Of a stretch of DNA of 64,000 nucleotides, positions 1 to 64,000 are shown one piece after another. The DNA lies in NCBI RefSeq assembly GCF_016859285.1, contig NC_053413.1:18743501-18807500 (forward strand). The letters are read 5' to 3'. A program made the translations under genes and the position numbers. The stretch's first letter is position 1. Every line of letters starts with the position of its first letter. The stretch comes from Xiphias gladius (lineage: Eukaryota; Chordata; Actinopteri; Istiophoriformes; Xiphiidae). The notes beneath the pieces were generated by a model, which saw only the letters and a list, made by a program, of their open reading frames with translations, had not been told where the DNA came from and ran no database searches.

Positions 1-192
1 TCACGCGCGCACACACACACATTCCTTTCCTCTTTCTCCCCCTGTTATTTTTATCGTTTTCCCTTGTTCATCTGGAATTTCCAAAGGCTCGTGCTTTCTT
101 GAACATGCTTAATACATTTACATTGTACACTCAAACTGCACGATTAACATAAGCTTTTTCTCTTTCTCTTCTGTGATTTGTGTGTCTTGCAG

Positions 193-3172
193 AGAAATAT
201 TAAACAAAACTGCAGGAGTGAATGTGAATTTGATAAATCAGAACCGACACTTGAAGGTGAGCCGATATATATCCACATTTTGGCGTTTGCATCCATCTGG
301 TGGCAGAGTATTGTTTAACACGTGGTATGTTTAACATTGGTATGTGAGGAGATTTCTCTACTTAATCTCTCACATCCCCTTAAATTTTTAGCTTGGTGAA
401 TAAATTCACTAATGAAATTGCCCACCCAATATTAGCTGTCAAAAACCATTCCAACACATTTCATTTGCCATAAAAAGTCATTTGGCAACACAAGGGGGCA
501 GTCTGGGTAATACAGCATCTGAGTTCACTTTCAGTACTCAACAAATAGTGCTTTCTTTTTTCATACCCTCTAGGTAATTGTCAGGCTTGGACAGAAATAT
601 CTGACAATGTGTTTCAATCATAGGTCACATAGATGGTCTCAATATTTTCAGACTTTTTCAAACCTCCGATCTGTTCTGTTTGTGTATGTGTAGAATTGAG
701 AGACCTAAGAGGAGCTATAAAAATGGACTTGGAGCTTTACCCCTCTTCGTATGCTGCTTCACCCCCAGCCTTGACTTCTCTTCCTGTGAAGGAATTGAAA
801 AACAGGTTCAGGTTTGTGTGTTTTGTTGTTACTCACTGCTACGACACCCAGAAAGGCTCTATTCAATACTAATAACTTTTATTTGTGTGCACTTTTCTTA
901 ACATAGTTGAGAAAACAAACTGCTTTGACAAAGGACATGAGGATACGGCAATAAAATTTTACAGAAAAAAAGAAAATCGCGTAAATGACATTAAAATAAT
1001 AAATAAAATGATATAATATTGTCCAGTAGATATAAAATCATACAAGTCAGTGAAAAGCAAGTTTAAAAAGTTGCGATTTTAGTTGATGTTTAAAATAAAA
1101 TACAGTGCAGATTGTAAACTGCAATTCATTCTAAAGCTAAGGCGCCATGACAGCAAATGCATGGTCACTCTTGGTTGCAAATATAGACTTAGGAACTATG
1201 AGAAGAGCTTTTGCTAGTGATCGGAATGTGCTTGTTTTTGCATATGGGCTCAGGAGGTCAGAGATATTCCGTGGAGCTAATCCAGTTTGTTATTATCTAA
1301 CAAATTTGACTATTTTTGAGTACTACCAGAATCTTGACCTGTATCCTGGTAGCAATGAGAATTTAGAGTCACAGTAATCCAGAAGGGATGAAATAAAAGC
1401 TCGAATACATTTTTCTTCAAATTAACAGCAGACATAAATGGTTTGATTTTAGAGATCTTTCTCAGCCCATAAAAACAGGACAGAAAAACCTATCGTACTT
1501 GGTTTTTAAGGGGGCAATAACATTATTCACAGACTCATGGAGTAGCACAAAAACAATTTGATAATTTTTAAAAAAAATGAGTATGACCCAGAAATTAATT
1601 CAAATGAAATAAAAAGCCAATGACAGGCCTGCCAGACTTAACAAAAGAAGGGGAAGCCACCCAGGCGAACAACAAAACTGGCCGTAAACCAAACCAAAAT
1701 TAGAATGGAAAAAAAGCCTCAAAAACACCGGCTCCATTACCCAAAACAAACAAATAACGCTAAAAGAGAGTAACTTAGGGGGCTGCTACTGCTGAGGCCG
1801 GAGGAGAGAGAGCCTGACCAGCTACGCCTGAAAGAAAACAGCACGAAACACAAAATAGAATTAGAAGGGATGCAGTATGACATTTTGACCAGCAGGGGGA
1901 GTGCACTTACACTCACACTGCACAGTTACCTCAAATAGCTGCTTCACATTTCCTTATGATTTGCACCTTCTCATTCCATTCAAGCTTTCTGAATGTAAGT
2001 GTGATGTTGCTGTTGATTTATAAAACAATCTCAATACATATATCCGGTGCATTTTTACTGTTCTTTTTGTTGTCTTTGTGCAAAAAAATGGATTCCTCTC
2101 CTACAGGCTGTCAGCAGGACAAAAGGCCTCTGATGAGACTCTGCGAGCTTTAAATGCCACATCAGTACTACGACCACATCCACCTCCTCCTCTGTGCCAT
2201 CCTATACCCAGGCCACCCACTGGACCTCCTCTCACTAAGACCTCTGCATCAGTCAAACCAGTACATTCTTCCTCATTGTCCAGGGCTCATGGTCAGTGTA
2301 GAGGCACATTAGCTTCCAATAAATCAGGCAAAACACCTCTCTGCAGCAAGAACACCACTTCCGGGCATGTGAAGAGCCACTTCACCACTGACCAGATAAG
2401 GGTTGAGAGCGAATACCTCTGCAGTCCTTCTCAAGAGCAAAATAGTGCTGGTCTCAACTGCGGAACCCCAACTTCTAGCGCTAGTTTCCGAATAAAAACT
2501 CTAAGAAACTCACCTGTCCACGTAGCCCATCTATCATCCCATCGCAGTATTCACAGCCCGAGCAGAGAGTTTGATTCGTCACCTCAGAGACAGAGAAAAA
2601 GCAGCTCTGTCTGGAGGTCAAGAAACATCAATATTACCTCCTCACCTGTTTCAGCTCTCAGCCCTCTCTGTGATGCAGGCAGTTACAGCAACAGTACTAC
2701 TGACTATTCTGGGTCGGCAACAGAGAAATCGGAGACACAAAACGAGCAAAAGAAAAGTACCTGTGGAGGTGGTTTAGTGTCAAAAACATTGCAGGTGGAT
2801 AATGACTCAAAGAACAGTACTCCTGAGAGTTTTAATTCTTCAGTAATGTCTGAAACTGGGAAATCTCCTGCAAGAAATGGTGACAGGAAGAGCAACAGTG
2901 GAACTGATAGAAATAGAAATGGTCAGGATGTCAGCCATCAGCAAAGCCTTAGTGGCCACTGTTTGACAGATTGGTCCTCACATCATTCAGAAAGCAGTGA
3001 GGAGGGACAGGGCAAATGCACTCAACATTTAAATGGACAATTCTTTACTTCCTCCAAAAGACCACTTGGGGGCACCACAGGTGAGCCGAAAAGTGTCCAA
3101 GAGGCACAGACAGAGCTGGAGTTCATCGGCAAGTTTTACCAGCCAGTACCTCCTGCGAGAGTGTCAACTTGA
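193..3172 (+). CDS. Unrecognised Ser/Pro-rich protein, 3' three exons (5' truncated by window)
   Basis: Three exons join in one frame: 193-256, 694-805 and 2107-3172, stop TGA region at 3170-3172. Acceptors end in CAG or TAG; donors are GTGAGC and a weaker GTTCAG. Exon 694-805 starts with two bases of a split codon and ends with two, matching the one-base start of the last exon. The visible protein runs from a charged stretch (ELRDLRGAIKMDLELYPSS) through a Pro-rich patch (RPHPPPPL, IPRPPTGPP) into about 300 residues rich in Ser, Thr, Asn and Gln, with no transmembrane segment or zinc motif, and ends EFIGKFYQPVPPARVST. Composition suggests a disordered tail of a cytoplasmic or centrosomal scaffold, but I do not recognise the family. 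The start lies left of the window. A poly(A) signal AATAAA sits at 3292-3297. The first listed exon is less certain than the last. Confidence 0.65.
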
Positions 3173-3291
3173 AGTCAGGCCCAGACCAAACAGACAGTGT
3201 TTGGCATTGTCCTTTATGAGATATATGTTTGGGAGCATGATGAATTGATGTTGAGTTGCATAAAGTTTTTCACTCAGTGTGTGTGGAGAAA

Positions 3292-3297
3292 AATAAA
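3292..3297 (+). terminator. Poly(A) signal AATAAA of the left-edge gene
   Basis: AATAAA lies about 120 bases after the stop at 3172, the expected place for 3' end formation of the Ser/Pro-rich gene. Confidence 0.5.
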
Positions 3298-3299
3298 AT

Positions 3300-3976
3300 G
3301 GAATAATTTCACAGCTATGCCTGGTCCTTGCAGAATTTTTCCATCAATCATTAATTGAAAAACATGAATTCTGAATTTCAAACAGACAAGGGCAGTGATT
3401 TGAGTGTTTGTAATTGTGTGGTGTCTAAATATTTGACTGAAAAATATTTTTTCTTAAGACAGGTAACTGTTACCAAAATACTGTTAACTTTTCACAGCAG
3501 ACATTTTTGACATGACATAGCACTACTGTCTTTTCAAGACATCTGCTATGACAAAACTCTGTACCAGGACCCCGACACAAATCAGTTAAATGACATTTCG
3601 GCTATTATCGTGTTTTATTTGCATCTGTTCTTTTTCTACTGTGATATGTCCAAATGTCTTCCGTAAACAGTGTCTACTGTCAGTTCTTCATTCGAGGCAA
3701 TGTTACTGAAAGTGCTGGCATATCATGGGAATAATGCTAAATGTTACCAGGGACATAAATATGTCAAATTCTGTGCAATTAATAAAAATCCTCATAAATT
3801 CAACTTAAAAAAAAACCAAAGACCATTTGGGAGTCTTGCATGACAGAAAAAGCCTTTAACGTCTTCAACAGAGATTTCTCCTTCGTTGTGTATCAAGTCA
3901 CTAACAGCATGTTTTTAGACAATAAAGCACAATGTGCAATGTGCAGAATTATCTGCGAATTAGGCTTGAGGGACTT

Positions 3977-4016
<40 letters not shown>

Positions 4017-4490
4017 GTGTTTTCCGTTGCTCTGCTCAGGTCAAAGTTGGGTGGATTACTGCCAGGAATCACCTGATGTCATGAAAGTGTTGCCCTGCCG
4101 TAGCAGGTGCACAGAACTGAACGGAAAAGTATACACCTGTATACGCCTACAGAGTCCTGAGAGTCTGATCAGCCAAAACACCTGTCTAGTGGAACCAATT
4201 GATCACAGGTCCATAAAACTGAACAATAAACTGCAACTGGTTCACAAGAAGGTTCTCTAAGCGGTTCAGGGTGTATAATCGGTTTTGCTGACACAGACCC
4301 CCTTTTCAGGAGGTTTATTACCATAAAACTGAGTGTAAGTTGAGTGCAGAATATTTATGTATCACCTCATTTACACCAAATTCATACTGGAATCGAAACA
4401 AAAATTTTACAGAGGATAAACCAGAAAGACAGGCTTTTACTGTGAAGTGGCCTTAGGAAGTGTTGACGTACCTACAGCATCGTGAACTTT
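3300..4490. other. Intergenic stretch
   Basis: AT-rich sequence between the left-edge gene and the next promoter. It contains a CA microsatellite at about 3978-4014. Short open frames here have no recognisable motif or splice context and I do not call them genes. Confidence 0.5.
3978..4014. repeat. (CA)n microsatellite
   Basis: About 18 uninterrupted AC dinucleotides followed by TGGTGTTTTCC. A smaller CA run also lies at positions 7-20. Confidence 0.95.
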
Positions 4491-4497
4491 TACTTCC

Positions 4498-4504
4498 TAT
4501 AAAT
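4498..4504 (+). promoter_or_regulatory. Candidate TATA box upstream of a non-coding exon
   Basis: TATAAAT lies about 30-80 bases upstream of a GC-richer stretch that ends in a strong donor, CGAG|GTAAGA, at 4579/4580. This fits a TATA promoter with a short 5' untranslated exon for the gene whose first coding exon begins at 5924. The start site is inferred. Confidence 0.4.
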
Positions 4505-4529
4505 TGCTACATCGACTGGAAAATTCACA

Positions 4530-4579
4530 GCAAAGGGCGCGACAAAGAGAAAGCCGAGGTTCTCGCCTGCTGTGTCGAG
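4530..4579 (+). other. Probable 5' non-coding exon of the RING-VWA-E2-U-box gene
   Basis: The 3' boundary is a consensus donor (GAG|GTAAGAAC) at 4579/4580. The 5' boundary is only estimated from the TATA-like box. No ATG-led frame is evident, so it would be untranslated leader. It could alternatively serve a separate transcript that does not include the RING exon. Confidence 0.35.
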
Positions 4580-5559
4580 GTAAGAACAGCACCAAAGCCC
4601 AGCGAGAAACCTCAATAACTATACTATAAAACATTTTTCAACGGAAACAGCGTTATTGCAGGTTTGTATTGACATATAGCCAGATGATCAACAGCGAAAT
4701 TTAGACTATGCGGGCCAGAGTTGTAGATAGATACCTGTTAAGTGGTCCGTCAAAGCGCAGGGAGCCGCGCGACGCCGGGGGGCGTGTTTAAGAATGTGGC
4801 TAGGTCAGTCCACCTTCAAAGAAATTTTGTAAGTCACCATCATTTCTTAAAAAAAAAAAAAACAAGAAAAAACTTAAAATGACATTTTTTAACAATAGTA
4901 AACCTTGCTGTCTAAGGCTAGTCTTAGCTCAGCTCCCTGACTCAGTTAAGGAAGCTAGTTAGCCTCGATTGAGTGAATCTCTAGCATCGATGCAAACTTT
5001 AGCTAGCAGTAGGTTTGTTGCTCCGTCATAGTCCATGTTAACACTGCAAAGGTCAGTGTTCCCATCTTAAACATAATTTTGTAATTAATAATTAAATAAG
5101 CTTGTATTATTTCTTTAGCCTGGTAAGTCAGTCAAGCTAAAGTTATTAAACGTTACTGTCACTGTGAAGACACTAGTTATACTAAAGCATCATACTACAA
5201 GATAAGATATTTGCTCATTTTCTCGTTTAACAGCAGCTTTTCTTTTTATAGCAAGGTGTTTTCACCTTATTATGACATATTTTTTCATTATTACAAGAAA
5301 CTGTTTTATTACCTTTTAAAAAAACTTTATTATAACAACATATGATTTTATTTTTTGTATCACAAAACTTTAGGATTATTTCGTTGAAGCAACACATCTT
5401 GTTAAAACAACTTTCCTCATTATAACATGATAAATTGGTATGTTGTCATAATAACAAGGAACTTGTTGTGGCGGGCTGTTTTATGTATCATGGTTGTGAG
5501 TTGCTTTTGTTATGTTTGTGTGCCTGGGCAACGACTCTGTACAGGTTTTGTGGGGAAGT

Positions 5560-5770
5560 CTGTTCAGAAAACATTACCCTGCAACCCTGGGCACTGTATC
5601 ATACTGAACAGGAAGCCTTATTAAACCTCATCCTTCTCAGACCTCTTTAAGACACTGTGGCCTTACTGACCATGATTTCTAAATACTCGATGTTGGAATG
5701 ATTCCTTTCCGCAGTTTTGGTCTCTAACTTATTCTGTTTGGTTTCATTTTCATAGGTTTCATTTTCTAGT
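5560..5770 (+). repeat. Direct repeat, left copy, upstream of RING exon
   Basis: Shares ordered blocks with 7435-7610: ATTACCCTGCA, ACACTGTGGCC, and TAAATACTCGATGTTGGAAT followed by GATTCCTTTC and TTTCATAGGTTT. The two copies flank the duplicated RING exon block. Confidence 0.7.
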
Positions 5771-5844
5771 CAGGCCCTCCCATCAAAAAGCAACAGAGAA
5801 TAGAAACTTAAAACATCACAGCTCTGGTGCGTGCAGAAGGTGAA

Positions 5845-7025
5845 AACTGAGAAGCTGTTATCACTAAACCTGTGAGCTACGCCCATCTTTGTCCCTTCCT
5901 ATTTCTGTTGGAGTGTGTAGGAGATGGCAGCAGCAACTGTTTCTGTTGAACAAGACCAGTTTTGTTGTCCAGTGTGCCTGGAGGTTTTGAGAGACCCGGT
6001 GACGATCCCCTGTGGACACAGTTATTGTTTGGACTGTATTGAAGACTACTGGAAAAGGACTAGGCAGGAAGGCCAGTACAGCTGCCCTCAGTGCAGGCAG
6101 GTGTTTAATCCGAGACCTCTGCTGAGTAGAAACACAGTTCTGGGTGAAGTGGTGGAAAAGTTTCAGCGAACTGGACTTCAAGCTGCAGCTCAGCACTTGG
6201 CCAAACCTGAGGAATTGAAGTGCAGTCTTTGCACAGGGAGAACGAGCAAAGCTGTTAAATCCTGCATTGTGTGCTCGGAGTCTTACTGCGTGGCTCACTT
6301 GAGGGTCCACCAAGAACGCTTTCGTGGAAAGGCCCATAAACTGATCCCAGCTTTAGATCAGCTGAAAGAGAAGCTGTGCCCTCAGCACAACAAAGCACTG
6401 AGGCTGTACTGTCGCACTGACCAACATTGTCTGCAGGGTCATGACGCAGATGAGAGAACAACACAACAGGTGCGTTTGAACATTTCTTAAAATGCAGAAA
6501 TTATTCCTTAATTTATTCATTTAAATTTTGGGGAGTTCAAATATGTGTTTGAACAGCTTGACTTACCTGTAGATATATAAACTGACTACAACTACGATTA
6601 GAATATGCTTTTTTTCCTAGTACTTTAAATGATGTAAGTTACACATTATGTAAGTTTGTGCACCAAAATTCAGACAGAGGATTTTACTGAGAGCATGTAT
6701 TTAATTTTAAAGGGGCATTCCTCTTATTTTTACATGTCAAAGTCAGTACATGGGTCATGGTTGGTACTCCTCAGACTGTGAAAAATGTTGTCTAAAGTTT
6801 TTTCTGTGGTTCTGGAAGAGCTTCACCAAGTCTGACAATATAACCCTGATGACGTCATACTGATGTCATCAGCTTGTGCTGCGTTATATGGGATTGACGG
6901 TAGAGATGGAGAAGAGTCCCATATTTATAAGTGTTCACATAATTGGACAGTTGAAGATTGTTGGTCATTTGAGAGATAAAAATACTGCGCACTGACAATA
7001 TACCACTATATGTTTAATCTGTTTT
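5845..7025 (+). repeat. Segmental duplication, copy 1 (RING exon plus flanks)
   Basis: Near identical, apart from small indels, to 41890-43030. It includes about 80 bases upstream of the ATG, the whole RING/B-box exon, its donor and about 550 bases of intron, ending near ACTGCGCACTGACAATATA. Similarity fades abruptly on both sides. Confidence 0.9.
5924..6469 (+). other. RING + B-box exon (domain block, residues 1-182)
   Basis: The RING is C3HC4: FCCPVCLEVLRDPVTIPCGH then CLDCIEDYW and CPQCRQVF. B-box 1 follows (CSLCTGRTSKAVKSC...CVAH). The second B-box begins CPQHNKALRLYCRTDQHC but then jumps to LQGHDADE. Compared with the paralogous exon at 41976-42560, nine and four codons are missing, removing the CSQCVRGGHKGH zinc ligands. 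The exon ends in phase 0 at the donor GTGCGT. If the donor is not used, translation would stop at a TAA at 6488-6490, giving a 188-residue RING/B-box protein. Confidence 0.85.
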
Positions 7026-10000
7026 TAATGTTTTTTTTAACATTTAAAGGGACTTTGGCAGAGACGTCCATGTTTGTTTGGTTTTCAGCACCATGATGTT
7101 ATTAAAGGAATTGTTGAACATTTTGGGAAGTAAGCTTATTCGCTTTTTGTCAGAGTTAGATAAGAAATGTCCGTCTCATGATAATATAAGGCAACACCCA
7201 GTGGCCAGTTAACTTACTTTAGCAAGAAGACTGGAAAAAATGGGAATGGACAGTGGTTTACTGTTCCCAGCTAAGAAATAGTCCGGCAAATAACCCCCAC
7301 AAAATGGCAAATTGTTATTTTTACACTTTGGGTTTTGTATGGATTGAACTAGAAAGCTTCTAATGTTGTGTTGTTAAATATCCAATATAATTTGATTTAT
7401 TTTTGTAACACTGTCAACTTGTAGACATGCTAAGAAAATATTACCCTGCATGGGTAGGTAACTGAATCATATTGAACAAGAAACTTATTGAACCTCACTT
7501 AAACTTCTTTAGGACACTGTGGCCATGATTACTAAATACTCGATGTTGGAATGATTCCTTTCTACAGTTTTGGATTCTATTCCATTTGGTTTCGTTTTCA
7601 TAGGTTTACAAGAGGGTATTCCTTAAATAAAATGAATGAAGTAATGCTGCTACATCCACCATTTCCCTTTGTATACACAGCTTGAAATCTGTAGTCAATA
7701 TGTCTGGCTCTACAATCTTTAGGCATATGTTTAAAAGTCTAGACAGTCCTTCATAACAGAGAGACAGTTGTGCCAAGCTTTGATCCTAAACTGCATGACA
7801 TGGGATCATCTCGACAGAGGACTGCAGTTGAAAATTAGCCAGTGGGCTAACACTGGCACACTTACAGAAAGGCAGATTGATGTGTATTTTTGTTAAGCAA
7901 TCATACACTGCTGGGGCAGGGGGCAGGGGGTTTACACAACTATTTTTTGCACAACAACCAAATGCATTACTATGAATGTCCCACTGACAATATGCAGTTA
8001 TCTTTTTAAAAATTTTCTTTTTTTTAAATGGAATGCTGGTTTTCTTTTAAATAATGTTTGAATAATTCTCACTTCAACTACTGGTATTATCTTCAGTTTC
8101 TAATGAGTATAGTAATGTAAATTGAATTTAATAATATAATTTCTCTGCTGTTGACTGTAACATATGTTTTTGGTATTTTCCAATAATGTCATTTGCCACA
8201 ATTATTCAAAAAACCTTTGAGAGTGAAAACAAATATAATCTCCTTACATCTTTGTTTAGGTGGGTGCAATATTCAACCTACTTGAGCAGTACAGACTGGA
8301 GACGTACTACAATGGGTTTCTTCAGTTGGATGTAAAAGACGAAAGAGATTTCCTGGATGGTGTGACAGATGAAGATCTAAAAAACTTAGGTAAGAGTGCT
8401 GAATATGGATGAATTTCAACACCCTTGTAAAGGTAAGCTTAGATTTTCAGTTTTATATGTGAATTGCTTGGAAAATGAAAGCTTTGTAGGCACTTAAAAA
8501 TATGTCAACATAAATATATCAATACTATTTTTATGTGAGAATGAAGAGAATTTGGATTCTGTACACAATTGCCTTAGTTGACGGTAGTTTTCTTGAACAC
8601 TTAACTAAGTACTTATCTGACTGCCACCCAGTGGAAAATACAGTAAAATTATTGTTTTGTTCTTGTCTGACCATGTTATTCACTAGAAATTCTACTCAAG
8701 GTCCTTTACACAATCTTCCTGGTACAAGTTATCAGGAAGAAAAAAAATAACTTACTTGACACAGTAATTTGCTACAACATTCATATAATACATATCTTTG
8801 TGAAATGTTTTAACTGTTTGAAATCCTAATTGTATATACTGTCAGAGGTCATAAGCTTTGTTGTGCGTTTGGTGGATGTAGTTTGTGGCGTAATTGTATT
8901 GAATTATAAGTAAGTTGTGAAGTGTTTCTAATATTTATGCATCTTATATGAAAAGAATGTAGGTGAAGTCTTAGAAACACTTTCAATAAAAGGCTGTCTA
9001 GTGCAACACCATTTTAAAAAAAAATACAGCCTCATGAAAAACCATATAGACAACCAATTAAAGTCTTCTCATTAATAATAAAGTGCTGTGAGTATGTTGC
9101 ATTGCATTACATTACAGTTTGTATTAAAAGAGGACTGAGATTTATTGTCAGAAAAATACTTTCTCGATTTAAAGAAAACATCACCATGAGTTATGGGACA
9201 ATGCCAAAACATACAATAGATGGGGCTGTGCAAAAATATTTAAAGCTAATCAATTAGAGCTAAATTGTTGTTTGAAGATGTGTAAACGTAAGTATCTACT
9301 AGGGCTGGGCAATAAAACGATCTTGATCATCATTACCAAAAAATTTCCCACAATAACAATGATAAACTGATGAGTAATATTCATAATCCTATTATGCTAC
9401 AGTAATTGACTCACATAGCTGACATTTGTAGGGCCAAAACAAGGGGGGGAAAAAACACACTGCTGGAAACGTAAAAATGAGCGACCAGGAGGAGAGTCAG
9501 ATGGTCGCACAGGATGATGAAATTCCAGATATCACACTGATAAATACAGTAATAAGACATTTTGAGGGACAGTGAGAACATTTTTGCAAAAGTCTTGTTT
9601 TTTATCTCTTCTTTTTTACAGGCCTAAGTCATGTGGAGAAGAACCGGTTTTTGGCAATGAAAAAATTCATTCAGGGACTCAGAGGTCCAGTCCAAACTGT
9701 GACACCTGTGCAAAAATCAATGGAGGCGTTCTGTCTGCAGTACACATACCCCAAATGTCCTCAACCAAAATATATTGAAAGTAAGAGGGAAACATCTTAT
9801 AATGCATATTTTAATATTTTTATCAATGATTTAGGTCATTCCGTTGACTTGTTTACAGGATACAGCTTAAGGGCAGCTTACCTTCAAATGTTTTGTGATT
9901 GTGAGCAGAGAAATACCTAAGTCTGCTGTCAAACCATGTCCTGAAATATACCACCCTTTGCATAATAGTAGCAGATTTGATGAGATGCAGATTTTGAAAT

Positions 10001-13000
10001 TTGTAATTTACAGATTTGGATCCAGCGCAAAACACAGTTGAAGATATTATGTTAAGGATCTGTCACCTTGAAAATGTTGGCAACACCACAGGAGTCTGTC
10101 TCTACACAATCGATGGGATGCCCTTGACAGATGATCCCTTCTTCAACACATGTGAGCAAACCTAAAAACCTTTTTACAGTTAAGGTTGTTAGATGAAAAA
10201 TTATATGTTAAGTACATTTGAGCAGTTTATTAACTTTCTTATCAAGTACTGTGTACATATTTATGTTATTTATGATCAAACAAGTAAGACTACAGTGCAG
10301 ACCACAGGAAAATCCACTTTGATTGCATATAGACCTCTTAAAAAGAAAAAAAACATAGCTCCGCAGTTCTAATTGGACACCCTACTTTCACCGCCTTTTA
10401 AAGAAACAATGGCTGTTAATGTTTGAAAAAAAAAAAAAAAAATTGATGTATTTGTATTACGTACACCAAAGAAATATTTAAAAAGCAAAAGAGATGCTGT
10501 CAGGGAGGAATGTGAGGGTATAGAATAAATTGCCTTTTTTAAACCTTTACAAAACTTAATATTTTGACCATGTGGGTCATTATTGCATATTGTGGTATTC
10601 AAGGGTTCACAATACACTCAGTTCCCAGTTTGTGAGGTACACCTAGCTAAAACTAATGCAGTCTGTTGTAACATACCTGCAATGCACCCTTCCTTCATGA
10701 AAGTTATATTGTTCAGTTTTGGTTGAAAGGGTTTTAGAGAGGTGTTGATTCAAAGACTGCAGTTTCTGATGCTCTTGAACTGCATTGCATTATAATGACA
10801 GGTGTTTCTACATTTTTGTCCACCCCATTTATATCGATGAGTGTAGGCTAAATAACAGAAACATCTCTCTGTATAAGGCAAAATGACCATAACCTTGAAT
10901 CAACATCTCTCTAAAACACTTTCAGCAAGAACTGAACGTTACAACTTTCATTAAGGTAGGATTTATTGCAGGGCTGTTGCATTTGTTTCAGCTAGTTGTA
11001 CCTAATAAACTGGCAACTGAGTGTATATTTGTCAGTTTATTGCCATAAAAAATTGACTAAATATACCTGTATTGGGCCAATGACAAAACTGTCCCAGTAT
11101 TTCACACTGACATTTCTTGTGGCATTGGCTTTATTTATTATATATCACATTGTTATAATCCAAACATACAAAGATTGTAGGGGTAACTCCTGATTTTGAA
11201 AAAAAACATCAGTGCTAAATATGCCTCAAATCATGCACAAAGTCTCACCTGTCCCTACCTTCGGACAGTTTATACCACCACATCAAATGTGAATGATAAA
11301 CTTTGGGGGACAGTTGTAGGCACCAACTACAAGAAAGGGAAAGGGTTTTCCAGATGAAACAGTCTTGAATGCAGAAAATGATTACAGTTCCATGCATGTC
11401 GATGGGAATAACATTTCCAGTTTTTGTGTGAAATAAAAACTTTGATTTCTCTTCAGCTGTACAAAATCTAGTACGGTTTTTCAGTTTTAACGTCTCTTTA
11501 TACAGGGTCTTTGAAAGACAGGCACATTCAAAGTGGAACTGTGATCTATGCCATATTCACACCAAAGGAAAACCTGAAACAGGCTCCACAAATGCCAAAG
11601 CAAGAGCTTGGCGATACCTCTGGAGAGGATGTCATTCGATGCCACATCATGCTCAAGGTACGTTTTAACTATGATGGTTATGATACCAGTAATGATATTA
11701 TCAACAGTTTCACCAGTTGTTTTTTTTGTTTGTTTGTTTTTTTTTCTGGGGGGGGGGGTCCAAGTGCACAAAAGTTCTTCATTTTCTCCACACAATGGAA
11801 AATAACTTCTGTTGTAATTATCCCTTCAGAATGTGGCCAGGATCAATCAATAGTGTAATAAAGTAGCTTAGAAAAAAGTTAGAAAAAAGAAGATTTAGTG
11901 TTAAGTTACTCTTTAATGATTTTTTAAATCTATTATTGTGTAAGCAAGACAAGCGAGTGTCCAAAGTGGCAAACCAGGCAAAACCACCTCCACTAGGAAA
12001 CCTTGGATAAATTCAACTAACTTAACTGTCAAGAAAAAATGAAGTTGAAGAAATAGATTTGAACTCCATCTTTATATCCCTCTAAGTAGAGTTCAGGATG
12101 TTTGTGTCTGTCAGTGAACTTAATTGTGAGGGTTGTAAATGGAAATGCATTGCCTTATTTTGTTAACATTTATAGTATATAAAGTTTTAATTGAAGTTAA
12201 ATCTGCATGTTTTATTCACTTAATTAGGGAGACTTCGACCTGATGATGAACTTAGAAAGCGACACTTTGACCAGCCTGAGATTCGAGTTGGCAAATGCAA
12301 GTGGAATCCCAGTACATGTCCTTCATTACAAGTAATTCAGAATTACCACAATAAGCATTGATTTTGTGGCTTGTGACCCTCTTTGTCAACACAGATTTCT
12401 TTTATCATGTAGTGCCGAGCACTCAAGCAGCACCTCTGTTCTCTGGTGTGCTTTTTTATATTTTCAGAGGTCAGTCCTGTGGTGGTGTTACGCTGCAAAG
12501 CTGTGGAATCTCTGAGAGGTCAACAGTTGCCTTCTCTCTATCCACGTTTTGTGATGAGTCGTCATACGATGAGACTTTCTTCATAAATGATGTTGTGGCT
12601 TCAGTCCAACAAACCCAGAAAGGAATCAGTGTGTTTCTGTCCTCACTTTATGCTGTTGTAAGCAGTGTTTATAATATATTGTTCCCATTTTCTTGCTATC
12701 TCATGACTTTACTTTTTGTATCTATATTACACTGCCCATTGTTTTCCTTTCCTCATCAGTAATTTTTTTGCAGTCTTGACAATCCCCTTTTGCCTTTCAT
12801 TGAACAGTATGTCTGGTGATATTCTATATTTTTTTCGTATTGTCAATAAAGTTCATGAAAACTCAAAGAATGAGCTGATCTACTAACAAGTATTTTCACT
12901 GGAGTCGATCTAGAGTCAGTTTCACTTACAGCGTCCTGCCACTCGTCAGTACACCATATCCTTACATGAAAGTAGACCGTGACAAATTAGTGCTGTTTGA

Positions 13001-16000
13001 GTAACATTTGCTAAAAACAACAATGCCGAGCTGTTTCAAAAGTTTTTGAAGTTTTAAAAAAAAAAGTCCATATTCATGTGCCATTTTCTTTAAGATTTAC
13101 GTCTTCAGTAGGAACAAATGGGCATAGGGCTGAGTGCAGCAGTAAGAAGAAGATATATAATATAATATATAAAAGAGAAGTCGGAGTATAGAGAGAGGGA
13201 CTAACATTTTTTTGATTTGGATCTGTTCGTGGAATTTGTTGACAATAACAAAATACAGATTATTGCCAACCTTAACCTTTTACTTTGTTCTTTCCGCTCT
13301 TTAGAAATAATCCTACAAAGTTTTATTTGAGGATGAATTCATCTAATATTTCTCTCCCCATTGACATTATGCTTTTTTTTTTTTAAATGTTTAAGTGCCT
13401 TTTTCCTTACAGCTTGACTATATCCAGTTTTCCTGTCTGGCTTCTGAAGCTGTTTGTTTTTGCATCTTCCATGAAAAACAGCTGATAATCAACTAGAAAT
13501 TCGCTCTAGATTTCTTACTCTGCACTTTCCTGAAATTAATTCAAACTAATCTAAAAAGTTGGAAAATGTAGCAATAAAGTTGATACACTGTCAGGTAATT
13601 TTACTCTCTCCCCCTCCAGTGGCTTTTATCCTGTTTGTAATTTACGTTTCTATTTTTTCTTTTAGAAACTGCATCATTCCAAAATAATACAAAATAAATT
13701 GATTGCCTACATACGAAAACTGACTGGATGTAACCCTCTTGCCCAAAGTTTGCATCAGTTACTCTGCAGGAATGAAAAAATTACAAGGAACCAGAAGGTA
13801 AACAATATGAGGTGATATAATTTTGCCTTTAATGTCTGTTGTATTGTACTTGTATTGATGTATGCCTAGTTACTGCATTACAACTTTACTATGTGTACGT
13901 TGTAGTCAAAATGCTGCTTGCGCAAAGCCATGTATATTGATTAACAATATTGACACACCTCCTTTAAGTTAATGTAGCTCTAAAGCCACTGTCTCATTGT
14001 ACTCATGCTAGTGGCTAAGTCAGTAAGTGGGAAAATGTTTTCTTCAATTGGAATGAACTCATCCTATTCGTTGGAGTTGTACAAGCGTTTCGTAACACTC
14101 ATAATGCTCATTAATTTAATGTAATCATGATTTATTCACTCTTGTGTATGGCTTTGACCGGTGCCAATTTCTTCATATGTGCTTGTTACATTGCTGTAGA
14201 TTGCAGTTGTTGAAGGCTTGTACATGCTCTTCAGAGAGCTTTTGCCCCAACTTGGATCAGAACGAGGGAACAAATGCATCAAGGACCTGTATGTCTTTGA
14301 GAATTCATTGTACTGCTGGGCACATCTCATTTCAAGATCAAAGGTATGATGATATTTGGGTTTGACTGAAATGGGCTTTTGAAGTGTAAAAACAGCAATT
14401 TTAAACTCACATCCCCAATTGTAAGTTCGTAAATTTTGTGTGGATATCAGTATCTCAACATCTTTGTGGATGTTGAGATAAATTTGAGCTAGTGGTTGAT
14501 ACTGTACTTTAATGTATTTGTGAATGTGTCCTATAACCAATTCCCGGTTAAGCATTGATTTTTGAAATGATCACCTCTGATCTGTCTTACTTTGACAGAA
14601 ACAGTCATCAGACCTTGAGAACTACGCACCAATCACTCTTACGTCTGAGGATGACAACCGTTTCTGTGAACCAGTTAGAGTACCTGGAGTGCCATGTGCC
14701 TTTGAACGAGCATATGTTCTCCAGAAAATCAAAGGTAAAACTAAAACAATGAACGGTCACAATACCATAAAACTATTCTTACTGTAATAACAAATTTTTA
14801 TGTGAATGAGAAGATGCTTCATAGTAGATTTCTGACGAGACAAAAGGCTGATTACAAAATGCTCAAAGTAAAAATATCCATCCTTAAAATTTTTGTTTCT
14901 TAATCTCTTTTTATGCTTGGTCCAGTACCGCATGGTTTAATCACACCTGTGCCATTTTTAACCATGATCAAAAGCATTTCCATTGTGCCCTCGCCCAAGA
15001 TATCATGGTTATACTTGGAATTTTGTTGTAGGAAACTGAGAGAGCTTAATTTTTAAAAGTCTGATGACGGGAAGCTTTTTTGTAGTTTTGTGTAACATAG
15101 AGTCAATTTTAGCAGTTTTGTTCCACTCTCACATACCAGTGCTTACTTCATCGCTAAAGGACAGACAGTGGCACTTGTCAGTGAACTGCTCTTGTCCTAT
15201 ATATCAAGATATGGGCATTTTTCATCTCTGTCAGCTGAACCATTTTAAATATATGAAATATGGTGAGAAGCAGTAAAAGAAGCAGCAACATTGAGGTGAT
15301 AAGATGAAGACCTGCAGGTGAACGGCACTGAAATGCAGTTTGTACAAAGTTTGCACGTGTCTGATCCTGTACATCAGTGACTTCTACCATCCCATACTGG
15401 TTTATGGGAAATCCACTTGCACCATCACTGCAACAGACACTCTGATAATAGTTGCTCCTGGCATGGTTTGGCATGGATATCCCACCTAAATTCAGCATTT
15501 GCATATTGTCTCGCAAAACTGGGCATGTTTTAGTAGTGAATGGTGTATTATTATTGGCTCGATTTCCTGTTCTGTCCTTTTGTTTAGATGGAGAGAAAAT
15601 TCCAAACTGCACTGAAGAGATTTTGCAAGAAACCTCATTACAGAGAGCCGCTGACATTGAGAAAATCTTGCTCAGCTTGCCTCCATTCATCAAGAAATAT
15701 CCTCTCTGGCCTCATCATGACAAGATGACTGGTCAGAAGTATGTACCATCAAGTTTTTACTTTATTTATTTTTTTAGGCAATTTAGAGAAAGAGTTACCA
15801 GCCTTGAAGTTGTATCTGGTTATTTTACTATTAATATTTTTTGTAGATGATATTCAGTAGATGCAGTATATTGTGGTATGTTTGTGTTTTTTTGATAATC
15901 GATTAATCTGTCATTTTTTAAGCAAATATGCCAAACATTTACTGGTTCCAACTTCTTACAACTACAGTATTTAACTTTTGCTCCAAAACATATCTTAAAC

Positions 16001-16062
16001 GCCTCTGTGACCTAGACTCAGAGATGCGTAGGTAGATAGATAGATGGATGGATGGATGGATG

Positions 16063-16096
<34 letters not shown>

Positions 16097-18543
16097 CAGT
16101 TTGTGCAGCATCCTCCTCTCCACAACCAACTCCAAGGGCTCGAGAGAAGTCCCCAGCACAGAGCCAGCCTTCCTGATTTGTTTGTTATTTCGGCCCCCGG
16201 GAAACTGTGAAGGCTTTTTTACTCTTTTTACATTTTAATAGAATTAGCGATTAATTGAGAAACTAGTCGGCCAAATTAAACGATAATGAAAGTAGTTGTT
16301 ATTGCATATTAGGGCTGCAACTAATACACAACTAAAGAGACAAAAGGGTTGCAGTGGAGGATAAACACACAAACGCTGTTTAGCCACTTCTCAAATCTGA
16401 AATAGTTTTAATGCTCTTCATCTGTGGCTCTTATGCAGAGTTAACATGGCCCAGTATGCAGGCTTGCACTTTTGAAGATTCCTCTTATTTGTATGTCGAT
16501 CTCACTGTATGTTCACACGCACATGGAGCAGCCAAACATTGCCATCAAAATCTGCATCGATATTCAAGACCTTCCAAACGTTCCACTTGTATAAGATGTT
16601 TCAAAATGGGCAGGTTGCCAGCGTACTGTTAAAGTCATAACTCCTTTTTAATAGCAGAACATGCTTGCCAAATCATCAACGTTGCCGACAAGATAACTTC
16701 TGGTGAGATGTCCATTAGATTGGCTGTGGATATTGAATTTGGTGTACGAAAAGGCTACGGACGCACATTCATCCTCCAAGAGATTGAAGCCCTTTGAATT
16801 TAGTCATTCTCTGACTTGTTATTTCAGCCAACGTCAGTCTAATGCATTCAACAAACATTTTGATCAAGATTTAGGATTATACTCAAACCTTCATTGTCAC
16901 TAACCTAAACAATTAAATGACAGCTTTCAGATCAAGATTCAGCGGACTTTTGGAAGTATGGTTGAAGCATTGAAATCTTTCCCTTGGCTCAATGTGACCC
17001 CACCTCTTCATCTGAAGGGTCTAGGACAGAGTCAGGTTCGCCTTGTTCTGCTGAGTGAAGGTACTCCATTAAATCACAGTCTGGATGGTCACCCCTTTCT
17101 GTGCACATAACATGTTTTTAACCTACATTGCCGTCTTTATGGGTTCATGCTGTTGACGGATCATTTTTTTGTGTGTATTTTTCTCTTTGTCAGACAACCT
17201 TGGTATTTATCTGTATAAAGACAAAGGATCAGCAGATATGATCAAAGTGCTTGATTGTCTGGATGGCAAAGTGAAAACAGTGGATGTGAATGTACTGGCA
17301 GCCAAGTGAGTACCTGAACCTTACAGCTTGTATAAAAACAACCGTTATGAAGTCAGTCAGGATACAATATAAAACAAACTCGATTTTGGGATTTTAACAG
17401 CCCGTTTTCCATCAGAAGAATACAACATCATTTACTATATGACCTATAGAGTTAATTTCCACAATCCGTCACACCGCTGTTATGTTGTAGATCAAATTCT
17501 GCCTTCATCCAAAGCATTGGTATGTGTTTATTTCCTGTATTAAACTGACAAACTAATTGTATTTTTAACATGTTTCAATGTAATTGCAATCAGAAATCAT
17601 GGTTGCCTTCGCTAAAACCAGTGCCAAACACTGAGGCCCTCCTGTAAATTTTTTGCCAGCACCCATGTGGAAGAATTTCAGTCATTTTTGTAGATATTGT
17701 GTTTGTTTTCCCTACTTGAATGAGCTAGTGTACAAGTCAGTCCTTTTCATTATTAAATGTATAAAATGATAAAATACACCAAAATGCCAGAGCTACCAGG
17801 ATTTCTAGCTGATGTTTTGCTTCACATATGTACCGTCAAATAACTGACTGTCTCGATTTTTGACATTTAACACAGGACTGGTGACCATAGAGATGACGGC
17901 TCATTTGTTACAACTAGGACTCCAAAGGAGGCCATACTGGTAACACTTGTGGCTTTGCTAAGTCTTGACAATATCCATACAGGGAATGGCCCTAACCAAT
18001 ATACTTGAAACAATACCCATTACAGTTTTAAAGATTGGTATGTTTTGTTAAGCTGTCGTGGTCATTAGCATTTGAGGGAGAAAAATGGCTGTTCTGATTT
18101 ATTTTTTGTTGTTCTTAAGAAATTTCTACTAAACAGTAGTCCATAGATACAATATTTATATCATTATTCTTAACTTTATTTTCATTAGGTCCTGATAGAT
18201 ACAAGCTCGTCCATGGAAGAAGAGTGCTACGGAAATGCAGGAATAAAGAAAATCAACGCTGTGAAGGAGCTCTTTGACAACTTTGCATCAAGAAGCATGG
18301 CTTATGATTTCCATCATGTCATTGGCCTTGTGAAGTTCGACTCCATGGTGAAAACTCTCCACACATTTACTGAAAATCTGGAAAAGTTCAAGGTAAGGGT
18401 ACATAGTGCATCCATCAACGCGTCAAAGGAGCGTCCTGGCCAAATGTGGATTCTTCATGTACAGCTAACTTTGCATCCAATTTTTGTTCTAATTTTTGTT
18501 TAGTTGTAATCTACCTAAATAGAAATGTAAGTCAATCTTTTTT

Positions 18544-18641
<98 letters not shown>

Positions 18642-21600
18642 TTTTCTTTTATTCTATTTTATTTTATTTATTTATTTATTTTAGGAGCACATACGTAACC
18701 TTGAGCCAAATGGATGTACTCTGCTGTACGATGCTCTACGACGTGGGGTGTCTGAGTTGGAAAAGGTCAAGACGACATTCCCAGATTGCAGACTTCGCAT
18801 CATGTGTCTCACTGATGGAAATGATTCTGGGTGAATTTCCTTCTCTGTGCTAATCTGCCTGCGCTACCAACTTTACATTATAAATTCAAAAATATATGTG
18901 AAATGCTTTACCTTTGAGTTGAACAGGTGTTGACTAATGCATATTTGTAATTGCTGGAGCCAGAGCCAGATCTGATAACACTAATTAATGAGATGGTTTG
19001 TTGACTCTGTGATCTCTCGTTCCCTATTATCTGTCTCAGTCATTTCTTCAAATGGTATCAAGGATATCAACTATTACCCCTGATTCTAAAACATGCTTTA
19101 TTATTTCACAAATTGGCACTGCGTAAGCCTTGGTTATACAGCTTGTCATACATTTATTTAATGTTGCTATATATACTGTCAACTACAGTTTGTGATGTTA
19201 TTTGGGGGCAGCTGAGGTCATAATCTGAGTGTTGTCATACTTCCGTAGATCCTCGATAGAGCCAGTTGCAGTTACAGCCAAACTGCTCAAATCCAACATT
19301 ATTGTGGATTCAATCCTTCTTGGAAATGTGGAGAACAATATGCTGCATGGAATCAGCAATGCAACAGGTATGCTTTTATTCTTAGTTGAGTGTAATTACC
19401 AAACTATATATAAAGCTGCATAAAAATGCTATATGCGCATCATTCTGTGAATTCTGAGACAAATTTTATTTTGATGAAGCATTACCAAACTGCAGTCAGA
19501 AATCTGACATTAGTTATCCTCTGACCATTTCTAAATGCCCACGATTAAATCAACCATGTAGGCACCATCAGTTGCATTCCAGACTACGTTGTTTTTATCA
19601 TCCTTTGTTTCTGTATTAAAAAAATTTGAAAATGACTGATGTCATGAGAAACAATGACCAAAAGTCCATATTTTTAAATCACACACCAGTGTTGTGCTTT
19701 ACCCAACGAGCTCTGTATAACAGTCGTTAAGATTTACACATGTCACAATGAAGTAAAATCCAATATCTAGAGGTCTGGCTTTGGTAAAACATCCCGTAAA
19801 GCAAAAAACTAGGACTTAACAGAGATGCAGATGTAACAGTCCCTGGAGAATGTGTGTGTGAGTCAGCGGCCGCAAAGTGACATCAAATAACAGCCTCGAC
19901 CATTAGAACAGAGAAAAATCAAGATTTTCGTCCGGATGCTGGGTAACAAAATGCATATTATAGATTCCATTATTGTCTTGTGTGTTAATACTTATAATAG
20001 TGGACATACATGTTTATATTTTTTGATCGTACAGTTTTTCAGACATTCATTGCATGCCTCCACCACACATCCACATTGCTTCCAGGTGGTTGCTGTTTCA
20101 AACCGCAGACAACCAAGGAGGGTTTGAAGCTCTTTGAGATCGAGACAGTTCTGTCTTTGGAGCAGAGGAAACCCAAGAAAATATTTGATCCTTCCTCTAT
20201 CAGTGAGGTCCGTTGCAGTATCCACTATTCTGTTTAAGAATTTAAACACAAAAAATGAAACACACCATAGTAATCCATTTAACCGCTTTAACCTTACAGC
20301 TTGTCATTGTTTGTTCATTTTTTCCCTGCTATTTTGTAGCGCACTTTAACAGGCATCTTTGCAACTCATGGGTATGATGAATATCCAGAGACATCATTTC
20401 CAACCCAGATGAACAACAAAGTGACAGAGACAGAGAGGTGAGAGATAGAAACAACCATCCTCTGGACGCTGATAATAAACCCGATCAAGTAAAGATATTG
20501 TGCCCTTTGTCCATCTGTCAGTGACCACTTTTTTTTAACTCTCCTTCATGCTTCATCTGATTTGTCACACATAAAGGATGTTATTGTAGATCGATGTGAT
20601 AGGTAATAGTAACAGATTAGGGCTGCAACTAACAGTTATTTTCACTATCAACTAATCTGCCAATTACTTTTACAGTTACTTGATTAATCCTTAGTCTAAT
20701 TAAATTTTAAAAATACCAAAAAAAAAAAAAAATGCCCATTGCAACTTCTCAGAGACCAAGGTGACTTTCTCAAACAATTTGTTTTTTTCCAATTAACAAT
20801 CCAAAACCATAGATATTAGGTTTGTTATGATATAAAACACAGAAAAATAACAAATCCTCTCACTTGAGAGATTAATTATCAAGATAGTTGTCAGGTATTT
20901 TTCTGTTGATCAACTAATTGAGTAATCGTTTCAGCCATATAGCAGATAGAATGATTTGACAAAATGATGGTTTAACACCACAATTAAAAATAGAGACCTT
21001 TGATAATAAATAAATGTTTTTAAAAAAGCTTAAAAGAAAAAAGAACAAAAAATATGGATTGACTAAAATTTGGTGGACAGGTTGCCCTTGCACCATTATA
21101 GCCAATTAGTGGTAATTTCATTTTGTTGTAGCACCCCTCAGTGGCAAGATGTCATAGATTTTGCAGGATAGCTCGAAGTCACTTAGGGCTGCAGCTGGCA
21201 ATTATTTTCATTATCAATTATTATGCCGTTTTTGCTAGTAAAATGTCAGAGAACAGTTTAAAAAAAAATGCTCAGCACAATTTCCTAGAGATGAACGTGA
21301 CTACTTCAAATTACTCGTTCTGTCCAACTACCTGTCAAAAATGTAAAGATATTAAGTTTACTGTCATACAAGACAAACAAAAGCAGTTTGTCTTCACATT
21401 TGAGAAGGGTTGGAGCAGAGAATGTTTGACATTTTTGCTTAAAAAAGGACTTAAACGATTATTGAATATCAAAATAGTACTAGCGGAATAATTTTTTGTT
21501 GATCGTCTGATTCATTTATTGACAAATTGTGGACAAAAATGTAAAGTGTTTCACCAATGGCCTCAACCAAACAGGATCCTCTGAGCCTTGTGATGTCTTA

Positions 21601-24256
21601 ACAGTAACAATTATTAAAGGGTTTTTAAAATGTGTGCATTACATTTGAAGCATTAATAATCTTTCAAAATAGTGCTCTGAAAAAGAGGCTTCGGGAGTCG
21701 AAGGATGGGTGTCTCATGGAGAAGGACAAACGTATCCTGGAGGAGCTGAAGAGCCTGCATTGTGATCCGCACCCCTTCTTCAAGGTCTTTCCATCAGAGT
21801 CAGACTTTAGTAAGTGACATTGTCTGTCGTGACCTCTTTTTGCTCCCACAAAACAGGACTTAATCTTGAAAAAAATTTAACAAGGCTATGATTTACCTGG
21901 GCTATGTTGTCCGTGATAGACCCACGTTATGCCTTTGCTAATAATAGCTCATGAAAACCAACATGCTAAGTGCAGTCCTAAGTGCCCACTGTGCTATGTC
22001 CTGTCAGCCTTCATTGTGGTGCGACACTGGTACTGACAAGACTCTATTGAAAAATGAAAGCACAAAATGTCGTCTTCCATATAAAGATTTTATACAATTG
22101 GGGTGTACCGTAGTCCTTTCATAGCTACAGTGTTCACTTATTTTTGTTATCTTTTCAGCGTTCTGGAGGATTCTCATGCAAGGCCCCCCTGACACACCAT
22201 ATGAGAAAGGAGTGTTTGAGCTGTACTGCCAGTTTGGTCCTGACTACCCAGTGAAGCCTCCACTGGTTCGCTTTGTCACTCGAGTATCCTGCCTGCTGTA
22301 AATCAGTAATGTTATATGATAGCAATTTAAGTTTTTGTATACACCGTGCATGGTTTTTTGTTTTTGTTTTTTGGTAGAGAGATTTTACTTAACAGAATGA
22401 CAGATGTACCACTGTAATGTCAACAGCGTGGGCCGCATCTGCCACAGTATATTTGACCGCAGCTACAATGCCCACGTTACCACAAGAGAGATCTTTGATG
22501 CTGTGTATGGACTGCTAATCATCCCTGAGCCTGACGATCCACTGGACAGGTGAGATGTGTACATTCATAAATAAATCACGCTAACGCTCTTATTTTATCT
22601 GGACATTTCTTATGCTGCAGGTATTTGTGATCCATTTACAAAGTTAAGTGTGGTGCATGGATTTAAAATGTTAACTGGTAGAAATATGTTTGCTCGTTAT
22701 TTTACTTTTGATGTAAACGTTCACTGATACATCTTCACTCAGGATTATCACTGACGATGTTTAATAATCTACTAGTGCAGTGAGAGTGTAAAGAACTCCG
22801 GAAAGTGACGCCTTGCCAAACACGTTTTTGGATTTGTGAGTTTGTACGGATTTGGAAGAACAGAGCTTTCCCTCCTGTACTGAGAAAAATGTTTTTACAA
22901 CAATAACACGATGAGGTCTGGGGCCTGTACCACGAAGCGAGATTAGTGGGTTATACAGCTATCTTTGAGTTTAACTCAGGTTACTGACTCGCTTTTGACC
23001 TGGGTAGATCACCATGGTAAGCTTTGCTGCAGAGGTAACCTGGGACCTGTATCACTAAACCAGTTCAACTTAATCTGGCTCTCTTTTGGCATCACATTTG
23101 GCATCCTGGATAACCTGTATCACAAAGCTGCATCACATATTCGTAATAGCACTACATAGTAGTGCTTACCTTTAGCAATGTGGAAATAATTTCTTGTGTT
23201 TCGACAGCTTCTTACTCTAGTTGCATGATTATATTGTATTGAATATGAGTTTTCAAAGTACATTATTATGAACTGTGTATATTAAGTACCCCCCTCATGG
23301 TTCAGATGATGATCCTTGTTAATTAACAACTCTGCCTGCGGCATCTTAATGTTCATAATGATACAAAGATGAGATATGTGAAGCATTTGACGTGTACTTT
23401 GAACTTCTCTCGGAAGCATTTTGGCTGAGGAGTTCATGACAAGCCGTGAGACGTACGAACGGGAAGCCAAGAAACAAACAGAGCAAACTGCAGGAAAGTC
23501 AATGAACGACATGGAGAAGGTGAATGAACTAACATATTTTCAAAGTTGTGGCGGATTATTACCTTCCATAAACATATTTGGTGTGTTGCAGTCTTTAAAT
23601 TGACACACTCTATAATGTTTCCTGTTCTTGTCTTTTTTTTTTTATTGTAAAGAAATTAGTGGATCCTGTGCCACAGTTTATACCTCAACATCTAATCTGC
23701 CCGCTCACCAAGAGGATGTTTGTTGATCCTGTGAAAACTGTATACGGCACTGTGTATGAACGCAAGGCCATTGAGGAACACCTCAAACTGTGAGTTCACT
23801 TACAAATGTTAACACTAATTAAAAGTGAGTTATTGAGTTATGACTATGGCAGTGGTTACTAACCTGACTCATAACAGTTAATCAATGACCTGCTTGTAAA
23901 GGAGCCCATCTAATTGCTCTTGGCCCATTTAAAACTATAAATACTGCAAGAGACTTACATCCAAGGGCCTTTTGTCATATAAATATACAAGCAGACAAAG
24001 CTCGTGCTAGAAATCCCCTATTGGTGGTTTAGGCAGGGAGTCTGAAACCACTATCACCCCTAAAAAAATCTTAGCAATCGATCTCATCTGCTGTATTGCC
24101 GTGTACTGTATTTTCACCGTTGATTGTATACTCTCTTGCAGACACCAGTATGACCCAATGGCTGGCCCAGGAAGTGACCTTAAACGTAGCGACATAACAG
24201 CAGACAGGGACATGAAGAAAATGGTGATGGATCATCGATCTCGTCAAATTCAGTGA
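5924..24256 (+). CDS. Multidomain RING / SAM / Ubl / VWA / UBC (E2) / U-box protein, 25 exons, 1248 aa
   Basis: Exons: 5924-6469, 8260-8389, 9622-9780, 10014-10151, 11506-11657, 12228-12331, 12468-12657, 13666-13797, 14200-14343, 14599-14734, 15588-15738, 16924-17060, 17194-17305, 17876-17939, 18189-18392, 18685-18830, 19249-19367, 20086-20207, 20340-20437, 21673-21809, 22159-22283, 22404-22549, 23417-23519, 23653-23789, 24142-24256. Every intron is GT-AG, all phases match, and the sum is 3,747 nt (1,249 codons). Domains by residue: RING 14-58, B-boxes 85-180 (second one damaged), SAM-like 184-240, ubiquitin-like 280-345 and 368-435, unknown 440-760, VWA 766-960, UBC 1005-1150 with Cys1095, U-box 1168-1245. 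This predicts an E2 and two E3 modules in one chain. The first exon could instead belong to a separate transcript: the SAM exon has no ATG and needs a phase-0 upstream exon, which the RING exon supplies. I know no named vertebrate protein with this layout. A poly(A) signal is at 24937-24942. Confidence 0.75.
7095..7310. repeat. Dispersed repeat remnant
   Basis: Contains TTTTGGGAAGTAAGCTTATT CGCTTTTTGTCAGAGTTAGA and later AAGACTGGAAAAAATGGGAA, a layout seen again near 50025-50160. It is an old interspersed element of a type common in fish. Confidence 0.5.
7435..7610 (+). repeat. Direct repeat, right copy, in intron 1
   Basis: Diverged copy of 5560-5770, in the same orientation, inside the intron between the RING and SAM exons. 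It implies a local tandem duplication in the history of this 5' region. Confidence 0.7.
8260..9780 (+). other. SAM-like domain exons (residues 183-278)
   Basis: Two exons, 8260-8389 and 9622-9780. The first reads VGAIFNLLEQYRLETYYNGF then FLDGVTDEDLKNLG, and the second continues LSHVEKNRFLAMKKFIQGL. The spacing of 'L..Y...F...D' and 'L.(D).DL..LG....G.R.K' matches a sterile alpha motif, a small helical interaction or oligomerisation module. The first exon contains no methionine, so it cannot be the start of translation. Confidence 0.65.
10014..12657 (+). other. Two ubiquitin-like segments (residues 279-473)
   Basis: Exons 10014-10151 and 11506-11657 encode a beta-grasp-like pattern: TVEDIMLRICHLENV, then GVCLYTIDGMPLTDD, then SGTVIYAIFTP. 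Exons 12228-12331 and 12468-12657 repeat it: GDFDLMMNLESDTLTSLRFE, then PVHVLHYKGQ, then STVAFSLSTF. Both resemble the beta-hairpin, helix, 'L.Y.G..L' and late strand of ubiquitin folds. No terminal diglycine follows, so they would be integral Ubl domains, not conjugated modifiers. The call rests on pattern only. Confidence 0.5.
10612..11027. mobile_element. Fold-back MITE in intron 4
   Basis: Terminal inverted repeats: the left end reads TACACTCAGTTCCCAGTTTG then GAGGTACACCTAGCT, and the right end AGCTAGTTGTACCTAATAAA then CTGGCAACTGAGTGTA. Further inward, GTTTTAGAGAGGTGTTGATT pairs with AATCAACATCTCTCTAAAAC. No open frame. Non-autonomous DNA transposon. Confidence 0.8.
15890..16330. mobile_element. 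MITE remnant with internal GATA/GATG microsatellite
   Basis: TAATCGATTAATCTGTCATT opens the stretch and AGGGCTGCAACTAATA closes it. Between lie a GATA/GATG tetranucleotide array at about 16030-16098 and unrelated sequence. Belongs to the GGGCTGCAACTAAC family found throughout the window. Confidence 0.6.
16030..16098. repeat. (GATA)/(GATG) microsatellite
   Basis: Tetranucleotide array of GATA units with a central block of GATG units, in an intron. Confidence 0.9.
18189..20437 (+). other. von Willebrand A domain with complete MIDAS (residues 766-960)
   Basis: Exon 18189-18392 starts VLIDTSSSM, the DxSxS metal-ion motif (Asp769, Ser771, Ser773). Exon 18685-18830 supplies the MIDAS Thr in GCTLLYDAL and the MIDAS Asp in MCLTDGNDSGS. 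Exons 19249-19367, 20086-20207 and 20340-20437 complete the fold (SNIIVDSILLG). An intact MIDAS implies divalent-cation-dependent ligand binding. No signal peptide precedes it, so it is an intracellular VWA, as in proteins that organise complexes. Confidence 0.85.
18550..18639. repeat. (TA)n microsatellite next to a VWA-exon acceptor
   Basis: About 45 uninterrupted TA units ending some 45 bases before the acceptor of the exon at 18685. The intervening stretch is T-rich (TTTTATTTATTTATTTTAG). Confidence 0.95.
20618..20940. mobile_element. GGGCTGCAACTAAC-family MITE copy
   Basis: Starts AGGGCTGCAACTAACAGTTA and ends GATCAACTAATTGAGTAATC GTTTCAGCC. Internal 'CAGAGACCAAGGTGACTT' block is shared with copies at 37905 and 62105. 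No coding capacity. Confidence 0.8.
21181..21530. mobile_element. GGGCTGCAACTAAC-family MITE copy
   Basis: Starts ACTTAGGGCTGCAGCTGGCA and carries the family blocks TCTGTCCAACTACCTGTCAA, CACATTTGAGAAGG and TTTTTGTTGATCGTCTGATT. The open frame across it is incidental. Confidence 0.75.
21673..23519 (+). other. Ubiquitin-conjugating (UBC/E2) domain (residues 1005-1165)
   Basis: Exons 21673-21809, 22159-22283, 22404-22549 and 23417-23519. The first gives the N-terminal helix (RILEELKSLHCDPHPFFKVF), the second the beta-meander (FWRILMQGPPDTPYEKGVFE, then YPVKPPLVRFVTR), and the third HCNVNSVGRIC with catalytic Cys1095 eight residues after the Asn, the normal spacing. The PEPDDPLD loop and a final helix (ILAEEFMTSRETYEREA) close the fold. 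HCN in place of HPN is also found in the UBE2E family. Expected activity is a thioester-forming E2. Confidence 0.88.
22915..23130. repeat. Short interspersed repeat, likely MITE
   Basis: GGGCCTGTACCACGAAGCGA opens the segment and a related GGGACCTGTATCACTAAACC occurs at about 23041. 'Gx CCTGTxxCACxAAxC' termini are typical of a common fish DNA element. It lies in the intron before the last UBC exon. Confidence 0.45.
23653..24256 (+). other. C-terminal U-box domain (residues 1166-1248)
   Basis: Exons 23653-23789 and 24142-24256. The sequence PQHLICPLTKRMFVDPVKT, then YGTVYERKAIEEHLK, then LKRSDITADRDMKKMV matches the U-box pattern 'CP(L)T...DPV....G.(T)YER..I..(H/W)L ... L..N/S.LI.(D)..LK..(I)'. 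U-boxes recruit E2~ubiquitin without zinc. The protein ends 8-10 residues after the domain at the TGA 24254-24256. Confidence 0.85.
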
Positions 24257-24936
24257 ATCTGTTGAGAAAACCTCTGGAGTTAATGCTCTGTAGTTTTATA
24301 TAGATGTTTCAAGAAAAAGAAGATGAACCGGCAACTCTTTATATTTTTCTACCCAGGTCCATCTTATTTAAATGTTGAAATTTACGTTTGTCATGTTGGT
24401 TAAGGTTAGGTTTTTGGTTATGCTGAACTATGGTGAGAACTGCGTGCAATAGTACACAAACCAGAAGAGTAGTAGTTGTGTGAATTGTGTTTATTTTATA
24501 TAACTCCACTGACTCGATGATAGATTTGCACTCAGATGTTAAGTGAAGTGATATTTCTCTGACACAATCCCCAAACAAGTTACCAAGTTAGAAAAGCCAT
24601 GTTACGTTTGCACTAATTAACAAAATCTTAAAATAGGTAAGACAAGCGAATGCAATTCTAAAAACCTTAACTTCATAATAATAAACATATGTAGCTTCAG
24701 AATGTTTCTTACTGAATATAAAAGTGAACCTTAATTTTTTCTTTTCCTGATATGAGCACTGCGTTGACAGTGAAAGTAATTTTGGTTTCTCTGCTGACAC
24801 TTTTATTTAGAGATGATTCTTGATTTTTGATTTTTTTATTAGTCTATATGTTTTTTTCCAGATTGTCAGTTACTCCTATGCACAGTTTCATTAGTCAAAC
24901 AAATTGGAAAAATGCGAATTACTTTTTGGAGTATTG

Positions 24937-24942
24937 AATAAA
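24937..24942 (+). terminator. Poly(A) signal AATAAA for the RING-VWA-E2-U-box gene
   Basis: AATAAA about 680 bases after the stop, followed within 20 bases by a GT-rich element (TTTGTTGTGATTGTCTT). An earlier AATAAA also occurs at 24680-24685. Confidence 0.5.
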
Positions 24943-24944
24943 AT

Positions 24945-25990
24945 TTCCAATTTGTTGTGATTGTCTTACTAGTGACTAGTGAGTACTAAAAAAGGACAGA
25001 GCCTGTCTTCTATTTAATATGTGCAGCAAACATTATTTTCCTTTAAGTCTTACATACATACAGCCAGAGACGCATGTTAACGTGCTTCTAATAGCACTCA
25101 CCACTAGGATTTCTGTTACTGCAAAGGAGTTGGAAAATGTATTCGTTTTAGTGCTTCCGTGGTTCCTACACATCACACAAGGCTGGATTACAAAGTAAAA
25201 GGGCCCCAAACCTTCCAGGGCCCAAAGGCTCCTGGTTCAATTTTTAGCTATTTGTTTGTAGTGAATTGATTAACCCAGCTGAATTAATATAAACTGAAAT
25301 AAACATGGCCTCAGGGTGGCCTACCCATTTTTACCCAATCTTTTTGTGTAATATTTGAATATGTCAAATTGTAGTTTTAATACACTTACTATTTGAGTTG
25401 ATACAAGGCTTACATGGTGCATATTTTCAAATAATCTTTTTTTTCCAGGAGGGGCCTTCTAGTGGGGTTATCTGGCCCAGATGCCAGACTGATCTTAGAT
25501 GAGGAACTAAAATAGTTACTTTTTATTTTTATCATTTCAATACTTTTCAGCTAAGACAGAATTTAAGGCAAAGAAAGCTACACTTGTAAAATTAATTTGA
25601 AGTAAACTTTACAGCTAGTTCATATTTGAATCCACAGATGTCATGTTAGTACAAAGACCGTCAAGTGTCACTAGCGAAACCAGACGCAGTTATCACTTGC
25701 ATGACTTAATTGGTTTATAATGGGGGACTGAACAACCAATCGCTCGCACACGTTCTGCTTACGTCACGTTCGGGTGACAGGAAGTGTATCACTCGCCTTC
25801 AAATTAAATTTCCGTATACTAAAAAAAAAAAAAAAAATTACTCGTCGACTTACCCTCAATGTTGAAGTGTCATTTTTAAGGAAAAAAAAACAGATTCCTT
25901 AAAGGTTAATCCTGCCATTTCAAGTTTGTACGCTTTTAAAATTGATTGAACGTCGAAAAAGCCCGCTCCGTGAACGCTTTTATCTTGAAG
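24945..25990. other. Intergenic stretch
   Basis: No gene seen. A block at 25190-25500 (GGGCCCCAAACCTTCCAGGG, CTGGCCCAGATGCC) resembles sequence at about 61790-61850 and 62530-62610 and is probably an old dispersed repeat. The part after 25700 becomes less AT-rich approaching the THEM6 promoter. Confidence 0.45.
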
Positions 25991-25999
25991 GCTGTGGCC

Positions 26000-26109
26000 G
26001 GAAGTGTTTTAAATTGGTTAAAGCTCGTGCTTTACGCATGTTGAATGGAGTACGTGGAGTGAACGTCGCCGACTGCAGAGTGGAGTAGAGACGAGGAAAC
26101 AGACAACAG
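26000..26109 (+). other. Probable promoter and 5' non-coding exon of first THEM6-like gene
   Basis: A CpG-containing stretch ends at a consensus donor AACAG|GTGAGT at 26109/26110. The coding exon acceptor at 27685 carries only four bases before ATG, so an upstream leader exon is required; this is the best candidate. The start site is not defined. Confidence 0.5.
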
Positions 26110-27689
26110 GTGAGTGTCCCTGGATTTCCCTAAAATTAAAGGTTATTTCAGTTTTTTACAGTTTGTTAACGTTTGCAGTAAAGTTAGACTCAAAAATAGA
26201 CTAAAGTCTAGTTAGAGTAAAACTACGGTCACTACTTCAACAGGTAGTTTGACTTCAGACCTGCTAGCGTTGATGCTAACTTAAATTAGGAATCACAAAA
26301 TGTGATGGCGTTACTTTCAGCTCATGTGAGTGACATTTCTGTCACCGAATTGTGTTACTCTCAAATAACCATTTGCGCAGAAGAAATGTAAGTTATGTAG
26401 AGAGGTTTAGCCAGTACCTGCCTTTCCCGCAAAACCTGTTTACGCCTACACGTTTGGTTAAATCAGTTCTCATGTATCCTTGACAATGGGTCTGTTGCCT
26501 AGTTTACCTCTGTAAGATAGAGAGAAAATTACCTCCAGAAAGGTGCACAGGTTTCATACAGCACTTTTAGGAGGTTCAACTCTCCATCTTCACTTTTGCC
26601 AGAAACATGAAATTAAGTACACGTGAGAAAAATATGCCTGCATGAAAAAAGTGATTAGAATTATTGGCCGTTGTGAAGCAAGCCAAACTTGATTAGAAAA
26701 ATAAATAACTGTGGGTTAATTTACTTTCACTGTCTTATAGGCTTTCAATTGAGTTCCGACCAGATATAGATCATAACATGCCTTGGTATAGCACAATTTA
26801 GAAAAATGTGTGTAAATGTGCCACATATGTGTTTGAGGCAGTAATTAATTACGGTTGATTTTGAATCCTTTCTAACTATTGAAGGGTGCAAAATTACCTT
26901 CTCCCCAGAAATTTTCACTTTCACCTGCCAATGAAAGCAACACGCATGGAGCTGATGAACCAAAAACATGCAGCAATGCAAACTGGCATTAATAGAAGAT
27001 AATATTAAGACCAAAGATAATTATTTTATAATTTTTAAATTTCAATAAATATATATTTAAACACACTGGCTTATTTTTAACGTTCTTAGAGAAGCCCCTA
27101 TGGCTATCATGCATCTATCTTAGCTTGGTTTCTGTTAGGGATCAAGCTGCTGATCTTCTTTATCTTTTATTGTTATAGTCAACAAATCTCATAAAAAGCC
27201 CCAAGCCCACTGGTTCCTACAGACGAGATAAATCTTAAAAAAGGGCTGCAAATATCTATATTGTAGAAAGGGAACTGTAGTTGTAAACAGACGTCACTCA
27301 AACAGGAGTAAATCATGTATTATTCGTTTGGGACTACTATCAGCTGAAGATATGGTGCACTAGTGAGTATTTAAAGGAGCAGTACAGTGAAATTAGAATG
27401 AACACAAAGTGAAAGACAGTGCCCATGTTCACCGTAATGAAGGAACATGTTTTCCAGTGCAACGTTGTCGCTCGCTGGTACATTTTTAGTAGTTTTGAAT
27501 GCAGCTCTTTGACGGGCTATACCAGCAATACTCATTAATAGGATCAGATAACTGTTGGTCTCGTATAGGATTTGTTGAAGCTTGGAAAAATATAGAGCAT
27601 CAAAAGAATTATCTTTTGATGATTTTGAACTCACACATCATCGTAACCCCAATGCTTCCCCTGCATGTGTATGTCCTTCCCCCAGAGAG

Positions 27690-28406
27690 ATGTGGTGGGT
27701 GCTGTGGGTGCTCATCGCCTTGCTGGCTCTCTTCTGCACTCTGGATGTGTTTTACTTCCTACGGGTAGCGGTGGTGATCGTCCAGGCATGGTTCCAGCCT
27801 CCAATCTGGGACGTCACAGCAGAGCATGTCCTAACAGGCCGGGTCAACCCCTCCGACATCGACATGTGCCACATGAACAATGCTTGTTACCTCCGGAAGT
27901 GTGACTTTGCCCGCTTCTCTCTCTACACGCGTAACGGTGTGTTAAAGGCCGCGCGAGCCCTCGGAGCTTCAATGGTAGTGGGGGCCACCACCATTCGTTA
28001 CCGAAGAGCTCTAAGTCTAGGTGAGGGGTACGAGCTGCGGAGTCGGATCGTCACTTGGGACGACAAAGCTTTTTTCCTGGAGCAGAGATTTGTGTCGACA
28101 AAAGACGGGTTGGTGTGTGCCATCATGTACTGCAAGCAGAGTGTCATGCGCTGTAGCCCGGACAAGATCATGCAGCACCTGTGTAAAAGGAAGGTAGGAA
28201 AGGAAGTTTCAGTACAACTGTAAATTACACATTGGTAATGTCTTAATAAATCTTTTGATCATCATAGGATATTGACATTGAAGGTTTGCTCCTTGCAGGT
28301 GGAGTGCCCTGAGTTTCCAGAGGTCCTTCAGCACTGGGTCAACTTCATCTCTACCAGCAGCCAGGCCCTCAGGGCAGAGAGTGGACTAGAGGACAAGAAC
28401 AAATAA
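27690..28406 (+). CDS. them6: THEM6-like hotdog-fold protein, paralog 1 (203 aa)
   Basis: Two coding exons, 27690-28193 and 28299-28406 (504 + 108 nt, phase 0). The ATG lies four bases after the acceptor CCCCCAG. The protein opens with a hydrophobic stretch (MWWVLWVLIALLALFC, then TLDVFYFLRV), a signal-anchor or ER-membrane segment. It continues with the hotdog thioesterase core (DIDMCHMNNACYLRKCDFAR, then TTIRYRRALSLGEGYELRSR, then WDDKAFFLEQRFVS). It ends [17 protein letters not shown]6 (thioesterase superfamily member 6) is about 208 residues in mammals and ER-associated; its substrate is poorly known. The motif HMNN-YL replaces the HxxD-type catalytic signature of active 4HBT enzymes, so activity is uncertain. 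A tandem paralog follows at 31623. The longer upstream frame from 27582 is intron read-through. Confidence 0.9.
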
Positions 28407-29680
28407 GGAATTGCACAGGCAGCTATTAAGATCCCCTGAAATATACCAGCCCAGGATTCAAAGTCTTCTGAGAGAGACATTTGTCTTCTGTTGGCTATTG
28501 ATACCAAATCCACTTGACTTGAACACACTAGTGCCTACTTTACTCTTTTGATATTGAGCTTTACTTAGACCCCAATACTTTTGTCAAACACCAGAAAAAA
28601 CAACATACCTCATTGTTTTGAGAGGCTGCAAACGGCAATGAATAATCCTCATTTATACACTAATAGAAAATTATTATGATTATATAAAGTGTGTGTTCAT
28701 GTACCAAGGAAGCACTAAAACAAATACATTTTGAACTCCTTTTGATGCACTTTTAAGCGCTCACTGTTCATTTAGGTACACATCTGTGCGAAGAGCCTCA
28801 CTTACTTTAGAGTCAAGATGGGAGTTTAGCTAGAGGTCTTTACTATAATCAAATGTGAAACTGTAAAAACAGTACAGTCTAGAAGATGCAATAAGACACA
28901 TGAGAATTTTACCAAAAAGTATTGTAAAAATGATGATGTATAGTAACAGTAAAATTGCTCTAACTGTCTGATGAGTTATATTGTCTCTCTGTAATGGAAT
29001 ATGCCAGGTAGAAACAAAGTGTCACCTGTGACAGAGCAACACTAAGTCCCTATGTCAAGTGTATCGGATGAAAGATACCTGTCAATATTTGCTTGGTAAC
29101 AGGTATGACAAAAGGCTGGATGTAACTGTCAGTCGTGGTTGCTATAGCAATGGGATGTTCACCTTTAGCTGCACAAACTACCATCGATGCACCATGCGGG
29201 ATGTAATGTACAGAGGCAAAAGATGTCCATCGTCCAAACTGAGGTTTTGCGTTTTTCTTGAGGTTTATTCATCCGTTGCAAACAAAGGACAAAAGCACGG
29301 TTCTTGCTGTTTGCTCTGATTTTAAAAATAAGTAAATAAATAGATAAATTTCAATTAAATATTTATAATTATCAATTACTCAAGACAAATAAATATAACA
29401 AACTAATAATTGGCTCCTACAAATGTACAAAAAAGTTAACAATAATAACATGAATAACAGATTTTAAATGTAGTCTTTATAAACAGCATTAAAATTGCCT
29501 GTTGTTTTTCATGACTTTGGCTTATTATAACGAGAGTTGAGTCAATTAACACAAACCATACACATGGTAACGTGTGTGAAGACGGCAATTACTGAGTATG
29601 AAAACGTAACCAGGTAACCGTACCGACGAGGCAACCAATGAAATTACGTGTCGTCACACCGCACCCGGAAGTCATGTTCA
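28407..29680. other. THEM6-like 1 3' UTR and intergenic sequence
   Basis: AT-rich, no gene seen. Bases 29150-29310 share blocks (GATGCACCATG.GGATGT, GTCCAAAC.GA, TTGCGTTTTTCTT) with 38905-39065, marking a dispersed repeat pair. Confidence 0.5.
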
Positions 29681-29689
29681 CTCATTCTA

Positions 29690-29753
29690 CCGGTTTCCTT
29701 AAGTGCCAGCGGTTGCATTGCATCTCATGGTAGCACTGAGTACAAGACGCACG
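29690..29753 (+). other. Probable 5' non-coding exon of second THEM6-like gene
   Basis: Sequence CAAGACGCACG|GTAAGTC gives a strong donor at 29753/29754, preceded by a CpG-bearing stretch from about 29620. The coding exon acceptor is 31618. The layout copies that of the first THEM6-like gene. Confidence 0.5.
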
Positions 29754-30304
29754 GTAAGTCTTCGTCATAGAAAGTGACTTGCCGTCTTTATAAGCTTATG
29801 CCTGAATTTGGACATTGAGAAAACTTAAGAATGGCTACTTTACTCGAACGAGTATGGTCTCTATTCTGCCAAGGCCACCAACTACTGGCAGCTAGCAGCT
29901 AAGCTAACAGATTTGGCTGTCACAGCGGCTTGAATGGAGCAGCGTTAGCTCCATAGTCGTCTCAAGGTTGAACTGGGTGATTATAGGAGTATGCTGCTTT
30001 CACGTTTTTAACCGCAATATTAAGCCAAGGAGTGAAAAAGCACCTTATTGGTTTTCTACACATCTGCATTTAGTGCAGGTGTGTAGGTGCATTTAGTTTA
30101 ACATTTAATATTAAGTGAATTTAGAAAACACTAACTGCTCTAAGTGCGTTTTTATGGGAAGGCAAGGTTTAGCTGGATAGCAAAGGAGTCCACAGTGCTT
30201 TACATAAGACATAATAGGCATTGAGACTATGGAGAGATTACTGAATAGGCTTACTGGGTACAGGCCCAGGGACTGGAGGGGATAGGTGGGCACAGAGCTA
30301 GAAT

Positions 30305-30620
30305 CTCTGTTTTAGTGACACAAAATGACCACACAGACATGCAACACAAATACAGAAATACACAAAATGACCACAAAGAGGCTAAACAACCCAAAGAGAC
30401 AGAAAAGGGCTACAAAAATGAACAAACTTACTTCAAAGAGATGCAAAACTACCATGAAGAGATACAAAACAGCTGGAAAGAGATGCAGAATGACCACATA
30501 GACACAAAATGTCCATTAATAGATGCAAAGCTGTTACAAAACAATAACAAAGAGATGCAAAAAAAAAAAAAAACAAAAAACTGAAGATCAAAATCAGGTA
30601 TGTGACACGAAACAACCACA
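30305..30620. repeat. Degenerate tandem repeat (AAAGAGATGCAAAAC..-type minisatellite)
   Basis: Many imperfect units built on 'ACAAAATGACCACA' and 'AAAGAGATGCAAAAC'. The Gln/Lys/Asn-rich and Leu/Phe-rich open frames on the two strands are by-products of this periodicity. Confidence 0.8.
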
Positions 30621-31622
30621 AACGACGTGGCTGCACCATTTGAGGTCGTTTTGTATTTCTTTAAGTCTTGATGTCTTATTACATATGTCGATTATTTCAC
30701 ATTCCATCCATGATTAAGACAAGATATGAAATAATTAATATAAAAAGACAAAAAAAAACACCAATTTAAAAGAGTCAAATTAAATAAACAATATAAATAA
30801 GATAAAATAGAATAAGACTGATTTAAACAGTAGAATAAAATTGACATGGCAGTACAAGATATTACTAAATTGTCTCATTTAATTTAATTTAATTAAAAGC
30901 AGTGGCAAACAGAAAAGTCTTAAGCCCTGAACTGAAAAGACTTGTAGCAGGCCGGGGGTTTTTGAGAGTCTGCTCTAGATATGTGGAGTATAAAAACTGA
31001 ATGATGTTTCTCCATGTTTACTTTTGACTATGGGGACAGTAATCAGACCTGTCCTAGATTATCTGAGAGGTTTGGACGGTTCATAATTTAGAAAAACCCG
31101 TAAAGACATCATTGCGGTACTCAAGCCTACTGAAGATAAACGCATTTAGAAAAACGCAATTTTTTAAAATACCTGCCGCGACATAAATTCTTCTATTCTT
31201 GATATACTCTTAATGCTGATTGTGTAATTGTCTTAATATGGATGTAAAAATTGAGGTCCAATAGTGGTGACTGAAGCTGAGCACTGACTAAATCATTCTT
31301 TTTTGGCTCCAAAACAATTATTTGTTTAAGTGGAGGAAATGTTAGCATATTCAATCACTTATTTGTTCAGTGCACCTAATCAGGGCTTGTACGGAACCTT
31401 AGACTCCTGGTGATATTGTTGTATATAAATATGTGAGTCGTCTGTATAATTATGGTAAGATATTTTTTTGTTTTCCATAATCTGAGTTAGGGGCAGCATG
31501 TAGATGTTAAAGGAAAACTCAGCCGTTTAAGTCACATGGAGATGTTTGTTTTTTTTAAATAAGTTTATAATTTGACTTAAGTTCTGTTTTAACCATCATT
31601 TTTGTACTTTTGTTCCAGAGAG

Positions 31623-33281
31623 ATGTTGCTGCTGGTGTTGGGAGCCCTCCTCCTGCTCTTCTGCAGTCTTGATGTATGGTACTTCCTACGAGGGGCCCAG
31701 GTGTTCATCCAGTCATGGTTCCAATCCAGAATATGGGACATTCTAGCTGAGCAAAGCATTGATGGCATGGTCCTTCCCCATGATTTGGACTACATGGGCC
31801 ACATGAACAACTCTCGATACCTGAGGGAGTGTGACTTTGCTCGCTTCCACCATTACATGCGAAACGGGCTGTTCATGGCCTCACGCAAACTGGGGGCAAA
31901 AATGGTGGTAGGGGCTTCCACCATCCGGTACCGGCGTTCCTTGGTCTTCCGTGAGGCTTTTGAGATTCGGACCAGAGTAGTGGGATGGGATGAGAAGGCT
32001 TTTTACTTGGAGCAGCGCTTTGTGTCCAAGAAAGATGGCTTCGTATCTGCGATCATGCTCTGCAGGCAAAATGTGGTGCATTGCAGCCCAGATAGGATTA
32101 TTGAATATGTTTGCAAAAGGAAGGTGAGTAATAGCCAGAGTAGAATAGACGTAGTAAAGAATCTGTGCAACTGGGGAGGCCTACAACTAACAGTTATTTG
32201 TCTCATCAATTAATCTACTCATTGTTTTCTCGATTAATCATTTCGTTTGGTCTGTAACATTTCAGAAAACACACCAAAACATGTTCATTACAATGTCTTA
32301 AAGCTCAAGGTGATGATATCTTAATGTTGTTTTTCCTGCAAACAACTCTCAAAGACATAAAAATATTCTGTTTACTATTGAACAAAACCAAAAAACAGCA
32401 AATCTGCAAAGTTGAGAAGCTGGAGCTAGAAACATTTTGGCTATTTTGTCTGAAAAATGACTTGAAGGAATAAGGAATAATGGATTATCAAAGTTAGTTT
32501 CTGATTAATTTTCTGCAGATGGATTTATCAACTAATTGTTTAAGTTCTAGCTGCATTTATTTTCATTTTTGATTAATGTGATTATTTTCTTGATAATTCA
32601 ATTAATCGTTTGGTATAGGGTGGCAATTAAGTTATTTTTCTTTTTGATAAATCTGCCAATTATTTTAACAACAGAAAACACTGAAAAAAGCCCATCATTT
32701 ACCCAGAGCATACGGTGATGTTGTTAATTGTCTAACCAAAAGTTCAAAACTGCTAAATATTTGATTTACTTTGGTGTAACACAAAGAATAGCAACAAATT
32801 CTCACATTTAGGAAACTAGAACTATAATTGTTTTGGCATTTTTGCATGAAAAATCGTTGCAGCTCTAGTTTGGTCTATAAAATGTGAGAAAATAGTGAAA
32901 AATCCCAAGTTTATATAGCCAAGGTGATGTATTTAAAAGTGCTGTTCTGTCTGACCAAAGCTCCAAAACCACGTAAAATAAAGAATAGCATCAAATCATA
33001 ACATTTGAGAAGCTTACACCTGGGAATGTTCTGCGTTTTTGCTTAAAAAAAACTTAAAGGATTAATTTCTCAGAATTGTTGACATAAAAGTGTAGAAAAC
33101 TAATTGTTTGTGATTTAAATTGTGGCTTTATTCTACGTCAGCATTCTGCTAACTTTTCTGTTTGTGTGTGCAGATCGAGTGCCCCGAGTTTCCTGAGGAC
33201 CTCAAACACTGGATCAGCTTCATTTCAGCCAGCAGCCAGGCCCTGAGAGCAGAGAGCGGACTGGAAGAGAAGAACAAGTGA
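31623..33281 (+). CDS. them6: THEM6-like hotdog-fold protein, paralog 2 (202 aa)
   Basis: Coding exons 31623-32123 and 33174-33281 (501 + 108 nt). The ATG lies four bases after the acceptor TGTTCCAG, exactly as in paralog 1, and the intron is in the same phase. The protein starts with a hydrophobic leader ([20 protein letters not shown]) and carries the same core: [20 protein letters not shown], then [20 protein letters not shown], then [18 protein letters not shown]. It ends [13 protein letters not shown]. The intron, about 1,050 bases, is filled with MITE fragments. Paralog 1 has MCHMNN where this copy has MGHMNN. I infer a local tandem duplication of a THEM6 ancestor; which copy is the true orthologue of mammalian THEM6 cannot be told here. 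Confidence 0.9.
32174..33115. mobile_element. Cluster of GGGCTGCAACTAAC-family MITE fragments in a THEM6 intron
   Basis: At least two copies back to back. The first runs from CCTACAACTAACAGTTATTT to ATCAACTAATTGTTTAAGTT (about 32174-32555). The second runs over 32560-33115 and includes TGCATGAAAAATCGTTGCAG and a third partial GTCTATAAAATGTGAGAAAA block. Confidence 0.7.
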
Positions 33282-34860
33282 AGCCACACCATGTATCATG
33301 AGTGTAGACAAATATAATTTGCACTGCACGCAGATATACAATATACATCCATACACACACATACGCACACAGTTAAACATCGTAGAGAGATTTAGTTGAC
33401 TTACAATATTCCACTTATCTGTTTTTGGTCAATCCTACCTGCTGTGTATTTTTTTATGATGTGAACTGAAGTACTGACATTATAACAGCTGAATATGAAA
33501 ACTTGAACTGTAATGTATTTCCTGTTTTAAAATGCACTTATGCACTGGGATCACAGTGAAATGTTCTCTCAGAAGAAAGTCATAGAAAAACATAGCTTTA
33601 TTCTTGCAGCTTATTCAGTAGTTGATTGTGAATAGACAGGCTGTAGATATCTTCATTCTCATTTAGCAAAATTCTCTAACTTCAGATAAGCATGTAGAGC
33701 AAAAGTTAATCTTCCACTGACATCAATGCATGTTTTGAAACAACCAGAGTAATTTTTTGGTGCCTCTTAAATTAAGTTATAATTTCAGAGAATTATAACG
33801 TTTTATGAAAAACATACAGTAGGTATGATGAAATGCTTGAATGGACATCATGAATATGTAATGACAAATTAGTTTTAATCTTGCCATTAGCAATTTGCAC
33901 AAAGTAACCCAAGGGAGTAAACAAACTGAGAGGGAATATTTGTTTTTGGGGGATCCTTTCATCAGTACAGTGTTGTTCTTTTACCAAATTTATTATACAT
34001 GCATTTAAAGGGTGGGCTTCTTTAATGGCGTTCCAAATGATTTTTAGGAGAAAGTGCTAAATTAAAATTGGCAGGCCTGATAAGTTAATGCTAATACTGT
34101 ATGAGGTTGCTGGCAACTTTTCAAATCTTGCAACGCATGACAATAACTGAATGTTTAAATTTTGCTTGGTTTTTATTGAGACAGCCTTTTGAAATCTGGA
34201 ATCTTCCCTTTAATACATCAAAGCTTTATTTTGTGACCAAAGTAATGTATTGTTATTTATGAAGTGGAAACAAAATCAATTTTTAAGGAAGATGTATACC
34301 TGACCTGTTATTTATGTTGTTAATGCACAAAATCTTATTTACTTCCATAAGTTTGAAGATATTTGTTGTCCTTTTTTATTTTCCACTTTTATTATTTATG
34401 ATTTATTGAAATGGATAACCTACCAGACTTCATTTATTGTGTTTGTTAATTATTTAATGGCATTTTAAATTAAAAAAATGCATTGGGAACTACGTTTGAG
34501 TGTTTGGCCTTATCTTGTAAGTGCTTGTTATTCAGTCATAACCTGAGCTACTGAAGCAGAGATGCCAAACAGTGCTGTTTTCATCCTCGCAGATATGAAG
34601 ATATCCTGCTTTGGCCTGTTTAATATTAATGAAAATTAAATATTTTGGTGGTTTTGACCGTTGGTCCGATAAAACAAGACATTTGGAGACGTCACCGTGG
34701 ATTCTGAGAAACTTGAATGGATCATTTTTCACCATTTTCTGACATTTTATAGACTAAACAATTAATCATGAAAATAATCGCAGCCGTATTTGGATACAGA
34801 ACACAGCATGTACCTGAATTAAATATCAAATGACAGGTAAGTTACATTATTTTGAAATTC
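33282..34860. other. THEM6-like 2 3' UTR and intergenic sequence
   Basis: No coding region seen. A reverse-oriented GGGCTGCAACTAAC-family fragment lies at about 34620-34795 (AGACTAAACAATTAATCATG AAAATAATCGCAGCC). ATTAAA-type poly(A) signals are possible near 34468. Confidence 0.5.
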
Positions 34861-34996
34861 GGTGTCTTTTAAAAATTAAAACCCCTTTTACCGTTTCCGG
34901 TGACGCCCCCTCATTTCACTTCCTGTAAACAAAGCAGCAGCTGTCACTCTCCTGTTTTTTCGCTCATTTTCTGCTTCTACTTGAGCGTTTTCGACG

Positions 34997-37900
34997 ATGG
35001 CCCAGGCCGGAGTGGTCCTGGACAAGGACCAGTTCAACTGCTCGATATGTCTGGACGTGCTGAAGGACCCCGTGACCATCCCCTGCGGACACAGCTACTG
35101 CTCGAACTGTATCCAGGACTACTGGGACCAGGACGACTACCTAGGGATCTTCGTCTGCCCGCAGTGCCGGCAGAACTTCAACCCGAGGCCGGTGCTCGCC
35201 AGGAACACCATGCTGGCCGACGTGGTGGAGAAATTCAAAAAGACCGGACTCCAAGAGGCCACGGCGCCCGAGAACCCGAGTTTTGCCGAGGCCGACGACG
35301 TGGAGTGCGACGTCTGCACCGGCAGGAAAAACAAGGCTGTCAAGTCCTGCCTGGTGTGTTTGGCCTCCTACTGCGACGTCCACGTCCAGCCTCACTACGA
35401 GTCCGCCGCCTTCAAGAAACACAAGCTGGTCTCTGCCTCCAAAAAGCTCCAGGAGACCATTTGTCCCCGGCACGACAAGCTGCTGGAGGTGTACTGCCGC
35501 ACCGACAAACAGTGCATCTGTTACCTGTGTCTGACGGATGAGCACAAAGGGCACGACACGGTGCTGGCTGAGGCGGAGATGGAGCAGAAGCAGGTAATCA
35601 GCTACAGCCACTTTTCGGCGTAGGGATTGTGGAAAATCCTCCTCCTGCATGACACTCTTATTGTCTTTTTAGCCCTTTAATTCATTAGGGAGACTCCCCC
35701 AAAGGACTGTTTGACCACTCACCCCATATACTGCTTATTAACATTTGTAACTACAGGTGACTTGACTAACTATTCGTAATGGCTCAATAGAAATTCAGAA
35801 GTCTCTTAATATTTATCACTGCAAACCTGAAGGCTTATTAGAAACTTTAGAAACCAAGTATTCATCAATGGTTTACTGACATTTAAAACTGCATTATTGC
35901 TGAATAGAATCACACTGCCGTGTTATTACCAAAACATCTGACTTAAACAGGGCAAACTTATGTAAAAAAGATTTTTGTTCACACAAAGTAGAGCGGGAAC
36001 ATCTTCATTTAAAAATGGGATAAAAAACAGGTGGGAAGAAACAGCGGCAGGAAAACCAGCAACGGCACCAGCAACGGTCCCCCACCAGAATGCCCCCAAT
36101 TTAAAGGTTGCATAAATCTGAACCTGGGTTTAAACAGCCTCCATGATAATTGACACCAGGTTTGACATGTCTAAGTGCATTAGATTTAAATCTTGACCCG
36201 GTCCAATGATGATCTAGATAGAGAAAAAGCAATGAGATCACCCTTGTTTCTGTTTTTACAAATAGAATAAAGGTGTAACAAATCTGAAATGGAGGTTACT
36301 GTGATGCCTACAACCTGTTTTAAGAACTTTAAGTGCTGCAACAACTTGGAATCAGCTGATATTATCCTACAGGTTTCCCTTTGACTCATGTATCAAAAGC
36401 AAACTCTAGCCTCGGCACATTTAGGAACATGTAGTCAACTTGGAACTTGACATGAACACAATGAACACATTCACAATATAATGCAAGCAGTAGCCCTTGT
36501 ATGTGCCAACCCTACACAAGATACTTTAATTTCTATGAAGTTAAAGCGGATTTAATGTCCTATTTTCACAACATTTTTCCTCAGAGGCAGCTCGGTGACA
36601 TGAAGCAGAGCTCTCAGCTGAGAATTCAGCTCAGAGAAAAGGAGGCCCAGGAGCTGCGACAAGCCATTTTCTCTCTCACTGTAAGTGCTAACGCCCTGCT
36701 TGGTCTGATATAATAAATGCCGCGGATCACTAAGTAGATGTTAAAATGTCAGTTCATAATTTAACATTTTACTGACATTTCAACCGCCATACCCTGTCAG
36801 TTACATCCACTTTCTTGGAGCCACCGGTCTTTTGTGGCAGAGAAGCATCTAAGAATCCGTGCGTGCTCTGTGTCTCCCCCCAGCGCTCTGCTCGAGCAGC
36901 ATCCGAAGAAAGCGACACAGTCTTCACTGAACTCATTCGGTCGATCGAGCTGAAGCGTTTCGAAGTGAGAGAGCTGATCAGAGCCCAGGAAAAGACGGCT
37001 GTCAGCCAGGCCGAGCAGCTGCTGGACAAGATCCAGAAGGAGATCGCTGAGCTGAAGAAGAGCGAGGCTGAACTGGACAAACTCTCCCACACCGAGGACC
37101 ACGTCCATTTCCTCCAGGTAATACGACTCAGATTTATTCGTTTTTTCAAATCTTCAGGACAGAAACTCAGCGACTTAAATGCACACATCAAGCGTCAATC
37201 CCTTTTGGTCTCTGTGCTTGGGATTCCAGAGCTGTCAGTCTCTCCATTCGCCACCTGTGCCGTCAGCTTTGCCTTCAGTCACCGTCGACCCCAACCTCAC
37301 CTTTGGCCCAGTGATGACAGCCGTGTCGGATTTTAAAGGGCTGTTGCAGGAAGTCTGCCAGGGAGGATTTGTCAGCATCTACGAGAGAGGTAGACACAAA
37401 GGGTTGCATCAAAATCGTTTGTTTATCTGGTACAAATTATGCCGTCATCTCTGTTTAGGTGATTTTTGTTTTCTTCCTTTGATTTGTAGTGAGAGATGTG
37501 GTGATTGTAGGTTCTTCACATCCTGCTGCACAGATTGACACAACACTGTCTGGGGATACTGGGTCGACCGTACAAATGGAAACAGCGCTGGGTGAGTCCA
37601 TGAGCCTCTTCACGCTCGTCTTCAAAATACATTATGGATACATCAGTCACACATTTGTAACTCTTGATACAGGTATATAAGCACCCCAAAAATCTTTGGC
37701 GATCAGGAATGCATCTACAGTTTTAACTTAAATAGCTCAGTGTGAATGTAAGTGCATCCAAATCCTGAACCTTAAATTCCTATTTAAGGGTTTGTGAGGA
37801 TGTGGGAGGTTTTCTTTTCTGAATAGAAGATGTCGTATGTTGTACAGATTGTAAAGCGTTTTGAGATAAATTTGTGATTTTGGGCTCTAAAAATACTGAC

Positions 37901-40900
37901 TTTGACAGTAGCGCTGTAACTTACGATTATTTTCATTATCAGTTAATCTATCCATAGTTTTTTGATTAATCACTTAGTTTAAAAAATGGCACAACATAGT
38001 GAAAAATGTCCATGACAGTTTCCCAGAGACCAAGGTGACTTCTTCAGATTGTTTTGTTTTGTCCGACCAACAGTCCAAAACCCAAAGATATTAAATTCAC
38101 AATCATATAAAATCCTCAGGTCGGAGAAACTGAAATCAGAGGATATTTGAATATTTGAGTTTTTGCTTGAAAAAATTACTAGCACGATTAATCAGTTATC
38201 TAAATAGCTCACATCAATCAATTGATCGATTAATCGACCAATTAACTAATCGTTGCAGCTCTACTTGTCAGTAACTAGGTTGTTTAAGTGCGTTTAAAGA
38301 CACTGATGGAGTGGAAACAAAACAGCCTTTCAGTTTGGGTAACAGGCTGCATGTGTTTATTTAATTATTATTATTATAGGGACAAGTACATATAGTGGAC
38401 CAATGCCACGTAGCACAGCATTTATAGTCTACGCAAGTTTGCAAAGCCCGTCCTAAGAGGGGCCTTTAAAATGCACAAAACCCAACAAGGGAATGCACAG
38501 AAAACAGCAAAAAAAGCAAACCAGAAAATAAAATGTGAGTGAGGAGCTGTTTATCCATCTACACTGGATCTAGATTCAGACTAGATGATCTGAATTCAGA
38601 TATCTGAATATGACATACTAAGGCAGCCTGCTACCTTTTTTTCACTTAGGTTTGGAAACCTAGCCTAAAGGAAGCGGGTTGTCAATCACATTCTAATTTG
38701 CAGAATCTGACAGCCGCTGTGAAGTTATGAAAAAGCCTCTAAATAAGATACAAGGGTTTCTGCAGGTCTTGAAAAGACTTAAAAAGCGTTGTTGTCAGTT
38801 TCCCCAAGAAAAGGCCATAAAGGGTATTAATAAGTCTTTGATTTAATGTAATACTAATATTGTAGTGGCTAATTGTCTTCAAACAAACTTATATCCAACA
38901 TTAAATCAGAAGGCCACTGATGCACCATGGGGATGTGGTTTACGCAGGAGAAAAGAATCCACTGTCCAAACGAAGCTATTGCGTTTTTCTTTTGTTTTTT
39001 TTAATTCCAAACAAGCAAGCAAACAGAACAACAAAGGAGTCTGCCTGTTTCCTGCTGCCTCCCTTGCTTTGTTTATAAAAAAAAAACAAAAATAAAAAAC
39101 GTAGGCCCACCCAGGTGCATGCTGGTCCTACACCTGCCTGCCTACCTAAATATCCTCAGGTGCCCATAGTGTTACCCGCTTTACAAAACAAAACCACAAT
39201 GCAGCAAATGAAATACTTGTCAACCAAAACTAAATGAGCTAAATAAGCAAATAATAAAACTGGACAAACGACTAGCAAAGGAAAAATATTATCAAACTGT
39301 AGTCTAATAGAGCAAATATCTAAATTAATCAAAACTCAGAACGAATTCATAAATATTAGCAAAACCCACAAACAAGTTCCTTCAGATATTATTGGGAATT
39401 ATTGTTATATACAGCTGGGAAGTGCTGAAAAAAATGTGATGTGAATGTCAATAAATTCATGCACTTGGTAAATAATTCTAGACTTTATAATCCGTACTGG
39501 TTTTTATTGATATTTTTTCATACTTTGACAGATATGACTGTGAAACAGGTATTAAAGTGCATCCTATGGAGTATTAAAAAGGTCTTAAAAAGTCTTAAAT
39601 TTATCTTGGTGAACTCCCCAAAACCCTGTTTGTTTGTGTATCCAAATCTAACCACGTTACCATGCAACACAAACACCTTACCCAGGTCGGTTGTTTATAA
39701 AGGAGTCAGCTGAGTCTGCTGAGTCTGCACTAGTGGAAGTTTGACAGTCGTAGTCCTGCTGCAGACTCTCACACTTTGGAGTAACGGTGTTTGTTCTTCT
39801 TGTGCTTGCAGCGATTCCTCCACCTGGCCTAGACCAAAGTCCTGTGAGCCCTCTCAACCCTTTCCTCACTCTGGGACCTGCTGCGCCCACGTTTGCCTTC
39901 ACACCGTTTGGTAAATGTATTAAAAAATAACGTGTTTCGGAGTAAAGCGGTGCGTAGAGTTCATTTTACAAAAGCAAACCCAGTGCAAATCATATCACAG
40001 ACGTTATCATTTTAGTGACTGAGAGAATAAAATAAAGTAACCAAAGTATTAGCAGTGAATGTACTTCAAGTATCAAAGTAAAAGTACTCATGAGGCCACA
40101 GAATGAACCCGGTCAGAGTGTTTTATATTATATTATCGGAATATATTCACTGATGCGTAACGGGGAAAGCAGCATTTTAATGTTATACTCGGTTTAGGTG
40201 GAGATCATTTTAAACTACTTTATGTACTGTAGGGTAGTTTAATCCATAACAAGGTATCATCAAGTAACTAGTAACTACACCTGTCAGAAAGAGTAGAAGA
40301 TTTGCATCTAAATATAGTGAAGTATAAAGCACCTCTAAACTGTACAGTATGTGAGTAAATGTACTTAGTTTACCTTTGGACTTTGTCTCAAAGATTCCCT
40401 GATGATCTTCAGATCTTCAGGGTTAGATCTTCAGACCATGGCCATGTGTAATAAATCAGAAGATCTGAGATGACGTTAAATTCAAGTCGAGTAAACTGTA
40501 CATGGGTATGTTACTTTACTGAAAACACCTGAAACTTGAGTGAGTGCGCCTGTCGTACCGTGTTGAAACCGCCGTAACTCAGCTGCCTCCTCTGTGCTTT
40601 TCTTTGCACGTCAGTCTTTTGAATGCGGATTTTATATTCTTGATGACTTGAATCTTTAAACAGTGGATTTTTCACATACTCGCATAACATTAGTAAAACC
40701 TGCATGATATTATAGGACACAAACAGCTTAGGAAACACTACAGTCAGGTGAGTGGTAGATATTTAAAACTGGTAGCTCTTCGAAAGATAATCTCAGAGAG
40801 TAAAGTGTTTTCGTAGGTAGTGTTAGACTGATCTGTAGTGTATGTGGTTTTATTTGTAACAATATAAGTACAGAAATTGAAATGGCAACTTATAACATTA

Positions 40901-41134
40901 CATAATACTAGAAAAATGATATTGTATGCCATCTGTCTTTACTGTCCAGCGCAGATCATGGACAGGAACATATTTGTGAGCTCTCCTCTAACATGTCACC
41001 TTAGTCCTAACGTTTTCTGTTGCCTCGGGTCGCTGTAGACCAACAATTCCTCTTCTTTCTGCTCAGGCGCCAAACTCTCCTCCGGATCCAGACAGAGGCA
41101 CTTTCAGCGACGCGCTCACCCCAGGAGGAAATAG
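34997..41134 (+). CDS. TRIM25-like RING/B-box/coiled-coil protein without PRY-SPRY (451 aa)
   Basis: Exons 34997-35593, 36585-36680 (96 nt), 36884-37117 (234 nt), 37230-37389 (160 nt), 37490-37591, 39812-39910, 41067-41134; total 1,356 nt. The 96-234 exon pair is the hallmark of TRIM genes. The RING reads NCSICLDVLKDPVTIPCGHS; two B-boxes follow (CDVCTGRKNKAVKSCLVC; CPRHDKLLEVYCRTDKQCIC with CLTDEHKGHDT). Coiled coil spans residues about 190-310. After the 160-nt exon the chain becomes Pro-rich (IPPPGLDQSPVSPLNPFL) and ends with a basic tail (GSRQRHFQRRAHPRRK). No PRY-SPRY exon is present before the stop at 41132-41134. Predicted role: RING E3 ligase, possibly innate immune. The first exon is markedly more GC-rich than the RING exons of its neighbours. 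A longer splice form into the next gene's SPRY exon cannot be excluded. A poly(A) signal ATTAAA is at 41624-41629. Confidence 0.85.
37905..38265. mobile_element. GGGCTGCAACTAAC-family MITE copy
   Basis: Opens AGCGCTGTAACTTACGATTA and closes GATTAATCGACCAATTAACT then AATCGTTGCAGCTCT. Contains CAGAGACCAAGGTGACTTCT and GTCCGACCAACAGTCCAAAA. Among the best-preserved copies in the window. Confidence 0.85.
38750..39640. mobile_element. Composite dispersed element in TRIM intron
   Basis: The left part has TTTCTGCAGGTCTTGAAAAG ACTTAAAAA and the right part GGTCTTAAAAAGTCTTAAAT TTATCTTGGTGAACTCCCC. The centre (38905-39065) matches 29150-29310. I read it as an old DNA element carrying or abutting another repeat; exact ends are uncertain. 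Confidence 0.4.
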
Positions 41135-41889
41135 ACCTCTAACGGACATCAAAAGCAACGATTCACATGCACCCGCACTGCCTGAATGTCGTTGTACTTG
41201 CCTGCTCTCCTCTCCTTTCCCTCCCACAGATATGGACTGACACGTGTGAACTCTACATTTAAGAATTCATCTTTTGGCATTTATTTAACTGTTTTGTTTT
41301 ACACCAATCAGCTGTACTTTTACCTCGCACTATAGTGCAGGTGGGCAAGAGATGAGGAAAGCATTTGCAAGTGCCACTGACGACCCAGTAGACAATGAAT
41401 TTACTTTAAGTATTAAGCAGCACAAAGCAGGACTGAACTCACTACAATTTATTCCAGTATTTGCAAGGAATTTGCCTTGAAAACTTTGGTAAGGTTTTAG
41501 TTTTTATTAATATATGTTTTTATGAATATTTTTCTTTTTTTTTTTTTTGAACCAAAACTGTTAACAATAATTTTTGCTTTAGAGATGCGTGTAACAAGAA
41601 ATTGTGATTTATGACATGCTGACATTAAAAAGCAAACACACTTGTACAAACTAATGTTCTCAGAAGGTGGTGTTTATTTTTGCATGGGGGCTGGTTTGCA
41701 TTTCACTGTATTCTGAGCAAATATGGGCATGAGGTGCCTGGCATTGGCGTCGGATAACAAGTTGACTTCACACACAAAAACATGTCAAATAACACTCCTA
41801 ATGCAAGGTTGTTCTTTGCTCAGTTTGCTTTATCTGGGACAACCTATTTCCGTTTTTGCAGGCTGTGATTGGAGGTTTCATGGTGCAGC

Positions 41890-43030
41890 GAGTGAAACCT
41901 GAGAAGCTGTTATCGCCACACCTGTGAGCTACGCCCATCTTTGTGCCTTCCAGTTTCTGTTGGAGTGTGTAGGAGATGGCAGCAGCAACTGTTTCTATTG
42001 AACAAGACCAGTTTTGTTGTCCAGTGTGCCTGGAGGTTTTGAGAGACCCGGTGACGATCCCCTGTGGACACAGTTATTGTTTGGACTGTATTGAAGACTA
42101 CTGGAACAGGACTAGGCAGAAAGGCCAGTACAGCTGCCCTCAGTGCAGGCAGGTGTTTAATCCGAGACCTCTGCTGAGTAGAAACACAGTTCTGGGTGAA
42201 GTGGTGGAAAAGTTTCAGCGAACTGGACTTCAAGCTGCAGCTCAGCACTTGGCCAAACCTGAGGAATTGAAGTGCAGTCTTTGCACAGGGAGAACGAGCA
42301 AAGCTGTTAAATCCTGCATTGTGTGCTCGGAGTCTTACTGCGTGGCTCACTTGAGGGTCCACCAAGAACGCTTTCGTGGAAAGGCCCATAAACTGATCCC
42401 AGCTTTAGATCAGCTGAGAGAGAAGCTGTGCCCTCAGCACAACAAAGCACTGAGGCTGTACTGTCGCACTGACCAACATTGCCTGTGCTCTCAGTGTGTT
42501 AGAGGAGGACACAAGGGTCATGACACAGTCTCAGTGGCAGATGAGAGAACAATACAACAGGTGCGTTTGAACATTTCCTAAGATGCAGAAATTATTCCAA
42601 CTTATTCATTTAAATTTTGGGGAGTTCAAATATGTGTATGAACAGCTTGACTTACTATTAGATATATAAACTGACTACAACTACGATTAGAATATGCTTT
42701 TTATTCTAGTACTTCAGAAGATATTACATAAGTTTGTGCACCAAAATTCATACAGAGGATTTTACTGAAAGCGTGTATTCAATTGAAGATTTTTACAAGC
42801 CAAAGTCAGTAACAGTAGTCATGGTCACCAAGTCTGACAATATAACCCTGATAACGTCATACTGATGTCATCAGGGTTATCTCAGCTTGAGCTTGTGCTG
42901 CGTTATATGGGATTGACGGTAGAGATGGAGAAGAGGCCCACATTTATAAGTGTTCACATAATCGGACAGTTGGAGATTGTTGGTCGTTTGAGAGATAAAA
43001 ATACTGCGCACTGACAATATAACACTATAT
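41890..43030 (+). repeat. Segmental duplication, copy 2 (RING exon plus flanks)
   Basis: Partner of 5845-7025. Identity covers the short 5' leader (GAGAAGCTGTTATC, CTGTGAGCTACGCCCATCTT), the exon, and intron sequence to about 43020. This copy keeps the intact B-box 2 and the full TRIM downstream, so it is the likely donor or the less altered copy. Confidence 0.9.
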
Positions 43031-46000
43031 ATGCGCCTCCAGCAAGAAAAATATAATTTTCAGGTAGAGGGAATAAAATGTTTTATTTGAATTGGCAGCC
43101 TTTTATATCCAACTCTCCGACAGACGGCAAAGCAACAAGATGCATATATCAGAGCTTTCAGGGGGCAAAAATGGAGGTTGACATGAATGCTATTTAAAAG
43201 TCAAACTAGTGATTGCAATAACTTCCAAATGACTTGAACACAGCATTGGATGCTACACATTTCTAACACAAAACCTGCCACAGAAACTGGGTTCTACAGA
43301 CTGAAAGATGAGGGCATTGACCAAGTCTGGATGGTTTAATGAAATGCACTATTGCACTATGGGAGATGTAGTGTTTTTTCTTTTTCGTTTTAGAGCTTGA
43401 TAGTTTGGAACTAGAGTTCCCGTGATGTTTTGGCTGATGTAAACAGGAAGTATAATGTTGCCATCATGTATTCAGTGAATTAAGTGTGGGGTGAAACTTG
43501 AGCCCTGTTTTGTTGTCGTTATTTGTCTCCTTCTTCTTAGCTAATTGGAAGCATTAGAAGTATGCTGAATGAGCTATTAGCAGTTTGTGTTTGCAGTGTA
43601 CCCATCGATGTACAGACAGCTGTCACTGGATTACTCTTACAATGAAAAAAAATAAAAAATATGATCATTCTCAGGCAAGTTCTGGAGTAACAAGTTGCGT
43701 TTTTTTTAAAATACGATTTCTAAGCGGATTTGTGGACATTTATTCAAGATGGACATTGGACATAATGATATCCTAGGAAAGTATAAGTCAGGCTGAATCT
43801 AGAAATGTGTGTATCATTTTTGTGTGCTCGAATTTGACTGAGTTACGACTTCACCATGGAGTGTTGGCAAAAATTGCGGCAGTCGGCTGCTAAGGGTTTT
43901 AAAGCGCCTTATTTGCCTCCGTGAGCGGTGAGTCACAGTCTCCGTTGCTAATCCAACTGCTGACCATGTTGACAAATGGGCCAAATCGGCAGACCAAACA
44001 ATTACGCAATATCTAACTTCCAGTTGTTTTTACAACAAAGGCATGCACCTTTCCCCTTGCACCTCATGCAATAACTTTTCCTCGCATCTCTCCCCTCCTT
44101 CATCCCTATGGACTAAAAGGCAGGATTTCTTTACTAAAACTGAAAGTTTGTTGGGGTTTTTTTTTTAGTCTCTCTTGAAATTCCCCCGGTCATTTGGAAG
44201 TGAAATTTTAAATAAAACTCAAACTCAATTTACCAATTGCAGTATAGAAAAGACAGTGGGGTGACTCAATCTTCTTTGGTAAAGAAAAACTAAGACAGAG
44301 TAGACCCTTAATTTGAATATCTGGTGTCTAAGATGAAGGATGTTTCTTTTATAGCCTGATGTAAAGGCTTCAGCATTTAAAATATTGAAGGGAGAGAAGA
44401 GTAAAATGTGCCCTGGCCCTGCAGCCATATCTTGTGTGTCCAAACTAGGTAGGTTGATAGACCAAAGGCTTTGCAGTGTAAATCCTTTTGATTTGTAAAA
44501 TCAAAACTTTCCATCATGAAAGTCAACTGTGGAAAATTTTTTTGACCAAGCAGCGTAAGGGACTGCACTGTGAGATATTCATCTTCTGCATTCTCTTAGA
44601 AAAAACTCCAAGACACCTCTTTGAAGTCTGTGCAGAAATTGAAGGACACTGAGAAGGAACTTAGATATATCATCAGATACATCAAGGTGAGTGCATTTCT
44701 AATACAGGAGCTGTAAATACGCTGTTGATATCCTGTGTAGAATCGAAAGTTGGGTGTGCATGATCCCTGGAGACCACCAAGAGAGAAAACTTTGTCCTCA
44801 ACAGCACTCCACAGAGGCAGGAGTGGAGGAGAGTGAGAGGATTTTCACCAAGCTGATCCGCTCCATCGAGAAACAAAGCTGTGAGGTGAAGGAGCTGATC
44901 CGAGCCCAGGAGAGAGCGGCTGTCAGTCAGGCTGAGGAGCTGCTGGAGAGGACGCAGCGGGAGACAGCTGAGCGGAGGAAGACCAGTTCTGAGCTGGAGA
45001 AGCTCTGTCGCACTGAGGATCACATCCACTTCCTTCAGGTTTGACACTAAAGCTCACCCGGGCAAAGGTTTGTCCAACCTTGTCTTTATCACCCTTAGAA
45101 ATATTGCAAAAATAAGCTAGTTTGAATTTTCAGAGACACAAAGACAATCTTACATGCTTTTATCTCTTAAAGCCTTGAGTATTGCAACAGCTTCATCACA
45201 CTTATTTTTTATCTTTTTACACCAACTCCCAGTATGTTTTAGGATTGATTTTTAAGATCTTTTTGATTACCCCTCAGGCTCTTTGTTATATTTTCTGGGC
45301 TCATATTTATCACATTTTCAAGATTTACACTGAAGAATGCACTTCAAAGTCAACTTAGGAGTGTGAAGAACAAAAGATATTTACACGGTGTAACTAAAAG
45401 TAATATCCACCACACTTCTTGACAGATCCAGTTAACATGATTTTAAGTGCAGCATGGACTTGACATATCCGCAAAGTGATTTCTTCCTGGTTTGTCAGGC
45501 TTGTCGCGTTTGCAATCAAATGCTTTTCCTCTAATGTGGTTGTGTCGCGTGTTACCGCAGAAGTGCAAGTCTCTTCATTTCCCTACAACGGCTGTGGAGA
45601 TGCCCAGCACTGATGTACTTCCATATTTAATGTACAAAACAATGAGAGGAGCCCTGGCTGATCTGAAGGACAGTGTGGATGAAACACTTGAAAGAGAATT
45701 CAGCAGAATCTCTGAAAAGGGTACATCTCTTTTGCAATTGATTGCATCAGAAAAAAATATGAAGGGTAAATTGACACATTATCTTTTTCCTTCTCGGCTT
45801 TTGTAGTGATTTCACTGAAGGAATCCAGCAATCAAAGTACCTACGAAAAGGCTAAAGGTATGTACATGTTGTTTCTTGCGGGAAAATTAAGTTTAACAGT
45901 AATTCTGCTATCAGTTTAATGTCGGTCAACTCTGATTTCTAACAGCAAAAGATGCCGACACACCATACAACTCAGAACCGAAAACGAGAGCTGATTTTCT

Positions 46001-47713
46001 ACGCTGTGAGTACAATATTTTCATAAACCACATAACAAGACCAACACCATGTCCCAGATTTATATTGCGTACTTATTCTCTGCAGGCTTTTAGTTTGCAG
46101 TGTGTTCACACTGGAGAATTGACAAAATAAACCATACTCAGAATGCACACTAAATACAGTTGCTACTTCAGTGTGCTCTTGAAGCACACTATCCTCCCAC
46201 AATGCAATGCACAAAGGAAACTGAAGTTGAGGGTGGTGAAACAGCTAAAAAAAAAACATCTTGGAAAACAAAAGTATTAAATCTTATGAAAAAAACATTC
46301 TGATGTCTCTTTGGAAAGCTACTGCCCGTTAACCTTCACAGTTGCACGCATCATATAATTTCCTGTTAGTATGAAATGGTAAAGTGTGTTTATTTTTGTA
46401 TATGAACTACTAAAAATGTGAACTATTAATATGAAGTTTATACTGTATTGAATTGGTATGTTGTATTGATTTGGGACACAGTTTAACATGGTAACCTGGT
46501 AACATTTGCTCCTATAGTTATTTTACTGTTACGAATGTGATGAAATCATATCTGAAGATATCAAAACGTTTAGCGACTATTCTGATCCCAAATTAAGCTA
46601 TAGAAGGTTAAACTGACACTAAAAACAGGATCTTAAAACTTGACAAAAAGTAAATCTTTTAACTTCAGTGTTTGTTGTAATTCTTTTCATTAAGCCTGTA
46701 TTTATTTCCAAAATTATAAGCAAAGTCGTATAATGGTAGGAACTAATTACAAAGCCTAGGTTCGTCTTAAATATATTATAGTAATATTACTGTTGCTATC
46801 TACAAAAATAAAAGTATTTTGGTACAGAAATCTCCATTTTTAATTTAAACAGGTATCTTGTATTATAAATGCATTTCTGGCATTTGAAAGAAACCAAACT
46901 GCTTTAAAAAAAAAAAAAAAAAAAAAAATTTCTGTGATTTATGATTTTAATTGTGGGTAGACCTCCTGCCTGTTTGAGACACTTAATTGAAAAAGTGAGG
47001 GCTCAAAGTGATTCTGGTTCATCCTGAGGGGGACATTTGTACTAAATTTCATGGAAATGCTTCCAGTAATTTTTCAGATATTTCCGTCACACCCCTAGCA
47101 CAGCTAATTAGAATAGCCCAGCGGCCTTTTTTATGAAACCCATGACCACTAGTTGGTGTCTGACAACGTGTGTCTCCTCTGTCCAGATTACAACGATATA
47201 ACCCTGGATCCAACCACAGCCAATCCTTATTTATACTTCTCTGATGGTCAGAGAGGGGTGACCACACGTTTGGAGCCGCAGCCCTACCCAGACCACCCAG
47301 ATCGCTTCACCAGCTGGGCCCAGGTGCTGTGCAGAGCTGGGATGGCCGGGCGCTGCTACTGGGAGGTAGAGTGGGCTGGAAACGGAGGGGTTTCCCTCGG
47401 TATCTGCTACAAAAACATGAGCAGAAGCGGAGGAGGGAGTGACAGCAAGCTGGGACACAACTCCAAATCCTGGAGCCTGGACTGCTCTTACTCAGTCTGT
47501 TCATTTCAGCACAATAAGGAGAGTGTGGCCATCACAGCTCCCTGCTGCAGCCGGATAGGAGTGTATCTGGACCTCAGGGGTGGGACTCTGTCTTTCTACA
47601 ACATTTCGGACACAATGGTTTTACTTCATAAAGTTAAAACTACATTCACCCAGCCTGTATACCCAGGATTTTGGGTGGGATTAGGTTCCACTTTGAAGCT
47701 GTGTTCTCTTTAA
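41976..47713 (+). CDS. TRIM protein with RING, two B-boxes, coiled coil and PRY-SPRY (567 aa), TRIM16/TRIM25-like
   Basis: Exons 41976-42560, 44600-44686 (87 nt), 44805-45038 (234 nt), 45561-45720 (160 nt), 45807-45857, 45946-46005, 47187-47713; total 1,704 nt, all phases matching. The RING is FCCPVCLEVLRDPVTIPCGH with CLDCIEDYW and CPQCRQVF. B-box 1 is CSLCTGRTSKAVKSC and B-box 2 is CPQHNKALRLYCRTDQHC, then CSQCVRGGHKGHDT. Coiled coil is in residues 196-330. The PRY-SPRY exon (residues about 393-567) starts YYNDITLDPTTANPYLYFSD and carries CYWEVEW, VSLGICYKNM and YPGFWVG. Family role: RING E3 ubiquitin ligase with SPRY target recognition, often antiviral in fish. Its 3' end converges on eef1d with only about 120-180 bases between the stop codons. 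Confidence 0.9.
43031..44590. other. Intron 1 of the PRY-SPRY TRIM gene
   Basis: No alternative exon recognised. Unique AT-rich sequence beyond the end of the duplicated block; short open frames have no motif. Confidence 0.4.
46903..46928. repeat. Poly(A) tract
   Basis: Run of about 22-25 A in the last intron of the TRIM gene, possibly a retroposed-element tail; no upstream target-site structure was clear. Confidence 0.6.
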
Positions 47714-47890
47714 ACTGACTGTAGTCCTTCAAAAGCATTCAACAGTTTTCTAGTAACCTTGAAAATGTGTGGTTCAACATATTTATCTTTCACTGAGACT
47801 AATAATGAAACAGACAGACATTTGTGCTCAAAGCTTAGCTTTTTTTAATAACCGTGCAAGCTGGGAGCAGCAGCAACACTGTGGTGGAGC

Positions 47891-49761
47891 TTAGATCTTA
47901 TTGAAAGCAGCAACATCTACACTCTGGACCTGCAGAGAAAGAAGGAACAAGTCAAGGTGTATATTCATTTGAACATATTTATCGTGTTATACAGTGATTT
48001 ATTGTACATCAAAGCTAATTTATTTAAAATCATAAAGCATTTTTATGATTTAAAAATTCGAAATTTTAGAAATACGATTGCTTCCTTTCTGGCGGAGCTT
48101 TAGATAACCTGTTAATATGAGTGGTACCAGTCTTAATCCTAGGCTACAGCAGCAGGCTAGCTTAGTTTAGTACAATGACGAGAAACGGGGGAGGGAGACA
48201 GCTAGTCTTGGCTCCAATCAGCACCCCTACAGATCATCAACATGTTATCTCATTTTACTAAATATCTCAAAAATAAATAAATGTGAAATGAGTTTGTTGT
48301 TTCATAGTGGGTAATGGGTCTGACTATTTCTTGGCTAGGAGCACAAATGAAGGTGACTGTTACTTACAAAGTCCTCAAATTTGGTGATCTCCTCCTCCAG
48401 GATGTCGGTGCCAACTTTGTCGTCCTCGACCACACAGTTGATCTGCAGCTTCTTGATGCCGTAGCCCACTGGCACCAGTTTGGATGCTCCCCACAGGAGC
48501 CCGTCCATCTGCACCGAGCGCACACACTCCTCCAGCTTAGCCATATCCGTCTCATCGTCCCACTGAGGGAAAATAGAGGAGACAATTCAACACAGCATCC
48601 ACGAGTTACAGCAAAACAACTTGCAATCAGATGGAATGCCAGCATACATTTAACTAATCTTCACTTATCATTTTTGTCTGAGTTTACTTAAATGGATTGG
48701 GTTTCATTTTGGCTGAATGATTTAAAAATATTTAAGTAGATTTAGAAATTAAATTTTAACATTACTTCCAAACTTTTTTGAAGTTTCTTCTAATCTAGGA
48801 AGATAAATTTAAGGATAATCGGGTTTTTTCACAACTGTAGGTTCCCCACATTCAATCACAATAGCAATGGAAGCAGCATATTAATTAACTGATTAATATT
48901 ATGGTACCGATACGTACAGGCTTGACGTCCAACAGGATTGATGACTTGGCAATGAGGGCGGGTTTCTTGGCCTTCTTGGCTGCATAGGCATCCAGGCGCT
49001 CCTGCTTGAGGCGTTCTGCCTCCTCATCATCATCATCACTACCGAACAAATCGATGTCATCATCATCATCATCACCATTTTCCACTTTTACCTGTTTGAC
49101 TGGAGCGGCCTGGACTGGTGCTGCCTGCCCAGTACAATGGAAAAGGGAGGGAAAATAGTTGTAAAAGTGAGTTGTTGAGAGGGCAGGTTCATTTTTCCAG
49201 TAAGGTTATTTCTTCTTTTTTTAAAAAATCCGTTTTTGTTTGCACAATTAAAACATGGCGAAAAACATACAATAATAGATCATCAATAAATATGTGCACC
49301 TTTGCACATGGGACAGCTGCTGGTGCAGGGGTCTTTTCAAGCACAGCTACTCTGGTCTCCAGCTTCTGCAGGGCTGCTCTCATCTCCTCCACCACTAACA
49401 AGCAAAACACAAAAGGAAAGTGAAGTACCGATACTGCAAAACCATAACAAAAAAGCAAAAGCTCAGATGTGGAAAGGCTCAACGCACAGACACACCTTTG
49501 TGCAGAGTCTGGTTCTCCAGTTCAAGGCTCTTCATGCGTGAAATCAGCTCCTGGTCTCCTGCTGCATGTGAGGATGACTGCAGAAAGATAAATAAAAATT
49601 AATTGGCAACTGTCATGTTGCAGATCAGGGTTGAAATTGAGATGGTAACAAAGCAGGTGCACTATCATCCAGGCTGAGATCCAAATTCAAATCTGAAGGG
49701 AGGGAGCAAGCCACAAAAAACAGTCAAAGTGAGTCAAACAGTAGTCAAAGTGGTGAGGTTG

Positions 49762-49800
<39 letters not shown>

Positions 49801-52800
49801 CAAGGCTATAAGCTTTTTTTAAATTAAACAATTTGAATACACTTCACACACAATGCTGATGTTAAATTTTATTCCCTCTATCCCTTATAAAAGAGGATTT
49901 AATGTTTACAACGTCAGCATGCAGGTAAACTCTGCAAAGATTTTTTTAAAAATAAACCTTCAAAGAGGCAACCATTTGATGAGAACTTCTCACTTTTCTC
50001 CACAAGTAATTATTTAAAAGTTATACTTCAACATTTGGGAAAAATTGTTTGCTTTCTTGCAGAGACTGATCACACTCATAATTGTCTTTTAAATATATAA
50101 TTACAGTCACTCTAGCATAAAGACTGAAAGCAGGGGGAACCAGCTAGCCTGACTCTGAAATTTTCACCCGCATCCTAAGATCAGTTAGTGGCCGGGTATA
50201 CTGGCTAGGAAAAAAAAAAAAAAGATGCAGGATGATGGGAGAGCCAGCGGGACAGGATGAGGCATCTTAGTACTGTGAAAATGGTAACACACTCCACATC
50301 AGGCAGTAGCAGACACAGCCATCACACTTGGCTGTCTGACTCAGCCTTGCAGTGTTCCCAGGTCTGGACACGGCAAAGCTGAATGTGGAGGACTTACATT
50401 TCTGTGCTGCCGTTTCTGCTGGCGCCCTTTGGCCTGCTGCAGGGCCGTTTTCACCTGCACCCGGTGATGCACAAAGTTAAGATAAGGGAGGAAACGCACA
50501 AAGACAAGAAGAAAAAAGTAGCGGTTGTAGGTAGAAAGTCGGATGCTACACACGGATCATCAGAGTCGTCAGTAACATGATAGAAACTGCTATGAATGTG
50601 TTAAGAGAAATGGGATGAAACAACATTATTTTAAACTACATTTACTTTTTTTTTTACATCTCAACACTGAATCAAATGACCGAGTAACAAATCACTAGTA
50701 GTACCAAAATGGGAATATAAACCAACCACACAGCTCTACAGAGTAATATCTACAGATGCAATTACCTCCTGCTATTCAGAAAACTGGATCTTGTCATTTA
50801 AATCCAGTCCGGAGCGAGGTCCTTGTATTTTAAAGTGGATTTCTGAATTTTTGCCATGGTAAGATCTTCTTTCCTTCTGCTTTTTTTTTTTTTTTTTACC
50901 ATCTCAGTATGAAATTCGGCTTGTGTGTGAAAATGGAGTTCGGAAATGTTTTTGCCAAGCTGAGACAGAAACATGTTGACACTAACATATAGGCCTACTT
51001 GGGAACCAATACAACAACAGAAAAAATTAGAGCCATCAGGAAAACAAGACCTTTTAAGCTCATCAATGGGCTGTTGTAATGTCAGGTACAGGCAAGTACT
51101 GGTATTCTCTTTAAATCCCAGTTTTAAAGAGAGAATAGCAGTAGAGAATAGTGCCTATATTTGTTTACATTTTGTCAAACTGGTGCCATTAAAAGTATGC
51201 TGAATTAGCTATTAGCAGTTCCGGCTTGTAATGAAACCATGTATAGACAGACAGGATTATAACTGGATTACTTTGATACTGAAGAAAACTTTGTTCTATT
51301 CTGAAGTGTCTTTTTTTTTGCTGACTTATGTGGATTTAGGGATCTTTATTGGCTCTCTCTTTTGGTTTGTTCTGCTGAATGTCCATGTCCATTACGGAAC
51401 ATATGCTGTAATTTTGCTAAATTTAAAATCCTGGGGACAACAGGGGAATTTTTAATTTTTATCCCTCACCTCCCCCAGTTAATCCCACCCAATTGGGGCT
51501 TTAGCCGCTCAACAACCCAGCTAGCTTTGAGGATTATGTTGTAAAAAATATAGTAGCCCTTGTTGGAATGATGAAGTCAGGCTTACACTTACAAAAGGCT
51601 GACTTTTTAGGTTCATATTTTTTAAGTCCAGCTTAACACAATATTCACACACGTATATATACACTGAGTAAGTTATTAGTTGCTGCAATTGTTCCTCCTG
51701 TTCAAATTGGCCACAAAGCAATCCCTTCTGTGAGCTATTTCAGTGTAGGTAATGGGAGACAAAATCCAGTGTATTCTTCCCATGAAGAAGAAGAAAAAAG
51801 ACTTACAAAACTTCATCTGAGGTTAATGAGTTAGAAAAATGTCCACTCAATGTTTCTAAGTTACAGCCCTTCTACTATGATAGGCGTTCTTTATGCTTCC
51901 ATAGGCCGTTTGCTTGCACAGCCACTGTAGATGGACAGCAACACACAGAGGTAATTTCATACAATAAAGACTAACTCTGGAAGATTTTCTACTTGATCTG
52001 TGTAACAGACTGCTGAAGCATCATATCCGCTACTTACTCATATTGAAATTGCTTTATGAAGGGATCTCTTTATGACCTGCATGGAGAGGAGGAACACACA
52101 GCACAACAACACAGCTACCAATAATACTTTCAACGTACATATTTTTGTTTTAGACTGACTTAACGTAACAACATTTAGGTAGCTATTGATAAGAAAAACA
52201 TGATTTTTCCCTTGAACACAAGCAAAAACACATTTCTACTGTGAGCAAAACAGTAAACGCCACTGATGTAACCACACATATATGCACCTTACTGACAGCA
52301 CAATGAGGATTATGGGAGTAAGCAAGCAGAGGTAAAAGGGAAGATAAGCATCAGGTAACACATGTACAGCATGCATATAGCCCTTTTTTTGTTAAGTGCA
52401 GGCTAAAGGCTTTCTCAATTAAAGCTAGAATGTCCCAAATAACTTGCCGTGTATACTTGAATCACCTTTTTTCATTCAAACAACTATTCCCCCATTCTAG
52501 TGCTGGTACACAGACATTAATTTGTACAGTCCAGCCACTATAGGGGGTAGGTCTGCGGCTTATTCGTAGTACAATACTCACTCCATTTAGGGACTGCTGG
52601 ATATTCTTTCTGGATTTAGCAATGTCCTGCAGGATGGCATTAGCATCTTTCTCCTACAGGCATGTGTTGGTGAAGCAATGACGAAGCGGGAGCAATGAGA
52701 AAGACAGAAAGCAGTGTGCAAAACAGACAAAAGCAGGGTGGCGCATACACTGAACATGAAGGGTGAAGCTGTTATTAAAAGGTTTGTTTAATTTGAAAAG

Positions 52801-54191
52801 GAATGATTTTAAAACCTGTAAAGCCTTTTTCAAGGCAAAGGGCTTGTAATTTAATGCATCTAGAAAGGACCAGTAGTCAAAGTAAATAAAAATCGCCTAT
52901 AGGTTATCCAGTTGTGTCTGGTTATGCGCATTCTGGCAGCACGCTTGAAGGGTACATGATGACCTGACCTGCACCTCTCATGGTGCAGCTGTCATTTTCC
53001 CACTTAGGTACATGGATTCCTGAAACCTACTTTGTTTACTTAAACAAATTTCTATCCAAGAAATTGTCCCAACGCATTAAATATGTTGACAGCATGGCTT
53101 GTGGGTAATCCTGAGTAACTAGGAAATTGTTTCTGTGAAGACCTATTCCATTCACATCCACTGTATTTGGGAAGCAGCTAGAGCTGAAACGATTGGTAAA
53201 AAATAATCATCAACTATTTTGACAATCGAATAGTGGTTTCAGACATTTTTCAAGAAAAAAAAATAGCAAAAAAGGAGAATATTGTTTTTCTTTGGCATAC
53301 ATCATTGTAAACTAAATATGAGAGGTTTGGGTTTTTTTTTTAATCAAACAAAATGAGACATGTGAAAAAAATTGGTAGATTATAATTGATATTGAAAATA
53401 TGAATGAAAATAATGAAAATCAGCAGATGTTTTTATGAGGCATGTATCTCAAATACTCAGCAAATAAAAACAAACCTCTTTGTCTCACAATGCACAATAA
53501 GTACATGAGGAAATATGGCTTTTCAGATCGGGTGAAATGACCCTTCAAGAACTGGAAGTGATCACATTATAATCTCTGTCTGTTGTTTCCCAGACGTGTT
53601 TAGAAACTCCGCAGAGCCGCTGTTGCAACCCTGGACAGCCTGAGAAGCAGAGACAGCTGACAAACCACCTGACCCCTCTCATTAGCACGAGCCACTTCTA
53701 AATTGAGTGGCTTAACTCACATGCTCACAGCTGCCCCAGGCTGCCAAAGCGCTGTGACTGACGATGATGTAGCTATTGCTTATACCAACATGTTGGTGAC
53801 TGAAAGGGAGCTGTGTAACCACTGAGAAGGAAGAGTGAGCTTAGGAGGTGTCAGGCAGGAGAAGGAAAGGAAGATCCGACAGACAGAAAATGCCACAGGT
53901 GCAGGATTGAAAATCAAGGCCTTCTTAAATTTAAAAAGTCCTTATATCTGAAAATAATCAGGTTGAAACAAAACAAAAGTCTGACTGTATAAAAACAGAT
54001 CTCTTGCTCTGGGGCTGCAAATAAAAAGTATACTTATCAAAAAAAAGGTGAAAAATACATTGTTTTTTTTTAACCTGTTGCTGCTTTGTGGAGGGGCCGT
54101 TTACTCCTTCGTAGAAGCGCTTCTCTGCTTCATCGTAGCGGTGTTTGTCGAACCAGATGGTCTCTGTGGCAAGGCACTGCAGTCCACTCAT
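47891..54191 (-). CDS. eef1d: Translation elongation factor 1 delta, canonical isoform (287 aa)
   Basis: Starts at ATG 54191 ([20 protein letters not shown]); remaining exons as in the long form; 864 nt. It is the guanine-nucleotide exchange subunit that reloads eEF1A with GTP in the cytosolic eEF1B complex. Visible parts: N-terminal interaction segment (residues 1-63), a 57-nt optional exon rich in Lys/Arg/Gln ([19 protein letters not shown]), a leucine-zipper-like coil ([40 protein letters not shown]), an acidic CK2-type stretch ([19 protein letters not shown]), and the C-terminal GEF domain ([20 protein letters not shown] to VDVAAFNKI, stop 47893-47891). Length agrees with the 281-residue human protein. 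Likely ubiquitously expressed. Confidence 0.95.
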
Positions 54192-55920
54192 GTTGGTACT
54201 GAGGAGGGGAAAGTGAGGAATTAAGGATAAATTAGAAAGTGCAAAAACACAGATCAGTATTTGACAGTTTAACTACGTACTAACAGTCACGACCAGGTGT
54301 TAAATTGGTACAGTCAGCACAATCAGTGACAGGAAATGAGCGACAAAGATGGCTTGATTAAATGCTTGAACATGACGCTGCTATATTGCAGGTTACAACG
54401 GCATGCAGAGTCACACATAGTGATGTGGGTGGAACAGGGAGAGACAATTCAAAGCGTAACAGACTTTTTTTTTTTAAAACAACCAGCAAGCTGACATAAT
54501 AACAAGCATCATATTCTGTTTTTAAAAAAAAAATAAAATAAAAAATAAAAAAAACAAAAAAAACTTATTACATCTATGTGTAACTTATTACACCTCCCCT
54601 TCTAATTTTGCTGATGGGTTACTGCAGCAGACAGGCATCTACACATTCCTCAGTCAGTGAAACAGAGTTGCCTGGTCTGCAAAGTCTGGATTATAGAACA
54701 AAACATTGCTCACTGCCCAACCAACCCCCCTTAGTGATAGCAGAGGTCTACTTGATTGTTTAAAACACAGACTCAGTTTACAATACAGGACTCTAGATAG
54801 ATAGGGATGCATTAGTGATGTGTGCTGTTTCAGGAGTATATCCATGAGTTCGAAGGCTTCTTGGATGCCAAAACACTGCACAGCAATTAACATAACTCAA
54901 GATTTTACAACTCGAGAAAAGAAATCATTTTATCTTTCCTCACGATGATCGCGAGATAAACAGCAGAAATACAGCGAATACAGCAGCTGGATGATTTTGC
55001 ATGGTTCTGTTGTAAAAGTTGAGCGGATTCAACTTTTTGTTTTTTGCTGAAGCCCTCTGCATTGGCAACCCCGCGACAATGGACTGACGACCTTTAAATG
55101 AATGAGGGTGCTACATTTCGGTCTGAATGTGGCTTAAACAAGAAACTCCAAAGTTTCTATAAACCTGTGTATCAAATATATTATACACAATACATAAAAG
55201 TTAGCCTAACTGTAAAAAGGCCCAACAAAAATGCAGACAGACAACAAATAAATAAAAAAATATCATTATGGTTAAGTAAACTGAAAACACACATCAAGTC
55301 TCTCCCATTCCATGTGTGTCATACTTGTCCCATCTGGGCCTGCTTTCCGTCTCAGAGAGGCCCCTCTTCCTTTGATTTGGCCCCCTGCTGCCTTTGCCCC
55401 CCTGCTCGGTCTCAGAGGAGGTGCGATGGCGGCCTCTACTGTTCCGGCGGTGAGGGGTACCAGAGGCCTTTACTGTTCTGACAGGGTGCCCCTGATCCTG
55501 CTGCTGATTGTGGGTGCGTCTGGAGTGGAAGGTCATAGAGCCTCTGGTGCTCGGGCTCCGCGGAGAGGACGACAATGGTCCGTTATTAGTGGCGAGCCAG
55601 CGTTGGTAGCTGCTCTCGGCCTGCTCGTAGGCGCTGCGGTTGTACCAGATTCCCTCTGCCTGCATGCCCTGGAGGATGGGGCTTTGACCGTAGGAGCCTC
55701 TTGCCTCCATGGAGGAGCTCAACCACTCATCTTCAGCCCCAGAGCTTTGGCTCTCTGACTGGGACAAATGTGTGCGACGCCGCAGCCTCCCAAACTGGAC
55801 GTTGTCTCCACTGATGATGCCTCTCTCCAGAGTGGGAACATTACCCTGCCTGAAAGCCCCGACTGGTACGGCGCGTTGAGGGGCACCTCTTTGCTGATGG
55901 TTTGGCAAAGACTGATCCAT
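47891..55920 (-). CDS. eef1d: Translation elongation factor 1 delta (eEF1B-delta), long isoform reading frame (488 aa)
   Basis: Minus-strand exons in transcription order: 55920-55325 (long-isoform exon), 54198-54075, 52653-52582, 50454-50398, 49577-49496, 49394-49300, 49124-48918, 48562-48368, 47929-47891. The sum is 1,467 nt, in frame. The long exon starts at ATG 55920, with an in-frame TAG a few codons upstream, and its donor (GACAA|GTATGA) joins the next exon as AA|T ACC AAC ATG. So the normal start Met becomes internal. The N-terminal part is Arg/Ser-rich and basic. In mammals the long form (eEF1B-delta-L) is a nuclear, tissue-restricted heat-shock transcription regulator, and this exon fits that layout. 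It contains a motif ([20 protein letters not shown]) echoing the short form's [18 protein letters not shown]. Its use needs transcript support. Confidence 0.75.
48085..48245. repeat. Dispersed repeat remnant in eef1d last intron
   Basis: Contains GGCGGAGCTTTAGATAACCT and AGGCTAGCTTAGTTTAGTAC, GGGGGAGGGAGACAGCTAGT. This is the 'tagcttagcataaagactggaaacagggggaaacagctagc' type of fish repeat, also at 7095-7310 and 50025-50190. Confidence 0.45.
49771..49794. repeat. Poly(A) tract
   Basis: About 26 consecutive A in an eef1d intron (poly(T) in the transcribed sense). Confidence 0.7.
50025..50190. repeat. Dispersed repeat copy in eef1d intron
   Basis: CTTCAACATTTGGGAAAAAT then TTGCTTTCTTGCAGAGACTG and GCATAAAGACTGAAAGCAGG then GGGAACCAGCTAGCCTGACT. 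Same family as 7095-7310, here more complete. Confidence 0.6.
53177..53430. mobile_element. GGGCTGCAACTAAC-family MITE copy, reverse orientation
   Basis: AGAGCTGAAACGATTGGTAA, then CATCAACTATTTTGACAATC GAATAG, then remnants of the body. Located in the eef1d intron. Confidence 0.6.
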
Positions 55921-57007
55921 TTCTCTATTAAAGGGGTCTCTTCTCTACTCACTTATGTGACAGGTTTATAAGGAGAGAAAAAAAGCAACAGGTGGAAGCT
56001 GGAGCCATTAGTTCAGTGTGAAGTAAGCATCACAAAAGGAACTTGCTGGTTAGAAACATCAGAAAAAGCTCATAAAACAGCTTATATGTGATGCCAATGT
56101 GGTCTTTGAGGCAATTGATCAAAAAGCTTATTTTTCCCCCAAAAAACCTCGATCATCATATGTTTCCCTTTACAGGAATAGTTCAGAATGGAGTTTAACC
56201 TGTACAAGAATAGATAAATCAACCTGAGAATGCAAAGGGCCCCATTTACATGCTTTTAAGATGTGGAATAATACCCAGAAAAGTTACAACACTTCATTGA
56301 TCAATCTCACATTGGACTTTCAAAAAGCAAAGCCAGAACAAACAAGGCAAAATGAAATGTGGGTAACACAAAGGTTAAGGTGCGTTTGCAGTGTTTCCTC
56401 AATATGCATTTCAAATCTAAAACCAGTGCAGTTCAAATATTTTTTAAATAATGATTTTTATGATTAAGAAACAGGTTTATTAGTACAATCTCAATTTGAA
56501 ACACACCAGGTAAATTACTCCCTGATAATGACGGATGTGATGCAAAAACTAGAACCTGCCAATTCCTTTCAGACACACCTGTGTCCAATTAACGAGGAAA
56601 CGCTGTGTTTATGCATTAAATATGACAAGATTTTTCTTTTAAGACATCTGAAAACCCAACATGTCCCACAGTGTCTGGCTCACCCACCTTTGTTTTGGCA
56701 TGCTGGAGAATAATGTACGCTACCTATTGTGGAATGGAATATTTAAATAATTCAAAGTACGTACTGTGCAAAATAAAACCAAACAAGCTTAATTATACTG
56801 AAAATCGTAATTGTTTCATGAAAGGCAGTACAAATGTCTCTGACAGCAGCACTGCCTTTTAAGAAGCAGGCAAACATCACAACCCAAATGATTTCATGCA
56901 TGAAATAAGACGACTTCATAATTAAAATGAAAAAAACCAAACAAAAAAAACTGTATAATGACCGATGCACTGCTTACAGCACTGTTAATACAGAAATATA
57001 AATCTCA

Positions 57008-57900
57008 TTTGCCAGTTTATTAGGTTCACCCAGCTAAAACTAATACCGCCCTTCAATAAATCCTTTGTTCATGTTCAAGATGTAGTTTGTTTTGCTGCTG
57101 AATTGTAGTATTTTAATCTGAGGTGTTTTTTCTAATATTTTGTCCTCCAATTAGAGCTAGACCAATTAGTTGTTTGACATAAAATTAATGGTTTGTAGAG
57201 CTGAGACTATCAGTCGCTTAGTCAATCACCAGAAAATGAACTGGCAACTATTTTGATAATCAATTAATCATTTCATACATTCTTTTCGAAGCAAAAATGC
57301 CAAACATTTGCTGGTTCCAACTTTCCAAATGTGCAGATTTAACGTTTTGTCTTTTTTGTATATTACAATAAACTGAATCTTTGGCCTTTGGACTGTTGAA
57401 CATCTGTAGACATCACCTTGGGCTCTAGGAAACGTTGATGGACATTTTTCATTATTTTAGGACAATTTATAAACAACAGAACTCAATTAAATCGAGATAA
57501 TAGGCAGATTAATCAATAATGACAATAATTGCTCCGGAAATCTGTGATGGGCATTTTTCCACACAATTCTGCCATTTTAAAGGAGAAAATCATTAACTGA
57601 TTATTCAAGAAAATCATGGCCAGATTAGTCACAGCCCTAATTTTGTGTACAAATAATTATGGGTAGACAAAATACCATTGATACCTTTCAGTATACCGCA
57701 ATACATTTTAACAGTAGCACGAACTAAACCCTCTAAAATGATTATAAAGTTGAGACAGCACCTCTTTTTTAGTAGTTTCAACAAAAACTGAACATTTGAA
57801 CCTTCATTTTCACGAAGGTAGGATTTATTGCAGAGCTGCTGTATTAGAGTGCATTAGCTAAACACAAGTGTGCCTGTCGTATAAAATGGTAGTTTAAAAT
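57008..57900. mobile_element. Fold-back MITE interrupted by a nested second element
   Basis: The left arm reads TTTGCCAGTTTATTAGGTTC ACCCAGCTAAAACTAAT and the right arm CTTCATTTTCACGAAGGTAG GATTTATTGCAGAGCTGC; both match the intact element at 10612-11027. Between them, 57150-57640 is a GGGCTGCAACTAAC-type element (GTAGAGCTGAGACTATCAGT ... GATTAGTCACAGCCCTAA). The second therefore inserted into the first. Confidence 0.65.
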
Positions 57901-57984
57901 ACTGTCACTACACCACTAAACTGCAATAAACCAGAGTATGGGTTAGAGCATCCGCTGAAAATCAGCTTACACATCAAGACTCAC

Positions 57985-58006
57985 CTTTGGGAACTGGAAC
58001 TGGAAG
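57985..58006 (-). other. Possible 22-nt micro-exon of eef1d
   Basis: On the minus strand an acceptor-like TTGGACATTAG is followed by CTTCCAGTTCCAGTTCCCAA AG and a consensus donor GTGAGT. It would lie between the promoter exon and the long-isoform exon. Only the splice motifs support it. Confidence 0.2.
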
Positions 58007-58490
58007 CTAATGTCCAACAGAGAGATAAAAGACAATACAAAAACTCTAATAGACCGAACACATATTTACAATCCCTTACGGGCAAAAAAAAAAAAAACAA
58101 CAACCACAGGACTATAATTCGTTTCATGATGCACGAATGAAAGAGCTAAACTTCAATTCACTTAATGAAATATTATAAATGGGAGCAATCTTGTCAGTCT
58201 GAAAGAAGTTGGCAATTCATGTATAATACCGGTCACAAAACAGGTAAGTGGATTAGTCAAAGTGATAGTAGTGACAGTAAAACTTGGTGTAGTGTTCATC
58301 TGTTGCTTTAACACCCGGGAACCGGGTAAAGTTGCGTTACCCAAGTTTTTTGACAGCCGCCTCCAACTTGTAGTTTGGTTGACCACGTGGCGCTTAAAAA
58401 CTCTAAATTCAGAATGGTTCGTTGGTTTTACAAATAGTTACACTCATTACAATGTCCCAAATCGTAAGAATAAAACTTCACTGTACTTAC

Positions 58491-58620
58491 TCTTGGTTTT
58501 ATTCGACGTTTTATGGCCCGGTAGCTGTCCCTTGGCGTGCTGCCTCGCCTGTAATCCGACGGTGGAAGAGAACTTGCATTAACGGGCCGCCTGTATTCTT
58601 CAGTGACAGAGGGGGGAGGG
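58491..58620 (-). other. Probable promoter-proximal 5' non-coding exon of eef1d
   Basis: Minus strand: a GC-rich leader ending AATAAAACCAAGA|GTAAGT at 58491/58490. No ATG opens a frame reaching the donor in a useful phase. The start of the exon is approximate. GC and CpG content rise here relative to flanks, as expected for a housekeeping promoter. Confidence 0.5.
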
Positions 58621-58624
58621 ATGT

Positions 58625-60131
58625 CAGCTTTGCGTCGACTTTATCGAGGATTTTCGCGTTTGTTTAGCGTCTATGAAAAATTTAGTAACGTAAAAAGTCA
58701 CAGAAAAACGTGCCATCGCCCGTGAACCCTTAAGATACAAAGGCTTCCGTGTTTTCGCTACTATTTGGGTCGTGCGTTAAGATTGGTATGATCCATTTTG
58801 GCAAAGACTTCATTTCCCATGATCCTAGGAGAACGGCAGTTAACGGGCAGCTGTAAGCAGTGATTAACATGATGTTTTGACAGGCTGTGGGGCCTGTCCC
58901 CTGACACAACTGTGATATTTTTGTGTTTAGTTTGAACGGCTCTGCAGCGTTGCTTTTGGCTTTTGTCTTTCCGGTTTGACAACTGGACCTCTGTCACCGC
59001 ATCTCTTAAAATAAAACCTGGATGAATGTTAGTAAATTTAAGTTTGGCTCGGGTTTAAGTCTGTCGTGGAGCCAAATAAACATAGTTTTACCTCCCTTTT
59101 CCTGCAGAGGGCAGACTAGTCGAGCCGATTTAAACAGACTATAAATCGTGTAGAGAAGCTATACAAGGCTACAGGGTATTATTAATAATATTTTGTATAG
59201 ATTTCGTAAAACAGACTAGATTATTTGGATTGATATAGGTTTGACGTATTTTCTATTACATCTTAATTTAGTAAGTTTTCACTGCATTTGGTATCTTTGT
59301 TCTGAATGTAGCTTTTATTCTTCTTCCTATAATTAATATTAGTAGCAGTAGTATTGATTTTGTTGTTTTTACTGTTTACAGGTTTACAGGTTAAATTTCA
59401 CAGGTTCAGACTTTTTAATATTTTTGTTGCAGGGTGGTGTTTCTAGAAGTATTGATTTACATAATTTTCAATTTGTAGGGTATGGCAGGTGCAATACAAG
59501 AAATTAAAACGATTTTTTATTTTATTTTATTTTTTTTTATTACATGTTCAACTGTCATAGAACCACTCCATAATTAATTTCTCAAATAGTTAGATGTCTA
59601 AAAGATCATAAATAAATAAATAAAAACACATCACTATCAACTATACACAAATTTGCCCATAGCTAGATAATAACAGTTGGTACTGCTTTGGATTTTTAAA
59701 ATAGATTTTCAATTTCAGCTTAGTTGGGCAAGATTTCAGTGTGGTTTTGGTAGATTTAATTTATTGTAGTAGTTGTTGTTATTGTATTCAAAACACTATT
59801 GAATACAATCACGCATTTTTACAATTTTTGTTGCAACGTGGAGTTTGCACATAATCTGCATCAGGTATTGTATGATACAAGCAATGATTCAGTTATTTCT
59901 TTTCAGGATATGTTCAACTATCATACAACCCCTTAACAAATAATTACATACATAAAAGAACACACGTCAACATCCATTTTTTCACACGGTTAGATATTTT
60001 AATTTCAGTTTATACTGATCAGAATCAAAGCTTGCATTTGGCTGCAATGGCTGCGTTTACACAAAGCAAAGGTGGGAACTATAATTCAGAGCTTAATAAA
60101 CAGCAGAGATAAACACTAGTGCATCACACAC
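58625..60131. other. Intergenic stretch
   Basis: Very AT-rich after 59100. It holds TTTTATTTTATT-type low-complexity sequence at about 59515-59545 and two related blocks (AACTGTCATAGAACCACTCC ATAATTAATT near 59550 and AACTATCATACAACCCCTTA near 59918), suggesting a local duplication. No gene seen. Confidence 0.45.
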
Positions 60132-60214
60132 TACCAGGAGTGGGGATCGAACCCACGAAGACAACTGTCCATTGGATCTTAAGTCCAACGCCTTAACCTC
60201 TCGGCCATCCTGGT
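60132..60214 (-). tRNA. tRNA-Leu (anticodon UAA)
   Basis: Minus strand 83-nt cloverleaf: acceptor ACCAGGA pairs with TCCTGGT plus discriminator A; D arm GGCCGAGAGGTTAAGGC; anticodon stem-loop TTGGACTTAAGATCCAA with loop CTTAAGA, so anticodon TAA; long variable arm as expected for tRNA-Leu; T arm GTGGGTTCGATCCCCAC. It contains A and B boxes (TGGCCGAGAGG; GGTTCGATCC). No intron. On the minus strand the bases after the 3' end read GTGTGTGATG, so no immediate poly(T) terminator was seen. Confidence 0.95.
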
Positions 60215-63200
60215 TGGGTAAACTTTGATGTGGAGTAAGTCGTACCAAACGGTCTTACTCCATGCATGGTTTAATGCATGGACATGGTGACTAACATTTG
60301 CCACTTCCACATAACTGTCACTGAGGAATCAAAACTGAAAAAAATGTGCAGTGATAATTATCTTTTACAACTGTTTGTACAAAGGAAACATGATAGATAG
60401 AGATTTCAAGATGAGCAACAGGAGCTCTCAAATCTCTCCTGTGAAATACAGATTGCCGAGTTACTCCTGACAGCTTCAGAAATCTGACAGACGTGCGAAA
60501 GCCGTCAGATGTCAGGCAGCTGGCCTCAGCTAAACTGTTAAAAGCAAAGGGCAGAGTTTTATCACCTGTGAACTGAAATGAATGCGTCTGTTGAGAGAGT
60601 TTTTGTGAACCCATGAGGACATTATATACCCGTTAAATCTCTGGCCCAACAACCTACTCACAGTTACATAGTTACAATACACATTTAAAACTTTTATCTT
60701 ATCTTTTCTCTTCAGAAGGCAAATAGGGAAAGTAGGAAAAACAGCAGACGTTATGTTGAGAAAGAATTTGATCTGTCCTGGGTACTCTTAAATTCTCTTA
60801 AATTAAAACTGTGGTTTGTGCTTTACAAGAAAGACAGTTTATGATTTATCCTTCATCATTAAAATCTGTGAAACATCCTTCTTTGACATTTGGTGTTCTT
60901 GGAAGGAGCTCAATAACACTACTTTCACTGATGGGCTGATGTATTCCTCCGTCACCCAGCCTTTCCCTGCCCTCATTTCTTCTTACCCACATTACTTGTG
61001 ATTGCATTTCTTTCTTTTGCATCATGTACTATTTCCCATAACTAAGTGATACAGTACATGTCGGCGGGGTGCTGTTCTGTACTTTAAATTTCTTCAGGAT
61101 TTTTAATGTCAATATTATGCTTCTACAATTCATCTGGGGAGCCCCTGGACTGAAGAGCCGTCTCCAAAAGTATTGGCACACGTCGATTTGTAACAGTAAA
61201 TTGTCTATAATGCTTTCACTTGAGTTTCTCTTACTTGACATCAAAGGTGAAAGCTATTTATTATAATAATGCACACCGCAGTTCAGTCAGTCTTTTTGCT
61301 AAATAAAGTTCACATTCCAGCATTGCTAACAGGTGTGACCCGGGGTGTAAACATAATCCGGCTTCAAGAATTGACGTACAACAAATTTTATGGGTCAGTG
61401 AAATGAGCGTACTTTTTGTTTTTATTCAGAACAGAGCCAAGTATCGCCTGAACTGTGTCATTAGGAATAATACATGTGGATTTTAAAACTGGCCGATGTT
61501 CCTCTTTAAGCAAACCCCCTTCACTATGTTTTCACCCTGTAGCACTGATAAGGGCTGCCCTGAGCTTTTGGAGAGTGGGTAATGCAGAGCCAGATTGCCC
61601 AGCTACAGCCGGCCCCGGGCCAGAGGCCTGTTATGAGCCCCAAGTGTTTCCCAACTTAGTTTGCTTATAAGTAAGGATATTCAACATGAAAGCATGATAT
61701 CACCTGGAATATTAACAGTTTTACAAGGTCACCTCAACATGACAAGGTCTCAGTTTTAGATAGAAAAACAGAGAGTGGGGTACCCAGTTGTCAAAAGCAC
61801 CCTAGACCTCCAGAGGCTCCAAATGCCTGAGGTTTAATTCATATCATTTTGGTCTACATAATTCCATTATCATTATAATAATATTATTATCAACTGCAGA
61901 GTCTCCAATCCTCCATCTTGTGGGCCTGGTCTTTTAGAGGGACTCCAAATCTAGTTTTAAGACCCGAAATTGTTTACTTCATATTGAGCTCATTTACTGT
62001 GAAGTTGTGTTTTATCAACTTGCTTCATTTTTTTCTGTGTCAAGTATAATTAACGCACAGAAAACCTTTGGTTAGGTTGTATTATTCCATCATAGAGTGT
62101 ATTGTAAGGCTGCAACCAACAGCTATTTTCACTATCAATATATCTGACAATTATTTTCTTTAATAATTGATTGATTGTTTAGTCTATAAAATGTCAGAAA
62201 ATAGTCACCATAAATCCATGAAGCTCAAGTTAACATAGTCAGATTGCTTCTTCTGTCTGACCAACAGTCAAAATCCCAAAAATGTTGAGTTTACTATCGA
62301 ATAAAACAGTGAGAATTGGCAAATATTCACATTTGAGAAACTGGTGCCAGTGAAGTTGTGGCATTTTTTCTTAAAAAATTATTTAAGTGATTAATCAATT
62401 ATAAAAAACAAATGTTGCCAATTAATTTTCTGTCTATCAACTAATCAATAAATCAACTAATTACTTCAGCTCTAGAGTGATCGTTGGTCTCAGTGTCTGG
62501 GAAAATAATGAAACTGCCATATACAGTGGGGTCAGTGGGTGCCCAAGAACAAAATTTTGCCCAAGGGCTCCTCAGGGGGTTAATCTGGCCATGCTGGTAG
62601 CCCTGGGGTTGAAGGGCCAATCACCATATGCAACATCCCAGGTTTAAATCAGGCCAGGTTTGTTGCACGTAGTCGCCTATCTATCTACCCTCATTTCCTG
62701 TCATGCCTCCGTCCGTGACTTTTATCTATTAAGGCATGAAATGGCCAAAAAAAAAACTTTAAAAAAAGGCAGGAGTTGGCTTTAGGCTTTTTTAATTTAG
62801 TTTTATCTAATCAATCGGTTAATCAACTTATTAACACGCAGTGCTGGGGCATAAGGGGCCACTGAGGTTTGCCCAGTTGATAATCCAGTTTTGAGATGAG
62901 GAAAGAAAGGAAAAAACATCTTACAACCTGTGTCGAGCCAAAAATCTATCTGGGAAATCTACCTGAGTATGAATGTGAGGGTAAATACACAGCTTACTGG
63001 AATATATGTAAAAACAATAACTATATTGAACTTGTTTGCTTTTATAACTTAAACTAGGTCTTGTTAATAGGACACACCATGGCCCATTAACATTATCTTT
63101 GAATAATAATTTGTTTGATGTCAAAATGATAAAATTGGCTCTTTCTCCCTCATTAAAAAAAGCCCAGAATCTCTGAATATGCAAATATTTTTTGTTTCAA

Positions 63201-63800
63201 AAGTTTAACTGCTGGACACCGGATGTCTTCCATTTCACTGAAAAGTCCATTGTATGTGCACTGGAGGCTTCAGGTTTCCATACCACCTTGTGTAAACTGC
63301 AATATGTTGGACCACGATTTGCCTCCGAACTAGTTGTAGTGTTGCAAAATCTCATGCTTCGGGCTTGTACGTACACCTGATAAACTCAGACTTAAGGTGA
63401 GCTCCGAGAAACTTTCCTCCTTCAGCAGATGGATGTGAAAACAGTCTTAACATAGTGTGCATCATTCTGCACAGTGAATCTATAAACATCCAATTGAAGT
63501 AACAAGAAGCGGGGGAGAATTACTAAAACAGTATACATCAAGTCGTTCATCTTTCTCAGTTTCAGTCACAAAAGGGGGCCTACAATACAGCGGGTTGCCC
63601 CATCCCTCCAATTTAGGACCAAATTAACCCCCACTAAAAATGAAAAAAGATTTTTAAAAATTCAGTGTTTCGTGTTTTTCTTTTGTTTGTCTCCTTTCTT
63701 TTGTGCTGTTTTTTTCCCTCTCAGTGCTGTTAAGTACTTTGGATCAGCTGTATTTTGTATTTTGTAAAATACTATATGGACTGAATAAAGCTGAGTTGAA
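60215..63800. other. Long intergenic stretch
   Basis: No gene recognised. A GGGCTGCAACTAAC-family element occupies about 62105-62475 (GGCTGCAACCAACAGCTATT ... AACTAATTACTTCAGCTCTA). A 'GGGTGCCCAAGAAC ... CCCAAGGGCTCC' repeat lies at 62530-62610. An AATAAA occurs at 63784-63789 but on the strand opposite to the right-edge exon. Confidence 0.45.
62105..62475. mobile_element. GGGCTGCAACTAAC-family MITE copy
   Basis: Begins AAGGCTGCAACCAACAGCTA and ends AATAAATCAACTAATTACTT CAGCTCTA, with internal CTGACCAACAGTCAAAATCC and CACATTTGAGAAACTGGTGC. No coding capacity. Confidence 0.8.
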
Positions 63801-63893
63801 TTGAGTTGGGAGGCTATCGCCCCTATAGGGGAAGTATTTTTTGCATACAGGAAATCATGAATGAAAACCTATCAACAAATACAAACGTGGACT

Positions 63894-63999
63894 CACCATC
63901 TTCGGATCTTTTGCCTCTCGCTCCCCTTTTGTCTTTTCTTTCATCACGTAAAGCAATCACAGACCAGTATGTGTTGGTAAACAAGGGCACTCTTCTGCA
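63894..63999 (-). CDS. Probable coding exon of an unknown minus-strand gene (cut by window edge)
   Basis: On the minus strand an open frame (RRVPLFTNTYWSVIALRDER then KDKRGARGKRSED) ends at a consensus donor GAAGATG|GTGAGT at 63894/63893. The other two frames are closed or unlikely. The exon seems to start at or beyond the window edge; CTGCAG at the very end could be an acceptor. Too short to name. The 3' exons of this gene, if any lie in the window, were not recognised. Confidence 0.35.
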
Positions 64000-64000
64000 G

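Follow-up and report, generated by a model that had tools for sequence, protein, structure and literature searches.

BIRC6 and UBE2O have been named as E2/E3 hybrid enzymes (PMC13061254, PMC12635394), UBE2O being called one of only two such hybrids identified (PMC12635394), and BIRC6 is described as not needing an independent E2 to transfer ubiquitin (PMC13061254). Among protists, VWA-U-box proteins (Mb_UBOXa) have been reported in Monosiga, Naegleria, and others; the gene is stated to be absent from animals (Marin 2010, PMC3087547). For U-box proteins of the green alga Chlamydomonas, VWA is among the 13 additional domains listed (PMC4378952). In zebrafish, TRIM exon capture or sharing has been reported as a route to new TRIM domain combinations, and ftr52, ftr06, and btr31 are given as TRIM genes with gained domains; ftr52, which carries a premature stop, could stem from ftr exons 1-4 inserted into a RanBP2-like gene, but in pufferfish no domain gains were found (PMC3137616).

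The gene considered here lies in a 64,000-nucleotide stretch of Xiphias gladius DNA, referred to as the window, and is predicted as follows.

5924..24256, plus strand: gene model of 25 exons encoding a predicted protein of 1,248 residues (stop-free exon join, GT-AG at 24 of 24 introns)
24680..24942, plus strand: two candidate AATAAA polyadenylation signals, at 24680 and 24937 (motif scan, 3' of the stop)

Our main reading, to which we assign a probability of roughly 0.6, is that a single gene codes for an E2/E3 hybrid with the order SAM-Ubl-VWA-UBC-U-box, fused to a TRIM N-terminus. Its parts differ in strength: it is highly likely that VWA, UBC, and U-box belong to one predicted protein, and exon 1, which carries the TRIM RING, is probably part of the gene. 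The features of an E2/E3 hybrid, namely a UBC domain with a catalytic Cys together with a U-box and a RING, all lie in one open frame. To our knowledge, neither BIRC6 nor UBE2O contains a VWA domain, a U-box, or a TRIM-type RING. As these two hybrids are described, they share with this gene an E2 UBC domain and an E3 function in one chain, but the E2 adjoins the U-box in this gene, unlike the case for BIRC6 and UBE2O. Mb_UBOXa, compared by description only, likewise has both VWA and U-box in one protein, but no UBC, SAM, or RING is mentioned in the text that describes it; the Chlamydomonas proteins have VWA in common with this gene, and UBC is not in the domain list given for them. In ftr52, ftr06, and btr31, as their source presents them, local rearrangement has linked one or more TRIM N-terminal exons with an unrelated part, as would be the case here, but the parts gained are RanBD-cyclophilin, a chromodomain, and a transmembrane segment rather than VWA-UBC-U-box.

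No animal VWA-UBC-U-box protein was found described in the literature, the search having covered titles and the starts of abstracts among the matches listed, with most subscription journals and the supplements outside it. The first-pass annotation had stated that no named vertebrate family has this domain order; the search is consistent with this statement but does not establish it, its scope being the literature alone, and it is quite possible that an uncharacterised gene prediction of this kind already exists elsewhere. Single-sequence scans for E2-U-box relatives gave 3 pattern stretches in viral and 14 in bacterial and archaeal sequences, of which none was confirmed, a result with little bearing on animals.

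Joining the exons by hand from the raw sequence reproduced the model proposed earlier in full, i.e., 25 exons and 3,747 nt of coding sequence including the stop, without an internal stop, from a start at 5924 to a stop at 24256, with 24 of 24 introns being GT-AG; G occupies donor position +5 in 16 of these 24. Four domains in the whole protein score above the Pfam curated cut-off: RING, VWA, UBC, and U-box. The domain matches and the continuous phase together agree with the earlier proposal that E2 and E3 modules occupy one predicted protein, and at the level of the genome the gene architecture is very probably genuine. Exons 2-13, the greater part of which has no family match, are supported as coding by their frame, which contains no stop in 554 codons, as compared with 31 in 550 and 30 in 545 for the other two frames. 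Codon scoring, with exons 1, 14-18, and 20-25 of the gene itself as the training set, gave 0.08-0.09 per codon in frame for exons 2-3 and for exons 4-13 pooled, and negative values out of frame; taken singly, exons 4 and 8 fall just short of zero in frame, and for exon 6 one shifted frame equals the true one.

The second half of the protein contains three of the four domains.

17876..20207, plus strand: exons 14-18, VWA domain with MIDAS letters (VWA_2 E 3.7e-11, VWA E 1.7e-8)
21673..23519, plus strand: exons 20-23, E2 (UBC) domain with the putative catalytic Cys1095 (UQ_con E 9.8e-35)
23653..24256, plus strand: exons 24-25, C-terminal U-box (U-box E 7.5e-18)

All three Pfam matches, at residues 764-878 (VWA_2), 1015-1151 (UQ_con), and 1175-1241 (U-box), exceed the curated cut-offs. 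The VWA domain had been claimed to have an intact MIDAS, and its letters D769, S771, S773, T845, and D877 are all present. A comparison of the VWA domain with the PDB gave no match to E 0.01, and two weak partial NCBIfam matches over it, to calcium-activated chloride channel and cobaltochelatase, were set aside, being far below cut-off. The E2 and U-box assignments made earlier hold as well, with Cys1095 aligning with the E2 catalytic Cys and the U-box lying at the C-terminus. When the E2-U-box piece was compared with the PDB, the best 60 of 327 matched sequences all aligned to the E2 part only.

Upstream of the VWA domain the assignments are less firm.

8260..9780, plus strand: exons 2-3, SAM-like domain, residues 188-236 (SAM_TNK E 2.1e-4 on a fragment, below cut-off)
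11506..12657, plus strand: exons 5-7, ubiquitin-like region, residues 366-437 (shuffle test against ubiquitin)
12468..17305, plus strand: exons 7-13, middle region, about residues 440-743 (frame open, coding-biased overall)

The SAM domain claimed at first pass is thus present as a weak match, which in the fragment search reaches 21.7 bits and falls short of the Pfam cut-off of 25. As for the two ubiquitin-like domains proposed, the second stands in part and the first finds no sequence-level support. Residues 366-437 score against ubiquitin above all of 2000 shuffles (z 5.9), but against NEDD8 655 of 2000 shuffles reach the score; for residues 265-346 the comparison is unremarkable with both, the score being reached by 681 of 2000 shuffles for ubiquitin and by 544 of 2000 for NEDD8. 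Four control regions gave z values from -0.9 to 1.0, and neither stretch has a Pfam match. The only PDB matches of the SAM/Ubl stretch were aldehyde oxidases (5 distinct sequences, E 0.079), which were taken as chance. For the middle region, the best Pfam match has an E-value of 0.11, and there is no PDB match up to E 10.

The start of the gene is an argument of its own, for which the following features are needed.

5924..6469, plus strand: exon 1, TRIM-type RING (residues 15-57), B-box 1-like stretch (100-139), and truncated B-box 2 (148-170) (Pfam; B-boxes below cut-off)
5831..7011, plus strand: duplicated block with exon 1, 84.7% identical to 41883-43030 (blastn, alignment)
41883..43030, plus strand: paralogous block with the first coding exon of a neighbouring TRIM gene (41976-42560), B-box 2 intact (blastn, alignment, Pfam)
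34985-37336: pieces of a second TRIM gene, a RING/B-box exon and a coiled-coil exon (Pfam)

An N-terminal RING had been proposed, and it is confirmed by zf-C3HC4_4 (E 1e-14, residues 15-57, above the curated cut-off), with eight ligands of the RING pattern (C15, C18, C30, H32, C35, C38, C54, and C57) and an Arg directly after the last Cys. What that earlier reading overlooked is the remnants of B-boxes in exon 1 and its origin as a duplicated TRIM exon. Its best PDB match, and so the closest solved sequence, is TRIM25 (4cfg_A, labelled as human, E 1.4e-24, residues 11-170), an E3 ubiquitin/ISG15 ligase; this match is only a family resemblance and no pointer to ISG15 over ubiquitin. Compared with TRIM25, B-box 2 is truncated and the coiled coil is not found: TRIM_CC is absent among the 20 Pfam families listed at E up to 1 for the whole protein, and after exon 1, exon 2 codes for the SAM-like stretch where a TRIM would have its coiled coil. 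With the coiled coil not found and B-box 2 broken, the predicted protein is not a TRIM by definition.

Exon 2 (8260-8389) is preceded directly by an in-frame stop, and past exon 1 no Met occurs before residue 238, where the SAM-like stretch ends; therefore, exon 2 cannot start the protein alone, and a coding exon upstream is needed. Four ATG-to-donor stretches in 3200-8259 are in phase with exon 2, and exon 1 scores 32.9 whereas the other three score -1.5, -5.6, and -7.3, in a search for single exons of at least 45 nt with donors of the form GT[AG][AG]G (more distant, short, multi-exon, or otherwise spliced starts being outside its scope) to which exon 1 was admitted by name, its donor GTGCGT failing the rule, a procedure that favours exon 1. 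Exon 1 is the best coding first exon among the candidates in this interval, and the GTGCGT donor is also present in its twin, the TRIM exon 36 kb away.

This twin belongs to a gene whose open frames, between 41973 and 47713, match RING, an intact B-box, the TRIM coiled coil, PRY, and SPRY. Exon 1 and the twin differ at 7 of 546 aligned bases, whereas the 5' flank shows 10 differences in 93 bases and the intron 33 in 452; gap columns number 39 in the exon and 108 in the intron. In windows of 100 nt, divergence stays at 0-2% between 5931 and 6430 and otherwise lies at 5-14%, except for 3% at 6831-6930 in the intron. Over the first 510 nt of exon 1, differences fall at 1 of 111 synonymous and 4 of 399 nonsynonymous sites; at the intron rate about 8 synonymous differences would be expected, and the Poisson chance of one or fewer is about 0.003. 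Since constraint on the protein would not by itself keep synonymous sites from diverging, the simplest explanation is that gene conversion has recently spanned the exon, and exon 1 and its twin have apparently been homogenised in this way. The N-terminal RING is better described as a TRIM exon common to the neighbour gene and, apparently, recently homogenised with it.

Exon 1 lacks 39 nt (13 codons) relative to the twin, in two in-frame gaps of 27 and 12 nt, which take out a CxxC pair and a His of B-box 2 while its frame stays open. Its B-box 1-like stretch reaches 19.3 bits (cut-off 27) and its zf-B_box match 17.3 bits (cut-off 24.1). The loss is derived, because the other two TRIM copies score as B-boxes, the twin with 47.0 bits for zf-B_box and the third TRIM exon, at 34997 (51.9% at the protein level), with 42 bits. 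The end of exon 1 is described as lost in btr31 also (PMC3137616). A 195-bp direct repeat (5566-5759 and 7433-7607, 76.9% identical) flanks the duplicated block, and no further copies of it were found in the 64-kb window at E 1e-3.

These same observations could be read differently, in that the true gene would be SAM-Ubl-VWA-UBC-U-box with another first exon and the TRIM exon at 5924 would be a stray, unspliced duplicate. The 1.2-kb block common to 41883-43030, its position between two direct repeats, as after insertion or local rearrangement, the broken B-box 2, and the substitutions relative to the twin, which give no sign of protein constraint, are all in line with such a history. However, exon 1 retains its frame and its donor, its phase fits exon 2, and the three other candidates in 3200-8259 all score below zero, so that we regard a stray duplicate as unlikely.

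The hybrid reading next turns on the E2 domain itself, which is identical to UBE2E2 at 56 of 142 positions over the aligned stretch. Residues were compared by a gap-free alignment to 7xed_A and numbered as in UBE2D from Cys85. Equivalents of Cys85 (Cys1095), Asn77, Asn79, Asp116, and Asp117 are retained, and the HxN motif is HCN, as in UBE2E2. Changed are F62 to V, S94-P95-A96 to N-A-H, and L104 to D, with other changes including S22 to K, D87 to S, K8 to E, and N114 to E. In UBE2D, F62, the SPA residues, and L104 have roles in binding the E3 and in the closed state of E2-ubiquitin; S22 makes a backside contact. The change of the E3-contact residues argues against a simple RING-activated mechanism, and an E2 that has kept its catalytic residues while losing those that usually touch an E3 would favour tethered or E3-independent transfer. 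The U-box, whose best PDB matches are LubX (E 9.6e-8) and then CHIP (E 0.0012), keeps Ile1175 and Pro1216, which align with E2-contact residues of CHIP, whereas Gly1219 aligns with a CHIP Arg. Together with the changes at F62, SPA, and L104, on which activation by a RING or U-box usually depends, Gly1219 suggests that E3-stimulated activity may be low.

The main functional rival to the hybrid reading is that the domain is a pseudo-E2, binding ubiquitin or the U-box only, with ligase activity coming from the TRIM RING acting in trans with an ordinary E2. The altered E3-contact loops, the changed equivalents of Leu104 and Asp87, and the complete ligand set of the RING fit a pseudo-E2, but the retained equivalents of Cys85, Asn77, and Asp117, along with HxN kept as HCN, do not, and we consider it rather improbable. 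We consider very improbable an arrangement of two genes or alternative mRNAs, in which a RING-SAM-Ubl-VWA product would terminate within intron 19 and a small E2-U-box gene would begin in exon 20, at Met1010. Met1010 does lie before the first helix of the E2, and the 1,235 nt of intron 19, at the VWA/E2 boundary, contain six AATAAA/ATTAAA motifs. However, that motif density resembles intron 2 (five in 1,232 nt), the phases agree across exons 18-19-20, residues 995-1009 are open and in frame, and exon 19 shows coding bias in its own frame (0.12, against -0.23 and -0.16 in the shifted frames).

Under the single-gene hybrid reading, exons 2-25, with their SAM-like, ubiquitin-like, VWA, E2, and U-box parts, would form a ubiquitin-conjugating machine in which the E2 adjoins a U-box in cis, and exon 1 would be a TRIM exon common to the TRIM gene 36 kb off through duplication and apparent recent gene conversion. 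The genome shows the continuity of the exons, the domains they encode, and the duplication of exon 1. We infer that the hybrid protein would be made from one mRNA, and we speak of its catalysis, modifier, and substrates in the same sense. Cys1095 would be charged by an E1 with ubiquitin or a ubiquitin-like protein, copies of the protein might be drawn together by SAM and RING contacts, and a substrate or partner might be held by the VWA and ubiquitin-like parts. The tethered E2 would then pass the modifier on, either in cis or from one copy to another, and the U-box would assist it in a specialised role, much as BIRC6 works with no separate E2; the TRIM RING could also recruit an ordinary E2 in trans. 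A self-contained ubiquitin or ISG15 conjugation factory scaffolded by the VWA domain, as was first proposed, is a reasonable guess, and none of the results speaks for ISG15 over ubiquitin.

As to how such a protein could have arisen, we offer one tentative and, on balance, doubtful scenario: a VWA-U-box ligase of the ancient type, surviving in an animal, would have gained an E2 beside its U-box and a TRIM RING by capture of a neighbour's first exon. It would thereby be a self-sufficient conjugation enzyme that combines two ligase modules with a ubiquitin-like region of its own. With its partner in cis, the E2 would have been free to drop the usual E3 contacts, and the RING would be kept in step with the neighbouring TRIM gene by gene conversion. 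A natural UBC-U-box fusion would make it possible to study directly how an E2 works with a tethered ligase and which E2 surface residues then become dispensable, and in exon 1 the capture or sharing of a TRIM exon could be seen in progress.

Finally, some other features of the window should be noted. Two tandem 4HBT thioesterase open reading frames, which we take to be THEM6-like, lie at 27579-28223 and 31593-32213, between the gene and the second TRIM gene pieces. An open reading frame with an eEF1-beta acidic region, presumably EEF1D-like, is found on the minus strand at 48885-49205, and a 382-codon open frame at 2024-3172 is without a Pfam match at 0.01. In addition, a tRNA gene on the minus strand at 60132-60214 is the sole Rfam match above the gathering score in the window.
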